The position numbers and the translations under genes are program-made. A DNA stretch of 64,000 nt from Lachnospiraceae bacterium (GTDB lineage Bacteria > Bacillota > Clostridia > Lachnospirales > Lachnospiraceae), in contig JALELZ010000021.1 of NCBI GenBank assembly GCA_022768465.1, positions 1 to 64,000 on the forward strand, in the 5' to 3' direction. The first letter of the stretch is position 1. Each line of letters begins with the position of its first letter. Under the pieces are notes generated by a model. It saw only the letters and a program-made list of their open reading frames with translations. It had not been told where the DNA came from and searched no databases. Below, one piece after another: positions 1-64,000 of the stretch.

Positions 1-30
1 ACGTAGCAATAGTTTTAGCCGTATTTCACC

Positions 31-132
31 AACACTTTTTGTCCACCCTGTATCTTCTTCTAAACAACTTAAAACCGCGAATTAGCCTTATATACTTAGC
101 TAATTCGCGGTTCAAAACAACACTTTTTGTCC
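31..132. repeat. Short direct repeats bracketing a 14-bp inverted repeat
   Basis: The 14-mer AACACTTTTTGTCC occurs at 31-44 and again at 119-132. Between the copies lies a perfect 14-bp inverted repeat, AACCGCGAATTAGC (73-86) and its complement (99-112), with a 12-nt loop. No supported coding sequence lies here; the 111-aa ORF in the track runs through this element and two tRNA genes. It could be the end of a small mobile or palindromic element, or a terminator for something left of the window. The identity is unknown. Confidence 0.5.
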
Positions 133-198
133 TATAACCCATGAATTCTTTATTTGACGACCTGAAGGAAGGTCTGCAGTAAGCAATCGATTTTGAAC

Positions 199-239
199 AA
201 AAGAAAAGCGGAAACTCCTTATCTACAAGGGTTTCCGCT
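199..239 (-). terminator. Rho-independent terminator of the tRNA-Phe/tRNA-Gly unit
   Basis: On the minus strand the stem AGCGGAAAC.../...GTTTCCGCT is followed by TTTTCTTTTG. It lies just after the 3' end of tRNA-Gly, as expected for the end of this two-tRNA transcript. Confidence 0.8.
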
Positions 240-250
240 GAAATAAAAGA

Positions 251-322
251 AGCGCGAGACGGGGATCGAACCCGCGACCTTCGCCTTGGCAAGGCGACGC
301 TCCACCACTGAGCCACTCGCGC
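251..322 (-). tRNA. tRNA-Gly (GCC)
   Basis: Minus-strand cloverleaf with acceptor stem GCGCGAG/CTCGCGC. The anticodon loop TTGCCAA gives anticodon GCC, which reads GGC/GGU glycine codons. The T-loop is GGTTCGATCC and CCA is not encoded. It is transcribed after tRNA-Phe from the promoter at 444-472. Confidence 0.95.
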
Positions 323-331
323 ATAGATAAC

Positions 332-404
332 TGCCTCAGGCCAGAATCGAACTGGCGACACATGGATTTTCAGTCCATTGCTCTACCAACTGAGCTACCG
401 AGGC
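332..404 (-). tRNA. tRNA-Phe (GAA)
   Basis: Minus-strand cloverleaf of 73 nt with acceptor GCCTCGG paired to CTGAGGC and discriminator A. The anticodon arm ATGGA-CTGAAAA-TCCAT gives anticodon GAA. It is the first gene of the tRNA-Phe/tRNA-Gly transcript. Confidence 0.95.
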
Positions 405-443
405 ATTTGCCTTCGGGACTGAACTCCCGCTGACAGCATGATT

Positions 444-472
444 AGTTTACTAGAAAGCTATCCTTTTGTCAA
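444..472 (-). promoter_or_regulatory. Promoter of the tRNA-Phe/tRNA-Gly transcript
   Basis: On the minus strand a consensus -35 TTGACA (467-472) and a -10 TAAACT (444-449) are separated by 17 nt, about 40 nt upstream of tRNA-Phe. Confidence 0.8.
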
Positions 473-507
473 CACAATTTTTTATTATTTTCTTTTTATT
501 TTTTGGC

Positions 508-536
508 TTGACCTTTTATGAGATACATTGTATACT
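508..536 (+). promoter_or_regulatory. Promoter of tRNA-Cys
   Basis: TTGACC (508-513) and TATACT (531-536) with a 17-nt spacer, ending 16 nt before tRNA-Cys. Confidence 0.8.
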
Positions 537-552
537 GAGGAAGTTAATTGAT

Positions 553-623
553 GGCGACATAGCCAAGTGGTAAGGCGTAGGTCTGCAACACCTTGATCAC
601 CGGTTCAAATCCGGTTGTCGCCT
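553..623 (+). tRNA. tRNA-Cys (GCA)
   Basis: Plus-strand cloverleaf of 71 nt with acceptor GGCGACA/TGTCGCC and discriminator T, as usual for tRNA-Cys. The anticodon loop CTGCAAC gives anticodon GCA. It has its own promoter and is followed by a palindromic terminator. Confidence 0.95.
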
Positions 624-630
624 CTAAAAA

Positions 631-657
631 AACGACTCATATGAGTCGTTTTTTCTT
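631..657. terminator. Bidirectional terminator between tRNA-Cys and trpA
   Basis: The perfect palindrome AACGACTCAT/ATGAGTCGTT is flanked by T-runs on both strands (TTTTTTCTTTT on plus, TTTTTTT on minus). It can end the tRNA-Cys transcript and the convergent trp operon transcript, whose last stop codon lies 16 nt away. Confidence 0.85.
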
Positions 658-672
658 TTATCAATTCAGTCC

Positions 673-1533
673 TTACTGCATTCCCGTCTTGAGCTCTGCG
701 ACAAATTTTCCTATAGGCTCAGCCGCATCACGACCGTACTGTTCTGCTATTTTTACTATGGCACTTCCTACTATGGCACCGTCCGAGACCTTTGCCATGC
801 GTCCTGCTGTCTCAGGGTTTGATATACCGAAGCCCACAGCACAAGGTACATCTGTATTTTCCCTTATGACCTTTGTCATGGCTGCAATATCCGATTTTAT
901 CTCAGTTCTTGTTCCGGTAACTCCGAGACTTGAAACCACATATATAAATCCTTCTGCTTCTTTTGCTATCATCGCTATACGATTTTCAGAGGTAGATGCA
1001 ATGAGCGAAATAAGATCAACCCCGTACTTACTGCAAATGTCTGCAAATTCTCCCTTTTCTTCATAAGGAAGATCCGGCAGGATAAGCCCGTCAATGCCTA
1101 TTTCGGCACATTTTGATATAAATTTCTCTGAGCCGGTGTACTGCACTGCTCCGGCTCTTCTCATGGTTCCGTCAGCTCTTAAGCTTTCATTTTCCTTTTT
1201 CAGCTCCTCCGACTGCTCATAGCCATAGGAGAATACAACATTAGAATATGTCATAAACACCATTGGAATGCTGACATCCTTCCTCAGCTCCTTAACAAAA
1301 TCAAATATCTTGTCGGTGGTAACGCATCCCTCAAGAGCTCTCAGATTAGCCGCCTGAATTACCGGCCCTTCTGCAGTAGGATCAGAAAACGGAATGCCCA
1401 ATTCTATAAGATCCGCTCCGTTTGCAGCCATTGCCCTTACTATTTTCCCTGTTGTCTCAAGATCCGGATCTCCGCAGGTTATAAAAGGTATCAGCGCCTT
1501 ACCGTTCCTAAATGCATTTTTAATATTACTCAT
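673..1533 (-). CDS. trpA: Tryptophan synthase alpha subunit
   Basis: TrpA cleaves indole-3-glycerol phosphate to indole and glyceraldehyde-3-phosphate and channels indole to TrpB. The TIM-barrel motifs are clear: [11 protein letters not shown] carries the catalytic Glu (about residue 44) and Asp (about 51), and [11 protein letters not shown] follows near residue 150. At 286 aa it is longer than the usual 255-270 because residues of about 105-133 form a charged insertion ([20 protein letters not shown]) after FSYGYE, in a region where the family normally has a short loop. The start overlaps the end of trpB by 8 nt, so the two are probably translationally coupled. It is the last gene of the trp operon, and the bidirectional terminator at 631-657 follows. 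The family assignment is secure; the role of the insertion is unknown. Confidence 0.97.
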
Positions 1534-2716
1534 GGAGATCCTCCCCTCTGTACCTTGCGATAGCGGCTACATCCTTATCGCCTCTGCCTGAAAGCGTTAT
1601 CACAATTATCTTATCCTTATCCATATTAGGTGCCAGCTTCATGGCATAGGCAACAGCATGAGAGCTTTCTATTGCAGGTATGATTCCTTCTGTCTTTGAA
1701 AGATATTCAAATGCATTAACGGCCTCATCATCTGTCACAGCCACATATTCTGCTCTTCCTATATCATGAAGATGTGCATGCTCCGGCCCTATTCCCGGAT
1801 AATCAAGTCCTGCAGAAATCGAATAAACCGGTGCTATCTGTCCGTATTTATCCTGGCAGAAATACGACTTCATTCCATGGAAAATGCCTAATCTGCCGGT
1901 GTTTATGGTTGCTGCCGTTTCATAAGTATCTATACCGCGTCCTGCTGCCTCACAGCCAATAAGCCTTACTCCCTTATCATTTATAAAGTTATAGAAGGTT
2001 CCGATAGCATTTGAGCCGCCGCCTACACATGCAAGCACTGCATCCGGAAGTCTGTCTTCCTTTTCAAGCATCTGTTCTTTTATTTCTTTTGAAATGACCG
2101 CCTGAAAATCACGAACTATTGTAGGGAACGGATGCGGTCCCATACATGAACCGAGGCAATAATGTGTATCATCGATTCGGCTTGTCCATTCACGCATAGC
2201 TTCCGATACGGCATCTTTTAATGTTGCCGTTCCCGATGTTACAGGAACTACAGTTGCACCCAAAAGCTTCATGCGGTAAACATTTAACGCCTGTCTTTCA
2301 GTATCCTCTTTGCCCATAAAAACTACGCATTCCATGTCCATGAGCGCTGCTGCTGTAGCTGTAGCAACTCCGTGCTGACCTGCACCGGTCTCAGCTATAA
2401 GCCTGGTCTTGCCCATTTTTTTCGCAAGAAGCGCCTGTCCTAGCACATTGTTGATCTTATGTGCTCCTGTATGATTGAGATCCTCTCTCTTGAGATATAT
2501 CTTCGCACCGCCAAGCTCCTTCGTAAGCTTTTCAGCATAATAAAGTCTTGACGGTCTGCCTGCATAATTATTTAAAAGCTCTGTAAGCTCAGCATTGAAA
2601 TCGGGATCATTTTTATAATGATTATATGCGGCTTCAAGTTCATTTACGGCGTTCATAAGAGTTTCAGGTATATATTGTCCGCCGTGAATACCGAAGCGTC
2701 CGTTTGGATTTGTCAT
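1526..2716 (-). CDS. trpB: Tryptophan synthase beta subunit
   Basis: TrpB is the PLP enzyme that condenses indole with serine to give tryptophan. The PLP-lysine motif is HTGAHKINN, the glycine-rich phosphate-binding loop is GGGSNAIG, and the C-terminal region holds LSGRGDKD. The length of 396 aa is normal for the standard TrpB1 type. It lies between trpF (106-nt gap) and trpA (8-nt overlap). The gap upstream of trpB contains a 15-bp direct repeat, ACTTTATCAACTAAA, of unknown meaning. Confidence 0.98.
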
Positions 2717-2822
2717 ATCTCTTATCTGTATGATGGCAATGCTTCGTCACCATACGTTTCCTTTCCTTATTACTTTATCAACTAAATTTTTTCTACAGAA
2801 TCACTTTATCAACTAAACTATT

Positions 2823-3605
2823 TTACAGATTTTTATCCTCATTAGGCAGAATCTCCGCAGCTCTGACGTTTACCGCAAACTCTGCGATCTTGGCCATGTC
2901 CTTTTTCTTGTCCGTCTCTATTCCTGAGCTTACATCGACCGCGTACGGATGAAAACGCCTAACGGCGCCGGCTGCATTTTCAGGTGTAAGTCCTCCGGCA
3001 AAGAAATACGGCCTTTTTATTTCTGACATCAGTGTCCAGTCGAAGGTCTGTCCCGTTCCGGTTCCTGAATCAAGCAGTATGTAATCCGCAGAGGATGACA
3101 CTGCTCTTTCGATATCCTCAGCTGATTTTATTTTGAAAGCCTTGATGATATCTCCTTTTACGATCCTTTTACTGTGGTTTTTGTTTTGTCCTTGATCTTT
3201 ATCTGAGCAGTTTTTATTTAAGCTTTCTTCGGGCATCCTCATGCTTTCGTTTAAAGATACGGCTTTGCAGGTATATTTAGCTGTCATTGAATCACTAACA
3301 TCCCCTATAGCTGCTGATTTTCTAAGCTCTGCTATATAATCATCATCCTCAGTGCCGTGGAGCTGTGCAATATCTATCGTGCCGTCTCTTAACTGCTTTG
3401 CAACGTATTCGACAGGCTCGTTGACAAATACGCCTACTGCCAAAATTCCGGGCTTTAAAAGCTTTTTAAGTCTCGCAACTCTTTCAGGCTCAACATATCT
3501 CCGGAATCCGGAGCTCATTATAAAACCGGCAAAGTTCGCTCCGGCAGCATTTACCATGGCTACATCTTCGCTGCGCCTTAACCCGCAGCATTTTATCATT
3601 GTCAT
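2823..3605 (-). CDS. trpF: Phosphoribosylanthranilate isomerase with a long insertion
   Basis: TrpF catalyses the Amadori rearrangement of phosphoribosylanthranilate. The N-terminal catalytic cysteine sits in MIKCCGLR, the barrel motif GVFVNEP follows, and the catalytic aspartate and phosphate loop are in YILLDSGTGTGQTFDW. At 260 aa it is about 50 residues longer than typical TrpF. The excess is a hydrophilic segment of about residues 97-150, rich in Ser, Asn, Lys and Asp, between IAELRKSAA and GDIIKAFKI. The reading frame is intact, so this is an insertion rather than a frameshift. It lies 7 nt after trpC. Confidence 0.95.
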   Translation of the reverse strand: MTMIKCCGLRRSEDVAMVNAAGANFAGFIMSSGFRRYVEPERVARLKKLLKPGILAVGVFVNEPVEYVAKQLRDGTIDIAQLHGTEDDDYIAELRKSAAIGDVSDSMTAKYTCKAVSLNESMRMPEESLNKNCSDKDQGQNKNHSKRIVKGDIIKAFKIKSAEDIERAVSSSADYILLDSGTGTGQTFDWTLMSEIKRPYFFAGGLTPENAAGAVRRFHPYAVDVSSGIETDKKKDMAKIAEFAVNVRAAEILPNEDKNL

Positions 3606-3612
3606 TTTATGC

Positions 3613-4410
3613 TTAAGCCCTCCTCATAGCCTCTAAAAGCCCTGCCTTATCCTTGGTTCTCATTAATGCCTCGCCTATAAGCACCGCATCGACTCCTGCT
3701 GCCTTTAAAGGCGGTATGTCTTCAATTCCTCTGATTCCGCTTTCAGATACAAATGTCACATCTTCAGGAGCTATTTCCTTTAATCGTCTGCTGTTTTCCG
3801 TATCAACTTCAAAGGTTTTTAAATTGCGGTTATTCACACCTATAAGCCTTGCGCCGCAGGAAACCGCTTTCTTAAGCTCCTCTTCGTCATGGGTTTCTGT
3901 CAATGCCGAAAGTCCGAGCTCATCGCATATTCTCAGGTACTTCTTAAGCTCTGCTTCATTTAACAGTGCACATATCAGCAGCACTGCATCAGCGCCCAGC
4001 AGCTTTGCCTGATATATCTGATATTCGTCAACTGTAAAATCCTTCCTTATCATGGGAGTGTCTACCGCCGCCCTTATATCCCTGAAAATGTCATCGCTTC
4101 CGAGGAACCACTTGGGCTCTGTAAGGCATGAAATGCAGTCAGCTCCTGCTTTCGCATATTCCCTTGCAATATCAAGATATCTGAATTCAGGATCTATAAT
4201 TCCCTTTGAAGGAGATGCCTTTTTAACTTCACAAATAAATGAAAGCCCCTCTTTTTTTAATATATTTTCAAATATAAAGCTTTCTCTTGAAGCACCTCCG
4301 GACATCAATTTATCCGTTTCTTCTTTCAGCCTCCTAAGAGACATTTTCTTCTTGTCCTGCTCGGCTCTCACCCTTGCGTACTGTGAAAGCTCATCAAGTA
4401 TATTTCCCAT
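3613..4410 (-). CDS. trpC: Indole-3-glycerol phosphate synthase
   Basis: TrpC closes the indole ring of carboxyphenylaminodeoxyribulose phosphate. Family motifs are FICEVKKASPSKG with the catalytic lysine, MIRKDFTVDEYQI, LIGVNNRNLKTFEVD and FVSESGI. The 265-aa length is normal. The gene is separate from trpF, not fused as in enterics. It lies 50 nt downstream of trpD. Confidence 0.97.
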   Translation of the reverse strand: MGNILDELSQYARVRAEQDKKKMSLRRLKEETDKLMSGGASRESFIFENILKKEGLSFICEVKKASPSKGIIDPEFRYLDIAREYAKAGADCISCLTEPKWFLGSDDIFRDIRAAVDTPMIRKDFTVDEYQIYQAKLLGADAVLLICALLNEAELKKYLRICDELGLSALTETHDEEELKKAVSCGARLIGVNNRNLKTFEVDTENSRRLKEIAPEDVTFVSESGIRGIEDIPPLKAAGVDAVLIGEALMRTKDKAGLLEAMRRA

Positions 4411-4460
4411 ATCTAAGCCTTTTTTCTGTATTCCTGCTGCCTTATATGATCTTACCGTCT

Positions 4461-5480
4461 TTACGAATTTGATTCCTTTATAAATTCCTCAAGCTTTTTG
4501 TATGCGGCTCCGGAATCGATCAGCTCTGCGGCAAGCTTAACTCCTTCAGCTGCCGATGCTGCTTTTCCTGCTATATAAAGTCCGCAGCCTGCATTCATAA
4601 GTACAATGTCTCGCTTTGCTCCGTGCAGTTCTCCCTTTAATATCTTTCCGGTGATCTCCGCATTTTCCTCAGGTGTTCCTCCGACAATTTCATTCTTTGA
4701 AGCAGTTTTTAATCCCAGATCCTCCGGTTTTATCTCATAAGACCTGTAGTTTTCTCCTTCAAACTCGCAGACCTTTGTCGGTGCGTTTATCGAAAGCTCA
4801 TCCAGCTTATCAGTGCCGTATACTACCATACCTCTCTTTACACCTAACTTTGTAAGCACTCTCGCAAGAAGATCTACAAGCGACTCATCATACACTCCGA
4901 GCAGCATCATTTCAGGTGAAGCAGGATTTGTCAGCGGTCCTAAAATGTTAAACACTGTACGGATGCCAAGCTCCTTTCTGATTGCTCCTACATATTTCAT
5001 TGAGCTGTGATATTTCTGTGCGAAGAAGAAGCATATGCCGACTTTATTTAAAAGCTCTTCGCACTTTTCCGGTTCAAGGGAAATGTTAATTCCGAGAGCC
5101 TCCAGGCAGTCAGCTGTTCCTGATTTGGAGGAAGCCGCTCTGTTTCCGTGCTTTGCTACACATACACCGCCTGCTGCCAGAATAAATGCAGATGTGGTTG
5201 ATATATTAAAGCTCTGTGCCTTATCTCCGCCGGTTCCGACTATTTCAAACACCGGCATGTCATGATTAACTTTGAGCGCATGCTCTCTCATTGCTGCCGC
5301 ACAGCCTGATATCTCAGGTATTGTTTCTGCCTTTGAGCTCTTAGTGGATAATGCCGCCAGAAATGCTGCATTTTGCGTAAGCGTTGTTTCTCCGTTCATT
5401 ATTTCATTCATGACGGTGTAGGCCTCGTCATAGCTTAAATCCTGCTTATCAACTATCTTCTTTATAGCTTCCTGTATCAT
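4461..5480 (-). CDS. trpD: Anthranilate phosphoribosyltransferase
   Basis: TrpD transfers phosphoribose from PRPP to anthranilate. The PRPP-binding motif [18 protein letters not shown] and [21 protein letters not shown] are both present. The 339-aa length is normal and there is no fused glutaminase domain. The start overlaps the trpG stop by 4 nt (ATGA), indicating translational coupling. Confidence 0.97.
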
Positions 5481-6181
5481 TTGTTCTTCCCCTTTCTTGT
5501 AAGCTCTATAAAGCTTTTCAGCATTTTATCTCCGTCAGGCGTCATTATTGATTCCGGATGAAACTGCATCCCGTATATAGGAAGCATTCTATGCTCTACC
5601 GCCATAACACCACCATCAATAGTTTTTGCCGTTATCCTTAACTCCTTTGGAAGTGTGTTCTCATCAAGTGCAAGTGAATGGTATCTTGCGACAGGTGCCA
5701 TTTTCGGTACATCTGTAAATATTACCGAGCTTTTATCAAATTCCGTAATTGACTGCTTCCCGTGCATCAGCTCTCTTGCATAGGTTATTGTTCCTCCGAA
5801 GGCCTGACATATTGCCTGATGACCAAGACATACACCGAGCACCGGAATACAGCCCTCAATACTTATAATTTTTTTATTATCTATGTAAGGCTCCTGCTTC
5901 TTTGCTTCCTTATTGTCTGCAGTGGAATTTATTTTGTTTTCCTTACTATAAGTTTTGTCCTTATTAGCTTGCCCCAAGGTCCGCACAAGCTCTGTTATAA
6001 TTCCTGCATCCTCCGGACGCCCAGGACCGGGTGAAATGATAATTCCGTCCGGTTTCATTTCAATTATTTCTTCTACAGTCATTTCATCATTTCTTATTAC
6101 CTTTATATCCGGCTCTATAGCACCTATGAGCTGGTATAGGTTATATGAAAAGCTGTCATAATTATCTATTAATAGAAGCAT
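5477..6181 (-). CDS. trpG: Anthranilate synthase glutaminase component
   Basis: TrpG is the class I glutamine amidotransferase that feeds ammonia to TrpE. The nucleophilic cysteine lies in [10 protein letters not shown] (about residue 118) and the His-Glu pair in MQFHPES. I place the start at the ATG for [11 protein letters not shown], preceded by GAGGAG, rather than 14 codons upstream as in the ORF track. The protein is 234 aa against the usual 190 or so. The surplus is a Lys/Asn-rich insertion at about residues 71-108, before the cysteine. It follows trpE by 57 nt and overlaps trpD. Confidence 0.96.
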
Positions 6182-6238
6182 TGCTCTCCTCTTTTCTTCT
6201 ATCCTTTGTTCTGATGCATTCAAGCTCTGCCTAAAGCA

Positions 6239-7720
6239 TTAAGCTTCTATTTCTCCGGCGCTTTGAAGTGCCTTCACCACTGCCGCTGCCTTGTTTATGC
6301 ATTCTTTGTATTCATTTTCAGGGACAGAATCGGCAACAATTCCGGCTCCGCTTCTTACATAAACCTTGCCGCCCTTTTTGTAGGCTATCCTTATGGCAAT
6401 GCAGGTGTCCAGATTGCCGGTGAAATCTATGTAGCCTATCGCACCTCCGTAGATGCCTCGCTTGTTGTTTTCAAGCTCGTTTATCAGCTGGCATGCTCTT
6501 ATCTTAGGTGCGCCTGAAAGCGTTCCTGCCGGAAGCACCGAGCCTACTGCATCTAAAGCGTCCATGTCTTCTCTGATAATGCCTCTTACAGTTGAACCTA
6601 TATGCATTACGTGAGAATATCTTTCTATCGAATGAAGCTTCTCAACCTCTACAGTGCCGAATTTTGAGATTCTGCCGAGATCGTTTCGTCCTAGATCCAC
6701 AAGCATGTTGTGCTCTGCAAGCTCCTTTTCATCCTTTAAAAGTCCTTCCTCAAGTGCTTTATCCTCAGCCTCTGTCTTTCCTCTCGGCCTGGTTCCTGCA
6801 AGCGGAAATGTATGAAGTATGCCGTCCTCCAGCTTTACAAGTGTCTCAGGTGAAGCTCCTGCTACCTCTACATCCTGACCCGAGAAGTAAAACATATAAG
6901 GTGAAGGATTAAGTGTACGCAGCACTCTGTAGGTATTAAGCAGGCTTCCTTCAAACCTTGCCGAAAGAACATTTGAAAGCACTATCTGGAAAATATCTCC
7001 TTCTTTTATGTAATGCTTTGCTTTTTCAACCATCGCGCAATATGCATCTTTATCAAAAAACGGCTTTGGCTCTTCTAAAAGTCTTCCGCCCTTTTCAGCT
7101 TTGGCTTCTCCGTTAAGAATGAGCTCCTTGAGACTCCTTAGTTCTAATTTGGCTTTGTTGTAATTTACCTCGAGCTCCTCAGCACTTTCACCGGTTTCTA
7201 TATTGCATATAAGTATCAGCTTCTGCCTGTAGTTATCAAAGGCTATGACCTTATCAAAAAGCATCAGATCGAAATCCTTAAAGCCCTCCGTGTCTGCAGC
7301 ATCCATATTTAAAGAGGGCTCTGTGTATTTCAGATAGTCATAAGAAAAATATCCTACTAGACCGCCTGTAAACGGCGGAAGATAATCTATCTTTGGACTT
7401 TTATGCTCGGAAAGTATCTGTCTTAGATAGTCCTTAGGGCTGTCTGTCTTTACTGTTATAGAGCCCATCTTCATAACCTTGTCTGCACAGGTTATTTCCA
7501 TTGTCGGATCAAAGCCGAGAAAGGTATATCTGCCCCATTTTTCGGTATTCTCTACTGATTCCAGTAAATAGCAATGTCCCGAAACATTTTTCAGTATTTT
7601 AAGTACTTCTATAGGAGTACGTGTGTCCAACAGGATCTCACAGCTTACAGGTATAAGCTTGTAGCTTTTATCTTTTGCTGCGATTTCTGTTGCCTCTTTA
7701 AGGCTCGGTCTGAAATTCAT
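6239..7720 (-). CDS. trpE: Anthranilate synthase component I
   Basis: TrpE converts chorismate to anthranilate using ammonia from TrpG. The chorismate-binding domain is recognised by AGASPETLVKLEDG, FPLAGTRPRGKTE and AGTLSGAPK, followed by RSGAGIVADS near the end. The 493-aa length is normal. The N-terminal region contains LLES (about residue 53), a candidate for the tryptophan feedback site found in this family. It is the first gene of the operon, downstream of the T-box leader and of two copies of a palindromic repeat. Confidence 0.97.
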   Translation of the reverse strand: MNFRPSLKEATEIAAKDKSYKLIPVSCEILLDTRTPIEVLKILKNVSGHCYLLESVENTEKWGRYTFLGFDPTMEITCADKVMKMGSITVKTDSPKDYLRQILSEHKSPKIDYLPPFTGGLVGYFSYDYLKYTEPSLNMDAADTEGFKDFDLMLFDKVIAFDNYRQKLILICNIETGESAEELEVNYNKAKLELRSLKELILNGEAKAEKGGRLLEEPKPFFDKDAYCAMVEKAKHYIKEGDIFQIVLSNVLSARFEGSLLNTYRVLRTLNPSPYMFYFSGQDVEVAGASPETLVKLEDGILHTFPLAGTRPRGKTEAEDKALEEGLLKDEKELAEHNMLVDLGRNDLGRISKFGTVEVEKLHSIERYSHVMHIGSTVRGIIREDMDALDAVGSVLPAGTLSGAPKIRACQLINELENNKRGIYGGAIGYIDFTGNLDTCIAIRIAYKKGGKVYVRSGAGIVADSVPENEYKECINKAAAVVKALQSAGEIEA

Positions 7721-7751
7721 AAAAACTCCCTTCTGCGGCTCCGCCCATTCC

Positions 7752-7798
7752 TAACATTCGTCATGAACAAATTCAAGCAAGCTTGATTTGTTCCTTCC
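7752..7798. repeat. 47-bp palindromic repeat, copy 1
   Basis: The 47 bp beginning TAACATTCGTCATGAACAAA and ending TTGTTCCTTCC recur exactly at 7878-7924 and 26995-27041. The core GAACAAATTCAAGC-AA-GCTTGATTTGTTC is a near-perfect hairpin with one bulged T. Just outside this copy the 13-mer CTGCGGCTCCGCC (7733-7745) is also repeated at 7821-7833. It lies between the T-box terminator and trpE and is therefore transcribed with the operon. Confidence 0.85.
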
Positions 7799-7868
7799 CT
7801 TTTTATATTTTTTGTTATGCCTGCGGCTCCGCCTCAGGTAATCATGTTTGGAACCGCTTCGCTTGTTC

Positions 7869-7940
7869 CAAACTGATTAACATTCGTCATGAACAAATTC
7901 AAGCAAGCTTGATTTGTTCCTTCCTCATTGTCATAACAAA
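7869..7940. repeat. 72-bp repeat, copy 2, next to the T-box terminator
   Basis: These 72 bp are identical to 26986-27057 by direct comparison. The unit contains the 47-bp palindromic core. In the minus-strand sense it starts within the T-tract of the T-box terminator (TTTGTTATGACAATGAGGAA), so it looks placed immediately 3' of a terminator. A separate hairpin, TTGGAAC...GTTCCAA (about 7851-7871), adjoins it. Confidence 0.9.
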
Positions 7941-7977
7941 AAACGTCCTTGACAGTCTTTTACAACTGTCAAGGACG
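7938..7977 (-). terminator. T-box-controlled terminator of the trp leader
   Basis: The stem CGTCCTTGACAGT/ACTGTCAAGGACG (7944-7977) is followed by six T residues on the minus strand. It lies 16 nt after the T-box sequence, which supplies the alternative antiterminator pairing. Confidence 0.92.
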
Positions 7978-8368
7978 AATAGTTATTTTTATCCGCGGTG
8001 CCACCTTGTTTCACGTTCCTTCAAGGCTGCTTTATTTTCTTGTGACCGCCTGTTCTGATAATGTCTTTTTCTGCTGCTGTGCGGCTTTTTCTTAATCGCC
8101 GGTTAAGCTCTCAATTTATCAGTCTTGCGGACTTTGCAGTCTGTTTATGGATCATGCTCTTTAAGAGATACCATCATATCCCCGACTCTTAACGCGAGTC
8201 TCACGTCGCCTTATACTCGGATGCTGACAGAAGAAATCATCTGTCCTTTCCTTTCCCTGCGCCCTCGGAAGTCCATTCAGCTGAATATTTCATGCTGCGA
8301 TCACACCATCCGCAGCTCTCTCTTATGAAAGGGAAGCAGCCTACTTACTCTCCCTCATCGGTTTTATT
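7938..8368 (-). promoter_or_regulatory. Tryptophan T-box leader (riboswitch)
   Basis: The minus-strand leader begins with the conserved GATGAGGGAGAGTAAGTAGG of T-box stem I. It contains the canonical T-box AGGTGGCACCGCGG (7993-8006) and ends in a strong terminator. In the 3' half of stem I the sequence CTGAATGGACTTCC gives a TGG (Trp) triplet at 8273-8275, the probable specifier. By the known mechanism, uncharged tRNA-Trp would stabilise the antiterminator and allow trpE transcription. The specifier position is inferred from alignment by eye; the downstream trp genes support it. Confidence 0.93.
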
Positions 8369-8374
8369 GCAAGC

Positions 8375-8403
8375 AGAATATCACTATTTCTTATGTATGT
8401 CAA
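8375..8403 (-). promoter_or_regulatory. trp operon promoter
   Basis: Minus-strand TTGACA (8398-8403) and TATTCT (8375-8380) with a 17-nt spacer, placing the start near 8368, just before the T-box stem I sequence. An inverted repeat CAACGC-ATTAAA-GCGTTG (8401-8418) overlaps the -35 box and could be a protein-binding site. Confidence 0.85.
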
Positions 8404-8511
8404 CGCATTAAAGCGTTGATTCGTAAGTATTTTTATTTGTACATGCCGGTTCGAATGAAACATCGACTCGGCACTGTCTTTAACCTATTAGCCTTAAATA
8501 TTTCGAGTATT

Positions 8512-9426
8512 TTATAAAAGCAATGTAATAAGCGGTATCGTCACTATTGAAAATATTGTTGACATTACAACTATATTCGTAGCAAATTCTGCATCCGCAT
8601 TGTATTTATCGGCCAGTATCGATGTAGCCGCTGCCGCAGGCATTGCTGCCATCACAAGTCCGATGCCAAGAACTGTAGCATCGACGTTCATCAGCTTCAT
8701 AAAAGCAAAAATAATAAGCGGGAAAACAACGAGTCTAACTATGGTAAAGCTAAAGATTGGTATGCTAATTATTTTCTTGTAATCAGCATCTGCAAGTATT
8801 GCCCCTATAACAAGCATCGATACCGGTGTTGTGCAGCTTCCCAGGCTGAGAATGCCGTTTGTGATAAATCGAGGTAAACTGATGCCGGATATTAATATGA
8901 TAAGCCCCAGAAACACCGCATCTGCCGCAGGCGTGGTCATTATTGCCTTAAATATATTTACATTCTCATTTTTCTTAAACAATGCGAGTGCAAATGTCCA
9001 CATGCATATTTCACTCGGGATAAAATATACCGAAGTATAGAGCAAACCTGTATCGCCAAAAAGCGCTCCGGCTACAGGTATGCCTATAAACGCTGTATTG
9101 GGAACTATCATGCCGTAATGCATGATTGCTTCTTTTCCCTTGCCGCAGCAACTGAATATCCTGCCTCCGAACAAAACCGTAAGTGCATGCGTCACAACGC
9201 TTATAATAAATATGTCCATGCAATTTTGCATAAGCTCCGGTGTGAAACGTTCCGTACTTAGAAATGCTCCGAGCACACTCGCAGGAAGCATAAGATTTAT
9301 TAAAAGATCCGAAATGCTGCCGCGCGATTTATCTGTGATAACACGAGTCTTATTCAGTATTATCCCTATTACGATCAGGAAAATAAGCTCCAGCTGCTGC
9401 TCGAGCATCCTATGAAAAAATACCAT
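8512..9426 (-). CDS. AEC-family permease
   Basis: The 304-residue protein is hydrophobic throughout, with about ten predicted membrane segments. It matches the auxin efflux carrier (AEC) family in the N-terminal LIFLIVIGIILNKTRVI, the internal NTAFIGIPVAGALFGDTGLLY and the C-terminal VVMSTIFSIVTIPLITLLL. Bacterial members move carboxylates such as malonate or malate, but the substrate cannot be read from sequence. The start is well supported by GGGGGAAG upstream of the ATG. A homologue lies at 62223-63170. The gene is downstream of the MATE exporter on the same strand with a 41-nt gap. Confidence 0.88.
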   Translation of the reverse strand: MVFFHRMLEQQLELIFLIVIGIILNKTRVITDKSRGSISDLLINLMLPASVLGAFLSTERFTPELMQNCMDIFIISVVTHALTVLFGGRIFSCCGKGKEAIMHYGMIVPNTAFIGIPVAGALFGDTGLLYTSVYFIPSEICMWTFALALFKKNENVNIFKAIMTTPAADAVFLGLIILISGISLPRFITNGILSLGSCTTPVSMLVIGAILADADYKKIISIPIFSFTIVRLVVFPLIIFAFMKLMNVDATVLGIGLVMAAMPAAAATSILADKYNADAEFATNIVVMSTIFSIVTIPLITLLL

Positions 9427-9467
9427 ATCTTCCCCCTTTTAATATTTTTTCATTTTAAATATTATTC

Positions 9468-10826
9468 TCAAAAAGGCTTTAATCTTAAAGCTATTATTGC
9501 CGTAATAAGCTCAGTAATCCAGAAGGCATGCCAGACTCCCTCGGGTCCGAATATACGGCTGAGTACAAATGCTGCAGGTATTATGATTATAAGATAACGG
9601 CAAAGAGACAAGATAAGTGAAGTCTTACCGTTTCCTATTCCCTCCAAAACTCCGGAAACCGTTACAGAAAGAGCTGATACTACAAATCCAAAGCAAATGA
9701 TCCTAAGCGCATGTGCTCCAGCTTCTATCGTAGACGCATTATCCGTAAACATTGCAATCAATCTGTCCGGAATCGCCAGGCAAAGCAGCATACCTACTGC
9801 CATTATAGCAGCAGCAAGTCCGAGCGTAAGGAGACTGACATCGCGTACTCTTTTTTCCTCTCCGGCACCATGGTTATAGCCGACTATAGGTCTTATTCCC
9901 TGAATGATTCCGTTAGCCGGAAGGTAAAGGAAGGTCTGGAGTTTATAATAAACTCCGAGAACCATAACATAGCTCTGAGACCATGCCGCAAGTATAGCAT
10001 TTAATGACGATATAAGTATAGAAGGAAGTGCAAGATTTAATGAAGCCGGAATGCCTACAGAATATATCCTGAATGCCACAGATTCCCTGCTTGTGAGATC
10101 ATTTTTAATGACCGACGGCCTCAGATATTCCTTAAGTCTGATATCTACAGGAAGAGGCTTTATATATCCTGCTGACACGTAGAGCACAAATGCAATAAAC
10201 TGTCCGAGTCCTGTCGCAAGCGCTGCTCCCTCTATGCCCATTTGCGGAAACGGCCCTATACCGAAAATAAGTATAGGATCCATTATTATATTGAAAATGG
10301 CTCCTGCCAGCATACAGAGCATGGTCTCCGTCATTCGTCCCGCAGCCTGAAGCACCTTTTCTGCATGCATACCCATACTGAACGCAGGTGAAAAGAGGAA
10401 CACTATAAATGCATATCTGAAGCCAAGGTCTACTATCTCTTTGTCAGATGTAAACATTTTGAGAAAGGTGCCGACTATGGCAATGCAAACAGCACCTAGT
10501 ATAAGTCCGTGCATGAACGAAAAAATATATCCGAGAGTTGTTGCGGCATCCGCTTCTCTTTTTTTCTGTGCTCCTAAGAAAAAGGATATTGCGGCGCAGC
10601 TTCCGACGCCAAAGCCTATTGCAACGGCATTTACAAGATTTTGCAGTGGAAATACAAGTGAGATCGCAGTCATCGCATTCTCACTGATCTTTGCAACAAA
10701 ATAGCTGTCAACAATGTTGTAAAGTGCATTTACCATCATTGACAGGACCATCGGCAATGACATGGATAAGACAAGCCTTGTGATTGGCTGTTCCTTCATA
10801 AATGTCTGGTTGTTTGTATTCGACAT
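9468..10826 (-). CDS. MATE-family efflux transporter
   Basis: A multidrug and toxin extrusion exporter with about twelve membrane segments. Family signatures include PMVLSMMVNALYNIVDSYFVAKI near the N-terminus, a second-half repeat beginning ASLNLALPSILISSLNAILA, and NGIIQGIRPIVGYNHGAGEEKRV. I start it at MSNTNNQTFMKEQPITRL, preceded by AGGGAG, rather than 36 codons upstream. That gives 452 aa, normal for the family. Two hairpins lie in the upstream region. The ligand is unknown. Confidence 0.9.
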   Translation of the reverse strand: MSNTNNQTFMKEQPITRLVLSMSLPMVLSMMVNALYNIVDSYFVAKISENAMTAISLVFPLQNLVNAVAIGFGVGSCAAISFFLGAQKKREADAATTLGYIFSFMHGLILGAVCIAIVGTFLKMFTSDKEIVDLGFRYAFIVFLFSPAFSMGMHAEKVLQAAGRMTETMLCMLAGAIFNIIMDPILIFGIGPFPQMGIEGAALATGLGQFIAFVLYVSAGYIKPLPVDIRLKEYLRPSVIKNDLTSRESVAFRIYSVGIPASLNLALPSILISSLNAILAAWSQSYVMVLGVYYKLQTFLYLPANGIIQGIRPIVGYNHGAGEEKRVRDVSLLTLGLAAAIMAVGMLLCLAIPDRLIAMFTDNASTIEAGAHALRIICFGFVVSALSVTVSGVLEGIGNGKTSLILSLCRYLIIIIPAAFVLSRIFGPEGVWHAFWITELITAIIALRLKPF

Positions 10827-10849
10827 GCTTTGTTTTCTCCCTATATATA

Positions 10850-10921
10850 AAAATCGCCGCACAGTCATCCGTATTTCAGAATCACTGTGTGGCGAAAAGT
10901 AATGCCGCAGCCCGGCGGCAC
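10850..10921 (-). terminator. Tandem hairpins between the lysR remnant and the MATE gene
   Basis: On the minus strand TGCCGC-CGGGCT-GCGGCA is followed by CGCCACACAGT...ACTGTGCGGCG and then ATTTTTATATA. The second hairpin plus T-tract looks like an intrinsic terminator. It may end transcription from the lysR remnant or act as an attenuator for the MATE gene. No known riboswitch class was recognised. Confidence 0.55.
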
Positions 10922-10970
10922 CAGAAAAATCCACAAATTGTTTTAGTATTAAAATTCCATGATTATTCTA

Positions 10971-11577
10971 TCAGCTCTGATTCCTATAATCAATATAAGG
11001 AATAAATCTTTTAAGCGCTGCCGATTGTGCGCCTCCGCTTTTTCTCGCAATACCTATAGTTCTGAAGGTTGGTTTGCTGAGAGGCTTTATAACGATATCA
11101 TACGGTAAACGCTTAAGTATCAGCCTTGGAAGTATGCTTATCCCTATACCCTGCTCAACCATAGACATGATCGTATAGTCATCCCAGGTGGTAAATCTTA
11201 CATTAAGCTTTAAATCATTTTCCTTAAGAAAGTCAGCAATCTCAACTCTTCCGTTTTTCTCAAGCAAAATAAACGGCTCAGCCTCTAACTTTTCTATCGG
11301 AAAGCATGGCTGCTCATCACCGTCAAACGGGTGATCCTTCGGAATTATTGCAACAAATTCATCCTTTTCAAGCTCTTTTGTAATAAATGCATCGCGCATC
11401 GGAAGCTCTACAAAACCAAAATCTATCCTGCCTTCATTTATCCATGCTTCGATTTCATCGAAATCTCCAAGAAGTATCTCATACTCTATATTTGGATAAT
11501 CCTTATGAAAACGCTTTATTATCCCCGGCAGCCAGTTCTGCGCCGCACTTGCAAAGCTGCCCGTTGCCGCTGTATCA
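10971..11577 (-). pseudogene. LysR-type regulator, 3' remnant (effector domain only)
   Basis: The frame stays open upstream of the Met chosen in the ORF track. It reads IDTAATGSFASAAQNWLPGIIKRF... through VEQGIGISILPRLIL to the stop, which is the co-inducer-binding domain of a LysR-type regulator. About 200 residues remain. The N-terminal helix-turn-helix and linker helix (about 90 residues) are missing. Homology ends abruptly near 11577, exactly where an eamA remnant begins on the other strand. LysR genes often lie divergently from a transporter they control, so one deletion removing both 5' ends and the shared promoter is the simplest explanation. The product would lack DNA binding. Confidence 0.85.
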
Positions 11578-11760
11578 ATGCTTGGTTATCTTGAGCCGCT
11601 TTCATCAGTTATATTTGCAGTGATCCTGCTGCATGAGACAATGACTCCTGCAGAGCTTATCGGCGCAGTTTTGATTCTTTCAGCCTCTGCCGCATCAGAG
11701 CTCCTTCCTAAAAAAGCTCCTGCAGTAAATCGAAATATTGCTGTGCAAAAGTCACTTTAA
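11578..11760 (+). pseudogene. EamA/DMT-family transporter, 3' remnant
   Basis: The 60-residue frame LGYLEPLSSVIFAVILLHETMTPAELIGAVLI matches the last two membrane helices of EamA (drug/metabolite transporter) proteins, which are normally about 290 aa with ten helices. The first four fifths are absent. No ribosome-binding site or promoter of its own was seen. It abuts the lysR remnant head to head, as the other half of the deletion scar. Confidence 0.85.
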
Positions 11761-11880
11761 GTTCATCTTTAGTTTAAATCATTAAAAATATCTGTCGATA
11801 TTAACATATGCTTTATATAATTAATTTATTTGTGCTAAAATCATTACGTTTTTCAGATAAGCACAAAGTAAAGGAATTGA

Positions 11881-13845
11881 ATGTTGACAGGAGTATTTAA
11901 TAAGCGTGATACCGAAGTGACGGTATCTGCTGCCGATAAAAGCAAAACCGCTTTAATAAAAAAATTTATAGGAATTCTTGGGCTTATTATTATGCCCGTT
12001 GTTTCCTATGTTCTTTTTGAATCCGTAACTGGAAATCTCCATTCTATAATTTGGCAAAAGGCAATTCTCAACATATGCTTCAGCTATTGTATTTATCTGC
12101 TGCTTTTTGCCGTTTCAGGAACGACTCGTTTCAGTATTCCCTTTGCCTCGATACTGCTTGTTATTATTTCGATGGCAGAGGCCTTTGTTGTGCAGTTTAG
12201 AGACAGGCCTATCATGTACTGGGATATCTTAGCCTTAAAAACCGCGCTTACTGTAACTCAGAACTACACCTTTGTTTTGTCTGAGCAGATGATAAAGTCA
12301 ATTGCGGTAACAGCAGTATCAAATATCATACTCTTTTTCTTTCCGTTTAGTCTCAAAGGCCTTAAGCAAAGACTTATCGGATTTGCTTCATCTGCTGTTT
12401 GCATAGGCTGCTTTATATCATTTTTCTTCAGCTATCTCATGCCAACAAAGAATTATGAAATAAATGTTTGGGATCTCAACAGCACCTATGAAGAAGGCGG
12501 TTATCTTCTTTCTACGGCGATTTCTGCCAAATATGTTGTTGCAAAAGCCCCTTCTGGCTACAGTCATGCTAAGCTCGAAGAGATAATAAATGCTGTTGAA
12601 TCCAATCAATCTTCAGCTGAAAATGCAGATAGCTCTGAATTTGCTGAAATGACATATTCTGACAATGCTTCAGCTCAGGGTAATATTTTAACCGTCGCGG
12701 CAAATACCGGCATTCAGCCTGTCAACATTATCTGCATAATGAATGAAAGCTTTTCCGATCTAAGTACTGCCGGAGAATTTACTACTAATACCGACTATAT
12801 GCCGTTTTGGCATAGTCTCACTGAAAATACTATCCGCGGAAGTCTCTGCGTCCCGGTTTTTGGTTCCATGACTAGCAATACAGAATACGAATTTCTGACC
12901 GGAGATTCAATCTCCATACTGCCGTTTGGCTCAAATGCATATCAGTTTAATGTCAATTCCGGCGCAACCTCTCTTGTAAGCACACTCAAGGATCAGAGAT
13001 ATTACTCTGTTGCAATGCACCCGTATCCAGCTGAAAACTGGAACAGAAATACCTGCTATAAGGACTTCGGTTTTGACGAATTTTATGATATTGAATACTA
13101 TGAGGGCAGTGAAGAATTAAGAAACTATGTCAGTGACAAGGCTGACTTCGATAAGCTGATAGAACAGGTTGAAAATAAGTCTGATCCGAATGATAAGCTG
13201 TTTATATTTAATGTCACCATGCAAAATCACGGCGGCTACTCACAAAGCTTTGACAATTTCGAGCAGGAAGTGTGGCTTACAGGCGATATGGAAGGAAAAT
13301 ATCCTCAGACTGACCGCTATCTTTCATTAGTAAAGAAATCAGATGAGGCTTTTGAATATCTGCTCGACTACTTTAAACAATGCGATGAACCGACAATGAT
13401 AGTTATGTTCGGTGATCATCAGCCTGCCGTAGAGGATGAGTTTTTTGATGAGCTTGCCGGAATGCCAAGCTCAGAGGTTCCTACCGCCGATAAGCTTATA
13501 TGGTATCAGACACCTTTTGTGATATGGACAAACTATGAACAGCCTTCGGAAGATCTCGGAAAGCTTAGTTCTATGTATCTTTCCTCATATATACTTAAAG
13601 CTTCCGGCCTTAGTATGACTCCTTACAACAATTTCCTTTTATCACTTTCTGAGGATGTACCGGTCATTCATCCAAATGGCTGCTATGATTCAAATGGAAA
13701 CTATTATTATTGGGGTAAAGCTGAATCAGAAAGATGCCCTTACGGAGAAGAAATCCTTGACTATAAATATCTGGCTTATAACCACAGTCTGGATTCAAAG
13801 AAATATACTAAAGCCTTTGTCATTGATGACAACAGTGACGATTGA
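11881..13845 (+). CDS. LtaS-family phosphoglycerol transferase/sulfatase-like membrane enzyme
   Basis: The 654-aa protein has an N-terminal membrane domain of about five helices (residues about 28-190) followed by an extracellular alkaline-phosphatase/sulfatase-fold domain. Family landmarks are NIICIMNESFSD with a metal-binding Glu, GSMTSNTEYEFLTG with the catalytic Thr, MQNHGGY and MFGDHQP. This matches lipoteichoic acid synthase-like enzymes, which transfer glycerol phosphate from phosphatidylglycerol to surface polymers. Whether it makes a teichoic acid or modifies another glycan cannot be told. AAAGGA precedes the ATG by 6 nt. It stands alone, with a terminator at 13926-13962. Confidence 0.88.
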   Translation: MLTGVFNKRDTEVTVSAADKSKTALIKKFIGILGLIIMPVVSYVLFESVTGNLHSIIWQKAILNICFSYCIYLLLFAVSGTTRFSIPFASILLVIISMAEAFVVQFRDRPIMYWDILALKTALTVTQNYTFVLSEQMIKSIAVTAVSNIILFFFPFSLKGLKQRLIGFASSAVCIGCFISFFFSYLMPTKNYEINVWDLNSTYEEGGYLLSTAISAKYVVAKAPSGYSHAKLEEIINAVESNQSSAENADSSEFAEMTYSDNASAQGNILTVAANTGIQPVNIICIMNESFSDLSTAGEFTTNTDYMPFWHSLTENTIRGSLCVPVFGSMTSNTEYEFLTGDSISILPFGSNAYQFNVNSGATSLVSTLKDQRYYSVAMHPYPAENWNRNTCYKDFGFDEFYDIEYYEGSEELRNYVSDKADFDKLIEQVENKSDPNDKLFIFNVTMQNHGGYSQSFDNFEQEVWLTGDMEGKYPQTDRYLSLVKKSDEAFEYLLDYFKQCDEPTMIVMFGDHQPAVEDEFFDELAGMPSSEVPTADKLIWYQTPFVIWTNYEQPSEDLGKLSSMYLSSYILKASGLSMTPYNNFLLSLSEDVPVIHPNGCYDSNGNYYYWGKAESERCPYGEEILDYKYLAYNHSLDSKKYTKAFVIDDNSDD

Positions 13846-13925
13846 CATTTTTATTATATCAACATGACCAACATCAAAATTTAGATTGTCATTTTTTATT
13901 TTTACCGAGAATTCTATAATCTATG

Positions 13926-13962
13926 AAAAAGTCTGTCGTACATAGATATGGCAGGCTTTTTT
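13926..13962 (+). terminator. Terminator of the LtaS-like gene
   Basis: Stem AAAAAGTCTGTC/GGCAGGCTTTTTT about 80 nt after the stop. The rest of the stretch to 14217 is AT-rich and contains two similar segments, GCTGCTTTAATAATTG and GCTGCTTTATTACTTG. No clear promoter or riboswitch was found there. Confidence 0.75.
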
Positions 13963-14217
13963 CAAATTCTTTATAAATTACGGCTGCTTTAATAATTGTA
14001 AATGTTTTTTAATTGCAGCTGCTTTATTACTTGCAGCTCACAGTCCATGCTGTATCAAATCAAACAAAAAACAGTTCAGAACTGCAATAATATTTTTTTT
14101 ATACAAAGTTTTTCAAAATATTTGTTAATTTTTTTTATCTTAAAACATTGAGGTTTTTAATAATTAGTAATATAAATAATTGTATACAAAAAACTATTGT
14201 CACTAGGGGGAAAAGAA

Positions 14218-15720
14218 ATGGTTAATTTTTTAAACTCACTCAATAACTTCCTTTGGGGTCTGCCGCTTCTTATTGTGGTAATCATGATAGCGCTGTACTT
14301 TACAGCAAGATCAGGATTCTTCACTGTATCACATTTCGGTTATATCTTAAAGAACACGCTCGGTAGTCTCACAAGTAAGGAGGCCAATACCAAAAAGGAA
14401 GGCCAGGTTTCACCGTTTGAGGCTGTCTGCGTTGCTATCGGAGGTTGTGTTGGAGGTGCCAACATCTCAGGTGTTGCTACAGCTATCGCAACCGGCGGTC
14501 CTGGTGCTATTTTCTGGATGTGGGTATATGCTTTCTTCGGAATGATGTTAAAATTAGCTGAGATTGCTCTCGGCTGCTACTATCGTTCACAGGATGAGAA
14601 GGGTAACTACTACGGCGGTGCTCAGTACTATATCGAAAAAGGTATAGGTCGTGAAATGGGCAAAACAAAATTTGCTGCTGCTTTCAGTGTTCTTTTCTGC
14701 CTTGCATTCATCTTCCAGGCTATTCAGGGTTCTCAGGGCTATAACATTGCAGAGACTCTTAATATGGCCTTTGGCTGGAACATGATCGTTGTTACTTTAG
14801 TCTACTCTCTTTTCGTAGTATGGGTAATATGGAATGGTACTCCTCATATCAGTATGGTTGCTTCTAGGGCCGTACCTTTCATGTGTATCATTTATCTTTT
14901 AGGCGGAATCGCGATAATTATTTTTAATATTAATCAGGTTCCTGCAGCTATTGTAAGTATCTTTAAGGACGCATTCACAGGACATGCTGCTGTCGGCGGA
15001 TTTATCGGAGCATCAGTTGCACAGGCTATCAGACAGGGTGTCAACAGATCTGTAAACTCTAACGAAGCCGGCATGGGTTCATCACCATTGGTACACGGTT
15101 CTGCCGATACAGTACATCCTATTCGTCAGGGTATGTGGGGATCATTCGAGGTATTCATTGATACTCTTGTTGTATGCTCAATAACAGCTCTTGCTGTAGT
15201 TACTTCAGGCGCATGGACTTCAGGTTCAAAGGGTGTAACTCTTACTATTGAGGCATTCTCAACAGTATTCGGACCATTTGCTCAGTACTATATCGCTATA
15301 CTTATTATCCTTTTCGGCTTCACTACGACTGCAGGATATTTCGTATACTATCAGAATCTTATTGCATACCTGCTTCGCAAGAACCCTAAGGTAAGAGACA
15401 GAGTTATCACCTTCTTCAAGCTGTGGTTCCCATTATGGAATGTGCCTATCGTTGCTTTCATTACACTTACAAACAATGATGCCGAGCTCTTCTGGACTAT
15501 TGTTTCAATTGTTACAATATTCCCGACAATTATAAACCTGATTGCACTTGTGCTTTTACACAACAAGTTCTTCACAATATTCAGGGATTACAAGGCTCGC
15601 TACTTCGGAGAAGGTACTCCTGAGCTTAAGTATGTATTCTACGAGGATGATCCTGCTGTATTCGCAGAAGAGGAAGCAATCAGAAAAGAAGTTCGCAGAA
15701 TAGCTGCAGAACACAAATAA
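14218..15720 (+). CDS. Alanine/glycine:cation symporter (AGCS family)
   Basis: A 500-residue sodium- or proton-coupled amino acid importer with about eleven membrane segments. AGCS signatures include AVCVAIGGCVGGANISGVATAI, GGPGAIFWMWVYAFFGM and RSVNSNEAGMGSSP, the last carrying the conserved substrate-site Asn/Glu region. I start at MVNFLNSLNNF, preceded by a strong TAGGGGG, not at the TTG seven codons earlier. The substrate is probably alanine or glycine by family. It is monocistronic and ends at a bidirectional terminator. Confidence 0.93.
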   Translation: MVNFLNSLNNFLWGLPLLIVVIMIALYFTARSGFFTVSHFGYILKNTLGSLTSKEANTKKEGQVSPFEAVCVAIGGCVGGANISGVATAIATGGPGAIFWMWVYAFFGMMLKLAEIALGCYYRSQDEKGNYYGGAQYYIEKGIGREMGKTKFAAAFSVLFCLAFIFQAIQGSQGYNIAETLNMAFGWNMIVVTLVYSLFVVWVIWNGTPHISMVASRAVPFMCIIYLLGGIAIIIFNINQVPAAIVSIFKDAFTGHAAVGGFIGASVAQAIRQGVNRSVNSNEAGMGSSPLVHGSADTVHPIRQGMWGSFEVFIDTLVVCSITALAVVTSGAWTSGSKGVTLTIEAFSTVFGPFAQYYIAILIILFGFTTTAGYFVYYQNLIAYLLRKNPKVRDRVITFFKLWFPLWNVPIVAFITLTNNDAELFWTIVSIVTIFPTIINLIALVLLHNKFFTIFRDYKARYFGEGTPELKYVFYEDDPAVFAEEEAIRKEVRRIAAEHK

Positions 15721-15782
15721 GCCGATTTTAGCTTATTTAAGCTAATCATTATTATCAAACCCACCTTGACCACATTGGTCGC

Positions 15783-15830
15783 AAAAAGCTGCTGCCGGAT
15801 GGAGCTTACCACCCTGACAGCAGCTTTTTG
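15783..15830. terminator. Bidirectional terminator
   Basis: AAAAAGCTGCTG (15783-15794) pairs with CAGCAGCTTTTT (15818-15829). T-runs flank both sides, so it can end the symporter transcript and the convergent methyltransferase transcript. Confidence 0.8.
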
Positions 15831-15840
15831 TATATGATTA

Positions 15841-16428
15841 TTATTTCTTTCTAAGTATTACATTATCCCACACAATATCTCGTTTTAAGCTGTCTGCCGT
15901 CTTCCAATATCTAACTCTTTCAAACATAGGGTTCTCGGACAATATACGTTCAAGCTTTGTGTTATCGAAGCTAAGATACCATCTTCCTGCCTCATCATAA
16001 CCATCTTTAATTCCGGCCTTCATTGAAAAATAAATTACTCCGGATGATGACAGACATTTTTCTGCGCGTTTAAAAAACTCGAAAAATTCCTTATCTTTGA
16101 GATGCAGAAGCGATGCGCAGGCCCATATTCCGCCATATGTATACATCGGCTTCCAATCTATGATATCCTGACATTTAACGCATATCTCTGTATATTCTTC
16201 AGCTGCCTGACAGATCTCCTGAGAAGCATCTATACCATCAACAGTATAGCCCAGCTCATCAAATATCTTCATGTCTCGACCGCCGCCGCAGCCAATGTCC
16301 ATAAGTCTTGCTCCAGGTTCAATAAAATTCAGAAATATACTTCTTATATCGTGCATATTAACGTATCTGGTCTTATCCGAATACTCTGCCGCATGAGTAT
16401 CGTAATAAGCAATCGTAGATTTATCCAT
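15841..16428 (-). CDS. Class I SAM-dependent methyltransferase
   Basis: A 195-aa Rossmann-fold methyltransferase. The SAM-binding motif I is ARLMDIGCGGGRDMKIF, motif II is the acidic VDGIDAS, and the post-motif region is WACASLLHLKD. Small proteins of this type include TehB-like and small-molecule methylases; the substrate is unknown. AGGAGCTGACCTAAGTTATG supports the start. It follows the last Tad gene by 73 nt on the same strand without a clear terminator, so read-through is possible, but a pilus role is not implied. Confidence 0.82.
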   Translation of the reverse strand: MDKSTIAYYDTHAAEYSDKTRYVNMHDIRSIFLNFIEPGARLMDIGCGGGRDMKIFDELGYTVDGIDASQEICQAAEEYTEICVKCQDIIDWKPMYTYGGIWACASLLHLKDKEFFEFFKRAEKCLSSSGVIYFSMKAGIKDGYDEAGRWYLSFDNTKLERILSENPMFERVRYWKTADSLKRDIVWDNVILRKK

Positions 16429-16501
16429 AACTTAGGTCAGCTCCTATCTATCTGATTCTGCCATAAATATAATGACTTATAATTTACAATTGTAGTATAG
16501 T

Positions 16502-17650
16502 TCAGCTGTTTGTGCACGATTTTCTTTTTTCAGCTAAGCTCCCTATAATAAAATACAGAGCTGTGCACACTGCAAAGATCACGTATATAGGAAACGTTCT
16601 TTTGACAGTCTCCATCCCCTTCAAAACGTATACAGTAACAAGACCTGCCAGCATTATAAGCTGAGTTATTATTATTTTTGTTAATAGTTCTCCGCCGATG
16701 CTTTTATCAGAATTATCATCCACATCGGCTGCGATTTGATTTTCATCTAAATTATATGAGTTATTTCCTGCCGAATCCATATTTTTACGGAAACTTCTGT
16801 TAACTGTAAATTCATCCGGCTGATCATAATCGTAATAATTCCTATCATCGTTTAAATCTTCTATTCTTAGTTCTGACTTATAACCATCCTCTGAAAATCC
16901 GTCATTATAACTACTATATTTATCAGCTTCTCTTTCCTCAGCCGGACGAGCTGCATTTATTTCTTCTGCGTTCAGCATATCTAAGCGCTCGCTTTTTGAA
17001 TATGCTATCTTAGCATCATTACTTTTTTCTTCCGTATTTGAATTCTCTATTTTCGCAGTCTCAAAACCTTCTGAAGCATTTCTTATATTTTTTGAGATTT
17101 CCTTTTTAACCATTATTTCTGTCATAATGTCACAAAATCTGCAATTCGGTTTGCTGGCTGCTTTAACCAATCTCAAGCAAAGCAATATTGCTTCGTTATC
17201 AGCTTCCTCTGCACACATAAGCATTTGCAGAAGTAAGGCTTTCAAGGCTTCCTCATATTCGGAAATATCTGTTGCTAAGGGATATGCACAAAAATGCAGT
17301 CTTCCATCCAACTTATCAACAAAAATATGGTCTGTACACAGCATTAGATTAAGCTCTGATAAAAGAAATCTGTCAAGAAGCATGACTGCATTATTAACCT
17401 GCAAAAGCATTGATATAATCATTTCTTTGTTAAATGCTCTGCTATGAATATATTCTTTCAAAGTCTCACAGCCTGTTATGTTATAACTTAAAACTCTTGC
17501 TCCTTTTGACACAGATACCACCGGTCTTATTAAACGATCATCCGGAATTGAACAAAGCATATTTAATTCTAATTCATCTGTATCTGCTGTTAGCTCTGCT
17601 GCAAGATATTTGCCGCTGCTCTCGGTTTTCATCCAGATTTTATGGTTCAT
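16502..17650 (-). CDS. Tad-locus protein with N-terminal DUF6382-like domain
   Basis: A 382-aa protein. Residues of about 1-185 (KIWMKTESSGKYLAAEL...LNLMLCTDHIFVDKLDGRLHFCAYP) resemble the DUF6382 domain found at the start of FHA proteins next to Tad pilus genes in this lineage. I recall this family rather than having searched for it. A long acidic low-complexity linker follows (about 190-320), then two membrane helices near the C-terminus. No FHA domain is visible, unlike many relatives, so the architecture is unusual. The start overlaps the upstream TadE-like gene by 11 nt. It is the last gene of the Tad operon. Confidence 0.7.
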   Translation of the reverse strand: MNHKIWMKTESSGKYLAAELTADTDELELNMLCSIPDDRLIRPVVSVSKGARVLSYNITGCETLKEYIHSRAFNKEMIISMLLQVNNAVMLLDRFLLSELNLMLCTDHIFVDKLDGRLHFCAYPLATDISEYEEALKALLLQMLMCAEEADNEAILLCLRLVKAASKPNCRFCDIMTEIMVKKEISKNIRNASEGFETAKIENSNTEEKSNDAKIAYSKSERLDMLNAEEINAARPAEEREADKYSSYNDGFSEDGYKSELRIEDLNDDRNYYDYDQPDEFTVNRSFRKNMDSAGNNSYNLDENQIAADVDDNSDKSIGGELLTKIIITQLIMLAGLVTVYVLKGMETVKRTFPIYVIFAVCTALYFIIGSLAEKRKSCTNS

Positions 17651-18065
17651 TATCCGCTATCTCCTCTAAAACAGTAAGCTTTCGCATAAATGTATGAGGG
17701 GAGAATCCTTTATCCTCATATGTCCTGACTCCTTCTTCACCACTTATACTTACAACACTTCCATCTTTATACTTTTCAAGAGAAAGCTGATATTTTCTTC
17801 CTGAAAACAGCCCATCCATTCTTTTGGCTCCGTATCTTTCCGCAGTATCAGTATCAGAATCATCCAGCATATGTCCATATATTTCTGCTGCCTCATTCGC
17901 GGCTAAATCAGCAGTCACAATATCATGAAGCTTATATGAAAAAAGTATCATGCCTACCAATGCAATTATTACTGTCGGCATGACAACCGCAGCCTCTATT
18001 GAAAAGCCGGCATCAAGCCTTCTTGTTTTTCTGTCTATAGATTGTATTGCTCCTTTTCCCTTCAT
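17640..18065 (-). CDS. TadE-like pseudopilin
   Basis: About 142 aa. A short basic cytoplasmic segment ends in AGFSIEAAVVMPTVIIALVGMILF, the processing site and hydrophobic helix typical of TadE-type minor pilins, with the Glu five residues after the Gly. The remainder is a small extracytoplasmic domain. Such proteins are cleaved by a prepilin peptidase and join or initiate the Tad fibre. I start at the ATG for MKGKGAIQS instead of the TTG two codons earlier. The end overlaps the DUF6382 gene. Confidence 0.8.
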   Translation of the reverse strand: MKGKGAIQSIDRKTRRLDAGFSIEAAVVMPTVIIALVGMILFSYKLHDIVTADLAANEAAEIYGHMLDDSDTDTAERYGAKRMDGLFSGRKYQLSLEKYKDGSVVSISGEEGVRTYEDKGFSPHTFMRKLTVLEEIADNEP

Positions 18066-18170
18066 TATCAACTTCCATTCCGATTAGCTTCCTCAGTTTG
18101 CTTGTTGTCCTCTTTGTTTTTATAGCTTTTAAAATTTTCCCGGGTTTTATTATCCGTAATATACATGCCT

Positions 18171-18662
18171 CTAAATATAATTAAACACTTGCACCACGAT
18201 AAAGATAGGAATCATAAACGCTATAAAAGGAAGCGGTTTTTTACTCTTTTTATGTTCTATAAAATCCAAAGTTATCATAAAAAGCGACACCAAGGCACAT
18301 AAAAACCAAGCAGCCGCAAATACCAAAGAAAGCATTTTTGCTTCTGTGTAAAAACCGCAGATCAATACAAACAGTCCGTCTCCGATCCCTATAGCACCAC
18401 CTGTTATGATTGAAATCATCACAACCAGCATTCCCGGCATTAACGCCTTAAAAAGCTCCGATACAGCCTGCACTGCACCGGTGTTAAGGGCTATATTCTG
18501 CACAATATAAAGCAGTAAGCCTATGGCTCCGCCTGCTATAAATGTTCTAAGACTTATGCTTCTGTGCTTTATATCTTCGACCGCACATACTGCTGCAAAT
18601 AAAAAAAATATACCTTGCTTTAAATACGTAATATATAATACTGGCTGCATAATAAAATTCAT
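18171..18662 (-). CDS. Prepilin peptidase, A24 family (TadV/CpaA-like)
   Basis: A 163-residue membrane protein with about five or six helices. It carries the two catalytic aspartates of type IV prepilin peptidases: one in CAVEDIKHRSI after the first helix, the other in AIGIGDGLF (GxGD motif). No methylase domain is present, as usual for the Tad type. It lies 16 nt after the TadE-like gene at 18679. It is one of two peptidases in the locus; the other (26181-26660) is at the opposite end. Confidence 0.82.
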   Translation of the reverse strand: MNFIMQPVLYITYLKQGIFFLFAAVCAVEDIKHRSISLRTFIAGGAIGLLLYIVQNIALNTGAVQAVSELFKALMPGMLVVMISIITGGAIGIGDGLFVLICGFYTEAKMLSLVFAAAWFLCALVSLFMITLDFIEHKKSKKPLPFIAFMIPIFIVVQVFNYI

Positions 18663-18678
18663 GGTTCATCCAACTTAA

Positions 18679-19728
18679 TTACTGCTTTTTGTGCTTTCCG
18701 CAATATGAACACGGTCTCATTCCGTGAATTTCGCTTAGCTTTACGCTTTTTGAATATGCAGTTATCGCCTTGCAATGCTCTGAACTATGGTAAGCAGTTC
18801 CGTTTTCGAAGTAATAAACCGCTCCCGACGCCCCAGGCTTACACGATGTACAGGCATGATATTTTCCTCCGTTTGAATTTCTGAGATTTTTGATTTTTGA
18901 AGCATCTGTAACAGATAGTTTGTTGCTTAGATAATGACAATTTGGGTCTTCATGATAAACTTCACTGCTTGTCTTTCCCAAATAAACTATCCTGTCAGGA
19001 TCATCTTCATCCTCATCATATTCATCAGAATATTTACTGCGTCCGCGTCCTCCCTTGGAGCCAACCCATGCCCTTCTGTTAACCACAATACTCTTTTTGA
19101 GCGGCAGTATCTCAAAAGCTGATACGGGCGATTTGACATTATATGAAAGATTCATATATATCATGTAAGGATCTTTTCCGCTGTCATTGGATAAAATACT
19201 GGTATCCTCTGCAAATAGCGGATATTCAAACCTATCATGATCTACTGAGGCTAATATATATGCCATCCCGGCACCTTCCTCAATGCCGCCTATCATATTC
19301 ATCAGTACATCTTTTTTATCCTTGGCAATATATTTTTTCCCGGTTTCCTTAAGATATTCTGCTTTTGACATTTCTTTTGCCGTTATTTCCATAACATTCT
19401 GCAATTTTCGCTCTGCTTCCATAACCTTTAACGGATAAATAAGAAAATATATGGCAAATATCATTAGCGGCAGTGCCAATGCAGCTTCAACAGTAATGGA
19501 TGCTTTGAATAATTTTGATCCATGTTTATGAAAACAAGGGAAAGGATGCCGTTTCTGACTCAGCTTGATAAGTTTTAGATTTTTTTCAGAGTTGTATTTT
19601 TGATTGTGTATTGAGTGTTCCCGGTCATATTCCTTTCTATTGATTCTAAAAAACAAATTGGAGTAATGATAATATCCCACAACAGATATATCAAAACGAT
19701 GAGTCTTAATCGAATGCAGAAACGGCAT
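18679..19728 (-). CDS. TadE-like pseudopilin with Cys/His-rich C-terminal domain
   Basis: A 349-aa protein. An unusually long basic N-terminal region of about 90 residues precedes KASITVEAALALPLMIFAIYF, a TadE-type processing site and helix. The start is backed by AGGAGGGAAAGCATG, so the extension appears real. The C-terminal 100 residues contain two similar modules: VYLGKTSSEVYHEDPNCHYL with a following CTSC, and YYFENGTAYHSSEHCKAI with a following CSYC. These resemble metal-binding Cys/His units of the Ada-like kind seen in some Firmicute secreted proteins. A metal-binding or disulfide-bonded tip domain is an inference. It follows the DUF5702 gene by 31 nt. Confidence 0.72.
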   Translation of the reverse strand: MPFLHSIKTHRFDISVVGYYHYSNLFFRINRKEYDREHSIHNQKYNSEKNLKLIKLSQKRHPFPCFHKHGSKLFKASITVEAALALPLMIFAIYFLIYPLKVMEAERKLQNVMEITAKEMSKAEYLKETGKKYIAKDKKDVLMNMIGGIEEGAGMAYILASVDHDRFEYPLFAEDTSILSNDSGKDPYMIYMNLSYNVKSPVSAFEILPLKKSIVVNRRAWVGSKGGRGRSKYSDEYDEDEDDPDRIVYLGKTSSEVYHEDPNCHYLSNKLSVTDASKIKNLRNSNGGKYHACTSCKPGASGAVYYFENGTAYHSSEHCKAITAYSKSVKLSEIHGMRPCSYCGKHKKQ

Positions 19729-19759
19729 GCTTTCCCTCCTTTCCTTTACTATTATCTGA

Positions 19760-21718
19760 TTAGTAGCTAAATGCTGTAGATGCTCTCATCTTGTAGTTCT
19801 TCTCTCCGGAAGAAACAAAAGCCTTAACAATACCAAGCTCAGAAAATAAATGTGATGCTCTGACATTAACATCAGCCTGCATTGAATACACCAGCCTGTC
19901 CATTCTAAAATCACCTTGAGCCTTTCTCAGGTTGACCTGGATTATATCCATTACTCTGTATGCCTTACTGCTTCCGTAAAAAGAAAACATAAGTATTCTC
20001 AAATATTCTCTGTATAAAAGCCCTTTGTCTGTCTTATTTTCTTTCACTCCGATATTTGATACACCATCTGCTGAAAGGCTCATAAGCCCGGACAACGAAA
20101 GGTCGAAGCTGCCCTTACTATGCATAATAGGCACTTTATATCCTGCCAACAGTCCTTTAACATCCATCACCGCCTGCCCTAACGCCCATACACTCAATAT
20201 AAAAAATGTCATTACTGATATAAGCGGCGTTATCCCGGCAGCTCCTGTTATTGCGGCTGCAAGAGTTCTTGCTTCAGCCATTTTTTCATTATCAGAATAA
20301 AGATAAATCAAATTCATACCGCTTCTAAATGCAGTAAGCTGCTTTACAAGTTCATTTAAGTTCTCAGTATCATTGTCATAGCCATACAAAACATATTCCA
20401 GCTCACACCCTCCGCTTCCCTTCTTACTTTTATCGTCATATATACCACGTCCAAAATAACTAAGCTCAGATACTGCATATTCCGCAACATAAGCCCTGTC
20501 TATAAGATTCAATCTGCTTATGTCATCCTCTGCATGAAGTGCTCCGGGACAATCTGTAAGATCCATTTTTTCTGAAGAAAGCTTTGCTCCCTTTGGAAGC
20601 ACAAGCCTCAGCAGCTCAGCTGATAGCAGCTGTCTTACATTTTCAAGCTTTTTTTCACTTTCTTCATCCTGCATTCCGTGTCTGCAGCCAAGAACAATAT
20701 CCTCATATTGATATGACCTTGCAATTAATGGTCTCCAAAGTGCTTCCTCATCAAGCTCATCTTCATCATCCTCCGGCTCCCATTCAGCAATATAACGAAG
20801 CACTTCCTCGGCATCTTCAATAAGCTCTTGTAAAAGATCAATATTTCTTACAGCTTTTTCTCCTGAGGCTTTTATTTCAGCTCTTCTTTCACCGTCAGAG
20901 CTTACATAGCTGTCGAACTGCTCCATATCATCATTTATTGCCTGCCATGACTCATAACTAAGCTCCCCGTTTTCAAGCTCATTTTTTAATGCAGCTTTTG
21001 ACCTTTCCAGAGATTTTGCAAGCTTATCTGCCTCTTTCTCATATTCCTCTATAAGTCCTGGAAGCTTTCCCAATTCACCTATAGCAGATGATGCCCGGTC
21101 AATGAATGCCTCTCCATCACATGAATTCAGCGCGCTTCTTCCTTCTTTGACTTTATCGCCTGCCTGCGATGCTGCTTCAGACAGTCCGGAAAGAAGTTTT
21201 TCTATAGAAGCAGCCTCTCCTGCATGCTCTTCATAAAACTCGGATATTTTATCTATAGATCTTCCTTCATGTGCACTCTTTTCAAACAATTCAAGCTCTG
21301 CAATATCACTTATGCTCGCTGCTATGCCGTATTTCATATAATCCAGTACTTCCTCTTCAAATACAGCTCCATTTTCATCTGTAATACTTATGAGCTCAGT
21401 AATATCTATACTGTCAAGCTTCATCGGAAACCAGTCCTTCGCCTTAAAATACGGCTCCATAAAGCCTTGCATTTCATCTGTAAGCTGTTCATAGTCGTAC
21501 TGCTCAAGGCCTAAAATTCTGTAATCCTGCCACAGTTTTCTGTGATATTGTGAGAAAAGCGAATCTATTGAAGAATTAGCTGCTATCCTCATATGAAGTC
21601 TCGCCGCACTCATCCTCGCAGATTCAAGCACTCCAAGAAAAAGTGCAAATATAACAGCTGAAATTAGTGCAAAAAATATCGTAATTCCGGCATTCGCTCT
21701 TTTATCAAAGTATTTCAT
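19760..21718 (-). CDS. DUF5702-type Tad pilus assembly protein
   Basis: A 652-aa protein. The N-terminus KRANAGITIFFALISAVIFALFLGVLESARM is a single hydrophobic helix of pilin-like type. It is followed by a long, charged, largely helical extracytoplasmic region. A second hydrophobic stretch, ITPLISVMTFFILSVWALGQAVMDVK, lies near residue 510. The architecture matches proteins annotated DUF5702 and TadG-like in clostridial Tad loci, thought to be pilus-associated. The N-terminal codons overlap the Flp pilin gene by 14 nt. Confidence 0.75.
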   Translation of the reverse strand: MKYFDKRANAGITIFFALISAVIFALFLGVLESARMSAARLHMRIAANSSIDSLFSQYHRKLWQDYRILGLEQYDYEQLTDEMQGFMEPYFKAKDWFPMKLDSIDITELISITDENGAVFEEEVLDYMKYGIAASISDIAELELFEKSAHEGRSIDKISEFYEEHAGEAASIEKLLSGLSEAASQAGDKVKEGRSALNSCDGEAFIDRASSAIGELGKLPGLIEEYEKEADKLAKSLERSKAALKNELENGELSYESWQAINDDMEQFDSYVSSDGERRAEIKASGEKAVRNIDLLQELIEDAEEVLRYIAEWEPEDDEDELDEEALWRPLIARSYQYEDIVLGCRHGMQDEESEKKLENVRQLLSAELLRLVLPKGAKLSSEKMDLTDCPGALHAEDDISRLNLIDRAYVAEYAVSELSYFGRGIYDDKSKKGSGGCELEYVLYGYDNDTENLNELVKQLTAFRSGMNLIYLYSDNEKMAEARTLAAAITGAAGITPLISVMTFFILSVWALGQAVMDVKGLLAGYKVPIMHSKGSFDLSLSGLMSLSADGVSNIGVKENKTDKGLLYREYLRILMFSFYGSSKAYRVMDIIQVNLRKAQGDFRMDRLVYSMQADVNVRASHLFSELGIVKAFVSSGEKNYKMRASTAFSY

Positions 21719-21893
21719 CAGACATTGTAGATATGGTTCCGAATATTTTTGTCAATAGACTGTTTATCTGTGTTTTGAAGACTGCCACAAGTCCGATAAG
21801 CACCACCAAAATCAATACAACCTCTATAACACCTACTCCGCTTTCATCATTTGCGAGTCGTTTCAGTTCATTCCTTAAATATAAAGTATTCAT
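21705..21893 (-). CDS. Flp-type major pilin
   Basis: A 62-residue prepilin: basic N-terminus MNTLYLRNELKRL, then DESGVGVIEVVLILVVLIGLVAVF. This is the Flp/class III pilin processing site (Gly before VIE) with its hydrophobic helix. I start at the ATG placed 8 nt after AAAGGAGGAAG; the seven codons before it in the ORF track would encode the Shine-Dalgarno itself. The strong site suits an abundant subunit. It is flanked by the TadC-like gene and the DUF5702 gene. Confidence 0.85.
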   Translation of the reverse strand: MNTLYLRNELKRLANDESGVGVIEVVLILVVLIGLVAVFKTQINSLLTKIFGTISTMSDEIL

Positions 21894-21916
21894 ATACACT
21901 TCCTCCTTTTTCAAAC

Positions 21917-23200
21917 TTATATAAGTGTCAGCATTGCCGGTACTACCGTTATTATCAGAACAGTAAGTAATGAGAGCATAAGCGGCAGCATCAGCTTTGT
22001 TCCGGCTTCTTCACCTAACCTTCTTGCAGTGTTCTTCCTCTGTTCAAAAGCATCTCTTACTTCTAACTCCATCTCTGCTCTGATCTTGGAATCCCCGGTC
22101 TTCATATCCTGTTCCAATAGTGACATCAGCTTTATATAGCATTTCTGCGGACATCTTTTTGCAAAACCGGCATATGCCTTCGTTTCCGGAACTCCATTCT
22201 TTAAATCGGCAGCTGTCCTTAGCATTTCATCATAGACAGCTTTTTTCTCCGTCTTTCCTGCCTTAAGCTCATCCTTATATATATCTGCAATTATTATCCA
22301 CGCATTTCGTACAGCAAGTCCGGCTCCCATGTAAACCATCAGCTTAGATACCACCTCCGAGTATCCTAATAAAAGCTCTATCTCCCTTTCTTTTTCTTTC
22401 CTGCGTTTTTCTTGTTCAGGCCTTAGCCCGATAAGTACTGATGCCACGATTCCTGCGGCTATAATGTTCACCCAGCCTCTGTTCTTTCTGCTTTTGTAGC
22501 TGATTTCATGCCCATCTATGCTGTCAGGCAAAACCAACCTGTCTTCTGTTATTCCGTTTTCATCTGCAGCTCTTATCATATCCTGCAGTTTTGCTTTCAG
22601 TTTTTCAACATTATCACCTTCTGCCGGAAATATCGTGACAGGCAGGGCAAATTCTTCCGAATACTTTCCTGATCTCAGACGAACATAGAGACTGACATTC
22701 TCCGGCTTATCAAGTCCGATATTATTGACTGTTCCGTCAGAATTTATAAGTTCTTTGTTCTCTGAAGACCAACTGAGAGTTATACCGCCGTATCCCTCAA
22801 CGTGCTTTGGAAGCACCATGTCAGTGACTATTCTGTCCAATCCTTGGTTTTTGCCGACAATGTGCACTGCGATTTCTTCCATAAGACTGTCAAAGCGTTC
22901 GGCGGCCTCGCCCTCCGTGTACTCCCTGCTGGAGACCTTTATACTGACATTTTCATCTGAAGCTGATATTCCTCCGACACTCAGCTCATAACTTTTGTCA
23001 GCATCACCGGGAGCACCTCTTTCAATTGTGTTCTCTTTATCTTTAAAGATATTCTGATCATTGCTGATCGTACTGAAAGCTGCCAGCAGCAGCGCTGCTG
23101 CAATGCACAGCAATTGTTCTTTTCTGACCTTGCTGCTTAGAGATGTCTGTTCGGAAAGTATTTTGCCCCTGCCTGACATGATTTTTTTAAGCTTTCCCAT
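21917..23200 (-). CDS. TadC-like membrane protein with an extracytoplasmic Ig-like insert
   Basis: A 427-aa protein. An N-terminal membrane helix (about 30-45) leads to an extracytoplasmic region of about 190 residues. Part of that region (VLPKHVEGYGGITLSWSS, then INSDGTVNN and ALPVTI) reads like an atrophied bacterial Ig-like domain. A second helix (about 245-260) leads to a cytoplasmic helical domain (LLGYSEVVSKLMVYMGAGLAVRNAW...) typical of TadC/GspF platform proteins, and a C-terminal helix ends the protein. An inner-membrane platform component fused to an exposed Ig-like domain is unusual. It follows tadB by 5 nt. Confidence 0.75.
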   Translation of the reverse strand: MGKLKKIMSGRGKILSEQTSLSSKVRKEQLLCIAAALLLAAFSTISNDQNIFKDKENTIERGAPGDADKSYELSVGGISASDENVSIKVSSREYTEGEAAERFDSLMEEIAVHIVGKNQGLDRIVTDMVLPKHVEGYGGITLSWSSENKELINSDGTVNNIGLDKPENVSLYVRLRSGKYSEEFALPVTIFPAEGDNVEKLKAKLQDMIRAADENGITEDRLVLPDSIDGHEISYKSRKNRGWVNIIAAGIVASVLIGLRPEQEKRRKEKEREIELLLGYSEVVSKLMVYMGAGLAVRNAWIIIADIYKDELKAGKTEKKAVYDEMLRTAADLKNGVPETKAYAGFAKRCPQKCYIKLMSLLEQDMKTGDSKIRAEMELEVRDAFEQRKNTARRLGEEAGTKLMLPLMLSLLTVLIITVVPAMLTLI

Positions 23201-23205
23201 ATGCT

Positions 23206-23925
23206 CTATACCTTAATATCAAGAATCTTCTGAGAAAGCATATATGAAACGCCGGTAAGAATGAGACTTACGGTCATGATCACTCTTCCTGCGAAACATC
23301 CGTACATGATGTCTATAAAGCCATCTGAGGTAAGGTCAATATATATGATGATCACGAAGGGCAGGATATTCATAATGTTTTGTTCATATCTTCTTGAAGC
23401 TGTCATATTAAGTATTTCCTCATTAACAGCCCTTTTATCACGAATGATACTTGCTGTATTCTCAATTATTTCTTTCATCCTTCCGCCTTTTCGCTTTGCT
23501 ATTATGAAAACCTCCGAAAAGCTTTTTATGTCATCCACCATGCTTCGTTCGGCAAACTCCTTCAGTATTGCTTCTATAGGCTTATTCAACCTTATATTCT
23601 TTATGAAATTCTCGAATTCCCTGGACATAAGTGCATCTTTTCCATTTATTCTGCACTGTTCTCTGTATGCACTTATAAACGCGTTTTCTAATGATAAACC
23701 GGCTCCTAAAAAGCTCCCGACCGACAGCATTCCTTCGGTAAATTCTTCGGTAAGTCTGCTTTGACGCTTACTTTTGAGCTCTGTAATCTTAGATTTCGGA
23801 TAAACCAGTATCCCTGCCGGGAGCAGTACTATAAAGACAATAATGCTTCTGTAAAATGCATAGGCTATTGCCGCACAGATCACGGCTCCAATTGAACCAT
23901 ATTTAAGTTTATCTTCCTTTGTCAA
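23206..23925 (-). CDS. TadB-like type II secretion F-family platform protein
   Basis: An inner-membrane platform protein for Tad pilus assembly, with hydrophobic helices near the N-terminus and C-terminus. Between them is the GspF-type segment FTEGMLSVGSFLGAGLSLENAF, then MKEIIENTASIIRDKRAVNEEI. The ORF track starts at a TTG 113 nt inside cpaF. I favour the TTG at 23925 (LTKEDKLKYGS), which follows TATGGAGAATATGCC and lies just beyond the cpaF stop, giving about 240 aa. An ATG at about 24033 is an alternative, so the start is uncertain; the frame and stop are secure. Confidence 0.8.
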   Translation of the reverse strand: MTKEDKLKYGSIGAVICAAIAYAFYRSIIVFIVLLPAGILVYPKSKITELKSKRQSRLTEEFTEGMLSVGSFLGAGLSLENAFISAYREQCRINGKDALMSREFENFIKNIRLNKPIEAILKEFAERSMVDDIKSFSEVFIIAKRKGGRMKEIIENTASIIRDKRAVNEEILNMTASRRYEQNIMNILPFVIIIYIDLTSDGFIDIMYGCFAGRVIMTVSLILTGVSYMLSQKILDIKV

Positions 23926-23956
23926 GGCATATTCTCCATAATTTTCAGGCAGACCA

Positions 23957-25144
23957 TTATCTCGATGAAAGGACAAGCTTTTCTTTATTAATGAGCTCTC
24001 CGCATCTTTTAAGCCTGTCCGTAGCCGCATCATATTCAAATATTTTATTAAGTCTGATTTCACCTTCAACTACTCCGTCTATCTCTGATATTTCCGTGAC
24101 TCTTCTGCTTTTATTAGGAAGTCTGGTAAGATGCACCATTATGTCTAAGCCAGCCGCAATCTGATTTTTTATAGCTGAAAGCGGCAGCTCTGCAGCCATT
24201 AATATCATTGATTCAAGTCTTGTCAGCATATCTGCTGTGGAATTGGCGTGCCCTGTTGACAAGGAACCGTCATGTCCTGTATTCATGGCACTCAGCATAT
24301 CAAATGCCTCTGCGCCTCTGACCTCACCTATTATTATTCTGTCAGGTCTCATTCTTAGTGATGCCTTAATGAGCATTGTCATGGTTATTTCACCCTGACC
24401 TTCTGAATTTTTGTCTCTTGTCTCAAGTCTCACAAGATTTGGAATATGCCTTATCTGAAGCTCCGCTGAATCTTCTATGGTTATGACTCTTTCATCCGCC
24501 GGAATATATCCGCTCAATGCATTCAGAAAAGTCGATTTGCCGGAGCTGGTGCCGCCTGATATGAAAATGTTATAACCGGCACAGACCATCTTTTTCATAA
24601 ACTCCGCTGCCTCCTGACTTATAGTCCTTAAACGCAGCATTTTTTCCATCTCTATAGGTTCGGGGAACTTTCTTATTGTTATGGTCGGACCTTTAAGCGC
24701 TATCGGAGGCAGAACGATATGAACTCTTGAGCCATCAGGCAATCTGGCGTCTGCTATAGGCGATGAGGTATTAACTCTCCTGTTTATGCGGCTTACTATT
24801 TGTTGTATTATGTCCTCAAGCTTTTCCTCGCTTTCTATAGCCTGCTGCCAGCGTTCCATATGATTGCTGCGTTCTACAAATATCTCCTTGTGGCTGTTTA
24901 TCATAATTTCCGTGACAGATTTGTCATCTATCAGCTCCTGCAATACATCAAGTCTTTTTAAACTGTTATAAAGTCTGTTTTTCATTGCAAGCTTTTCTGA
25001 AAGAGCCATGTGTCTGCTTTCTTCCGATTTAGAAAGCACTCTGTCTATTTCTGCCGAAAGCTCTTTATCACCGAGAAACTCATCTCCTCCGGCTCCTTCT
25101 ATGATCCGTTCTCTGAGAACTTTGAAAATTTCATTATTATTCAT
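23957..25144 (-). CDS. cpaF: Tad/CpaF-family secretion ATPase
   Basis: The 395-aa hexameric ATPase that powers Tad pilus extension. The N-terminal domain contains VTEIMINSHKEIFVE. The RecA-like core has Walker A GGTSSGKSTFLNAL, Walker B with IIIGEVRGAEAFDML, and the histidine motif GHDGSLSTGHANS. The length matches the CpaF/TadA family. Its ATG overlaps the stop of the CpaE-like gene, and the TadB-like gene follows. Confidence 0.95.
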   Translation of the reverse strand: MNNNEIFKVLRERIIEGAGGDEFLGDKELSAEIDRVLSKSEESRHMALSEKLAMKNRLYNSLKRLDVLQELIDDKSVTEIMINSHKEIFVERSNHMERWQQAIESEEKLEDIIQQIVSRINRRVNTSSPIADARLPDGSRVHIVLPPIALKGPTITIRKFPEPIEMEKMLRLRTISQEAAEFMKKMVCAGYNIFISGGTSSGKSTFLNALSGYIPADERVITIEDSAELQIRHIPNLVRLETRDKNSEGQGEITMTMLIKASLRMRPDRIIIGEVRGAEAFDMLSAMNTGHDGSLSTGHANSTADMLTRLESMILMAAELPLSAIKNQIAAGLDIMVHLTRLPNKSRRVTEISEIDGVVEGEIRLNKIFEYDAATDRLKRCGELINKEKLVLSSR

Positions 25145-26193
25145 CTTCTGTTTATATCTCTTACTAAATCTCCCATATCTCCATAAAGTAAGGAATCAAG
25201 GTACGATACTCCTGCTGAATATGCAGCAGGCTCAGGAAGCTTTATCCATTTCAGTTTTGACTTCCATTTCTCGTTCCTTTCATTTTGTATATACTCGATA
25301 AAGCTTTCTTTTTTCATAAGTGATATTGCATCTTCTCCGCAGGGCATATAGACCACCCCGCAAAGTTCTATCAATGCGTCCGCCTGTCCCGAAAATCTGT
25401 TCATATCAAGTATCAGATAATCGTAATCTGTATTTTTTAATATTTCTGCAATAAGCTCTGCATAATCATCTCCGCTTATTGAGCTATTGTCCTCCGGATC
25501 TGTTACCGGTGCGATCCAGTCTATTCCTGAAGAACTGCTTATGAGTGCTCTTATGCTGCTTTCATCAAGCCTTCCCTGCTTCAATTTGTAAACTGCTTCA
25601 GATAATCCTCCGCCTTCCGGTTTTTCTGCTTTAAGAAGCTTTAGCACAGGCGGAAATTCTTCCAGATTTATATAAAGCACTCTGCTTCTCCGGCTTAAAT
25701 CGCGGCACATAGTTAAAGCAAATGATGTTTTTCCGCATCTCATGATCGGACTGTAAATTCCTATAACAGATGCGTGCCCGGCTGTATTCACATGAGTTCT
25801 CACCAGATTATCGCAGCCTGCTCGTTCAATCACCTGTGACATAAGGCTTTCTGCTGATTGATATTTATTTAAAACTATGCTTCCTCCTGAAAAAGCTGCA
25901 AAACCATCATCCGAAACCACGCTTCCCTCATGAACTGAGTCGGCTAAAAAAATCCTTTTTACAGCATCTATGTCTCCGGCGGTGCAGTGCTCTTCTCCAT
26001 ATTTACAGGTTGAGGAAAGGCTTGCATCCGATATGAGCAGCTCGATGCCGTGCTTTTTACTGTATTCAAAACAGCTTTCCATGTTTTCAAACGGTACAGC
26101 TAAAATTGACAGCTTATCAGATCTGTTAACATAGTCGCAAAAGCGTTCCGAATACTTTGCCTCTTTTGTAACGACTGCCATTATCCTATCCAT
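25141..26193 (-). CDS. CpaE/TadZ-like ParA-family ATPase
   Basis: A 350-aa protein. The N-terminal 120 residues are receiver-like (YCNRSDKLSILAVP-type fold, with LLISDASL). The rest is a MinD/ParA-type domain with a deviant Walker A, GIYSPIMRCGKTSFALTM, and YLILDMNRFSGQADALIEL later on. TadZ/CpaE proteins place the Tad machine in the cell. GAGAGGAGCAGGACATG supports the start. It overlaps the upstream peptidase gene by 13 nt and cpaF by 4 nt. Confidence 0.82.
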   Translation of the reverse strand: MDRIMAVVTKEAKYSERFCDYVNRSDKLSILAVPFENMESCFEYSKKHGIELLISDASLSSTCKYGEEHCTAGDIDAVKRIFLADSVHEGSVVSDDGFAAFSGGSIVLNKYQSAESLMSQVIERAGCDNLVRTHVNTAGHASVIGIYSPIMRCGKTSFALTMCRDLSRRSRVLYINLEEFPPVLKLLKAEKPEGGGLSEAVYKLKQGRLDESSIRALISSSSGIDWIAPVTDPEDNSSISGDDYAELIAEILKNTDYDYLILDMNRFSGQADALIELCGVVYMPCGEDAISLMKKESFIEYIQNERNEKWKSKLKWIKLPEPAAYSAGVSYLDSLLYGDMGDLVRDINRR

Positions 26194-26660
26194 GTCCTGC
26201 TCCTCTCGCTTATCAATATGATCAATGCTGCAGTAAATATAAATATTGCCATAGGTACGCCATCCTTTAATATGAATGTAATATTCCTTCCGGCAAGCGA
26301 TCCGCCTATAAGCTTAAAAAGACACCATGCTGCTGCTATCACCAATGAAAAGAACAAGATTATAAGTCCTGTCCTTCCGGGCATTGCAAATACGGTAAAT
26401 GCATAAAGCTTAAGATCACCGCCTCCGATAAGATGTTTTGTAAAAAACAGAAATAAAATGATCAGAAAAAATATCATGCAGAACAAAGATTCTCTGTCTG
26501 CTGACGGAAATGAAAATATATGCAAAAGAAATATAAATAAAGTCCCAAATATAAGAACATTGTTAAATATACGTCTCCATGCAAGATCTGTAACCGCACA
26601 TATAAATGCAGTACATAAATAAATAGATGTGCGAATAATGTCTGCCAAAACATAACCCAA
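26181..26660 (-). CDS. Second prepilin peptidase, A24 family
   Basis: A 159-residue membrane protein with about five helices. Catalytic aspartates lie in CAVTDLAWRRI and KHLIGGGDLKLYAF (GxGD). It is the first gene of the Tad operon. The called start is a TTG without a strong Shine-Dalgarno, and no in-frame ATG is close, so the first residues are uncertain. It differs clearly in sequence from the peptidase at 18171-18662, suggesting separate substrates (Flp pilin versus TadE-like proteins) rather than a recent duplication. Confidence 0.82.
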   Translation of the reverse strand: MGYVLADIIRTSIYLCTAFICAVTDLAWRRIFNNVLIFGTLFIFLLHIFSFPSADRESLFCMIFFLIILFLFFTKHLIGGGDLKLYAFTVFAMPGRTGLIILFFSLVIAAAWCLFKLIGGSLAGRNITFILKDGVPMAIFIFTAALIILISERSRTWIG

Positions 26661-26795
26661 AATGAACCGGGCTATACAAACACTCTTAATAAATAAAAAC
26701 TCTGAAATCCGGGAGATATTCCCAATTTAAAACTTAGATCCGCTTATTAAGCGGCTTATGGTTAAGAGATTATTGAACTCTTATCAAGTGCTTTT

Positions 26796-26824
26796 ATGAT
26801 ATGACCGATTGAACTTTTCGTCAA
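26796..26824 (-). promoter_or_regulatory. Candidate Tad operon promoter
   Basis: Minus-strand TTGACG (26819-26824) and TATCAT (26796-26801) with a 17-nt spacer, giving a leader of about 130 nt. The leader holds a small hairpin CCGCTTAATAAGCGG and a GGGAATATCTCCC repeat. No known riboswitch was recognised. Apart from this promoter and the repeat and terminator below, 26661-27181 contains nothing I can name. Confidence 0.7.
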
Positions 26825-26985
26825 GGATATAAAAAACTATGTAAACCTCAAATAAAATGAGGAATTTTTGTGTATCTTTAAAATAGTACTACAACTTGAT
26901 AATAACAGTGATTTTTTTCATATTTACCACAAGATACATTATCTATAAAAATTATATACCTCATAACAAATATTATTTATTGTTT

Positions 26986-27057
26986 CAAACTGATTAACAT
27001 TCGTCATGAACAAATTCAAGCAAGCTTGATTTGTTCCTTCCTCATTGTCATAACAAA
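26986..27057. repeat. 72-bp repeat, copy 3, next to the adhE terminator
   Basis: Identical over 72 bp to 7869-7940 and contains the same 47-bp palindromic core as 7752-7798. In the minus-strand sense it begins directly after the hairpin at 27061-27096, the same position relative to a terminator as at the T-box. Confidence 0.9.
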
Positions 27058-27060
27058 GTA

Positions 27061-27096
27061 ACGCCTGCAGTGACAGTCTTTTTTCACTGCAGGCGT
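27061..27096 (-). terminator. adhE terminator-like hairpin
   Basis: ACGCCTGCAGTGA pairs with TCACTGCAGGCGT around a short A-rich loop, about 85 nt after the adhE stop. The T-tract that follows is interrupted (TACTTTGTT), perhaps because the 72-bp repeat begins there. Confidence 0.65.
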
Positions 27097-27181
27097 AAGA
27101 GGGCTTGATTATTTACAAGCTGTCTGTATCTCACCTGATATCGATATATTCATTGTGAGCTCAGCTTAATTTTGATTTAAA

Positions 27182-29800
27182 TTACTTTTTTGAATCATTC
27201 CCGTAATAAGCTCTGAGATACATATTCTTTATCTCGCTTATCATCGGATAACGAGGGTTGGCTCCTGTACACTGATCATCGAATGCATTTAAGCTCATCT
27301 CATCAAGAGTAGCGAGGAATTCAGCCTCTTCCGGCACATAGTCCTTTATTGTAGGCTTAATACCAACTGTTGCCTTTAATTCATCAAGAGCAGCTATAAG
27401 CCTCTCAACCTTGTCATCTGCTGTTCTTCCGCCAAGTCCGAGTGCGTCAGCTATTTCAGCATAACGCTCCTTTGTGTGCGGATGATCGTACTGTGAGAAT
27501 GTTCCCATTCTTGTAGGTGCCTCAGCAGAGTTAAATCTGATAACCTCATCAAGCATAAGTGCGTTTGCAACACCGTGTGCTATGTGGTGGTATGCTCCAA
27601 GCTTGTGAGCCATTGAATGACAAACTCCGAGGAATGCATTGGCAAATGCCATACCTGCCATAGTTGCAGCATTAGCCATCTTCTCACGTGCCTCGAGATC
27701 GTCTCCATTCTCATAAGCCTTTGGAAGATACTTGAATATAGTCTTAAGTGCTCCGATTGCAAGGCTGTCAGTATAATCTGTAGCCATCATAGATGCATAT
27801 GCCTCAAGAGCATGTGATGCTGCGTCGATTCCTGATGCAGCTGTAAGGCCCTTAGGTGCAGTTACATGAAGATCTGCATCAACGATAGCCATATCAGGCA
27901 TAAGCTCATAATCAGCAAGCGGATACTTGATTCCGTTCTTCTCGTCAGTGATAACAGCAAACGGTGTAACCTCTGATCCTGTACCTGCAGATGTAGGAAC
28001 AGCTACGAACATAGCCTTCTCACCCATCTTAGGGAACTTATAGATACGCTTTCTGATGTCACAGAAACGCATAGCCATATCTGCGAAATCAGCTTCCGGA
28101 TGCTCATAGAGTACCCACATGATCTTTGCAGCATCCATTGCAGAACCGCCGCCTACTGCTATAATGCAGTCAGGCTGGAATGCTCTCATCTGCTCAGCAC
28201 CTTCTCTTGCACATTCGATCGTAGGATCAGGAAGAACTCCGAAGAATGCCTTGTGGTCAATTCCCATAGCATCAAGCTTATCTGTTATTGGCTTAAGTCC
28301 GCCGCTTGTAAATGTATGGCGTCCTGTTACTATAAATACCTTCTTTTTATTATACTCTGTCTTAAGTTCTTCAAGTGCAACCGGGAGACAGCCTCTCTTG
28401 AAATATACCTTCTCAGGTGCTCTGAACCAAAGCATGTTCTCTCTCCTCTCTGCAACTGTTTTTATATTCAGAAGATGCTTAACTCCGATATTTTCACTGA
28501 CAGCATTGCCGCCCCATGAACCGCAGCCAAGAGTAAGAGATGGTGCAAGCATGAAGTTATAGAGGTCTCCGAGTCCGCCGTGTGCAGAAGGTGTGTTAAC
28601 TACTATACGGCAGGTCTTCATCTTTGCCTCAAACTGAGCAACCTTTTCAGGGCACTTCTTCTCATCAAGATAAATGCTTGATGTATGACCATTACCGCCT
28701 ATAAATACGAGAGTCTCTGCCTTATCTACAGCCTCATCGAAGTTTGTTGCATGATACATTGCGAGTACTGGTGAAAGCTTCTCGTGTGCAAACGGCTCTA
28801 CAGCTTCTGTCTTGGTAACTTCACCTATAAGTATCTTTGTATCCTCAGGCACCTTGACACCTGCAAGCTCAGCAATGTAATGAGCCGACTTTCCGACAAC
28901 CTCTGCGCTTACTGATCCGTTTTCCTTAATAACTGTACGGCCAACCTTCTCAGCCTCATCAGCCTTAAGGAAGTAGCAGCCTCTCTTTATAAACTCATTC
29001 TTAACAGCCTTATAGATGCTGTCAACAACTATAACTGACTGCTCTGATGCACAGATAACTCCGTTATCAAAGGTCTTTGAATGAATGATAGAGCTTACTG
29101 CAAGCTGAATATCAGCTGTATCATCAATAACTGCAGGTACGTTACCGGCTCCGACACCGATCGCAGGTGTTCCTGATGAATATGCAGCCTTGACCATGTT
29201 AGGTCCGCCTGTTGCAAGGATGAGGTCTGAATCCTCCATGAGGTGCTGTGCAAGCTCGTATGTAGGCTCGTCTATCCAACCAATAATATTTTCAGGTGCT
29301 CCTGCTGCTACAGCTGCCTCAAGAACGATCTTAGCAGCCTCTATTGTAGCGTGCTTAGCTCTGAAATGCGGGCTGATGATAAGAGCATTTCTGGTCTTTA
29401 ATGCAAGAAGGCATTTAAAAATAGCTGTTGATGTAGGATTGGTTGTAGGTATGATAGCACTTACAAGTCCGACCGGCTCAGCTACTCTTGAATAACCGTA
29501 TTCTTTATTTTCTTCAATTATGCCACAGGTCTTTGTATCTCTGTATGCATTGTAAATGTACTCTGCAGCGAAGGCATTCTTTATAACCTTATCTTCAACT
29601 CGACCCATGCCTGTCTCTTCGACAGCCTGCTTTGCGAGAGGTATCTTATTCACATTAGCTGCTGTAGCTGCTGCAAGGAATATTTTATCCACCTGCTCCT
29701 GAGTATAAGTTGCATAGACTTCCTGTGCCGCTCTTGTACGTTTTATGGCTTCCTTAAGGGTATCAAGGCTGTCTACAGTTTCATAGTGTTTGCTTGTCAT
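27182..29800 (-). CDS. adhE: Bifunctional acetaldehyde-CoA/alcohol dehydrogenase
   Basis: AdhE reduces acetyl-CoA to acetaldehyde and then ethanol, regenerating NAD+ during fermentation. The N-terminal aldehyde dehydrogenase half (about residues 1-440) has the catalytic cysteine in NGVICASEQSVIV. The C-terminal iron-dependent alcohol dehydrogenase half (from about 455) has GGGSAMDAAKIM and the metal-binding histidines in CHSMAHKLGAYHHIAHG. I start at MTSKHYETVD because GGAGG lies immediately upstream of that ATG; the product is 872 aa, normal for AdhE. It is transcribed alone, with a promoter and Rex-like operator upstream. Confidence 0.97.
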   Translation of the reverse strand: MTSKHYETVDSLDTLKEAIKRTRAAQEVYATYTQEQVDKIFLAAATAANVNKIPLAKQAVEETGMGRVEDKVIKNAFAAEYIYNAYRDTKTCGIIEENKEYGYSRVAEPVGLVSAIIPTTNPTSTAIFKCLLALKTRNALIISPHFRAKHATIEAAKIVLEAAVAAGAPENIIGWIDEPTYELAQHLMEDSDLILATGGPNMVKAAYSSGTPAIGVGAGNVPAVIDDTADIQLAVSSIIHSKTFDNGVICASEQSVIVVDSIYKAVKNEFIKRGCYFLKADEAEKVGRTVIKENGSVSAEVVGKSAHYIAELAGVKVPEDTKILIGEVTKTEAVEPFAHEKLSPVLAMYHATNFDEAVDKAETLVFIGGNGHTSSIYLDEKKCPEKVAQFEAKMKTCRIVVNTPSAHGGLGDLYNFMLAPSLTLGCGSWGGNAVSENIGVKHLLNIKTVAERRENMLWFRAPEKVYFKRGCLPVALEELKTEYNKKKVFIVTGRHTFTSGGLKPITDKLDAMGIDHKAFFGVLPDPTIECAREGAEQMRAFQPDCIIAVGGGSAMDAAKIMWVLYEHPEADFADMAMRFCDIRKRIYKFPKMGEKAMFVAVPTSAGTGSEVTPFAVITDEKNGIKYPLADYELMPDMAIVDADLHVTAPKGLTAASGIDAASHALEAYASMMATDYTDSLAIGALKTIFKYLPKAYENGDDLEAREKMANAATMAGMAFANAFLGVCHSMAHKLGAYHHIAHGVANALMLDEVIRFNSAEAPTRMGTFSQYDHPHTKERYAEIADALGLGGRTADDKVERLIAALDELKATVGIKPTIKDYVPEEAEFLATLDEMSLNAFDDQCTGANPRYPMISEIKNMYLRAYYGNDSKK

Positions 29801-29878
29801 TTCATCCTCCATGATATTCAGCCGTTTCCCCTTATACGGCTCTTGATATGAATAATAATAGTTAAAAAAGTGACATTC

Positions 29879-29896
29879 ATGTTATTTTTTTAACTA
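29879..29896 (-). promoter_or_regulatory. Rex-like operator at adhE
   Basis: The minus-strand TAGTTAAAAAAATAACAT differs from the Rex consensus form TTGTTAAnnnnnnTAACAA at two outer positions. It lies just downstream of the predicted adhE start site, where bound Rex would block transcription. adhE is a well known Rex target in clostridia. The site also forms part of a larger 10-bp inverted repeat, AGTTAAAAAA (29860-29869) and TTTTTTAACT (29886-29895). No rex gene is in the window. Confidence 0.6.
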
Positions 29897-29906
29897 TCAT
29901 GTCAAA

Positions 29907-29935
29907 ATCTTAACACTCTATCATGGGTTTGTAAA
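29907..29935 (-). promoter_or_regulatory. Candidate adhE promoter
   Basis: TTTACA (29930-29935) and TAAGAT (29907-29912), spacer 17 nt, minus strand. The predicted start is near 29900, about 100 nt before the adhE ATG. A second TTGACA (29900-29905) lacks a good -10. Confidence 0.6.
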
Positions 29936-30071
29936 GGTGCACAAAGCTATTTTGTTATTATATTTTTAAATTATGCACATTGATTATTATCAATCATCAA
30001 GAGCCTGTCATATTTTCTTTATATATCTTTAATAATTGTTCTTTTATGTTTTTGGTTATTTTCTCTCTCCA

Positions 30072-30851
30072 TCAATGACAGCTGTGACTTCCGCAGCCGT
30101 GATTTCCGCAGGTGTGTCCGCCTTCTCCATGCTCGTGATCATGATGACTGCAGTGCACATTAGGATCATAGCCAAGATTATCTGAAAGAAGTGCATTTAC
30201 TGCTGCATCTGCATCACCGCTTACACCGCCGTAAAGCTTAATGCCTGCTTCTGCCAGTGCTGCCTGTGCTCCTCCGCCTATTCCGCCGCAAATGAGTGTA
30301 TTTACGCCGTGCTGCATCAAAAATCCTGCCAAAGCACCATGACCGCTTCCGTTTGTATCAACAACCTCAGAACCTGTTATTTTTCCGTCTTCTACTTCAT
30401 AAAGCTTAAACTGCTCTGTATGTCCGAAATGCTGAAATATCTGACCATTTTCATATGTAACTGCTATTCTCATAATGTTTTCTCCTTTTTGATTACTGTT
30501 GAATTTCTTTGTCCTTAATGCCGGTTCTTTGCAGCGGCGCCCGCAGAGATCGTTTTCCTGCCCTCCGCATATACGGTAGTTTCCGCCGGTGATATGAAGC
30601 GGTTTCCCATAAACCAGACAGGCAGCCACCTTGCATCTGGCACTTTCATAAATCTCCTGCACCGTCGATCTGGAAATGTCCATCTGTTCGGCACATTGCT
30701 CATGAGTCTGCTGCTCCAGATCCACCAGTCTTATAACCTCGTATTCATCCAATGTCAAAAGGATTGGCTCAGTATCTGTACCTCCGACCGGACAAAATCT
30801 GTCCGCCTTAGGCATACTGCATATCCTTCTGCATCTTGGCGGTCTTGACAT
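30072..30851 (-). CDS. DUF134 regulator fused to a NifX/NafY-like domain
   Basis: A 259-aa fusion. Residues of about 1-100 are DUF134: RPPRCRRICSMPKADRFCP with its cysteines, then a helix-turn-helix (LDEYEVIRLVDLEQQTHEQCAEQMDISRSTVQEIYESARCKVA). Residues of about 125-225 form a dinitrogenase iron-molybdenum cofactor-type domain (MRIAVTYENGQIFQHFGHTEQFKLYEV, GHGALAGFLMQHGVNTLICGGIGGGA). The tail is His/Cys-rich (HCSHHDHEHGEGG, HTCGNHGCGSHSCH) and probably binds metal. Separate DUF134 and NifX-like genes are common neighbours in anaerobes. AAGGAGGTG precedes the ATG. A metal or Fe-S responsive role is an inference; no nif genes are present here. Confidence 0.85.
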   Translation of the reverse strand: MSRPPRCRRICSMPKADRFCPVGGTDTEPILLTLDEYEVIRLVDLEQQTHEQCAEQMDISRSTVQEIYESARCKVAACLVYGKPLHITGGNYRICGGQENDLCGRRCKEPALRTKKFNSNQKGENIMRIAVTYENGQIFQHFGHTEQFKLYEVEDGKITGSEVVDTNGSGHGALAGFLMQHGVNTLICGGIGGGAQAALAEAGIKLYGGVSGDADAAVNALLSDNLGYDPNVHCSHHDHEHGEGGHTCGNHGCGSHSCH

Positions 30852-30868
30852 ATACGCACCTCCTTTTC

Positions 30869-30909
30869 CGGTATATACCGATTATCTGATTAATTGTCTA
30901 AAATGTCAA
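30869..30909 (-). promoter_or_regulatory. Promoter and palindromic operator of the DUF134-NifX gene
   Basis: Minus-strand TTGACA (30904-30909) and GATAAT (30881-30886) with a 17-nt spacer. The perfect 12-bp palindrome CGGTATATACCG (30869-30880) follows the -10 directly, at the expected transcription start. It is a good candidate autoregulatory site for the DUF134 helix-turn-helix. Confidence 0.7.
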
Positions 30910-31049
30910 TCTTTATAATTCTCCGAATGCTTTAAAATAGCTTTCCTTCATTCAAAAGCTACTGAAAATTTCTTTTTATTGTTCCAAAATCAGAGATAAA
31001 GAACAAAATCAATTCTTTACAAAATTTCGTTTCCGGATAATCATATATA

Positions 31050-31146
31050 AAAAACGACCGCATATGAGCATTTCCGTGAGCTGAAATTCTTTTATCGGAG
31101 TTTAACCGATAAAAACTTTGCTCATCATGTATGCCCGTATACGGTC
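31050..31146 (-). ncRNA. Large imperfect hairpin with T-tract (structured RNA or elaborate terminator)
   Basis: On the minus strand GACCG...TGAGCA pairs with TGCTCATATG...CGGTC over about 90 nt. It encloses a second perfect hairpin, TTTTATCGG-TTAAACT-CCGATAAAA, and is followed by TTTTTT. It lies about 55 nt after the stop of the DUF4145-type gene, so it can end that transcript. It is larger than a normal terminator. The rest of 30910-31201 shows nothing else. Confidence 0.5.
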
Positions 31147-31201
31147 GCATTATCTAAGTTTTATGTTTAAATATGTTTTTAGCTTTGGTTTATTACGTTT
31201 T

Positions 31202-32236
31202 TTACTCAGCCTTGGTTATAAGATCTTTTCTTACTACAACGCTTACTCCGTCCAATGTGAACTGTACAAAATCAGATCCTTCAATAGGTGTTACCGCTCC
31301 TATAACTGTACCTGCCGCAAGCTGTGTATATATCCTATCCTGATTATCAGCATAACGAATATTTGTGCCGTCATCTATGATCTTATAATTAACTACCGGT
31401 GCCTCAGTCTCAGGCTCTGTAGTTTCAGGCTCTGTCTCTGTCTCCTCAGTCTCAGGCTCTGTCTGTTCTACTGTAACAACCGGCTGACTGGAAGTCTCAG
31501 TTACTGTAGGCTTTGACGGAAGCAGACTCCTGATAATGATAACTATCAATATAACAACTACTACAGGTATGATTATCCTGAGAATGTCATAAATATTTAT
31601 GCCGCCTCTTTCTTCCTCAGCATTGTAATCGCGCTCACGTCTGCGTCCGTCACGATTGCGGCGATCTCTGTCTCTGTTATAAAAGTCCCTGTCTGATCTT
31701 TCACTTCTGTCCCTGTCAGTTCTTCTCTGTGAACCCTCAGGATTTCTTCGAGGCATATCTTCAAGACCCCAGTCTCTTCGTTCATCTCCATCGCTTCTGC
31801 TTTCTGAAGAATACCTATCCTCCTGAACAGGTCCTCTGGTATTTCTATTCACTCTTATCGGAGTTCTGTCAACGCTGACATCTTTACGTGAAAGATACGT
31901 CTGTATTTCATTTTTAAGAAGATAATAAGCACTCTGCGCATCTTCTTCATTCTCTGCAGACTCATGGACTATTTTATTGCCGTAAAGGCGGATAGTATGA
32001 TATGCATCTCTTGATGCCATATTAATAAAGCCGCCTGCATAGAGCTGCTCAATGGTATCAGCAAGTGTTGTATACTCTATGCCGCGCTCTAAAGCATAGC
32101 TCCTGATAAGTCGTTCCTCTATCTGTCTCGCTCTGACAATGCTGAGACCGTATTCTCTTCTGCTGAGAAGCCCTGCAACATCGGCAAGACCGTTTTCGGC
32201 ATATTCCTTTATATCTATTCCTCTGTAATCAGCCAT
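31202..32236 (-). CDS. DUF4145-like membrane protein with C-terminal SH3-like domain
   Basis: 344 aa from MADYRGIDIKEYAENG, an ATG preceded by GGAGGC; the ORF track starts 19 codons too early. Residues of about 15-125 are helical and resemble a DUF4145/HEPN-like unit (LSIVRARQIEERLIRSYALERG, YHTIRLYGNKIVHES). An Arg/Asp/Glu-rich cytoplasmic linker follows (DRDRSERSDRDFYNRDRDRR). Next come one very hydrophobic membrane helix (IIIPVVVVILIVIIIRSLL), a Thr/Glu-rich stalk, and a C-terminal SH3-like module (NIRYADNQDRIYTQLAAGTVI). It resembles a membrane-anchored sensor. The function is unknown. Confidence 0.65.
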   Translation of the reverse strand: MADYRGIDIKEYAENGLADVAGLLSRREYGLSIVRARQIEERLIRSYALERGIEYTTLADTIEQLYAGGFINMASRDAYHTIRLYGNKIVHESAENEEDAQSAYYLLKNEIQTYLSRKDVSVDRTPIRVNRNTRGPVQEDRYSSESRSDGDERRDWGLEDMPRRNPEGSQRRTDRDRSERSDRDFYNRDRDRRNRDGRRRERDYNAEEERGGINIYDILRIIIPVVVVILIVIIIRSLLPSKPTVTETSSQPVVTVEQTEPETEETETEPETTEPETEAPVVNYKIIDDGTNIRYADNQDRIYTQLAAGTVIGAVTPIEGSDFVQFTLDGVSVVVRKDLITKAE

Positions 32237-32354
32237 TAATAGCCTCCGCTGTTTGAATTGATTTTTACCTATAATACAAATACATTCTATCACAATTATT
32301 TTTTAGTTTGTGAATTATTGATTAATTTTGACAAAAGAATGCATTGAGACAAAA

Positions 32355-32394
32355 ATAAAAGCCCATGCCGATCTTACATCAACACAGACTTTCG
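32355..32394 (-). terminator. tRNA-Lys terminator
   Basis: AAGTCTGTG pairs with CATGGGCTT (several G-U pairs), followed by TTATTTTTG on the minus strand, directly after the tRNA 3' end. Confidence 0.6.
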
Positions 32395-32397
32395 TGA

Positions 32398-32470
32398 TGC
32401 GCGTTCAGGGGTTCGAACCCTGGACAACCTGATTAAGAGTCAGGTGCTCTACCAACTGAGCTAAACGCGC
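32398..32470 (-). tRNA. tRNA-Lys (CTT)
   Basis: Minus-strand cloverleaf of 73 nt with acceptor GCGCGTT/AACGCGC and discriminator A. The anticodon arm CCTGA-CTCTTAA-TCAGG gives anticodon CTT. The T-loop is GGTTCGAACC. Confidence 0.95.
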
Positions 32471-32502
32471 TTTTTATTGTATCGCCTCAAGCGACGTTCA
32501 TT

Positions 32503-32531
32503 ATGATACAATATCATAATTATAAAGTCAA
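32503..32531 (-). promoter_or_regulatory. tRNA-Lys promoter
   Basis: TTGACT (32526-32531) and TATCAT (32503-32508), 17-nt spacer, minus strand, ending 33 nt before the tRNA. Confidence 0.78.
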
Positions 32532-32580
32532 TAGGATTTTTTCATTTTTTCTATTTTTTTCTGCAAAGTGCCTTGTCAAA

Positions 32581-33489
32581 CTAACTTCCACCCCTCAACT
32601 CCCAAAACGCCACTGCGCTTGCAGCTGCAACATTAAGAGAATCTACACCGTGCATCATCGGTATTTTCACTGTGGCATCGCAGGCATTTATCGTTTCTTC
32701 TCTAAGCCCGGGCCCTTCCGAGCCTAAAATAATAGCGATACGCTCTTTTTCTTTAAATGCCTTATCATTTATATCCAGGGTGTCATTACGAAGTGCCATT
32801 GCGACTGTAAAAAAGCCCATCTCCTGAAGTGCTTTTACATAATCACTATTAATCTGTACTGATGAATTCTCAGCTCTATTATTCTCTATATATGTCCACG
32901 GTATCTGAAAAACCGTTCCCATGCTGACTCTTGCAGCTCTTCTGTAATACGGATCACTGCAGCCCTTAGTAAGAAGTACCGCATCCATACCGAGTGCCGC
33001 CGCAGATCTGAATATTGCTCCGATATTAGTGGGGTTCATCACGTCCTCAAGTACCGCTATTCGCGATGCCTTCGCACATATCTCTTCAACAGTTTTAGAC
33101 CTTGGTCTCCTGAATGCGCACAGCATGCCTCTTGTCATAGGAAAACCGGTAAGCTCTCTAAGCACGGCTTTATCTGCCGCATAAATATTTATTGTACCGA
33201 TATCTTCCTGTTTTGTAACTCCGACTCTTGTATCGATATTCTCTTCTGTTTTGCCTTTAGCTTCAACAATATCAATAATTCTTTTCGTCTCCGAATTACC
33301 CGCATCTGTTTTATCAATAAGCATTGAAACAGGTATACAGCCGGCATTTAAAGCTCTTTCAATAACATTTGGGCTTTCTGCTATAAAAAGGCCTCCGTAT
33401 GGCTCATAGTAGTGTCTCAGCTCATTTTCGCCCAATTTTGAAAATATATTAAGCTCAGGAAGATTTATATCATTTACCTCTTTTATCAC
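32581..33489 (-). CDS. TrmH/SpoU-family RNA 2'-O-methyltransferase
   Basis: A 302-aa enzyme of the SPOUT superfamily. The three knot motifs are present: motif 1 VLEDVMNPTNIGAIFRSAAALG, motif 2 IAIILGSEGPGL, motif 3 VKIPMMHGVDSLNVAAASAV. The N-terminal substrate-binding extension (about residues 1-125) includes GGLFIAESPNVIERAL. It probably methylates a ribose in rRNA or tRNA; the target nucleotide cannot be assigned. It is transcribed alone on the minus strand. Confidence 0.88.
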   Translation of the reverse strand: MIKEVNDINLPELNIFSKLGENELRHYYEPYGGLFIAESPNVIERALNAGCIPVSMLIDKTDAGNSETKRIIDIVEAKGKTEENIDTRVGVTKQEDIGTINIYAADKAVLRELTGFPMTRGMLCAFRRPRSKTVEEICAKASRIAVLEDVMNPTNIGAIFRSAAALGMDAVLLTKGCSDPYYRRAARVSMGTVFQIPWTYIENNRAENSSVQINSDYVKALQEMGFFTVAMALRNDTLDINDKAFKEKERIAIILGSEGPGLREETINACDATVKIPMMHGVDSLNVAAASAVAFWELRGGS

Positions 33490-33594
33490 CGCTTAAACTC
33501 CTAATGAAAATCTATATGCTTTATGCCTTCAAAGCATCTATGCCAAATATCTAATCTTGTAAGCAAAATATCGGTTACATATATTCATTATATC

Positions 33595-33623
33595 TTGTTA
33601 ATATACCTCAGTTAACCTATATT
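33595..33623 (+). promoter_or_regulatory. Candidate racemase promoter
   Basis: TTGTTA (33595-33600) and TATATT (33618-33623), spacer 17 nt, 55 nt before the ATG. The repeat GTTAA...TTAAC lies in the spacer region. Confidence 0.55.
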
Positions 33624-33678
33624 TATAATAACTTGCAACATCCAATAAAATTCTTATTAAAAGGAGCTCAATCATACA

Positions 33679-34329
33679 ATGAACCCAAAGCCTATTGCCG
33701 TATTTGCAGGAACACCAGTCGACACAAAAATGGGCGCTGAATGCCTTGAAGCACACGGTCTTATTCCGTTAATGTATCCCGTTTCAAAGGATCCTCATGA
33801 ACAGCATATGTTTCAGGTGAGTCCTCTGGAGGAAAAACATGAGATACTTAAGACAATGCTGAATGATGCCATATCAAAGAATTGTGACAGGGCATTCATT
33901 TACTGTAATTCCCTTTCCGGCGCCGTAAGCTTTCCGGCTCTTTCAAATGAACTCGGACTCCGCATAATAACACCTATGGATGCACATGCAAGCCTTGCCT
34001 CAGATTATAGAAAGCTTGCTGTCATTGCTTATAATCCTCAGGCCTTAAGCGGCATTGAGCTTGCTATGATGCATGCCAACCCTGATCTCACTATGCTTAC
34101 CTCCAGTGTAATGCCTGTCGTTTTTGACATAGAAAAGGGCTTTTCTCCGGATGAAATAATTGATCGCAATCATCTTGCAGAGCTTTGTGATTATTATACA
34201 GCCTGCGGCTGCGAAGGTCTGGTACTCGGCTGCACACATTTCCCATACTTAAAAAACGCCCTTTCAAAGCGCACAGCACTGCCTATCATAGATCCGGCCG
34301 AGGAGATGGTACGTCTTCTTTTAAAATAA
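33679..34329 (+). CDS. Aspartate/glutamate racemase family protein
   Basis: 216 aa. Two cysteine motifs typical of cofactor-independent amino acid racemases are present: IYCNSLSGAVSFP with a candidate first Cys (about residue 75), and LVLGCTHFPYLKN with the second (about 189). The fold matches the Asp/Glu racemase superfamily but is shorter and more divergent than MurI. The N-terminus MNPKPIAVFAGTPVDTKMGAEC resembles family members of unknown substrate. AAGGAGCTC precedes the ATG by about 12 nt. It is monocistronic with its own promoter and terminator. Confidence 0.8.
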   Translation: MNPKPIAVFAGTPVDTKMGAECLEAHGLIPLMYPVSKDPHEQHMFQVSPLEEKHEILKTMLNDAISKNCDRAFIYCNSLSGAVSFPALSNELGLRIITPMDAHASLASDYRKLAVIAYNPQALSGIELAMMHANPDLTMLTSSVMPVVFDIEKGFSPDEIIDRNHLAELCDYYTACGCEGLVLGCTHFPYLKNALSKRTALPIIDPAEEMVRLLLK

Positions 34330-34383
34330 GCTGCCACAGCAGTACCGCCTCAGACTATTATAATAATATATTAAAATAAATAT

Positions 34384-34428
34384 GCCTTCGCAGATCAACG
34401 ATCTATAAATTTTCTGCGAAGGCTTTTT
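34384..34428 (+). terminator. Racemase terminator
   Basis: Perfect stem GCCTTCGCAG/CTGCGAAGGC followed by TTTTTA, about 55 nt after the stop. Confidence 0.85.
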
Positions 34429-34518
34429 ATAGTATTATTTTCTGATATTCAATCAAACCTGCAGTCACCTGCAGGTTTAAGGCAAATTCACTGTTTTTTC
34501 ATCAATTAAACTAATTAA

Positions 34519-35181
34519 TTACTTTATAATAGGCACATAAGTTTCAATAAGCTCTGCCGGAATGCTTATCTCTGTCATATCCATTGCATATGCATACGTT
34601 CCGTCATTCCAGATGACCACGCTGTAGCTGTCTGCTGCCTCTCCCTTTGCAATAACAGTCATGCCATTAATTTCCATTGTCTCTGTCACATCGTAATCGT
34701 TGTAATCTCCGCTTACATCTACGATCTCAGTGCCGTCTGTATTTTCAGCCTCCTCTGCATCTACTGAGGACTCTTCTGAAGCTTTATCCTCATCCTTGTA
34801 CGCTTCGATCAAAGCCTTTCTGACTAATATTCCTCCATCATCCGGTGCTCCCTCCCCTTTATTGAACACCTGGATCATTTCGCCTTTTATAGCCTGATAA
34901 GTCTTATTCTCAAGATCGTCAAATGTCGGTGTTTCCAGCGTGAAGCCCGCTTCCTTTTCTGCATCCTCTATCGAATCACAATCTATAAACGGATTCGGAA
35001 TTCCTACAGCATTGGTATCTTTCGATGATTCAGGCTCTGCAGTTTCACTTTCCGCCTCAGATGTTTCTTCCTCAGAGGTTTCTACCTTTGTTTCATTATT
35101 ATTTTTACCACCGCAGCCTGCTGCAAGCACTGCCGCAAGCGCAGCGACTGCCATTATATTAATCAATCTTATCTTTCTCAT
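34519..35181 (-). CDS. Secreted lipoprotein of unknown function
   Basis: A 220-aa lipoprotein from MRKIRLINIMAVAALAAVLAAGC, an ATG preceded by AGGGAGG; the ORF track starts 22 codons too early. The lipobox LAAGC is at about residues 19-23. A Glu/Ser-rich tether (TSEEETSEAESETAEPESS) precedes a folded domain beginning NPFIDCDSIEDAEKEAGFTLETP. That pattern is seen in clostridial lipoproteins of the DUF4367-like type. A second acidic insert (ASEESSVDAEEAENTDG) interrupts the domain. No ligand can be proposed. Confidence 0.75.
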   Translation of the reverse strand: MRKIRLINIMAVAALAAVLAAGCGGKNNNETKVETSEEETSEAESETAEPESSKDTNAVGIPNPFIDCDSIEDAEKEAGFTLETPTFDDLENKTYQAIKGEMIQVFNKGEGAPDDGGILVRKALIEAYKDEDKASEESSVDAEEAENTDGTEIVDVSGDYNDYDVTETMEINGMTVIAKGEAADSYSVVIWNDGTYAYAMDMTEISIPAELIETYVPIIK

Positions 35182-35392
35182 TTTATGACCTCCCTTTTTA
35201 GCATACCCTTCGCCATGAACTATTATCATCGGGCTTTGCAGTTTCACTATATAGAAATGCTGTGAACTTAATGTGTCTGTATATTTACATATATCTTAAA
35301 CGATACCTATTATACAAGCACATATTCACAGCATTAATAATTATTATCAGCAGCTTAATAAGTTAACTATTCTTTTTTTACACCTTATAGTT

Positions 35393-35914
35393 TTATGCCT
35401 TATACATTTTAAAATGTCCGGCCTTATATTCCTTAGATGCCTCAATATACTCGTCAGCATTTTCTATGATTTCAATTATTTCCTGTTCGTTAAGTGCTCT
35501 CTTTACCTTTGCCGGTGCACCTACAGCAAGTGAACCGTCAGGTATCTCTGCACCGCCTGTAACAAGCGCCCCGGCTCCGATAATACAATTCTTGCCAATA
35601 TGTGCACCGTTTAATATTATAGCACCCATGCCTATTAATGTATTATCATCGATCCTTGCACTGTGAATAATTGCACTGTGTCCTACTGTTACATTTTTTC
35701 CAAGGACTACCGGATAGTCTTCATCGCAATGCACCACTACACTATCCTGAATATTTGAGCCTTCGCCGATAATGCAGTAATTATTATCCGCTCTTATAAG
35801 TGCGTTGTACCAGACACTTGCGCCTGATTCTATTCTTGCGTCACCTATGATAGTTGCATTATGTGCTACAAATACATTCTCCGCAACCTGCGGCTCAATA
35901 TTTACATGCTTCAT
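35393..35914 (-). CDS. Gamma-carbonic anhydrase family protein
   Basis: A 173-aa left-handed beta-helix protein with hexapeptide repeats. Zinc-ligand histidines are in VVVHCDED and VTVGHSAIIHSA, and the Arg/Asp of ALIRADNN are as in the YrdA/PaaY subgroup. The family forms trimers and binds metal; carbonic anhydrase activity varies between members. It follows deoC by 48 nt on the same strand. Confidence 0.88.
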   Translation of the reverse strand: MKHVNIEPQVAENVFVAHNATIIGDARIESGASVWYNALIRADNNYCIIGEGSNIQDSVVVHCDEDYPVVLGKNVTVGHSAIIHSARIDDNTLIGMGAIILNGAHIGKNCIIGAGALVTGGAEIPDGSLAVGAPAKVKRALNEQEIIEIIENADEYIEASKEYKAGHFKMYKA

Positions 35915-35962
35915 GATAAGGCCTTCCTTTCATTAATTTGTTATCCTACATTCCAATAAAGC

Positions 35963-36619
35963 TTACAGTCCCTGAGCCTTTGCTATCTTGACAATACGGC
36001 TTGTTCCAAGTCTGTCTGCGCCCAGTCTTAAGAATTCATCAGCATCCTCAACACTGCTGATGCCTCCTGCTGCCTTCATTTTCACATCAGGTCCTATATT
36101 CTCTGCAAAAAGCTTTATGTCTGAAAAAGTTGCACCTGCTGTTGAAAAGCCTGTAGAAGTCTTGATATAATCAGCCTTTGCATCTGTCACGCACCTGCAA
36201 AGCTCCTTTTTCTCATCATCTGTAAGAAGACAGGTTTCGATTATCACCTTTAAGATCTTATCTTTGCATACTGCCTTAAGAGTTCTTATCTCCTCTGTAA
36301 TAAGATCATAGCGGCCTTCCTTTACCCAGCCTAAGTTTATGACCATATCTATCTCATCAGCACCGTTTTCAACAGCATCCTTTGCCTCGAATTCCTTAAC
36401 CTTAGTTGTATTATAACCGTTAGGGAAACCTATTACAGTACAAATTTTCACCTGCCCTTTGGCATATTCTGATGCCTGCTTTACAAAGCTTGGCGGTATG
36501 CATACGGATGCGGTGTGATATTTTATTCCGTCATCGCATATCTGCTTTATATCCTCCCAGGTAGCTGTCTGTGAGAGTAATGTATGATCCGCGTGTGTAA
36601 GAATTTCCTTAATATCCAT
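35963..36619 (-). CDS. deoC: Deoxyribose-phosphate aldolase
   Basis: DeoC cleaves 2-deoxyribose-5-phosphate to glyceraldehyde-3-phosphate and acetaldehyde. Family motifs are [54 protein letters not shown], and [14 protein letters not shown] with the Schiff-base lysine. The 218-aa length is normal. It lies about 100 nt downstream of the nucleoside transporter genes, consistent with import followed by breakdown of deoxynucleosides. Confidence 0.96.
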
Positions 36620-36654
36620 ATCTATTCTCCTGTTTTAAACTGTTTTTCAGAATA

Positions 36655-36706
36655 CTTCAAAATTTAAACAGGCTGCAGCAGAAAGCCGTATAGCTCTGCC
36701 ACAGCC
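36655..36706 (-). terminator. Hairpin between the permease gene and deoC
   Basis: GGCTGTGGCAG pairs with CTGCTGCAGCC over 11 bp, with a weak TGTTTAAATTTT tail. It may be a partial terminator or an mRNA-processing boundary inside the operon. Confidence 0.4.
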
Positions 36707-36717
36707 CGAATGTAAAT

Positions 36718-37749
36718 TTATCTCTTTCCCTTATCGTAAGGAATTCCCTCTGCTTTAGGGGCTCTTGATTTGCTTGATGTAAATGCAAGCACTACAAGAG
36801 TAATAACGTAAGGCAGCATACGATATATATGAGGGCTTATTCCAAGCTCTGCAAGCATATATATTCCGTCTCCGTTAATATCTATACTTGAATATCCGGC
36901 CGCTATACATTTAAACAGACCGAAAAGCAGTGATGCTCCTGCGATATTAAGTGGCTTCCAGTTACCGAATATCATGACGGCAAGTGCAAGGAAACCAAAG
37001 CCCGCTACATCTCCGTTTGCGGAACAGTTAGCTGTTGTAAGTGCATATACGAAGCCTCCCATTCCGGCAAGTGCTCCTGAGATAGTTGTTCCTGCATATC
37101 TCATTCTATATACATTGATACCAAGTGAATCAGAAGCCTGAGGATTCTCACCGCAGGAACGAAGTCTGAGTCCGAAGCGGGTCTTATAAAGTATGACTGA
37201 CAATATTATAAATACAATAATACAAATATATGTTGCCAGATAAACCCTGTGTATAAAGGTATTTCCCAAAAATCCGAGATCGTCAGTTTTTGAGAAGCCG
37301 AGTGTTGTCTTTTTAATCATAAACCAGCTTGCCGCATCACCCGTCTGCATCTGCAGAGTATTCTGATTGGCAATGATTCTGATGAAGAAAAGTACCAGCG
37401 CAGGTGCCATAAGGTTAAGTGCCGTACCGCCTATGGTCTGGTCTGCTTTAAGGTTAATAGATGCAAATGACAACAGCAGTGAGAAGATCGCTCCGCATAA
37501 AGCCGCTGTCGCCATAGCCATGACCTCAAGCCCCTGCAGGCTCATCCAGTCCTTAGCGTTCTTTGCGGCAATCACCCACTCTGCGCTCTGCATCTTGTTT
37601 ACAAATAAAACACCGATAAATGCTCCGAAGATCATGATACCTTCTAAGGCGAGGTTGATGATACCGCTTCGCTCTGCAAAAACTCCGGCAAGTGCAACTA
37701 TCATGAGAGGTATAGCATACAAAAGTGTCTGCTGAATAATATATGTCAT
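36718..37749 (-). CDS. Nucleoside ABC transporter permease 2 (BmpA-class system)
   Basis: A 343-aa membrane protein with about nine helices. ERSGIINLALEGIMIFGAFIGVL and RTGDAASW-like loops are typical of the second permease of NupNOPQ/BmpA nucleoside importers. GLRLRSCGENPQASDSLGINVYRMRY is the coupling region facing the ATPase. The start overlaps the first permease stop. It works with the two genes upstream. Confidence 0.88.
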   Translation of the reverse strand: MTYIIQQTLLYAIPLMIVALAGVFAERSGIINLALEGIMIFGAFIGVLFVNKMQSAEWVIAAKNAKDWMSLQGLEVMAMATAALCGAIFSLLLSFASINLKADQTIGGTALNLMAPALVLFFIRIIANQNTLQMQTGDAASWFMIKKTTLGFSKTDDLGFLGNTFIHRVYLATYICIIVFIILSVILYKTRFGLRLRSCGENPQASDSLGINVYRMRYAGTTISGALAGMGGFVYALTTANCSANGDVAGFGFLALAVMIFGNWKPLNIAGASLLFGLFKCIAAGYSSIDINGDGIYMLAELGISPHIYRMLPYVITLVVLAFTSSKSRAPKAEGIPYDKGKR

Positions 37750-38996
37750 TACTCATTACCTCCCTTCCCTGCAGCATCTTCCGCCACAGTAGTTTTATCA
37801 TTAATTACAGGTTTTTCCTCATTTGCATTTACGGTCTCAGGCTTTTTTCCAATTTTTCCGAGCAGCATGCTGATAAAGAGTGAGAATGCACTGAGATACA
37901 CGATCACGGCAATGATAACGTTGGTTATGTACTCATTGTATGCGGTAAGATTTGAAAGCTGCAGTCCGCAAATATCAAGCATAGACATAAAGAAGGCTGC
38001 AAATATTACTCCTATAGGATTGCAAAGTGCAAGCAATGCGACCGGGATACCGTTAAATCCGATAGCCGGAAGGCTCTGGTATGTTGACCAGAAAAACTCT
38101 GTGTTTCCTGCCAAATAATAAAGCGATGCTCCGGCTGCCGAAAGACCTCCCGCTATTCCCATTGAAAGAACGATGTTGCGCTTATCTTTTATTCCTGCAT
38201 AACGGGCTGCGTGTCTGTTTGATCCGCAGGCCTTAAGCTGGAATCCGAGCGTAGTCTTTTCCATAAGGATATATACGCCTGCCGCTATAATTATGGCAAT
38301 GATTATGCCTCCGTTTACCTGTGAACCCGAGAATATCTTGTCAAGACCAAGCTTTGCTGTCGCAACTCCGTTATATGTAGTCTTGTAGATATATCCTGAC
38401 TTTGTATTTTCAACTACGTTTTTAAAATTACTAATGTCAAAAAAGAATGTGACAAGGTTTGCCGCTATCCAGTTCGTCATAATGCAGGCAATTACTTCAT
38501 TTATATTGAGAAATGCCTTCATGGCTCCGGATATCATTCCCCATGCCGCACCTGCAAGTGTGCCTCCCGCAAAGGCTATTATCCATATAAGCACCGGCGG
38601 TACCTTATCCGAAGGAATGCTGAGTGCGATCATCAGGGATGCCATTGTTCCCATAAGATACTGACCCGGCGCACCTATGTTGAAAAGTCCGGTCTTATAT
38701 GCTGTCGCTACCGAAAGTCCGGTCATAATGAGCGGTGTCGCTCTAAACAGCATGTTTCCTATATTGGTAGAGTTAAATCCCCAGGTCAGTACGCCCTGAG
38801 CATTACGACCTGTTGAAAACAGACCTCCGAATACAAGCTTGATGCCTTCTCCCACGCTTGACGCTCCGAGACTTGGATCAGTCATGCCTACAGCGCAGAT
38901 AATAAGCGCTCCTACAGCCATTCCGATAACAATAGATATCAATGAAGCAAGCACAGATCTGAAGCTTTCACTTCTGAAAAATGATTTCTTTTCCAT
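37749..38996 (-). CDS. Nucleoside ABC transporter permease 1 (BmpA-class system)
   Basis: A 415-aa membrane protein of the branched-chain/ribose-type permease superfamily. AYKTGLFNIGAPGQYLMGTMASLM and FQLKACGSNRHAARYAGIKDKRNI mark the first permease of nucleoside importers. A hydrophilic C-terminal tail (about 30 residues) is rich in Asn, Glu and Lys. It lies 3 nt after the ATPase gene. Confidence 0.88.
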   Translation of the reverse strand: MEKKSFFRSESFRSVLASLISIVIGMAVGALIICAVGMTDPSLGASSVGEGIKLVFGGLFSTGRNAQGVLTWGFNSTNIGNMLFRATPLIMTGLSVATAYKTGLFNIGAPGQYLMGTMASLMIALSIPSDKVPPVLIWIIAFAGGTLAGAAWGMISGAMKAFLNINEVIACIMTNWIAANLVTFFFDISNFKNVVENTKSGYIYKTTYNGVATAKLGLDKIFSGSQVNGGIIIAIIIAAGVYILMEKTTLGFQLKACGSNRHAARYAGIKDKRNIVLSMGIAGGLSAAGASLYYLAGNTEFFWSTYQSLPAIGFNGIPVALLALCNPIGVIFAAFFMSMLDICGLQLSNLTAYNEYITNVIIAVIVYLSAFSLFISMLLGKIGKKPETVNANEEKPVINDKTTVAEDAAGKGGNE

Positions 38997-38999
38997 AGC

Positions 39000-40538
39000 T
39001 TACTCAGCCTCCTTTTTATGCTTTGCTCCGGCCATGTAGAGACCAAGCTCCTCGACCGTAGTCTTCTTCGGATCGAATTCACCGGCGATCTCTCCGTTAT
39101 GCATGACAAGTATTCTGTCAGAAAGTCCCATGACCTCATCAAGCTCAAGCGACACCAAAAGCACAGCCTTTCCTCTGTCTCTTTCGGCTACCAGCTGAGA
39201 ATGTATATACTCGATAGCTCCGACATCAAGACCTCTGGTAGGCTGAACTGCCACGATAAGCGCCTTATCTCTGTCTATTTCTCTGGCGATAATTGCTTTC
39301 TGCTGATTACCTCCGGACATAGATCTTGTTATAGTTACAGGGCCTTGTCCGCTGCGGACATCAAACTGCTCGATGAGTCTTTCTGCATAGTTTCTGACCT
39401 GCTTTTTGTCAATAAAGCCATGGTGCTGGAACATAGGCTCATTAAAACGCTGAATGACCATATTGTCTTCCAGAGAGAAATCCAGCACGAGCCCGTGCTT
39501 ATGTCTGTCCTCTGGTATATGGCTCATATCATGGCCCCTGTCTGCTATTGCTGCATGAGTAATATCTCTGCCGCAGAGAGTGATCTTTCCGGAGCTCACC
39601 TTATCCAGACCTGAAAGTCCGTATATAAATTCCGTCTGTCCGTTTCCGTCAATACCTGCAAGACAAACTATCTCGCCGGCTCTTACCTCAAATGAAACAT
39701 TATGTACAGCATCACGGTTATGGATGTGAGATCTGATGCACACACTCTCAACCTTAAGCACTACCTCGCCCGGCTTCGCCTCATACTTATCCACAACCAG
39801 CTGTACCGGTCTTCCTACCATCATGGAGGAAAGCTCTTCCTTTGTTGTATCGGCAGTATTAATCGTATCTATATATTTACCTTTTCTTAGTACTGTAACA
39901 CGATCCGAAACCTGCATGATCTCATTAAGCTTATGTGAAATAAACAGAATGGATTTACCCTCTGCAACAAGGTTCTTCATGACAGCCATAAGCTCATCTA
40001 TCTCCTGCGGAGTAAGCACTGCTGTAGGCTCATCAAAGATAAGTATTTCATTATCCCTGTAGAGCATCTTCAATATCTCTACTCTCTGCTGCATTCCAAC
40101 GGTAATATCCTCGACCTTTGCGTCAAGATCGACTGAAAGACCGTATTTTTTTGAGAGCTCCTCGACCTTTTTCCTGGCTTCCTTCTTTTGCAGGAATCCA
40201 AGCTTGGTAGTTTCCGCTCCCAGGATAATATTTTCAAGTACAGTAAATACCTCTACCAGTTTGAAATGCTGATGAACCATACCTATGCCGAGCCTTGTCG
40301 CATCATTAGGATCATTTATGGTTACCTTTTCACCGTTCTTTCTGATCTCTCCCTTTTCAGGCTTATAAAGACCGAAAAGTACACTCATGAGTGTTGATTT
40401 TCCTGCACCGTTTTCTCCCAGCAGCGCATGAATTTCCCCGCGCCTAAGCTGCAGGGTAATATCATCATTTGCTATGATTCCCGGGAACTCCTTGGTGATA
40501 TGGAGCATTTCGATTACATAATCTTGTTTATTTTCCAT
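39000..40538 (-). CDS. Nucleoside ABC transporter ATP-binding protein
   Basis: A 512-aa duplicated ATPase with two nucleotide-binding domains. The first has Walker A LGENGAGKSTLMSVLFGLY and Walker B ILIFDEPTAVLTPQEI. The second has a degenerate P-loop region (GIDGNGQTEFIYGLSGL) and the signature MSGGNQQKAIIAREI. This matches the NupO/RbsA type. It is the first gene of a transporter-deoC unit. The substrate-binding lipoprotein that normally accompanies this set is not adjacent and not found in the window. Confidence 0.92.
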   Translation of the reverse strand: MENKQDYVIEMLHITKEFPGIIANDDITLQLRRGEIHALLGENGAGKSTLMSVLFGLYKPEKGEIRKNGEKVTINDPNDATRLGIGMVHQHFKLVEVFTVLENIILGAETTKLGFLQKKEARKKVEELSKKYGLSVDLDAKVEDITVGMQQRVEILKMLYRDNEILIFDEPTAVLTPQEIDELMAVMKNLVAEGKSILFISHKLNEIMQVSDRVTVLRKGKYIDTINTADTTKEELSSMMVGRPVQLVVDKYEAKPGEVVLKVESVCIRSHIHNRDAVHNVSFEVRAGEIVCLAGIDGNGQTEFIYGLSGLDKVSSGKITLCGRDITHAAIADRGHDMSHIPEDRHKHGLVLDFSLEDNMVIQRFNEPMFQHHGFIDKKQVRNYAERLIEQFDVRSGQGPVTITRSMSGGNQQKAIIAREIDRDKALIVAVQPTRGLDVGAIEYIHSQLVAERDRGKAVLLVSLELDEVMGLSDRILVMHNGEIAGEFDPKKTTVEELGLYMAGAKHKKEAE

Positions 40539-40622
40539 TTAGAAGACTCACTTTTCTGTGATATTTAGAACCTTTTACGGTTTTTTTATATGAAAATGCC
40601 GATTTTTTGTCGGTCTTATCTT

Positions 40623-40651
40623 ATTATATAAATTATTAATGTACCAATCAA
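40623..40651 (-). promoter_or_regulatory. Promoter of the nucleoside transporter operon
   Basis: Minus-strand TTGATT (40646-40651) and a consensus TATAAT (40623-40628), spacer 17 nt, about 80 nt upstream of the ATPase gene. The leader holds a small CCGAC-AAAAAAT-CGG type hairpin; no known riboswitch was recognised. Confidence 0.75.
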
Positions 40652-40699
40652 GGTAAATCGGTTTCCCAAATCTTTAAGCTTCCGTTCGCAAAACCTGCT

Positions 40700-42505
40700 C
40701 TATATCTTTATCCACATAGCCGGCCTTATACAATTACTTGTATAATTCACAAGAAATCCTATATTAACAGCTGTTCCGTAATAATCGACATTGGACGCAT
40801 GTACCTCGTCCGAGCCCGGGGTTCTGAGCCACCATGCCGTATAACCTGTACCCGCCACATAAGCTCTTTTTCCGAGTGCTTCCTTGCCTGCCAATGCCTG
40901 TCTTTTAAATCGATCATCAAAATAGAACTCAGCCTCGTCTATATTTAATAAAAAGACCTTGTCTTTTGTATCATTTCCACCGTTTACCCTGTTAAAATAG
41001 TTATCCGGATTTCTGAGCGGAGTCTCAAGTATATGCTCACGTTCATCCTCTGTAAAAGCTGTCTTTATAAACTCCTCATTAAGCCATTTCCTGATAGAAC
41101 TCGTTTCCCAGGTAGTTTTTTCATAGCTTGCATTATAATTTTTAGAATCTATGCACTCTTTTGTAATAATAAGTGCCTCGTTATCCACTGTTGAGAGCAC
41201 TTCCCACACTATCGGGCTCTTGTCTCTGCCATAATGTCCGAAGCTAAGCTCCCCATCATCAGATATAATATTATCCTTTGTACCCGTTTCTTCTGCTTCG
41301 TCATCAAAATCAAGCTCAAGCTCCACGAAAATATCCTCAGCCTCTTTTTTTAAATGCTTTTTCTTATACTCTAAGAATGCCGCAATGCAGTTGTGACTCT
41401 TATTTTCAATAGCCAGCTTAAGATATTGTTCTATCCTTTCTTCACTGCAGTCATTTCCCAAAAATCCTATGCAGTCAGCATCATCCTGAATTATATATAC
41501 AGGCATCAGGTCTCTTTTTCGATAGAAATACTCAGCATTATGAAGGCCGCGTCTCAGTTTTCCCGCACTGATATGAGCTCCGCAGAAAGGACAGGTTAAT
41601 ACCTCTTCTGCAATAGCCTTAAGCTGCGATTTTATCCCGCAGAAGCTGATTTCCTTACCGCATGAACCACAGCTGAAAATGTCTCCGTCCGGCATATCAC
41701 AGTTAAGCTCAGAAATACACAGCTCTCCTTTTTTAACGCTATAGCTGTATACAGCACCAAAGGTCTGTTCCTCCGGATCAACTATAACCCCGGGTCTGTC
41801 ACCCTGTCCCTGCTTAACTATGCTTTCTACAGTTATCTCAAAGTCGCCCTTTTTTACTGCCGCCTTCTTCTTTGCTATAGCTATCATCTGCTCAAGAATA
41901 AACTCTGTTTCCTCATGAGCTCTGGTGTAGTTATTATCATATCCGTAATGGCTGTATGCAACAAGCTTTACGCTGTGAAGCCTCGTATCATCTTCAAGGC
42001 GCTTTGCAGCGCCGTCAGCATCCATAATAAGCTCTATGCGCTCTATATCATGCGCCTTGCCTTCGGCTGAATTCCTGGTGCTGCCGTTATCGCCTGCCAT
42101 ATTATTAGTTTTTTCTAATTCATCAGTAAGCGAGATTCCGATTTCCTCTCCCGGATTAAGCCATATCCTTATATTGCCGTTATCACCGCAGGCGCCGTCT
42201 ACTTTGCTTATGATAGTGCTAAGATCAGACTGCTCATCTGCTGAGATCTCTGCACAGCAGATTCCGGCATCCGAAAGCACCTTGCTGGCAATACTCTCTT
42301 TTTTGTCGGACCCCGCTATATGATCACTCTCAAGCCTCGCACCTTTTATCAGCTGCTTAAGTCTCACTATATCGGCATCTCCGCCTGTCAATATTGAAAA
42401 CTCCTTAACATTATCTCCGCCAAGATATATTGTCAGATCTATCTCGCCTTCGGAGGTCTCTCTCAAACCGAAGGCTGTATCCCTGTTATAATGTGAAAAA
42501 TCCAT
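40700..42505 (-). CDS. Zinc-ribbon protein with C-terminal DUF6273 domain
   Basis: A 601-aa protein in three parts. The N-terminal 270 or so residues are unrecognised, with a predicted acidic alpha/beta pattern (IDLTIYLGGDNVKEFSILTGGDADI). A central zinc ribbon has CGSCGK and CPFCGAH (about residues 285-325). The C-terminal 170 residues match DUF6273: FGHYGRDKSPIVWEVLS, TWETSSIRKWLNEEFIKTAFTEDE, WWLRTPGSDEVHASNVDYYG and IRPAMWIKI. DUF6273 resembles a lectin/FGE-like fold by eye. The gene lies 37 nt after a MoxR ATPase gene, which follows a vWA gene, so it may be their effector or substrate-recognition partner. The function is unknown. Confidence 0.72.
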   Translation of the reverse strand: MDFSHYNRDTAFGLRETSEGEIDLTIYLGGDNVKEFSILTGGDADIVRLKQLIKGARLESDHIAGSDKKESIASKVLSDAGICCAEISADEQSDLSTIISKVDGACGDNGNIRIWLNPGEEIGISLTDELEKTNNMAGDNGSTRNSAEGKAHDIERIELIMDADGAAKRLEDDTRLHSVKLVAYSHYGYDNNYTRAHEETEFILEQMIAIAKKKAAVKKGDFEITVESIVKQGQGDRPGVIVDPEEQTFGAVYSYSVKKGELCISELNCDMPDGDIFSCGSCGKEISFCGIKSQLKAIAEEVLTCPFCGAHISAGKLRRGLHNAEYFYRKRDLMPVYIIQDDADCIGFLGNDCSEERIEQYLKLAIENKSHNCIAAFLEYKKKHLKKEAEDIFVELELDFDDEAEETGTKDNIISDDGELSFGHYGRDKSPIVWEVLSTVDNEALIITKECIDSKNYNASYEKTTWETSSIRKWLNEEFIKTAFTEDEREHILETPLRNPDNYFNRVNGGNDTKDKVFLLNIDEAEFYFDDRFKRQALAGKEALGKRAYVAGTGYTAWWLRTPGSDEVHASNVDYYGTAVNIGFLVNYTSNCIRPAMWIKI

Positions 42506-42542
42506 GGCTTAAGCCCTTGTCCCCCCCATTGTTTTCTATCAT

Positions 42543-44123
42543 TTAAATACCGAGATCGCTAAGCTCCGAAATAATCTCCTGCTGACGCTCGTAGAATAAC
42601 AGCTCTTTATTGTGTGCAAAATATTCATCACAGCCGTAACGACTTATAAACTGAGCTGAAAATTTATTCTTCGTGAGTTCAGTGACGAATATAAGTATCT
42701 CCTGCCCGTCTGTAAATGCCGCATCACAGAACTCAAAGGCATTTTTAAGCTCATCCTTGGTTTCTGCTACCTGTTCCTTAAACGATCCGAGCCTGCTTGC
42801 GTAATATGTCTTTAAGATCCCGATCGCCTCTTTTTTATCAGTAATACCAGCAAGCATTGACTGAAGCTCCTTTAAAGCAGCTATCGTAAGGTCATATTCT
42901 CTGCGCTTTTCCTCTGACAAGCCTGCTGCCTTTTCTATTTTGCTCTTTTCATTAATAATACTGTCCGCAAACCTTTCTGCTATGTCTGCCGGAAGTATTG
43001 CTGCATTTTCGCCTGCTAATGCGCCTCCCATATTAGCTGAAAGCGAAGGGTCGGCTGAACGCATATCTGCACCGGCTCTTTCCGTAAGCTCTTCCTTTAT
43101 GTCTCCGATATGATTTTTCAGCGCCTTCATAACATTTTCAGTTATTATGATATCTCTGACATCTCCGGTCACTCCGTAAATGATAAGCCCCAGCAGTGAA
43201 TGCCTCTCATCAAACTTTGCTTCTTTTGCACGCTCTACAATGCCCGGCGCAGCATTTCCCTTAAGGATATCAGGTATCTGATAATCGCTTCTGTACTTTG
43301 CAAAAAGCTCATAGTATGCTGCAAAATCCTCTGCAATATGCGGCTCCTGAATATACTGAGCTATCAGACTGAGATCTACCTTTATGTCATTCTTTTCATA
43401 GTATGTGATCATTTCGCTTAAGTCTTCCCAACCTCTTGCGGTAACAAAGAATTTACCCTCAACTGTAGTCTCGACCTTATAGAAATTACTCTTTTTTATC
43501 TCAAGATAACTTAGTATTGACTGATGAACTCTCTTATTCAGAGCATACTCCTGCCATGCCTTATAATCAGGCTCAACATCTATTCTCTTTAATCTGTCCC
43601 AGGTCGCAATGTCATATTCCCGAACAGATTTATTGTACTCCGGCGGATTTCCGGCAGTCACCACGATCCATCCGTCCGGCACTCTGTGGCGCCCGAATAT
43701 TTTATACTGCAAAAACTGCAGCATTACAGGTGCCAAGGTCTCCGAAACGCAGTTTATTTCATCAAGAAAAAGTATTCCTTCCTTCTTTCCGCTCTGCTCT
43801 ATCATATCGTATACCGATGCTATTATTTCACTCATGGTATACTCGGACACTTCATACTCAGTTCCTCCGTAGTTCTTCCTTGTTATAAACGGAAGTCCGA
43901 GCGCTGATTGTCTGGTGTGGTGAGTCATCGAATATGATACAAGTGCAACGCCAAGCTCCTGTGCTATCTGCTCCATTATGGCTGTTTTTCCTATGCCAGG
44001 AGGGCCCATAAGAAACACCGGGCGCTGACGCTCTATCGGAATAGCATAGTTTCCGAATTCATCTCTTGTAAAATATACCGTCATGGCATTTTTAATCTGT
44101 TCTTTTGCATCCTTTATGTTCAT
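42543..44123 (-). CDS. MoxR-family AAA+ ATPase
   Basis: A 526-aa protein. The N-terminal 300 residues are a MoxR-type AAA+ module: Walker A FLMGPPGIGKTAIMEQI, Walker B GILFLDEINCV, sensor 1 VVTAGNPPEYNKS, and an arginine-finger region near YDIATWDRLKRIDVEPD. The C-terminal 220 residues are helical, rich in Glu and Lys, without a named domain. MoxR ATPases act as chaperone-like partners of vWA proteins; one is encoded 116 nt upstream on the same strand. Together they should form a metal-dependent remodelling pair. Confidence 0.88.
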   Translation of the reverse strand: MNIKDAKEQIKNAMTVYFTRDEFGNYAIPIERQRPVFLMGPPGIGKTAIMEQIAQELGVALVSYSMTHHTRQSALGLPFITRKNYGGTEYEVSEYTMSEIIASVYDMIEQSGKKEGILFLDEINCVSETLAPVMLQFLQYKIFGRHRVPDGWIVVTAGNPPEYNKSVREYDIATWDRLKRIDVEPDYKAWQEYALNKRVHQSILSYLEIKKSNFYKVETTVEGKFFVTARGWEDLSEMITYYEKNDIKVDLSLIAQYIQEPHIAEDFAAYYELFAKYRSDYQIPDILKGNAAPGIVERAKEAKFDERHSLLGLIIYGVTGDVRDIIITENVMKALKNHIGDIKEELTERAGADMRSADPSLSANMGGALAGENAAILPADIAERFADSIINEKSKIEKAAGLSEEKRREYDLTIAALKELQSMLAGITDKKEAIGILKTYYASRLGSFKEQVAETKDELKNAFEFCDAAFTDGQEILIFVTELTKNKFSAQFISRYGCDEYFAHNKELLFYERQQEIISELSDLGI

Positions 44124-44239
44124 GTATCTTTCCTCGGAATACCAAAAATTTCCTTTAACTTTATGATTACGTTTATAATTCCTTTAGTCACACTCTGATT
44201 TTTACCGTAATGCTTACACTAATTTGTCATTGTCACAGC

Positions 44240-45907
44240 TCAGATCTCTTCGCTCTCAAGAACCAGCTTTATAGCCCAGACCGGCACATCAGGATTGTTA
44301 TATTCATCATCTACAAATACAAATGCAGTTTGATATTCAGGCTGATGCGCCGGGAATACTCCGTATCCGTCAGTAAAATAAATAAGCCCTTTCAGATTTG
44401 TAAATTCATGCTTCTTTATACGTTCATCCACATATTCAAAAACAGGTCTGAAATCCGTGCCGCCGAAGCCCTTTAGCTCCATGTGTTCAATATAATCATC
44501 GAATTCCTCAGGTGAGGTGATTTTTTTCGCTTCCTGGATCTCTGCATCACACTGTATTATGTGAATATTTATCTTCGAGAAAAAACTCTCTCTTTCGCTT
44601 AGTATATTATAGGTCTTTGTCACAAATTTCTGCACCAAGGGTCCGGATACGGAACCTGAGGTATCTATGGCAATGACAAATTCCTTTATCTTCATTTCTT
44701 CTTTATACTCTAACGGTTCAATAAGCGGCATTTTCTCATAAAGCTCCATACCGTAGGTATAAAAAATGTAGTCAAATTCATCATCATTTACCTTAAGTGT
44801 TTCTCCAAGCGCCGCAAAACGTCTTAAGAATGCCGAATAATCATAGCGCTCACGATTTACGGCATTGAGGCTCTGCATAAGTCCGCCCTTTTTATCTCCG
44901 ATTTCCTTTGAAAAGGTCTCAAGATCCGTCTGCATTTCTTTAGCTATATCATCCCAATGCTTCTCAAGATCACTTCTGCTCTCGTCCGCATCATCCGGCG
45001 ATGCTGCCTCATTTAAGGCATTTTTTTCATCATCCCCATCTTCAGGCTCTTCCTTTTGCTCTTCTTCGGATCTATTGGTATTTTCTTCTCTTCTTTCTTC
45101 TTTCTTTTCCTCGGAGCGGCTGTCATCCTCATGCCGCTTATCATCAGCACCTTCCTCTCGCTTTTCGACAGTGCTTTCGGCATCGTCGATTTCTTCCTTA
45201 GGTGCATACCAGTCTGTATGATCATCGTTGGTAAAGAGCGACATCATACGGATATATTCTTCTGTTGTTGGTGGATTTTCCTTTAGATAATGGTAGATCT
45301 TCTCAGCTGACATAAGCTTAACTTCTGCTCTAAGCTTTTCTATATCTGCCTGCTGATTTTTTTCTCTGATAGCTTTGGTACAGCTTAAGTGAAGATCGGT
45401 AATAGCATTTTCTACTGCAATATCACATGCCAAATTCCATAGCCCCTGATCCATCTCAGGGCCTACAAAAGCATGATGAAATACGCAGTGAAATATCTCA
45501 TGGAGATAATCTCTTGCCGGGTTTTCCCTGCACTCTCTGTAGCGCTTAAGCACATACACCGGATCATAGTAAAGATTCTCTCCGTCAGTAGCCATTGTTC
45601 CCTGATACTGTGAAAGCCTCAGGCTGCCGATTGCAGAATCAAGAAATCTCAGATTTACCTGCAATGTATTTCTTGCAAGCGTTATCACCTCACGTCCGAG
45701 TCTGTCTATTTTAGCATTAGTTTCGTCAAGAGCTCTTTGAGCCTCATCATATGAACGATGAGCGCCGCAGCCTCTGAGGCCCAGAAATGCATTCTGCGCC
45801 TCATGGCAGTCAAGCTGAGTACCGTCTCTGTGTCCTCTTACTATGCCGTCTTCAATGTATGCACCGGCACCGCCGTTATTATCATATTGTGTATTAATAT
45901 CCGACAT
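44240..45907 (-). CDS. vWA protein with metallopeptidase-like N-terminal domain
   Basis: 555 aa. An N-terminal domain resembling the DUF2201 putative metallopeptidase unit has HEIFHCVFHH (about residues 136-145), an intact HExxH zinc motif. An extremely acidic, Glu/Arg-rich linker spans about 225-320. The C-terminal VWA-like domain has the MIDAS motif VIAIDTSGSVSG, then GFGGTDFRPVFEY and YFTDGYG. By family, such proteins pair with MoxR ATPases. It is the first gene of the three-gene unit. No clear Shine-Dalgarno precedes the ATG, so the start is less certain than the frame. Confidence 0.82.
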   Translation of the reverse strand: MSDINTQYDNNGGAGAYIEDGIVRGHRDGTQLDCHEAQNAFLGLRGCGAHRSYDEAQRALDETNAKIDRLGREVITLARNTLQVNLRFLDSAIGSLRLSQYQGTMATDGENLYYDPVYVLKRYRECRENPARDYLHEIFHCVFHHAFVGPEMDQGLWNLACDIAVENAITDLHLSCTKAIREKNQQADIEKLRAEVKLMSAEKIYHYLKENPPTTEEYIRMMSLFTNDDHTDWYAPKEEIDDAESTVEKREEGADDKRHEDDSRSEEKKEERREENTNRSEEEQKEEPEDGDDEKNALNEAASPDDADESRSDLEKHWDDIAKEMQTDLETFSKEIGDKKGGLMQSLNAVNRERYDYSAFLRRFAALGETLKVNDDEFDYIFYTYGMELYEKMPLIEPLEYKEEMKIKEFVIAIDTSGSVSGPLVQKFVTKTYNILSERESFFSKINIHIIQCDAEIQEAKKITSPEEFDDYIEHMELKGFGGTDFRPVFEYVDERIKKHEFTNLKGLIYFTDGYGVFPAHQPEYQTAFVFVDDEYNNPDVPVWAIKLVLESEEI

Positions 45908-45955
45908 GTTTTTATATTTATTTTACAAAATATTTTTTAGCCTTTTCCCTTTTGA

Positions 45956-45985
45956 ATTATACAATTTTATCGGCTTTTCTGTAAA
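45956..45985 (-). promoter_or_regulatory. Promoter of the vWA-MoxR-DUF6273 unit
   Basis: Minus-strand TTTACA (45980-45985) and TATAAT (45956-45961) with an 18-nt spacer, about 50 nt before the vWA gene. Confidence 0.65.
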
Positions 45986-46061
45986 CAAATTACATAAGAT
46001 ATGACTCTTAAAAGAGCAGTTATAGATTAGGAAAAGCTATTATTTTTTCATCGTTCCTATC

Positions 46062-46274
46062 CTATGCTTCAAATATCTCGTCTGTAGTGCTGAAAAAGCG
46101 GTTAAACTCATCCGTATACGCTCCGGCGCTTTTATCTATGGCTTTTTCAAAGCCGACAAGCGCCGCAAACGGTGCAAACTGAGCAGCCCTGTCATGCCTG
46201 GACATATGCTTTCTCGCATAGGATACATGATGCGGCAAAAGAATAATATCCTTATAGTCATTAGCTGCATTCAT
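46062..46274 (-). CDS. Small protein coupled to a Y-family polymerase (YolD-like position)
   Basis: A 70-aa protein with the motif MSRHDRAAQFAPFAALVGFEKAI, found in small proteins next to UmuC-like genes in clostridia. It occupies the place of the YolD-like partner of bacilli, although the sequence relation to YolD is not clear by eye. The ATG overlaps the polymerase stop (ATGA), so translation is probably coupled and amounts linked. A role in regulating or binding the polymerase is an inference. Confidence 0.72.
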   Translation of the reverse strand: MNAANDYKDIILLPHHVSYARKHMSRHDRAAQFAPFAALVGFEKAIDKSAGAYTDEFNRFFSTTDEIFEA

Positions 46275-47800
46275 GCTTTGTGCCCTCCTATCTGTGCGTT
46301 GCGTTCCCTTGCTGTCGCACCCTCCAGGAAATTCATCCCCCTTAGTACAGCGTTTTTACCGTATCTTTTCTTTATACTGAGTATAGATTCCTGTATGCGC
46401 GTATCTTTTTCTGTATCAATATCTCCTGATACATCTATATTTTTAAGCCTGTCAGCTTCCGCGTCAAAAAGGCCAATTTGCCTGAAGGCATTTTTTTCCT
46501 GTGCCGTTGATTTTCCGGCTGTATGATTAGCAACGACGCACATCCGTCTTATCAGAAGCTTTCGATCAACTATATCATCAAAAAGCTCTGTAACGGCGGC
46601 AAGAAGCCTGGCTGATGATGCAGTATATGCTCCTGTATTGATGCTTCCATGAGCTGATTTCGGAATCACTCTGCCATAATGATCTACCGTAAGCTCGCCT
46701 CTATAGCTCTTCATGATTTCTTTATCCTTTGCATTCTCTGTATCATAGCCCACAGTAAGCACTAACTGATTGCACACAAGTCCTTTCTCCACTAATTCAA
46801 GTGCTAATGCATCCGTCATTTCCCGTATAACTATCTTTGCTTTTTCAAATGTATAAGGTTCAGTTAATACCTGTCCGGAGCTTAGGCTTGAGGATTCGGG
46901 TACATAGCTTTTTATATCCGATATGGTACACGGTTCGTAGCCCCATGCATGATCAATGAGCAGCTCTGCATTAATACCGAAAAGCCTGTATAAAAGCTCT
47001 TCATTATAAAAATCTGCAGGCTTTCCCATAGAACATCTGGCTATATCCCCCATCGTATAAATTCCATATGCAGATAATCTTTTCGATATGCCTCTGCCGA
47101 CTCTCCAAAAATCAGTAAGCGGTTTATGCGTCCACAGTTTCTGTCTATAGCTAAGTTCATTAAGCTCTGCTATCCTGATACCGTTCTTGTCAGCTTTTAT
47201 ATGCTTTGCAACTATATCCATAGCTATTTTGCACAGATAAAGATTTGTACCTATGCCTGCCGTAGCTGTAATGCCCGTAGTCTCCAAAACATCTGATATA
47301 AGAGTCTTCGTAAGCTCTTTTGCAGTACAGTCATAAAGCCTGAGATACGAAGTAACATCTATAAATACCTCATCGATCGAATATACATGTATATCCTCCG
47401 GTGATATATATTTTAAATATATCCCGTATATTTTACTGCTTACTTCTATATAGCGTGCCATCCTCGGCGGTGCAATGATATAATCAACAGCTAATTCAGG
47501 GTTTTCATAAAGCTCCAAAGCTTTGTACGAGCTTCCTTTAAGCACATGTCCCGGCACAGCACTTCGCCTTTTGGCATTTATCTCCTTTACTCCTTGAACG
47601 ACTTCAAAAAGTCTGGCTCTGCCTGAAATGCCGTAGGCCTTCAGCGTTGGTGTGACTGCAAGACAAATTGTCTTATCCGTGCGGCTGCTGTCAGCCACCA
47701 CGAGATTGACTTCGAGCGGCTCAAGTCCTCTGTCTACACACTCTACCGATGCATAAAAAGACTTAAGATCAATAGCTATATAAACCTTCTCTCCATCCAT
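46271..47800 (-). CDS. Y-family (UmuC/DinB-like) error-prone DNA polymerase
   Basis: A 509-aa translesion polymerase. The catalytic motif YIAIDLKSFYASVEC opens the palm, VYSIDEVFIDVTSYL carries the second acidic pair, and TATAGIGTNLYLCKIAMDI is the conserved fingers/palm segment. WRVGRGISKRLSAYGIYTMGDIA is the helix-hairpin-helix. The little-finger domain follows, then a C-terminal extension of about 90 residues. GGAGG precedes the ATG. It is expressed from a promoter whose spacer is filled by a palindromic operator shared with the divergent XRE/ImmA genes. Confidence 0.92.
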   Translation of the reverse strand: MDGEKVYIAIDLKSFYASVECVDRGLEPLEVNLVVADSSRTDKTICLAVTPTLKAYGISGRARLFEVVQGVKEINAKRRSAVPGHVLKGSSYKALELYENPELAVDYIIAPPRMARYIEVSSKIYGIYLKYISPEDIHVYSIDEVFIDVTSYLRLYDCTAKELTKTLISDVLETTGITATAGIGTNLYLCKIAMDIVAKHIKADKNGIRIAELNELSYRQKLWTHKPLTDFWRVGRGISKRLSAYGIYTMGDIARCSMGKPADFYNEELLYRLFGINAELLIDHAWGYEPCTISDIKSYVPESSSLSSGQVLTEPYTFEKAKIVIREMTDALALELVEKGLVCNQLVLTVGYDTENAKDKEIMKSYRGELTVDHYGRVIPKSAHGSINTGAYTASSARLLAAVTELFDDIVDRKLLIRRMCVVANHTAGKSTAQEKNAFRQIGLFDAEADRLKNIDVSGDIDTEKDTRIQESILSIKKRYGKNAVLRGMNFLEGATARERNAQIGGHKA

Positions 47801-47922
47801 ATCAAAACACCTCCGGCTTCTCTGCTTAAGGGCTTTCGGTACACGACATTATGCTATGCTCCGATGTAAGCCTTGCCGTGTACCGTACAGAAACTCTGAA
47901 CTCCTTTCCTTTTAGTAACGTC

Positions 47923-47999
47923 ATATTACTATCACTTTAAGTGAATGTCAACACTAAAAGTGATATCTCCTTGCAATAGTTTCACCTTAAGTGTATTAT
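47923..47999. promoter_or_regulatory. Divergent promoters with three palindromic operators
   Basis: The minus-strand promoter for the polymerase has TTGACA (47946-47951) and TAATAT (47923-47928) with a 17-nt spacer. The plus-strand promoter for the XRE gene has TTGCAA (47971-47976) and TATTAT (47994-47999), also with a 17-nt spacer. Operators of the form CACTTTAAGTG lie at 47932-47944 (perfect 13-bp palindrome, inside the first spacer), 47951-47963 (touching the polymerase -35) and 47982-47994 (inside the second spacer). One repressor could therefore shut both promoters. The adjacent XRE protein is the obvious candidate. Confidence 0.85.
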
Positions 48000-48152
48000 A
48001 TTGGTGTAGCTGCCAATCATATAGAAGCAGCTGCACTATGTAAAAATCCCATTCATATCCGATAAAGGATTCTCTGGATATAAACAGGATTTATGCATAT
48101 ACTAAAATTTATTCAGATTATTTAAGCTGTATCTTTCAGAAAGGTTCCTGAT

Positions 48153-48563
48153 ATGCCGGATAAGGACTTCAATACTATATTTTCAAGCCGTCTCAGATTT
48201 TTTCTTAAGAAAACTTCTATGACTCAGGCAGAGCTGGCCAAAAGATTAAATGTAGGCACAACCTCCGTCTACAACTGGTGTGCCGGAATAAAGACTCCGC
48301 GCATGGATAAAATAGACGCTATGTGCGATTTGTTTTGCTGCAGCCGCTCAGAGCTTATGGAAGAGATGTCTGTCGGCGCGAAAGCTTCCGGCGGTTACTA
48401 TGCAGATCCCGAAACTGCTGAGATTGCCCAGGAGATATTCGAAAATCGTGAGCTTCGCATACTCTTTGATGCTGCCAAGCATGCTGCCCCGGAAGACCTT
48501 AAGGTTGCGCATGACATGCTCCTTGCACTGAAGAAGAAGGAACAGGGTGGCTTCGATGCCTGA
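48153..48563 (+). CDS. XRE-family transcriptional repressor
   Basis: A 136-aa regulator. The N-terminal helix-turn-helix is RLRFFLKKTSMTQAELAKRLNVGTTSVYNWCAGIKTPRMDKIDAMCDLF (about residues 10-60). The C-terminal half (ADPETAEIAQEIFENRELRILFDAAKHAAPEDLKVAHDMLLALK) is helical and resembles the tail of phage- and ICE-type ImmR/DdrO repressors. It overlaps the next gene, an ImmA-like protease. By analogy with ImmR/ImmA and DdrO/IrrE, it should repress the divergent polymerase and itself until cleaved. Confidence 0.88.
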   Translation: MPDKDFNTIFSSRLRFFLKKTSMTQAELAKRLNVGTTSVYNWCAGIKTPRMDKIDAMCDLFCCSRSELMEEMSVGAKASGGYYADPETAEIAQEIFENRELRILFDAAKHAAPEDLKVAHDMLLALKKKEQGGFDA

Positions 48564-48774
48564 TATATTTGTCAAGCTTATAGATCTGCCTCTCAGTATA
48601 AACGGGCTCACTACTGAAAATGACGACGGCAGCTATACTATATTTTTAAATTCACGTGCTTCCTCTGCTCAGCAGCAGGCTGCCTATGAGCATGAGCTTG
48701 AGCATATAAACGGCCTTGATTTTGGGAAGTCGGATGCAGACAAAATCGAGCAGCATACACATGCTGCCCGTTAG
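48556..48774 (+). CDS. Short ImmA/IrrE-like metallopeptidase
   Basis: 72 aa from ATG at 48556, which overlaps the XRE stop by 8 nt; the GTG at 48547 is an alternative. Its motif AAYEHELEHI contains HExxH and is set in an ImmA/IrrE-like context (GSYTIFLNSRASSAQQQAAYEHELEH). It is shorter than typical ImmA (about 150-170 aa), mostly at the N-terminus. That minimal size is often seen in XRE-linked small peptidase genes. The predicted role is to cleave the upstream XRE repressor after DNA damage. Confidence 0.75.
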   Translation: MPDIFVKLIDLPLSINGLTTENDDGSYTIFLNSRASSAQQQAAYEHELEHINGLDFGKSDADKIEQHTHAAR

Positions 48775-48794
48775 TGTTTTGATATTCATTTTTC

Positions 48795-49511
48795 TCAAAT
48801 TCCGGCTGTGATCATTCCTGCAAAAAACTGCATTATAAGATTCTGTCTGTAAAGCATTGTAAGCAGCGCATCTCTTGATATTTGTGTCAGAACAAAGCTG
48901 CAGAACTTATAGGTCGGAAAGCCGGATACAATAAACATAAAAAGCCAAATATAGACTATTCCCTCAAAAAATCCGAATATTCCTCCGAAAAATCCGTCTG
49001 CCCACGCTATAAAATGTATGCATCTTAAGCCTTTTGCCAGAGTCATGAGGAGCTTCACCAAAAGTCTTATCAGGATGAAAATGCCTATAAAGCATACTAT
49101 CTTTGCTGCCAGATCTCCTATTGCTGCACCCGCACTCTCAGCTAAAACATTAAGTCCGAGCACATCATAAAGCGGCGAATCAGCAATGCTTATACTTGTG
49201 CTTCCGACGGCTTCACCCATGCCCATATTTCCTAAAGCAGCTCCTGCTGCACCTCCTATAAGCTTCATGCCAAGCTCTGATAAAAATTCATTCATTGCCT
49301 CGCTGTTCTTTATATAAGAAAGCACTATCGGATATACCTTTATCTCCACAGCTAAAGTCATTACTACAGAGCAAAGCGACAAAAGCTTTATCATAAAACC
49401 TCGCCTTCCGCCCCACATGACCATAAATGCAATAAAGAGTACTGTCGAAAGCAGAACCGCATTATCCTTTATAATAAAAATTAACTCGTCAATTATTTCT
49501 TTAAAATCCAT
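48795..49511 (-). CDS. CvpA-like membrane protein
   Basis: About 238 aa from MDFKEIIDELIFIIKDN; the ORF track starts 7 codons earlier at a GTG. It has about five membrane helices with the CvpA-type opening VLFIAFMVMWGGRRGFMIKLLSL and the later GLRCIHFIAWADGFFGGIFGFFEGIVYIWLF. The middle Gly/Ala-rich part (GMKLIGGAAGAALGNMG) is an insertion relative to short CvpA proteins. The function of the family in Firmicutes is poorly known. The gene converges with the ImmA-like gene, 20 nt away. Confidence 0.72.
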   Translation of the reverse strand: MDFKEIIDELIFIIKDNAVLLSTVLFIAFMVMWGGRRGFMIKLLSLCSVVMTLAVEIKVYPIVLSYIKNSEAMNEFLSELGMKLIGGAAGAALGNMGMGEAVGSTSISIADSPLYDVLGLNVLAESAGAAIGDLAAKIVCFIGIFILIRLLVKLLMTLAKGLRCIHFIAWADGFFGGIFGFFEGIVYIWLFMFIVSGFPTYKFCSFVLTQISRDALLTMLYRQNLIMQFFAGMITAGI

Positions 49512-49580
49512 ATTCAATATCCGTATTATCACGAAGGCTCAGCAGGTCACCCTGTTGAGCCTTTGATATTATGTCTTAAC

Positions 49581-52151
49581 TTAGTTTATAAAATCATCTT
49601 CCTTAAGTATGAGACATCCGTTCTTATCATATTTTGAATGGAACATTCCGGAAATACGCTTTCCGATAGGTGGTTTTTCGGCTCTGTCCGCTGCCTCTTC
49701 AATAAGCTGCTCTGCATTATTCTTTGTAAGCGGTATGCCTTCCTCCTCCATGAGCTCTATTCTCTCATAGAGTGCCAGCATGCTCTTTCCTGTTATGCTG
49801 CAGTCTATTTCCGCAGCATATTGTGAACAGTACTGGGCGAAATCATCGATCTCCATCTGCTCATCATCAGATACAGGTGCAACCTCTTTGACATTGCTGA
49901 ACTTTTCTTTGACCTTGCCTGCGGAACGCTTCTGGGGCTCCTTCTTTTTACTCACCTCAGCTTCGTCATAGACATCGTCATCCTCATAGATGTCATCCTC
50001 GTCATCATAAGGTTCGTCATCCATATCGTCATAGTCTGAGTAATCGTCATCGATGTCATCATCCTCTTCCGGTTCGTCCGAATAATCCTCATCGTCAGGC
50101 TCGTCATCATAGCTTGAAGCTGCTGCAGCTGCTGCCTTTTTGCTTTCCTTTTCCTCAAACTCCTCATCATCGATATCCGATATATAATCACATATCTCAA
50201 AGAGCTCAGGTCTGACATCTTCTATATTATCAAGACCTTCAGGTGTATCTATCATAACAACGATAGTTCCGCTTCTGTCGATCCTTATAAAGTTATAGAT
50301 GTCTTCGATAATATCTCTGTCAAGCTCTCCGGCATTTTCGATAACGAAATCCTTGCCTCTGATCTTGCTGATTATAGAATCCGTAAAGCCTATCTCATTA
50401 AGCTTTGAAGCTATAGTTTTAGCTGATGCATGCTGTATTCCGTTTTCCTCATGAATTGCCTTGAGCTCGTCCACGGCAATGTTTAAGCCTTCCTCTATAG
50501 TCTCAGCCTCAACTATCATGTGGAACTTCTTCATAGCTACCTGACGAGTAACTCGCTCTTCGGAAGCATTCTGAAGACTTGCAGCATCCGGATTTATTGC
50601 CTGTGTATTTTCCGGCTGAGGTCTTTCCTGTACCTGCTGCGGTTTATATGCAGGGCGTGCCTCTTCTGCATGCGCTGCTTCCGAAGGAAGAACAGCTTTT
50701 TTGATCTCCGGCGCATTACCGTTAAGAGCAGCTTCAACTGCAGCTATCGTAGAGCCTGCCGATAAATCGGCCGCCTGTACGGTTTCTTTTACCGCAGTCT
50801 CTGATGCCGCCTCGACAGCTGCACCGACAGATGCTGCCGCAATATCAGAAACATTTACAGAAGCTGAAGCATTTATCTCTGTTCCTTCCGACTCTTCAGC
50901 TGCAGGCACTTCGGTTTCTTCTACGACCTTAATATCTCCGGCTCCGAAATCAAATGCCATCTGCTGTCCGTCATCACTTCCGTCATCTTCTGTCGCTTCA
51001 ACTACTTCTGCTGTATCAGGTGCTGCAGCCTCAGAGTTCTTAACTGAAGCCGCAAGCGCAGCTCTCTGCATAGCAGCCTGCTGTGCCTCAGCCTTAGCCT
51101 TAAGCTCAGCACTGCGTTCAGCGGCTGCTCTCTCCATATCAGCTCGCTTGGCCTCTTCTACAGCTCTTGCCTCATCTGCTCTTTTAGCTTCTTCTGCAGC
51201 TCTCAGCTCTGCGGCCTTGGCTTCAAGGCGCTGCACATAAGCATTGAACTCTTCGTCTTCATTTTCATATCTTGCAGCTGCAAGTGCATTGCTGTTTCTT
51301 ATAGCTGCCTCATCATCGGCGGAAAGCTCTGTATATTCTTCTGCCGGCTCCTGTTTAAGCGCCGGAACATCGTCTCTTCCCGGAGCCTCAGTCATGCCGT
51401 ATTCCGCATACAGATTTCTTTCTCTGCCCTTTCCCGCACTTTCTGCATTATTATAAGCATTACCCTGCTCATAACCTCTTCCGAATGCACTTTCCTGCTG
51501 CTTTCCATAGGCTGCATTATCCTGATACTGTTCTGTCATAGCCGAACGCGGATAAAGCACATTCTTCTGTGCATCAGTCAGATCGGTATATCTCATCTTA
51601 AGGCGCAAAGCCTTTACGCTGTAATTACTGTCGCCGTAAAGCAGAGCTATTCTGTCACATGTACGGATACAGTCCTCTATTCGTCCTGCAAACTCATAGG
51701 TCGTTGCCAGCTCATACAGCCATTTTTCATCGGGGTCTGCCTGACAGAAAAGCTCCAGCGGCTGAAGCTGTCTGTCATAAGGAGCATGACGCGCTTTCAG
51801 TATCATGTACTGCAGCACATAGTTTCCTATATCCTCAGGATCCACAGCTCTGAATTCATAATAATAATCTTCAGCCTCGTCAAGACTGCCTGTCCTTACG
51901 GCAAGCTCAGTAAGCTTATATAAAAGTCTTTTTCCGACAGGCGCTCTGTCAAGTGCAAGATGCAGTATTTCTTTTGCTTCTTCCAGCCTGTCATTTTTCT
52001 CGAATACCGTTGCCGCCATAGTCAGAAGATTAGTATTTCTGACACGGTTCCAGTCTATTCCTTCAACGATTTTGAGCGCTGTTAAATAGTCCTCCTCGTG
52101 GATCAGCTTTTTCATCTGTTCCATCTTTAAACTGAATTCGTATTTATCCAT
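49581..52151 (-). CDS. Large TPR protein with Ala/Glu-rich and acidic regions
   Basis: An 856-aa protein. The N-terminal 200 residues are helical and TPR-like (LTALKIVEGIDWNRV, LEEAKEILHLALDRAPVGKRLLYKL). Residues of about 300-370 form an Ala/Glu/Arg-rich coiled coil (AEEAKRADEARAVEEAKRAD). A Val/Ala/Glu-rich low-complexity stretch follows. A folded segment at about 540-680 contains MKKFHMIVEAETIEEGLNIAVDEL and GTIVVMIDTPEGL. A second highly acidic stretch (DDEPDDEDYSDEPEEDDDIDD) precedes a short C-terminal domain. No enzyme motif or membrane helix was found. It may be a cytoplasmic scaffold; the function is unknown. Confidence 0.65.
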   Translation of the reverse strand: MDKYEFSLKMEQMKKLIHEEDYLTALKIVEGIDWNRVRNTNLLTMAATVFEKNDRLEEAKEILHLALDRAPVGKRLLYKLTELAVRTGSLDEAEDYYYEFRAVDPEDIGNYVLQYMILKARHAPYDRQLQPLELFCQADPDEKWLYELATTYEFAGRIEDCIRTCDRIALLYGDSNYSVKALRLKMRYTDLTDAQKNVLYPRSAMTEQYQDNAAYGKQQESAFGRGYEQGNAYNNAESAGKGRERNLYAEYGMTEAPGRDDVPALKQEPAEEYTELSADDEAAIRNSNALAAARYENEDEEFNAYVQRLEAKAAELRAAEEAKRADEARAVEEAKRADMERAAAERSAELKAKAEAQQAAMQRAALAASVKNSEAAAPDTAEVVEATEDDGSDDGQQMAFDFGAGDIKVVEETEVPAAEESEGTEINASASVNVSDIAAASVGAAVEAASETAVKETVQAADLSAGSTIAAVEAALNGNAPEIKKAVLPSEAAHAEEARPAYKPQQVQERPQPENTQAINPDAASLQNASEERVTRQVAMKKFHMIVEAETIEEGLNIAVDELKAIHEENGIQHASAKTIASKLNEIGFTDSIISKIRGKDFVIENAGELDRDIIEDIYNFIRIDRSGTIVVMIDTPEGLDNIEDVRPELFEICDYISDIDDEEFEEKESKKAAAAAASSYDDEPDDEDYSDEPEEDDDIDDDYSDYDDMDDEPYDDEDDIYEDDDVYDEAEVSKKKEPQKRSAGKVKEKFSNVKEVAPVSDDEQMEIDDFAQYCSQYAAEIDCSITGKSMLALYERIELMEEEGIPLTKNNAEQLIEEAADRAEKPPIGKRISGMFHSKYDKNGCLILKEDDFIN

Positions 52152-52261
52152 TTTGACTCCTTACAGCATCAATTTTCTTTAATACGAGTAAATGCTTCAG
52201 GCCCACACTTCAGGCTCTTCACATTTTCGTATATGTCCCGCCGCCGATAGCGTTCTTAAGA

Positions 52262-52888
52262 TCAGAGCTCCGTACGTCCCTTGAGCGCTCTTTCAAGCGT
52301 TACCTCATCGATATTTTCAATATCTCCGCCGACCGGCACTCCGGAAGCAATCCTCGTTATTTTAACAGGAAGCTCCAGTGTCCTTATCAGCTTAACTATA
52401 TACATCGCCGTGCTCTCTCCTTCAACCGAGGAATTGGTGGCGATTATCACCTCATCGGCCGTACATTCTCCGTCAGGACCCTGCAGTCTCATCATAAGCT
52501 CTCTGAGTCTTATGTCGTTCGGTCCTATCCCGAGCATTGGGGAGATAGCCCCATGCAGAACGTGATAAACTCCGTCATAGCGGCCTGTTTTTTCGTATGC
52601 CGCAAGATCTCTGGAATTTTCAACGACCATTATCTGTCTTTTGTTGCGCTTTCCGCTTTCACCGCCTGCACATATAGGACATATTTCACCGTCTGTCACT
52701 GTGCAGCAGCATTTACAGAAATGTACATTATGTCTCGCCTCGGTCATCGCCTTGGCTATGCCCTTAACATCATCCTCTGGCATTGATATTATATGAAAGG
52801 CAAGTCTCTGTGCGCTCTTTGTGCCTATCCCCGGCAGACTGCGAAACGCCTCTATCAGCCTTCCTATACTTGCTCCGTAATAATCCAA
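52262..52888 (-). CDS. recR: Recombination mediator protein RecR
   Basis: RecR loads RecA with RecO (and RecF) during gap repair. The 208-aa protein has a helix-hairpin-helix (SLPGIGTKSAQRLAFHI), a four-cysteine zinc finger (CKCCCTVTDGEICPIC) and a Toprim domain (IMVVENSRDLAAYEKTG, and ATNSSVEGESTAMYI). It ends the dnaX-ybaB-recR gene set, 40 nt after ybaB. Confidence 0.96.
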   Translation of the reverse strand: MDYYGASIGRLIEAFRSLPGIGTKSAQRLAFHIISMPEDDVKGIAKAMTEARHNVHFCKCCCTVTDGEICPICAGGESGKRNKRQIMVVENSRDLAAYEKTGRYDGVYHVLHGAISPMLGIGPNDIRLRELMMRLQGPDGECTADEVIIATNSSVEGESTAMYIVKLIRTLELPVKITRIASGVPVGGDIENIDEVTLERALKGRTEL

Positions 52889-52928
52889 CCTAAAGCCTCC
52901 GTACCTGACAGCTTGTCATGCACATTTA

Positions 52929-53264
52929 TCAGAAGCCGAAGCCGCCGAGCTTTCCGTTCTGACCTTCTGCAGCCTGCTCTATCTTAGCTGCTGCATCATT
53001 AAATGCCAGCATTACAAGCTCTTCAAGAGTCTCCACATCCTCAGGATCACATGCCTCAGGATCGATAGATACCTTTTTCATCTCCTTAAGTCCTGTGAGT
53101 GTAATGCTTACAGCCCCGCCGCCGGCTGTTCCGGTATACTCGGTCTCAGCCATCAGCTTCTGCTGTTCCTCCATCTGTCTCTGCAGACGCTGTGCCTGCT
53201 TTAACATATTGTTCATATTGCCGGGCATACCCATTCCGCCCGGAAAGCCTCCTCTTTTTGCCAT
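52929..53264 (-). CDS. YbaB/EbfC nucleoid-associated protein
   Basis: 111 aa. NNMLKQAQRLQRQMEEQQKLMAETEYTGTAGGGAVSITLTGLKEMKKVSIDPEACDPEDVETLEELVMLAFNDA is the standard YbaB sequence: a helical dimer arm followed by a small sheet. The N-terminus has a Gly/Met-rich lead (GGFPGGMGMPGNMN). It binds DNA as a dimer. It lies 30 nt after dnaX, the usual order. Confidence 0.95.
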   Translation of the reverse strand: MAKRGGFPGGMGMPGNMNNMLKQAQRLQRQMEEQQKLMAETEYTGTAGGGAVSITLTGLKEMKKVSIDPEACDPEDVETLEELVMLAFNDAAAKIEQAAEGQNGKLGGFGF

Positions 53265-53294
53265 TTCATTATCCTCTGTTCTTTAGTTTATCTG

Positions 53295-55052
53295 TCAGCC
53301 CTCGATATCAATGTGAAAATTTATCCTCGAAAGCTCCTCATCCGTCGCACGGTTATTCATGACCTCTATTTCTCCCGGTCTTGCTATCCTTGCGACCATT
53401 TTAACTGTTTCTCCGGTCAGCTGTGCCGCAAGCTCTCTGAGCTTAAGCACACCGTTTTCCTCAATATTCTTAGCGGCAAGCTTATAGTTCATATTGTTTT
53501 TAAATACAACTACTATATTGCCGTTTTCTTCCTTCAGTATCGCTCCTGCAAACAGCGGTCTGTTTGACGGCATAAGTCTGCCGACAAGCTCTGTCCAATG
53601 CTCTCTTAATATGTCAATAACATTGCCCGCTTCCGCATCCTGCTGAATAAAATCATTGGTTTCCGTCATCTGCTCTTCACGACTCAAGCTATCGCACGGC
53701 TGTTCCTCAGATATAGTAACGCTTTCGCCTCCCGGTACAGTCTGTCTGTCATAAGCCTCTGCTATATTGGCATTTTCCGTTACCTGCCACGGCACGTCAT
53801 CATTTGCAGTTGTTTTTGAAGAGCTTATTCCTGACGAGTATGAATCCGCCTCTGAATCTATTCTTAACACAGGTTTCTGTACCGCAGCTATCCTTGGCTT
53901 TCTGATAATTGAGTCAGTCCCAGTCTGTGCCGCTGTACTTGCTGCCGACATCGTACCTTTAGTACACAGCCTTATGATCTCAACCTCAAAAAGAGCTCTT
54001 TTCTGTGCTGAAAATCTTGCTCTGTTCGTAAGCTCTGCAAGTGATCCCAATATTGAAACAAGCTCTCGTCTGTCTGTCAGCCCGGCATCATTTTTCGCCT
54101 GTTCAAATCGCTCAGAGGAAATATCAAGTATATCCTCCTGCCCTTTCTCAATGCTTCCCGCCAGCAGAACATTTCTAAGATACCATATAAAATCATTTAT
54201 AAGCTGTATGATATCAGCTCCTGAATTTATCAGTTCATTTACCGTATGCAATGCATTTTCAGCATCGCTTTCTATGATCTGCCTATACAGCCTTGAAAAC
54301 ACTGACGGATCGGCAGCCCCGATTATCTCTAATACATTGTCATAGGTAAGTCTGTCATTAAAATGATATGACATGCACTGATCCAGCAGGCTTAGCGCAT
54401 CTCGCATGGAACCGTCCGCAGCCTCTGCAATATAGCTTAAAGCCTTATCCTCTGCATCCATGCCTTCTGTCTGCGCTATCATCTTCAGATGCTCGGCAGC
54501 GTTTTTTCTGCTCATACGCCTGAAGTCATAACGCTGACAACGGCTTAATATAGTCGCCGGAAGCTTCTGCGGATCTGTCGTGGCAAGAATAAATATTACA
54601 TATGACGGAGGTTCCTCCAAGGTCTTAAGCAGGGCATTGAAGGCTCCCGTCGAAAGCATGTGCACCTCGTCAATGATATAAACCTTGTATCGTCCGGTTA
54701 CCGGCGGATATTCCACCTCATCTCGTATATCTCTTATATTATCTACGCCGTTATTGGATGCGGCATCGATCTCGAACACATTCATGCTCGTGCCGTTCTT
54801 TATGCTCTTGCATATCTCACACTCGTTGCACGGGTTGCCTCCGTGCTCTTTTGAATGAGGGCAGTTAACAGCTCTTGCCATTATCTTGGCTGCCGAGGTC
54901 TTACCGGTTCCTCTCGTACCGCAAAAGAGATAGGCATGACCTATCCTTCCTGAACTCACCTGATTTTTAAGTGTCGTCATAACAGCATCCTGACCTACTA
55001 CATTGTCAAAGGTCTCCGGACGCCATTTGCGATACAGTGCCTGATATGACAT
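53295..55052 (-). CDS. dnaX: DNA polymerase III subunit gamma/tau
   Basis: About 585 aa from MSYQALYRKWRPETF; the ORF track begins 3 codons upstream at a TTG. The clamp-loader ATPase has Walker A FCGTRGTGKTSAAKIMARAVNC, a zinc module (CPHSKEHGGNPCNECEIC), Walker B VYIIDEVHMLS and sensor 1 ILATTDPQKLPATILSRCQR. The C-terminal third is a divergent tau region with Ser/Thr-rich linkers. No A-tract slippage site for a gamma form was noticed. Confidence 0.95.
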   Translation of the reverse strand: MSYQALYRKWRPETFDNVVGQDAVMTTLKNQVSSGRIGHAYLFCGTRGTGKTSAAKIMARAVNCPHSKEHGGNPCNECEICKSIKNGTSMNVFEIDAASNNGVDNIRDIRDEVEYPPVTGRYKVYIIDEVHMLSTGAFNALLKTLEEPPSYVIFILATTDPQKLPATILSRCQRYDFRRMSRKNAAEHLKMIAQTEGMDAEDKALSYIAEAADGSMRDALSLLDQCMSYHFNDRLTYDNVLEIIGAADPSVFSRLYRQIIESDAENALHTVNELINSGADIIQLINDFIWYLRNVLLAGSIEKGQEDILDISSERFEQAKNDAGLTDRRELVSILGSLAELTNRARFSAQKRALFEVEIIRLCTKGTMSAASTAAQTGTDSIIRKPRIAAVQKPVLRIDSEADSYSSGISSSKTTANDDVPWQVTENANIAEAYDRQTVPGGESVTISEEQPCDSLSREEQMTETNDFIQQDAEAGNVIDILREHWTELVGRLMPSNRPLFAGAILKEENGNIVVVFKNNMNYKLAAKNIEENGVLKLRELAAQLTGETVKMVARIARPGEIEVMNNRATDEELSRINFHIDIEG

Positions 55053-55189
55053 ATCCCACAACTTTCAAGACAATATGCCCATTTTGAGCATTACATAATT
55101 ATGACAATTATAGCACAGGTATGTTATTATTGTCATGAATATTTGGTGTCCTGCTCATGCAGGCATTATTTTAATAAAGGATCCGTGAA

Positions 55190-55723
55190 ATGACAGCAAA
55201 GCTATCCGAGGAAGAAAAAGCCTCACGCGCAATTCTGCGTAAAAGAACAAAATACATGCGTGCCGCAATAACCGAGGCAAAAAAGGCTGAAGCCTTGGGA
55301 GAAGTGCCTATAGGCTGCGTTATCGTAAGAGATGACCGAATCATCGCCCGCGGCTATAACCGCCGTACAGTTGACAAAAACACTCTGTCTCATGCAGAGA
55401 TAACTGCCATAAATAAGGCCTGTAAAAAAACCGGTGACTGGCGTCTCGAGGAATGTGAACTGTATGTAACTCTCGAGCCCTGCCCTATGTGCGCAGGTGC
55501 TATAGTTCAGGCCAGAATTCCCACCGTATTTATAGGCTGCATGAATCCAAAGGCCGGCTGTGCAGGTTCAGTCATCGATATGTTTCATGAAAACGGCTTC
55601 AATCATCAGGTCAATACAGACATTGGCATCTGCGGTGATGAATGCAGCGCTCTCATGAAGAATTTCTTTAAGGCATTAAGGCTTGCACATCCTAAAAAAG
55701 TGAAATACAAGGCTCCGCAATAA
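55190..55723 (+). CDS. tadA: tRNA-specific adenosine deaminase TadA
   Basis: TadA converts A34 of tRNA-Arg(ACG) to inosine. The zinc-dependent deaminase motifs are HAEITAINKA and LEPCPMCAGAIVQARI. The 177-aa length includes a basic N-terminal extension of about 20 residues. AAAGGATCC precedes the ATG. The upstream region holds an inverted repeat, ATGACAAT...ATTGTCAT (about 55101-55136), between this gene and divergent dnaX. The end overlaps the convergent gene at 55692 by 32 nt. Confidence 0.94.
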   Translation: MTAKLSEEEKASRAILRKRTKYMRAAITEAKKAEALGEVPIGCVIVRDDRIIARGYNRRTVDKNTLSHAEITAINKACKKTGDWRLEECELYVTLEPCPMCAGAIVQARIPTVFIGCMNPKAGCAGSVIDMFHENGFNHQVNTDIGICGDECSALMKNFFKALRLAHPKKVKYKAPQ

Positions 55724-56414
55724 CGTTTTTTACTGCAGGTCTCACTATTTCGGCATATTTTTGCATCTCATCATCCGAAGGTGTATAAAATGTGCCCGAT
55801 GCCTGCCCTCCGATAAACCTGCGCAGACGATATGTGTCTCCGCCATCTATAAAATCTCTTATTTCCTCAAAATCTCTGTCTGTATGGAAGCCACCGACTA
55901 CTGTCGTGCAGAACTCTCTTTCGACCTCGTCCTCTTCTATGAGCATAATTTTACTTTCTTCAAGTTTTTTCCATATCTCATCATCTACTGAAATTCCAGA
56001 AGCAAGGCTGTAGGATGTTCTTCCTGAAAGTATGTCGAGCGTAACATACTCCGCTATTCCTTCACAGATGATTTCAAACAGCATGTCAGGTTCTGTACCG
56101 TTGGTCTCAAGCCCGATCTCCATTCCGTAAAAGCCTTTTATATGCCGCATAACATCCAATATATTGTTATGGATAGTAGGTTCTCCGCCTTTAAATGCAA
56201 CAATATCCACCGTTTTCTGTCTCTGCGCAAGATATTCATATAATTCATCAGTATCCGCTTCGAGACATTTTGTATTTGCGGCATTGTCAAAAGCCTTTAA
56301 AGACTCTGTCTCAAACGGACTTTTAAAATTACTTCCCTTAGTATAAACAGTACATACACTTTTGCCGGATCCGTTCAGACTTATTTCATTTTTTATACTG
56401 AATATTTTCTTCAT
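55692..56414 (-). CDS. Radical-SAM-fold protein lacking the cluster-binding cysteines
   Basis: The 240-aa protein aligns by eye with NrdG2-type anaerobic ribonucleotide reductase activating proteins: VCTVYTKGSNFKSPFETESL at the cluster motif, VAFKGGEPTIHNNILDVMRHI, and GLETNGTEPDMLFEII. In the active family the first segment is GCNxxCPYC. Here it reads GSNFKSPFE, so all three cysteines of CxxxCxxC are replaced. The GGEPT and TNGT motifs are kept. The frame is intact and follows rsmA by 5 nt, so it does not look like a simple pseudogene. Enzymatic radical chemistry is unlikely; a binding or regulatory role is an inference. Confidence 0.72.
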   Translation of the reverse strand: MKKIFSIKNEISLNGSGKSVCTVYTKGSNFKSPFETESLKAFDNAANTKCLEADTDELYEYLAQRQKTVDIVAFKGGEPTIHNNILDVMRHIKGFYGMEIGLETNGTEPDMLFEIICEGIAEYVTLDILSGRTSYSLASGISVDDEIWKKLEESKIMLIEEDEVEREFCTTVVGGFHTDRDFEEIRDFIDGGDTYRLRRFIGGQASGTFYTPSDDEMQKYAEIVRPAVKNVIAEPCISLF

Positions 56415-56419
56415 ATTTA

Positions 56420-57274
56420 TCAGTCGAACAGTCTGTCTGTGAGCTCTGCAAATTCGGAAAGTGAAAGCTTTTCACCTCTTATATCCGCAGTGAGCCCCAT
56501 CTGTGTAAGTGTCTGCTCAACTTTTTCTCTGCTGAGGTTAAGCTGCGGTGCATTTTTCAGTGCATTGGCAAGAGTTTTTCTCCTTTGTGCAAAGGCAGCT
56601 TTTATGACAGCAAACAGCTTCTTTTCGTCCTTTGCCTTTACCGGAGGCTCGGCATAACAGCGAAGTCTTATGACAGCAGAATCAACGCCCGGTCTCGGGA
56701 TAAAGCAGTTTGGAGGCACATTTGATATGACCTCTGCCTCCGAACGATATTGCACTGCAAGAGTCAGCGCTCCGTAATCCTTGCCGCCCGGTTTTGCCTG
56801 CATACGGTCTGCAACCTCTTTTTGTACCATTACCGTAATCGACTCTATGCTGAGCCCACTCTCTAAAAGCTGCATGATTATAGGCGTAGTAATATAGTAC
56901 GGCAGATTTGCCGCAACCTTTATGCGCTTTTTTTCCTCGCTCATGACCTTATTCAGATCAAGCTTCAGCACATCCTCATTGATAATGCTGTAATTATCAT
57001 AATCAGAAAGATTCTCCTCAAGGATAGGGATCATATCCTTATCAATTTCTACCGCTATGACTCTGCCTGCTGCCTCGCACAGAGCCTGAGTCATAGTTCC
57101 TATTCCCGGACCTATCTCAAGCACAGTATCATCCTTGGTTATTTCAGATCCGGCTATAATGCGATCCAGGATCCTTCTATCGATAAGGAAATTCTGTCCG
57201 TAGCGTTTTTTCGCACTGATTCCGTGCTCTTTAAGGAATTCTATCGTATTTTTTGCTTCTATAAGATTATTCAT
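56420..57274 (-). CDS. rsmA: 16S rRNA dimethyladenosine transferase
   Basis: RsmA (KsgA) dimethylates two adjacent adenosines in the 3' helix of 16S rRNA. Motifs are KKRYGQNFLIDRRIL, the SAM site VLEIGPGIGTMTQALCEAA, and the catalytic VAANLPYYITTPI. FIPRPGVDSAVIRL lies near the C-terminus. The 284-aa length is normal. Its 5' end faces the SRP RNA promoter region. Confidence 0.96.
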   Translation of the reverse strand: MNNLIEAKNTIEFLKEHGISAKKRYGQNFLIDRRILDRIIAGSEITKDDTVLEIGPGIGTMTQALCEAAGRVIAVEIDKDMIPILEENLSDYDNYSIINEDVLKLDLNKVMSEEKKRIKVAANLPYYITTPIIMQLLESGLSIESITVMVQKEVADRMQAKPGGKDYGALTLAVQYRSEAEVISNVPPNCFIPRPGVDSAVIRLRCYAEPPVKAKDEKKLFAVIKAAFAQRRKTLANALKNAPQLNLSREKVEQTLTQMGLTADIRGEKLSLSEFAELTDRLFD

Positions 57275-57286
57275 ATTTCTCTCAAG

Positions 57287-57315
57287 TTGACAAAATCTCT
57301 GTCGTTTAATATACT
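57287..57315 (+). promoter_or_regulatory. SRP RNA promoter
   Basis: Consensus TTGACA (57287-57292) and TATACT (57310-57315) with a 17-nt spacer, directly before the SRP RNA 5' end. Confidence 0.85.
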
Positions 57316-57318
57316 AAG

Positions 57319-57427
57319 CAGTGCGTCGAGGTCTCACGCGATGGGAATCTGCGAACCGTGTCAGGGTAGGAATACAGCAGCACTAAGCAGACAACTCTCA
57401 TGTGCCGTGAATAACCTCGGCGCTTTT
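57319..57427 (+). ncRNA. ffs: Small signal recognition particle RNA (4.5S type)
   Basis: The conserved tip is intact: GTCAGG-GTA-GGAA-TAC-AGCAGC is the Ffh-binding hairpin with its GGAA tetraloop. The ends GCGTCGAGGT and ACCTCGGCGC pair over 10 bp (one G-U). A TTTTT tract follows. At about 108 nt it lacks the Alu domain of the long Bacillus-type 6S SRP RNA. It lies on the plus strand between the minus-strand genes rsmA and tatD. Confidence 0.92.
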
Positions 57428-57441
57428 TATTTAAATTGTTC

Positions 57442-58311
57442 TCAGTCTTCTATCCGGTAGAAGCGGCAGGCATTATCCCAGGTAATTCTTTCGATTTCTT
57501 CCGGTGTAACTTTCTTTATCTCAGCGATTCTCTCTATAACATGAGGCAGATATGCTGAAGAGTTTCTGCTCCAATGTCCCTTTTCTCTCACCGGAACAGG
57601 AGTAAGATAAGGGCAGTCTGTTTCAAGCAATATCCTTTCAAGCGGCGCAGCCTCCAAGGCCTTTGTAAGCTTTTTCTGTCCTTCATAGGTTATGACGCCG
57701 CCAAAGCCAAGATAATATCCCATATCAAGATATTCAAGTGCAGTCTCTCTGCTGTAGGAAAAGCAATGTATTACAGCACTGTCAAGACCGTCTGCATGTG
57801 CCTTTTTCAAGATTTCCATTGTATCCTGCGAAGCGTTTCTCGAATGAATAACAACAGGCTTCCTTATTTCTATAGCAAGCTCAAGCTGCTTTTTAAACCA
57901 GTATTTCTGGAGCTCTTTGCCGGGTTTGACCTCATAAATATCATATCCGTGATAATCCAGGCCGATTTCTCCGACTGCTACAGTCTTTTTATGCTCTGCC
58001 AACGCCTTGAGCTCATTAAATACAGCATTTCCATCAGCTTCAAAGCCTGCCGAGCTTTGTTCATACATGGCTTCTATATCATCAGCTGTCTTGCCCGGAT
58101 AGAAATCATATACCTCATCCGGATGCACTCCTGCAGCCGCATAAACAAAATCATATTCTTCACTGAAGGCGACAGAGGCTCTTGCCCCATTCATAGTCGC
58201 TCCTATATTACATATCCTTCCTACGTTATTTTTCGGAAGGCCTTCTATAATTTCAAAGCGGTCTTTATCAAATGCCGCATCGTCATAATGTGTATGTGTG
58301 TCAAATATCAT
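57442..58311 (-). CDS. tatD: TatD-family metal-dependent DNase
   Basis: 289 aa. Metal ligands of the TIM-barrel hydrolase are visible in MIFDTHTHYDD, AVGEIGLDYHG, VVIHSRNASQDTMEIL and VIHCFSYS, with LLETDCPYLTPVPVRE following. Family members are Mg2+-dependent 3'-5' nucleases linked to DNA repair and quality control. An insertion near residues 75-100 (YPGKTADDIEAMYEQSSAGFEADG) lengthens it slightly. Confidence 0.9.
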   Translation of the reverse strand: MIFDTHTHYDDAAFDKDRFEIIEGLPKNNVGRICNIGATMNGARASVAFSEEYDFVYAAAGVHPDEVYDFYPGKTADDIEAMYEQSSAGFEADGNAVFNELKALAEHKKTVAVGEIGLDYHGYDIYEVKPGKELQKYWFKKQLELAIEIRKPVVIHSRNASQDTMEILKKAHADGLDSAVIHCFSYSRETALEYLDMGYYLGFGGVITYEGQKKLTKALEAAPLERILLETDCPYLTPVPVREKGHWSRNSSAYLPHVIERIAEIKKVTPEEIERITWDNACRFYRIED

Positions 58312-58411
58312 ATATCTCCGTTTGCCGACTTAAAATAATGTCTTAATCCGGCTAAAAAGTGCTGCTTTTCACTTTTTATATTATTTTATTTTTTTAATTA
58401 TGCTGCATTAA

Positions 58412-59188
58412 TTATCTGTTTGCAAAATATACCATAGCCCAGAACATGAGTAGATGTGCCGGATACGCGATATAAAAGAAATACTTCATAGGCAGCTCAC
58501 CGCGTTTTCCGTTATAAAAATATATAATGCCAAAGGCCAGTACAGAAACACATGCATACTCTATACTTTCGGCAGCGGCTATGATCGCACCGGTTATAAG
58601 CATTGCATTACGATCCTCTCTTACCAGATACAATGCCGAGATCATAAATACCCCTACTGCCCCGTAATCCGACTTAATAAGATATGCCATCATGCAGCAT
58701 ATACCGGCAATCATAAGTCTGAAAATAATGTGCAGTCTGCGGCACTTCTGCATCAGAGTTATGGAAAGCGCACCCAAGAACAGCGTGAACATAACATTCT
58801 GATACTCAGGATAAAACCATGTGTTCTTAATTGCCAGATCAAACGGTACCTCACTTATAGCTGCAAATAAAAACAGCCTTGTCAGATACTTTTTGGCATT
58901 TCCTGTGTGAACAGCTCCCTCTGCCGTCATAAATGCGAATATCGGAAATGACAATCTGCCCAGTGTCCTCAGTATTCTCGCAGCAAGATACCATCTTTGC
59001 CCTTCAGGAGTTGCAACAGCCATACTCCAATATACCGGGTTTTGCCCGTAAAGCACTCCGTTTTCAATAAGCATAAAGCCTATATGATCGCAGAGCATAA
59101 AGAGAAGGGCAATCAATTTTAACTGATTGCCCGTAAATCCGGCTATTCGCCTCATATTAAATCTAAGTCTGATAGTTTTAGCCGACAT
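58412..59188 (-). CDS. TraX-like membrane protein
   Basis: A 258-aa protein with about seven membrane helices. The opening NQLKLIALLFMLCDHIGFMLIENG and the later GRLSFPIFAFMTAEGAVHTGNAKKYLTRLFLFAAISEVPFDLA match the TraX family. TraX acetylates F-pilin; the chromosomal homologues in Firmicutes are of unknown substrate and probably acyltransferases. It lies 10 nt after metG and is likely co-transcribed. Confidence 0.85.
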   Translation of the reverse strand: MSAKTIRLRFNMRRIAGFTGNQLKLIALLFMLCDHIGFMLIENGVLYGQNPVYWSMAVATPEGQRWYLAARILRTLGRLSFPIFAFMTAEGAVHTGNAKKYLTRLFLFAAISEVPFDLAIKNTWFYPEYQNVMFTLFLGALSITLMQKCRRLHIIFRLMIAGICCMMAYLIKSDYGAVGVFMISALYLVREDRNAMLITGAIIAAAESIEYACVSVLAFGIIYFYNGKRGELPMKYFFYIAYPAHLLMFWAMVYFANR

Positions 59189-59198
59189 AAGCTCTCCG

Positions 59199-61268
59199 TC
59201 AGCAGATCTCGCTGCCTGACGGCATATCGCTGTTATCCGGTGTCATAAGTGAAATCATCTCTCCGCTCTCATCCTCTGCAGCGATAATCATGCCCTGAGA
59301 CATTTCGCCTGCTATCTTTCTCGGTTCAAGATTACATACGACCATAACCTTTTTGCCTACCATATCCTCAGGCTTATACCATTTCTTAATTCCTGAAAGG
59401 ATAGTGCGGGTCTCGCTTCCAAGCTTTACAGTCTCCTTTAAAAGCTTGCTTGACTTCGGCACTGCCTCGCATGCAATGACCTCACCAACGCGGAATTCAA
59501 GCTTAGCAAAATCATCATAGGTCACATTCGGCTTATGTGTAAGCGGCTTTGCTTCCTTTGCTTCTGCCTTCTTCTCTTCGGCAGCGTCCTCCGCCTCGGC
59601 CTCTTTACCTGTAATGTCTATACCTGCAGCTTCCTTGACACGCTTTGCAAGAGTATCAAAGTCCATACGTGCAAAAAGTATCTTCGGTGACTCTGTTACC
59701 TTATTGCCGTTAGGATAAAGTCCGAATGCATCCATCTCAGCATATTCACGCTTTGAGGTATTAAGCTCTGCAAGAATGACCTCTGCTGTCTCAGGCATAA
59801 AGCTGTGAAGCAGTGAAGCTCCGATAGTAATTCCCTCTGTAAGATTGTAAAGAACAGTCTTAAGTCTTTCCTGCTTAGCTTCATCCTTAGCAAGAGCCCA
59901 AGGCATAGTCTCATCTATATACTTGTTGCAGCGTCTGAAAATGTTGAATATCTCAGTTATGGCATCAGCCACTCTGAGCTCATTCATCTTGCTGTCAACC
60001 TTTTCAACTGCCTCGAGGATAGTATCTATAAGATCGCTGTCAATGTCTTCGGCCGCGTCATTATTTTCAACGATGCCTCCGAAATATTTATTTGTCATGG
60101 ATATGGTTCTCGAAACAAGGTTTCCGAGTACGTTTGCAAGATCTCCGTTAAAGCGCTCGCACATAAGCTCCCAGCTTATGGAACCGTCATTGTCGAACGG
60201 CATCTCATGAAGCACGAAATATCTTACGGCATCCACTCCGAATACATCAGTAAGAGTATCAGCATAAAGAACGTTGCCCTTTGACTTTGACATCTTGCCG
60301 TCAGCCATAAGCAGCCAAGGATGTCCGAATACCTGCTTAGGAAGCGGAAGGTCGAGTGACATCAGGAATATTGGCCAGTAAATGGTATGGAAGCGGATAA
60401 TATCCTTTCCTATAAGATGAAGATCTGCAGGCCAATACTTCTCAAAGGTCTTTCTTCCGGCATCATCAGCCTCACCTGAGCCGTATTTGCCGTTTGCATA
60501 TGCTGCGCCCTCGTCATCGGTCTCGCCGTCACAGTTATAGCCGCAGCCTGTTATATAGTTTGTAAGAGCGTCAAGCCATACATATACTACATGATCCGGA
60601 TCGAATTCTACAGGAATGCCCCATTTGAATGAAGTCCTTGATACACAAAGATCCTGAAGTCCCGGAAGGAGGAAGTTGTTCATCATCTCGTTCTTACGGG
60701 ATACAGGCTGAATGAATTCCGGATGCTCATTGATATACTGTATAAGACGATCTGCATATTTACTCATCTTGAAGAAATATGCTTCCTCTCTTGCCTTCTT
60801 TACAGGTCTTCCGCAGTCAGGGCAGTTGCCGTCCTCAAGCTGTGAATCTGTCCAGAATGACTCGCATGGAGTGCAGTACCAGCCCTCATAATGTCCCTTA
60901 TAGATGTCTCCCTTATCGTACATCTTCTTGAACATCTTCTGAACCTGCTTCTCATGGTAGCTGTCTGTTGTACGGATGAACTTATCGTATGATGTGTTCA
61001 TAAGATCCCATATGCGTCTGATCTCTCCGGCAACATCATCTACGAACTGCTTTGGTGTAATACCTGCTGCCGCAGCCTTTTCCTCTATCTTCTGACCATG
61101 CTCATCTGTTCCCGTCATGAATCTGACATCATAGCCCTGTTCTCTTCTGTAGCGGCAAATAGCATCCGCAAGCACGATCTCATAAGTATTTCCTATATGC
61201 GGCTTGCCTGAGGTATAGGCAATAGCCGTTGTGAGATAAAATGGTTTATTCTCTGCTGTCTGTCTCAT
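59199..61268 (-). CDS. metG: Methionyl-tRNA synthetase
   Basis: 689 aa. Class I signature motifs are KPHIGNTYEI (HIGH) and GKMSKSKGNV (KMSKS). A zinc knuckle, CTPCESFWTDSQLEDGNCPDC, sits in the connective domain. The C-terminal EMAP-type tRNA-binding domain starts near FAKLEFRVGEVI and gives dimerisation; an Ala/Glu/Lys linker precedes it. AGGGGAA supports the start. No T-box was seen upstream. Confidence 0.96.
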   Translation of the reverse strand: MRQTAENKPFYLTTAIAYTSGKPHIGNTYEIVLADAICRYRREQGYDVRFMTGTDEHGQKIEEKAAAAGITPKQFVDDVAGEIRRIWDLMNTSYDKFIRTTDSYHEKQVQKMFKKMYDKGDIYKGHYEGWYCTPCESFWTDSQLEDGNCPDCGRPVKKAREEAYFFKMSKYADRLIQYINEHPEFIQPVSRKNEMMNNFLLPGLQDLCVSRTSFKWGIPVEFDPDHVVYVWLDALTNYITGCGYNCDGETDDEGAAYANGKYGSGEADDAGRKTFEKYWPADLHLIGKDIIRFHTIYWPIFLMSLDLPLPKQVFGHPWLLMADGKMSKSKGNVLYADTLTDVFGVDAVRYFVLHEMPFDNDGSISWELMCERFNGDLANVLGNLVSRTISMTNKYFGGIVENNDAAEDIDSDLIDTILEAVEKVDSKMNELRVADAITEIFNIFRRCNKYIDETMPWALAKDEAKQERLKTVLYNLTEGITIGASLLHSFMPETAEVILAELNTSKREYAEMDAFGLYPNGNKVTESPKILFARMDFDTLAKRVKEAAGIDITGKEAEAEDAAEEKKAEAKEAKPLTHKPNVTYDDFAKLEFRVGEVIACEAVPKSSKLLKETVKLGSETRTILSGIKKWYKPEDMVGKKVMVVCNLEPRKIAGEMSQGMIIAAEDESGEMISLMTPDNSDMPSGSEIC

Positions 61269-61304
61269 TTTTATTCCCCTGATAATAATGCTTTAGTAAA
61301 AAGA

Positions 61305-61338
61305 ATACAGTAAGTTTTAACTCACTGTATTCTATCAC
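61305..61338 (-). terminator. Terminator before metG
   Basis: AGAATACAGTGAGTT pairs with ACTTACTGTATTCT, followed by TTTTTA on the minus strand. It lies about 105 nt after the lipoprotein stop and 37 nt before metG, so it can end the lipoprotein transcript or attenuate metG. Confidence 0.7.
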
Positions 61339-61440
61339 ATATCGCTATACGTTTCTATTGAGCACATAGCATTTAATGGCTTTTATCCGCGAAAAATCTG
61401 CGGTTTTTTGTATTTTTTTCGTTAATGCCGTCCGGTTTAA

Positions 61441-62085
61441 TTACTTAGTGCTCTTTTTTGTATCAAACTCCTGTGAGAATCCCATGTATCCATAGTCCTC
61501 ACCTGCAGCTGTAACATCGATCTCATCAAGACCGAAGTTATCGATAAATGTATTGGCAACCGCTGCCACAACCATCTTATCGCTTGCTGCAGCATATACA
61601 GATGTTGCATCACTTATCTCAAGCTGTGCGCTTCTTCCGTCCTCTGACGGTGTATAGCTGATAAGATCTATGTCGTCTGTAAGTGCGTTATTATTCTTAA
61701 GAGCCTGAATTACAGATGCTGCATCACAGGTATCAACATAGTCAAATGATGCTGATATGCCGTTTGAGCCCGGAATATATACTATGATCATTGTTCCGTT
61801 TTCCTCAACGCTTTCGCCCTGCTGCTTGTCCTCAGGATAGTATGATCTGTCAACCGCTGTTGTCTCCATTGCTCCCGGTCCGCCGTTCTCACCTGTCTCT
61901 GCATCTGCAGGTATTGTGTACTTGCTGGTCTCAGGCAGAGTCATAGCTGCTGTAGTATTTTTCTCTATTACAACTCCGTCAGGAAAATCTTCGGGAGCAC
62001 CGCTCTCTCTGATAGTAGACGGTGTGCATCCGAAAAGCATAAGTGCAGCTGCTGAAAGCATAAGTATATTTAAAAATTTCTTCAA
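61441..62085 (-). CDS. GerMN-domain lipoprotein
   Basis: 214 aa. The start is a TTG preceded by GGGAGG, and the signal peptide MKKFLNILMLSAAALMLFGC ends in a lipobox. After a Pro/Glu-rich tether (about 25-90), the domain TMIIVYIPGSNGISASFDYVDTCDAASVIQALKNN ... VAAVANTFIDNFGLDEIDVT resembles the GerMN fold of spore-germination and sporulation lipoproteins. GerMN also occurs outside spore proteins. An extended -10 promoter (TGCTATAAT, 62128-62133) lies about 45 nt upstream. Confidence 0.72.
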   Translation of the reverse strand: MKKFLNILMLSAAALMLFGCTPSTIRESGAPEDFPDGVVIEKNTTAAMTLPETSKYTIPADAETGENGGPGAMETTAVDRSYYPEDKQQGESVEENGTMIIVYIPGSNGISASFDYVDTCDAASVIQALKNNNALTDDIDLISYTPSEDGRSAQLEISDATSVYAAASDKMVVAAVANTFIDNFGLDEIDVTAAGEDYGYMGFSQEFDTKKSTK

Positions 62086-62179
62086 GATCTATTTCCTCCC
62101 GATATTATATAAATGCTCATCTACAGCATTATAGCAAAAAAGCAAGGGTATAGCACTTAAAACTTTTTTACGGAAATGT

Positions 62180-62216
62180 GAAAATGCTGTGACAAAAAAG
62201 CTGTAAAGCACAGCAT
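62180..62216 (-). terminator. Terminator after the second AEC permease
   Basis: ATGCTGTG pairs with CACAGCAT around a 17-nt loop, followed by TTTTC on the minus strand, directly after the permease stop. Confidence 0.6.
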
Positions 62217-62222
62217 ATCCGA

Positions 62223-63170
62223 TCAATACAGCGCCAGCTGGTAAATAAATATCATTGCCGGCATTGTGATCATACAGAATATTATTGACATTACATTAAT
62301 AACACTTGCTGTCTGATAGTCACAGTCATTAAGCTTTGCCATCTGTGTAACTGTCGACGCTGACGGTCCTATGGCACCCAAAAATGTCACCATGAAAAGC
62401 TGTGCCGAATCAGGCAGTATTCTTGTAAGTCCCGAAAGCTTTAAAATAAGCACAAGTAAAAGCGGATATACTAAAAGCCTCAGAACGCAGATCAAGTACG
62501 AATCTCTGTCAGCAAAGACTTCTCTGAGATCAATATTAGCCATAACGATACCTGCTATCAGCATCCCCAAAGGTCCTAACATGCTGCCCAGCGCATCCAC
62601 GGCATCATTTACAGGTGAAGGAAATGTTAAGCCTGTGATAAACAGCAGTATCCCCAGTACAATAGCTATAATATTAGGATTTGTCAGGATCTTTTTAACA
62701 TCTACAGCCGCTTTTCCTCCGAGTGTATACATGCAGTGTGTCCACAAAAAAACCGTCTGCACTGCTATAAATGCACAAGCATAAAAAAGCGCCTCCGCTC
62801 CTAACAAAGACCCGATAATAGGAATTATAAGATTGCCGCAGTTGGCATAGATCACCGAATCCTGCTGTACCGGATCAATGTGCCCGCCTCGTGCCAGGAC
62901 CCAGGTTGCCGCAATAAATATAAAGTGCACTACCGTTGCAGCCACTATACAATATACAAGCTTCAATGCTCTGTCAGCTGTAAACTCCATCCTGAATGCA
63001 CTGAGTATCATGCACGGACACACTATATAAAGACTGAGTGCAGACATAAGCTGCGTATCAGCCTCCTTCAATACATTCTTTCTTACCGCAGCATATCCTG
63101 CGACTACCATAATAGCCATCGAAAGGATCTTTTTCATCAGTAGCAGGCTAAGCTCCATCTTACCGCTCAT
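62223..63170 (-). CDS. AEC-family permease (second copy)
   Basis: A 315-aa hydrophobic protein with about ten membrane segments. It shows the AEC pattern ILSMAIMVVAGYAAVRKNVLKEADTQLMSALSLYIVCPCMIL, the helix-breaking YANCGNLIIPIIGSLLGAEALFY, and GPSASTVTQMAKLNDCDYQTASVINVMSIIFCMITMPAMI at the end. The similarity to the permease at 8512-9426 is family-level, not that of a recent duplicate. GAGGAGGC supports the start. The substrate is unknown. Confidence 0.87.
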   Translation of the reverse strand: MSGKMELSLLLMKKILSMAIMVVAGYAAVRKNVLKEADTQLMSALSLYIVCPCMILSAFRMEFTADRALKLVYCIVAATVVHFIFIAATWVLARGGHIDPVQQDSVIYANCGNLIIPIIGSLLGAEALFYACAFIAVQTVFLWTHCMYTLGGKAAVDVKKILTNPNIIAIVLGILLFITGLTFPSPVNDAVDALGSMLGPLGMLIAGIVMANIDLREVFADRDSYLICVLRLLVYPLLLVLILKLSGLTRILPDSAQLFMVTFLGAIGPSASTVTQMAKLNDCDYQTASVINVMSIIFCMITMPAMIFIYQLALY

Positions 63171-63295
63171 TGCCTCCTCAATATCAGCTTAAATCATCAA
63201 AAAGCACTACCCGACAGCCCTTTCCTTTAATGTCTGTAAGTACATTTCAGGCCGCACGGATTTCAATAATAATTTAGTCTTCCGCTGTTTCAATG

Positions 63296-64000
63296 TCAAT
63301 GAAAAATACCTGCTTTTCCTCTCCATCCGTAAGCCTTTGCAAGCTCCTGCATATGCATTGCTTCATTCTTGTTTTTTCCGTATAAGGCTTTTAAAAATGA
63401 GAAAAATCCGTCAACACCGCCTATATCATCAAAAAGATCCATGCCGTCTGAGGCGATACAAATAGGATGCCTTGAATCCGCAACTTTTTCTAAGCCTATC
63501 CTTAAATTGTTCGAAACATCCAGCCCTTCTGCATTGATCCAATCCTGCTTTACTGCCGGTTTCTTAGAATAAACCCCGTTTCCTGCTCCATCGGATACCA
63601 CGCTTATACCATGCTCATCATAAATATCTTTACAGAGTATTTTTACATACCAGCCGTCTCCTCTGTCATATCTGTAATCAAGTGCAGAAAAGAACGGCTT
63701 GAGCTTTGGTATAAAAGAATTAATCAGCTCTCCTGCTTCGTCATAGCTTTTTAACATTTCCCGGCGGCAGTCTTTCGCACATAGTTCCCGGCTTTCTGTT
63801 TCCTTCATATCGGCTGAAATGCTTATTTTTTCTTTATTCATGTACTCAGAATATTTCTTCTTAATATCCTCCAGTTCTTTAAATGCTTCCCGATAAGCAC
63901 ATGCTTTTTGCTGTTCGGCTTCAAAAAATATCATCATCCGTTTAATTTCTGCAAATGCAGATATGGTCACGCTTTCACGCCAAGCAGCAATATCCTTTTT
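63296..64000 (-). CDS. Unrecognised protein, 5' end beyond the window
   Basis: The frame stays open to the window edge (KKDIAAWRES before the GTG used by the ORF track), so the true start may lie outside. The visible 235 residues start with a charged helical region (EAEQQKACAYREAFKELEDIKKKYSEYMNKEK), probably a coiled coil. A mixed domain follows, with YRYDRGDGWYVKILCKDIYDEHGI and LRIGLEKVADSRHPICIASDGMDLFDDIGG. The end is basic (AYGWRGKAG). No membrane helix or known motif was recognised. Confidence 0.6.
   Translation of the reverse strand, partial: KKDIAAWRESVTISAFAEIKRMMIFFEAEQQKACAYREAFKELEDIKKKYSEYMNKEKISISADMKETESRELCAKDCRREMLKSYDEAGELINSFIPKLKPFFSALDYRYDRGDGWYVKILCKDIYDEHGISVVSDGAGNGVYSKKPAVKQDWINAEGLDVSNNLRIGLEKVADSRHPICIASDGMDLFDDIGGVDGFFSFLKALYGKNKNEAMHMQELAKAYGWRGKAGIFH

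Follow-up and report, generated by a model that had tools for sequence, protein, structure and literature searches.

A MoxR–vWA–DUF6273 gene trio that probably encodes an uncommon version of an ATP-driven, three-protein machine, apparently not yet described, in gut Lachnospiraceae

A 64,000-nucleotide stretch of DNA from a Lachnospiraceae bacterium (the window) carries, in one row, genes for a vWA protein, a MoxR-type AAA+ ATPase, and a third protein, here called C3, that ends in a DUF6273 domain. This arrangement raises the question of whether the three products form one machine and, if so, what C3 contributes to it. An earlier note on this DNA had suggested a proteolytic or metal-loading machine whose target is selected by the DUF6273 protein, possibly in stress or conflict. 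Here we examine the locus and its relatives by computational analysis.

Results

The three genes lie in an operon-like row on the minus strand, in the order vWA (44240–45907, 555 aa), MoxR (42543–44123, 526 aa, assigned by Pfam), and C3 (40700–42505, 601 aa), with intergenic gaps of 116 and 37 bp. A promoter-like site upstream of the vWA gene (TTTACA-18-TATAAT, 45956–45985, minus strand, 11 of 12 matches) is the best predicted minus-strand site in the region, and no terminator-like site was found on that strand; a single promoter for all three genes is plausible. In a sister species (G012), the identical trio occurs in the identical order, its genes separated by only 5 and 3 bp, and a full-length C3 counterpart (52% identical) lies in the same place. 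Because G012 keeps both the genes and their order with such short gaps, the arrangement goes beyond chance. The flanking genes are ordinary ones by Pfam (DeoC, an ABC transporter, a Y-family polymerase, and CvpA). The same polymerase also lies near the MoxR–vWA pair in one other locus (L074). SOS control by way of the adjoining polymerase was considered and set aside, as the exact GAACNNNNGTTC site is absent from the window.

The vWA protein matches both Pfam models of the DUF2201 "putative metallopeptidase" family (PF13203 and PF09967), with DUF2201_N at residues 78–364 (E 1.7e-12) and the DUF2201 vWA-like domain at residues 411–550 (E 1.5e-15); its score against PF13203, 48.0 bits, is above the cut-off of 23.2. 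An AlphaFold2 model of this protein (pLDDT 80) matches integrin I and vWA folds. A Foldseek search of the model for a zincin fold was uninformative, since among the matches listed the vWA part took all. The vWA domain contains a MIDAS motif (D415-T-S-G-S419, 44651–44665, minus strand) in which D415, T416, S417, and S419, together with T484 and D485, are invariant in 44 relatives. Its partner matches AAA_5 (E 1.1e-9) and has midasin as its only solved relative by sequence. The Walker A (GPPGIGKT), Walker B (LFLDEIN), and sensor 1 (AGNPP) motifs of this ATPase are intact, and its core motif residues are at least 95% conserved across 82 relatives. A MoxR AAA+ ATPase gene is thus found next to a vWA gene with an intact MIDAS, and the earlier note's description of a MoxR–vWA pair, like its account of three co-directional open reading frames, agrees with what we find.

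The third protein is a composite. Its N-terminal region (residues 1–328, 41522–42505, minus strand), which the earlier note had rightly called unrecognized, belongs to no recognized family: neither Pfam nor NCBIfam gave a match above cut-off for these ∼330 residues, no solved relative was found, and their structure model is of low confidence. Within this region, two CxxC pairs (C279/C282 and C305/C308, 41582–41671, minus strand) form the zinc ribbon that had been proposed; all four cysteines are kept in G012, and matches to zinc-ribbon families were sub-threshold or marginal. Residues 329–387 (41345–41521, minus strand) match the anchor, a conserved helical domain of ∼95 aa found in the third proteins of related loci. 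With a profile built without C3 and L033, C3 scored 21 bits (E 2.3e-5), whereas none of 2000 shuffles exceeded 5.3 bits; with a profile that leaves out C3, it was the sole match in its whole genome (E 2.3e-5). The match is modest, with the first third of the domain missing. The anchor itself had no significant match among solved structures. An acidic-aromatic stretch follows (AEDIFVELELDFDD, 41300–41341, minus strand); from a comparison with the ends of 66 third proteins, we infer that it sits where relatives have their C-terminal tails.

The C-terminal part of C3 is a DUF6273 domain (Pfam residues 442–600, 40706–41251, minus strand; E 8e-30, 104 bits versus a cut-off of 23.5), as had been noted for this ∼600-aa protein. 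DUF6273 adopts a C-type-lectin fold (PMC10743442), and the modeled domain, with pLDDT above 90 in most blocks, matched a DUF6273-bearing IgA peptidase (9qa6) and phage DUF6273 proteins in Foldseek. In an unresolved tree of its origin, grouping with the DUF6273 domain of L053 was not rejected (p 0.35). C3 has no hydrophobic segment of transmembrane strength and no leucine-rich-repeat match in Pfam. It is known from two species only, the window and G012; a scan of GTDB contigs returned the G012 record alone, using two short peptide patterns that would miss distant relatives.

The window vWA protein is nested inside a fully supported clade of 85 rows (the main type), and main-type loci show what usually accompanies the pair. 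A third protein with the anchor occurs in 74 of 89 such loci, encoded nearby in 66 and fused to the pair in 8; no anchor gene was found in eight main-type loci. Genome-wide, the anchor is present in 42 of 46 genomes with a main-type pair and in none of 18 without one (Fisher p 2e-12). The earlier note had held that its proposal would fall if the third gene were not conserved beside the pair; the third gene is conserved. The usual third protein consists of leucine-rich repeats plus the anchor and often ends in F-[DES]-L. Among the 66 third proteins, 58 contain LRR_5, 2 contain DUF6273, and 1 contains a CobW GTPase; a C-terminal F-[DES]-[LIF] is present in 37 of the 66 versus 3 of 1067 other open reading frames. 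C3 ends in DUF6273 and so has no such terminus; with its tail internal, a free C-terminus is not needed in C3. Thus, the window has the anchor-bearing third gene and the main-type vWA protein of the Lachnospiraceae system, without the LRR_5 recognition part that is usual but not universal in it (58 of 66).

From these comparisons, an anchor combined with leucine-rich repeats emerges as the general rule, and C3, by its sequence, is a rare rebuilt variant that has a zinc ribbon and a domain of the lectin type instead. Neither the anchor nor the leucine-rich-repeat form figures in the earlier note. That the target is chosen by the DUF6273 protein, as it proposed, fits both the conservation of the third gene and the anchor in C3, which is typical of the system; a target-selecting subunit is our best reading of this protein.

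A conflict system, in which cytosolic DUF6273 would sense an invader molecule and the MoxR–vWA pair would relay the signal or cut a target, has several observations to recommend it. For ternary MoxR–vWA systems with C-lectin sensors, a role in conflict has been proposed (PMC7159879, PMC10907252). In the same genus, TIR proteins with zinc-ribbon-like N termini (L034 and L035) end in DUF6273, as do NACHT/pentapeptide proteins at the family level (L036). In addition, the window's subclade has seen exchange of the recognition part, and the DUF2201 pair is patchy in its genus (15 of 25 genomes). However, PADLOC gave no match for C3 or the vWA protein and only generic AAA matches for MoxR, and the neighbors are the ordinary genes listed above. 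DUF6273 is as conserved between the window and G012 as the vWA protein (68% and 69%), and in most close pairs of relatives the leucine-rich-repeat part evolves no faster than the anchor. DUF6273 domains of phage tentaclins and Faecalibacterium prophages, which share the C-lectin-like domain of C3, are diversified by DGRs. Diversification of this kind was rejected for C3: a reverse transcriptase is absent from both its own genome (G000, 96% complete) and G012, so there is no sign of diversification, and neither hypervariability nor a phage tail context was seen. Based on these results, a conflict role is not favored and we regard it as unlikely; the earlier suggestion of stress or conflict loses ground on the same evidence.

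A second alternative is an ATP-driven protease, in which the vWA protein would cut by way of an active HExxH and C3 would bring the substrates. The motif is intact in the N-terminal domain, as previously noted (H136-E137-I-F-H140, 45488–45502, minus strand). It is accompanied by H145, D162, D228, and H230 in both C3-bearing species, and DUF2201 types outside the main type retain it. In contrast, the Glu of HExxH is missing from 83 of the 85 main-type proteins, the exceptions being those of the window and G012. Most of these relatives have the three-part layout, so the machine must work without it. The main type instead carries a Glu at position 166 (81 of 85 proteins), four residues past D162 (45410–45412, minus strand, from sequence comparison), where 12 of 13 other DUF2201 proteins have Asn; the window and G012 proteins have both. 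Elsewhere in the main type the HExxH Glu column varies freely (M, L, I, T, V, or S), so the Glu, seen in two main-type sequences only, may have returned by chance. Proteolysis as a general property of the system, as in the earlier proposal, is therefore not supported, and cutting by the machine is possible, if anywhere, in the window lineage; as an account of the trio, a protease is improbable.

It is highly improbable that C3 is an unrelated gene that chanced to sit behind the pair: although found in two species only, it keeps its place in G012 across gaps of 3–5 bp and bears the anchor by which third proteins of the system are recognized.

Discussion

Read from the sequence, the trio combines intact ATPase motifs, an intact MIDAS, a conserved metal-type site, and an anchor in the third protein. 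We lean toward a cytosolic three-part MoxR–vWA remodeling machine in which C3 selects the client. The trio would be an uncommon version of a three-protein, ATP-driven machine that gut Lachnospiraceae carry and that is apparently still undescribed. In this machine, the MoxR ring would spend ATP on moving the vWA protein. An adaptor role would fall to the third protein: its anchor and short aromatic/acidic tail would bind either the MoxR ring or the vWA protein, and the rest of it would grip the client, by a leucine-rich-repeat domain in most Lachnospiraceae and by the new N-terminal domain, zinc ribbon, and C-type-lectin-like DUF6273 in the window lineage. The outcome is likely a forced shape change in one endogenous client; an endogenous client is suggested because the genome has one copy, the neighbors are ordinary, and the recognition part is mostly no faster-evolving than the anchor. 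In the window lineage alone, cutting of the client may be possible, since HExxH is added there to the Glu166 of the family.

This shape change probably loads or reactivates a metal or cofactor. The metal loading raised in the earlier note gains circumstantial support from one relative of the window's subclade (L060), in which genes for a CobW-LRR-anchor protein with a weak anchor match, MoxR, and vWA lie between those for URO-D corrinoid methyltransferases, a B12-binding protein, and RACo; it is the only relative with such a link to genes for metals or cofactors.

Like the window pair, NorQ–NorD, CoxD–CoxE, and RavA–ViaA each join a MoxR AAA+ ATPase to a dedicated vWA partner. The window system differs from them in the DUF2201_N metal-type domain of its vWA protein and in a conserved third protein, made of the anchor and a leucine-rich-repeat or C-lectin part; to our knowledge, none of those pairs has a third component of this kind. 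NorQD and CoxDE serve metal-center insertion (PMC13036017, PMC7159879). NorQD, which inserts iron and in which the C terminus of NorD touches the post-sensor-1 loop of NorQ, is the mechanistic relative that we propose for the window machine (PMC13036017). The ternary conflict systems described by Kaur et al. (2020) also unite MoxR, vWA, and a conserved third component, some with C-lectin domains. They are systems of multicellular bacteria, whereas this one is mostly confined to Lachnospiraceae; DUF2201 is not mentioned for them, and we found no leucine-rich repeats among their components (PMC7159879). None of their third components (VMAP, iSTAND, FtsH, or beta-propeller) has a Pfam match in the three window proteins, bpMoxR staying just below threshold (26.0 versus 27 bits), and no association with defense genes or effectors was seen in PADLOC results for C3 and the vWA protein or among the neighbors. 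Midasin/Rea1 likewise combines AAA+ with a MIDAS vWA, but as a single giant eukaryotic protein acting on pre-ribosomes (PMC7159879 and general knowledge).

A bolder and rather doubtful extension is that the system is a fifth kind of MoxR–vWA ternary machine, found mainly in Lachnospiraceae. Its vWA subunit would be a former metallopeptidase whose catalytic Glu shifted from HExxH to DxxxE, giving new metal chemistry, and exchangeable recognition subunits (leucine-rich repeat, CobW-LRR, or C-lectin) would plug in through one anchor; the window lineage would have regained HExxH with a C-lectin subunit and become a targeted protease.

We found no paper on this system, yet it is common: in a broad sample of Lachnospiraceae, a dominant family of the gut, more than half of the genomes (168 of 299) carry DUF2201, mostly as this machine. 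Recognition subunits that can be swapped on a single AAA+ core would reveal how MoxR machines switch clients. The Glu that was lost, shifted, and returned offers a testable case of a pseudo-peptidase that may be active again.

The three genes and their sister copy

Three ORFs were called on the - strand at the positions given by the earlier note, which had placed them in a single direction: the vWA protein gene (44240-45907; Pfam DUF2201_N and DUF2201), the MoxR AAA+ ATPase gene (42543-44123; Pfam AAA_5), and the gene for the 601-aa third component, C3 (40700-42505; Pfam DUF6273 at residues 442-600). They follow one another in that order with intergenic gaps of 116 and 37 bp. A promoter-like site on the same strand (45985-45956) has 11/12 matches, the best on that strand in the region, and a search of the - strand of the module region for a terminator-like site found none. 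The ATPase core motifs and the vWA MIDAS (metal motif) are intact, and C3 has no segment of transmembrane strength. The window's own genome (a 1.86-Mb assembly in 33 contigs) contains one DUF2201 and one DUF6273. A Y-family (ImpB/MucB/SamB) DNA polymerase gene lies just upstream of the module (46271-47800), and the same polymerase is found three genes upstream of the pair at another locus (L074, genome G045).

Among 99 relatives, including 24 other genomes of the genus, full-length C3 was found outside the window's own genome only in a sister species, an uncultured Lachnospiraceae MAG (G012). There the three genes keep their order, separated by 5 and 3 bp, and identity to the window over aligned residues is 69% for the vWA protein, 74% for MoxR, and 61% for C3.

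A third protein accompanies the pair across the family

DUF2201 is present in 168 of 299 family genomes, sampled at about one per genus, but in just 22 of 250 from the phylum as a whole; the only match outside the family that comes close to the type found in the window is one locus (L154). When about 100 DUF2201 loci were fetched and their ORFs called, eight had a BspA-type leucine-rich-repeat (LRR) protein behind MoxR with a conserved last ∼100 residues, and at most other loci a profile of this end picked up further copies, encoded immediately 5' of the vWA gene. After three rounds of profile building, this helical domain of ∼95 aa, the anchor, was present in 74 of the 89 loci of the window's vWA clade (main type): upstream of the pair in 48 (44 directly before the vWA gene), directly behind MoxR in 13, as a fusion with either vWA or MoxR in 8, and nearby on the other strand in 5. 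Of the remaining 15, contig ends truncate four (L074, L114, L116, and L124) and three have an unlinked anchor gene elsewhere in the genome (L042, L068, and L127); for the other 8 of the 89 no anchor gene was found. The expectation that a third gene beside the pair would be conserved in relatives therefore holds, as an anchor-bearing gene or fusion, and the third protein is conserved as a class. Of 66 third proteins, 58 contain LRR_5, two DUF6273, and one a CobW domain.

Single ORFs include one of 935 aa joining anchor, vWA, and MoxR (L112, G288) and one of 1168 aa joining anchor and vWA (L137, G263). An 848-aa anchor protein (L133, G024 C52, 7167-9713) has no MoxR-vWA pair nearby, and its genome has three pairs elsewhere.

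In several genomes the anchor is fused to the vWA protein, a hint that it may bind this partner. The exact C-terminal end F-[DES]-[LIF] occurs in 37/66 third proteins versus 3/1067 other ORFs of the same loci, often preceded by basic residues (RKRRFEL, RKKTFDL); in other third proteins the C terminus is an acidic-aromatic stretch, for example LSGLDDFDF. A stretch of this kind follows the anchor in C3 (VELELDFDD) and in its sister (FALSDDWDDD), and DUF6273 comes after it.

C3 belongs to this system

A profile of 25 anchors, with C3 and its sister left out, was run over 64 whole genomes and matched in 42 of 46 with a main-type pair versus 0 of 18 without (Fisher p = 2e-12). In the window's own genome its one match was C3 (E = 2.3e-5). 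Another profile, built from 65 anchors and likewise excluding C3 and its sister, scored C3 at 21.2 bits and none of 2000 shuffled C3 sequences above 5.3 bits. Based on these results, C3 belongs to the system through its anchor, which is matched at residues 329-387 and lacks the first third of the domain; C3 has no LRRs. Among the closest vWA relatives of the window, the third protein is an LRR-anchor protein (L113), an LRR-DUF6273 protein with a marginal anchor match (L053), or a CobW-LRR protein with a weak one (L060), so the recognition part has been exchanged within one subclade.

The vWA metal site

Main-type vWA proteins conserve H136, H140, H145, D162, D228, and H230 (window numbering). 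At position 137 most carry M, L, I, T, V, or S; Glu, which completes HExxH (136-140), occurs there only in the window and its sister. Glu occupies position 166 in 81 of the 85 main-type proteins; of the 13 other DUF2201 proteins, 12 have Asn there and 12 keep HExxH. A tree of 98 vWA proteins, computed with column 137 left out, places the window and sister proteins nested within the main-type clade, which has full support; HExxH was therefore probably lost and then regained in the window lineage. Since column 137 drifts, the return of Glu, seen in two species, may be chance. Positions 137 and 166 could be functionally equivalent.

A second DUF2201 type (L041, L044, L051, L058, L073, and L090) has a MoxR of ∼370 aa followed by a vWA protein of ∼400 aa, with HExxH in all aligned ones. 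These pairs stand behind a 900-1220-aa gene. In L051 that gene is a helicase whose DrmD-like matches are weak, and a 265-aa DUF6273 gene adjoins.

DUF6273 and the question of an immune-like role

In a structure model of C3, the DUF6273 end has high confidence and the remainder does not. The only significant solved match of the DUF6273 model is the Thomasclavelia ramosa IgA peptidase, whose N-terminal domain is DUF6273, and its viral matches include phage DUF6273 proteins. Published models (PMC10743442, PMC11792537) assign DUF6273 to the C-type-lectin fold and locate the variable regions of phage proteins at the end of the domain. The domain is also C-terminal on TIR proteins with zinc-ribbon-like N-termini in the same genus and on NACHT proteins in the family. 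Given this fold assignment, these matches, and these occurrences, DUF6273 is plausibly a binding domain used in several settings.

The TIR proteins (L035 in G011, L034 in G006) are tandem, combining a zinc-ribbon-like motif near the N terminus, TIR_2, and C-terminal DUF6273, with TPR in some. At the locus L036 (G031 C32), four proteins encoded in a row (1130-1367 aa) carry NACHT or STAND-like domains together with C-terminal DUF6273, and three of them also contain pentapeptide repeats; the row resembles a family of immune-type receptors.

That the module itself acts in conflict seems to us rather unlikely. The patchy pair (15 of 25 genomes of the genus), the exchange of recognition parts among relatives, and the presence of DUF6273 in TIR and NACHT proteins speak for such a role, but the module's neighbors are ordinary genes, C3 and the vWA protein had no match among the defense families searched, and no diversity-generating retroelement was found, nor any reverse transcriptase in the window's own genome. 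In addition, 13 of 16 close pairs show greater conservation in the recognition part than in the anchor; in the other three the anchor is ahead, by two points in two (including the window's pair) and by ten in one, over 49 residues only.

A possible adaptor and remodeler

We lean slightly toward an adaptor/remodeler model, in which the MoxR ring would drive the vWA protein, with the client brought in by the third protein. Three-component MoxR-vWA machines are known already; no description of this system, under DUF2201 or as MoxR with LRRs, was found in the literature searched, whose coverage leaves out most subscription papers. In the well-studied pair NorQD, iron is inserted via twisting of the NorD linker, and the NorD C terminus touches NorQ (PMC13036017). 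Within the window's subclade, the third protein of L060 (G252 C1, about 2.46 Mb; 4350-14833) begins with a CobW/G3E GTPase domain, followed by LRRs and the weak anchor, and its trio with MoxR and vWA is flanked by URO-D methyltransferases (corrinoid), a B12-binding protein, and RACo. With this CobW-type start and these neighbors, L060, a single locus, points to metal or cofactor work.
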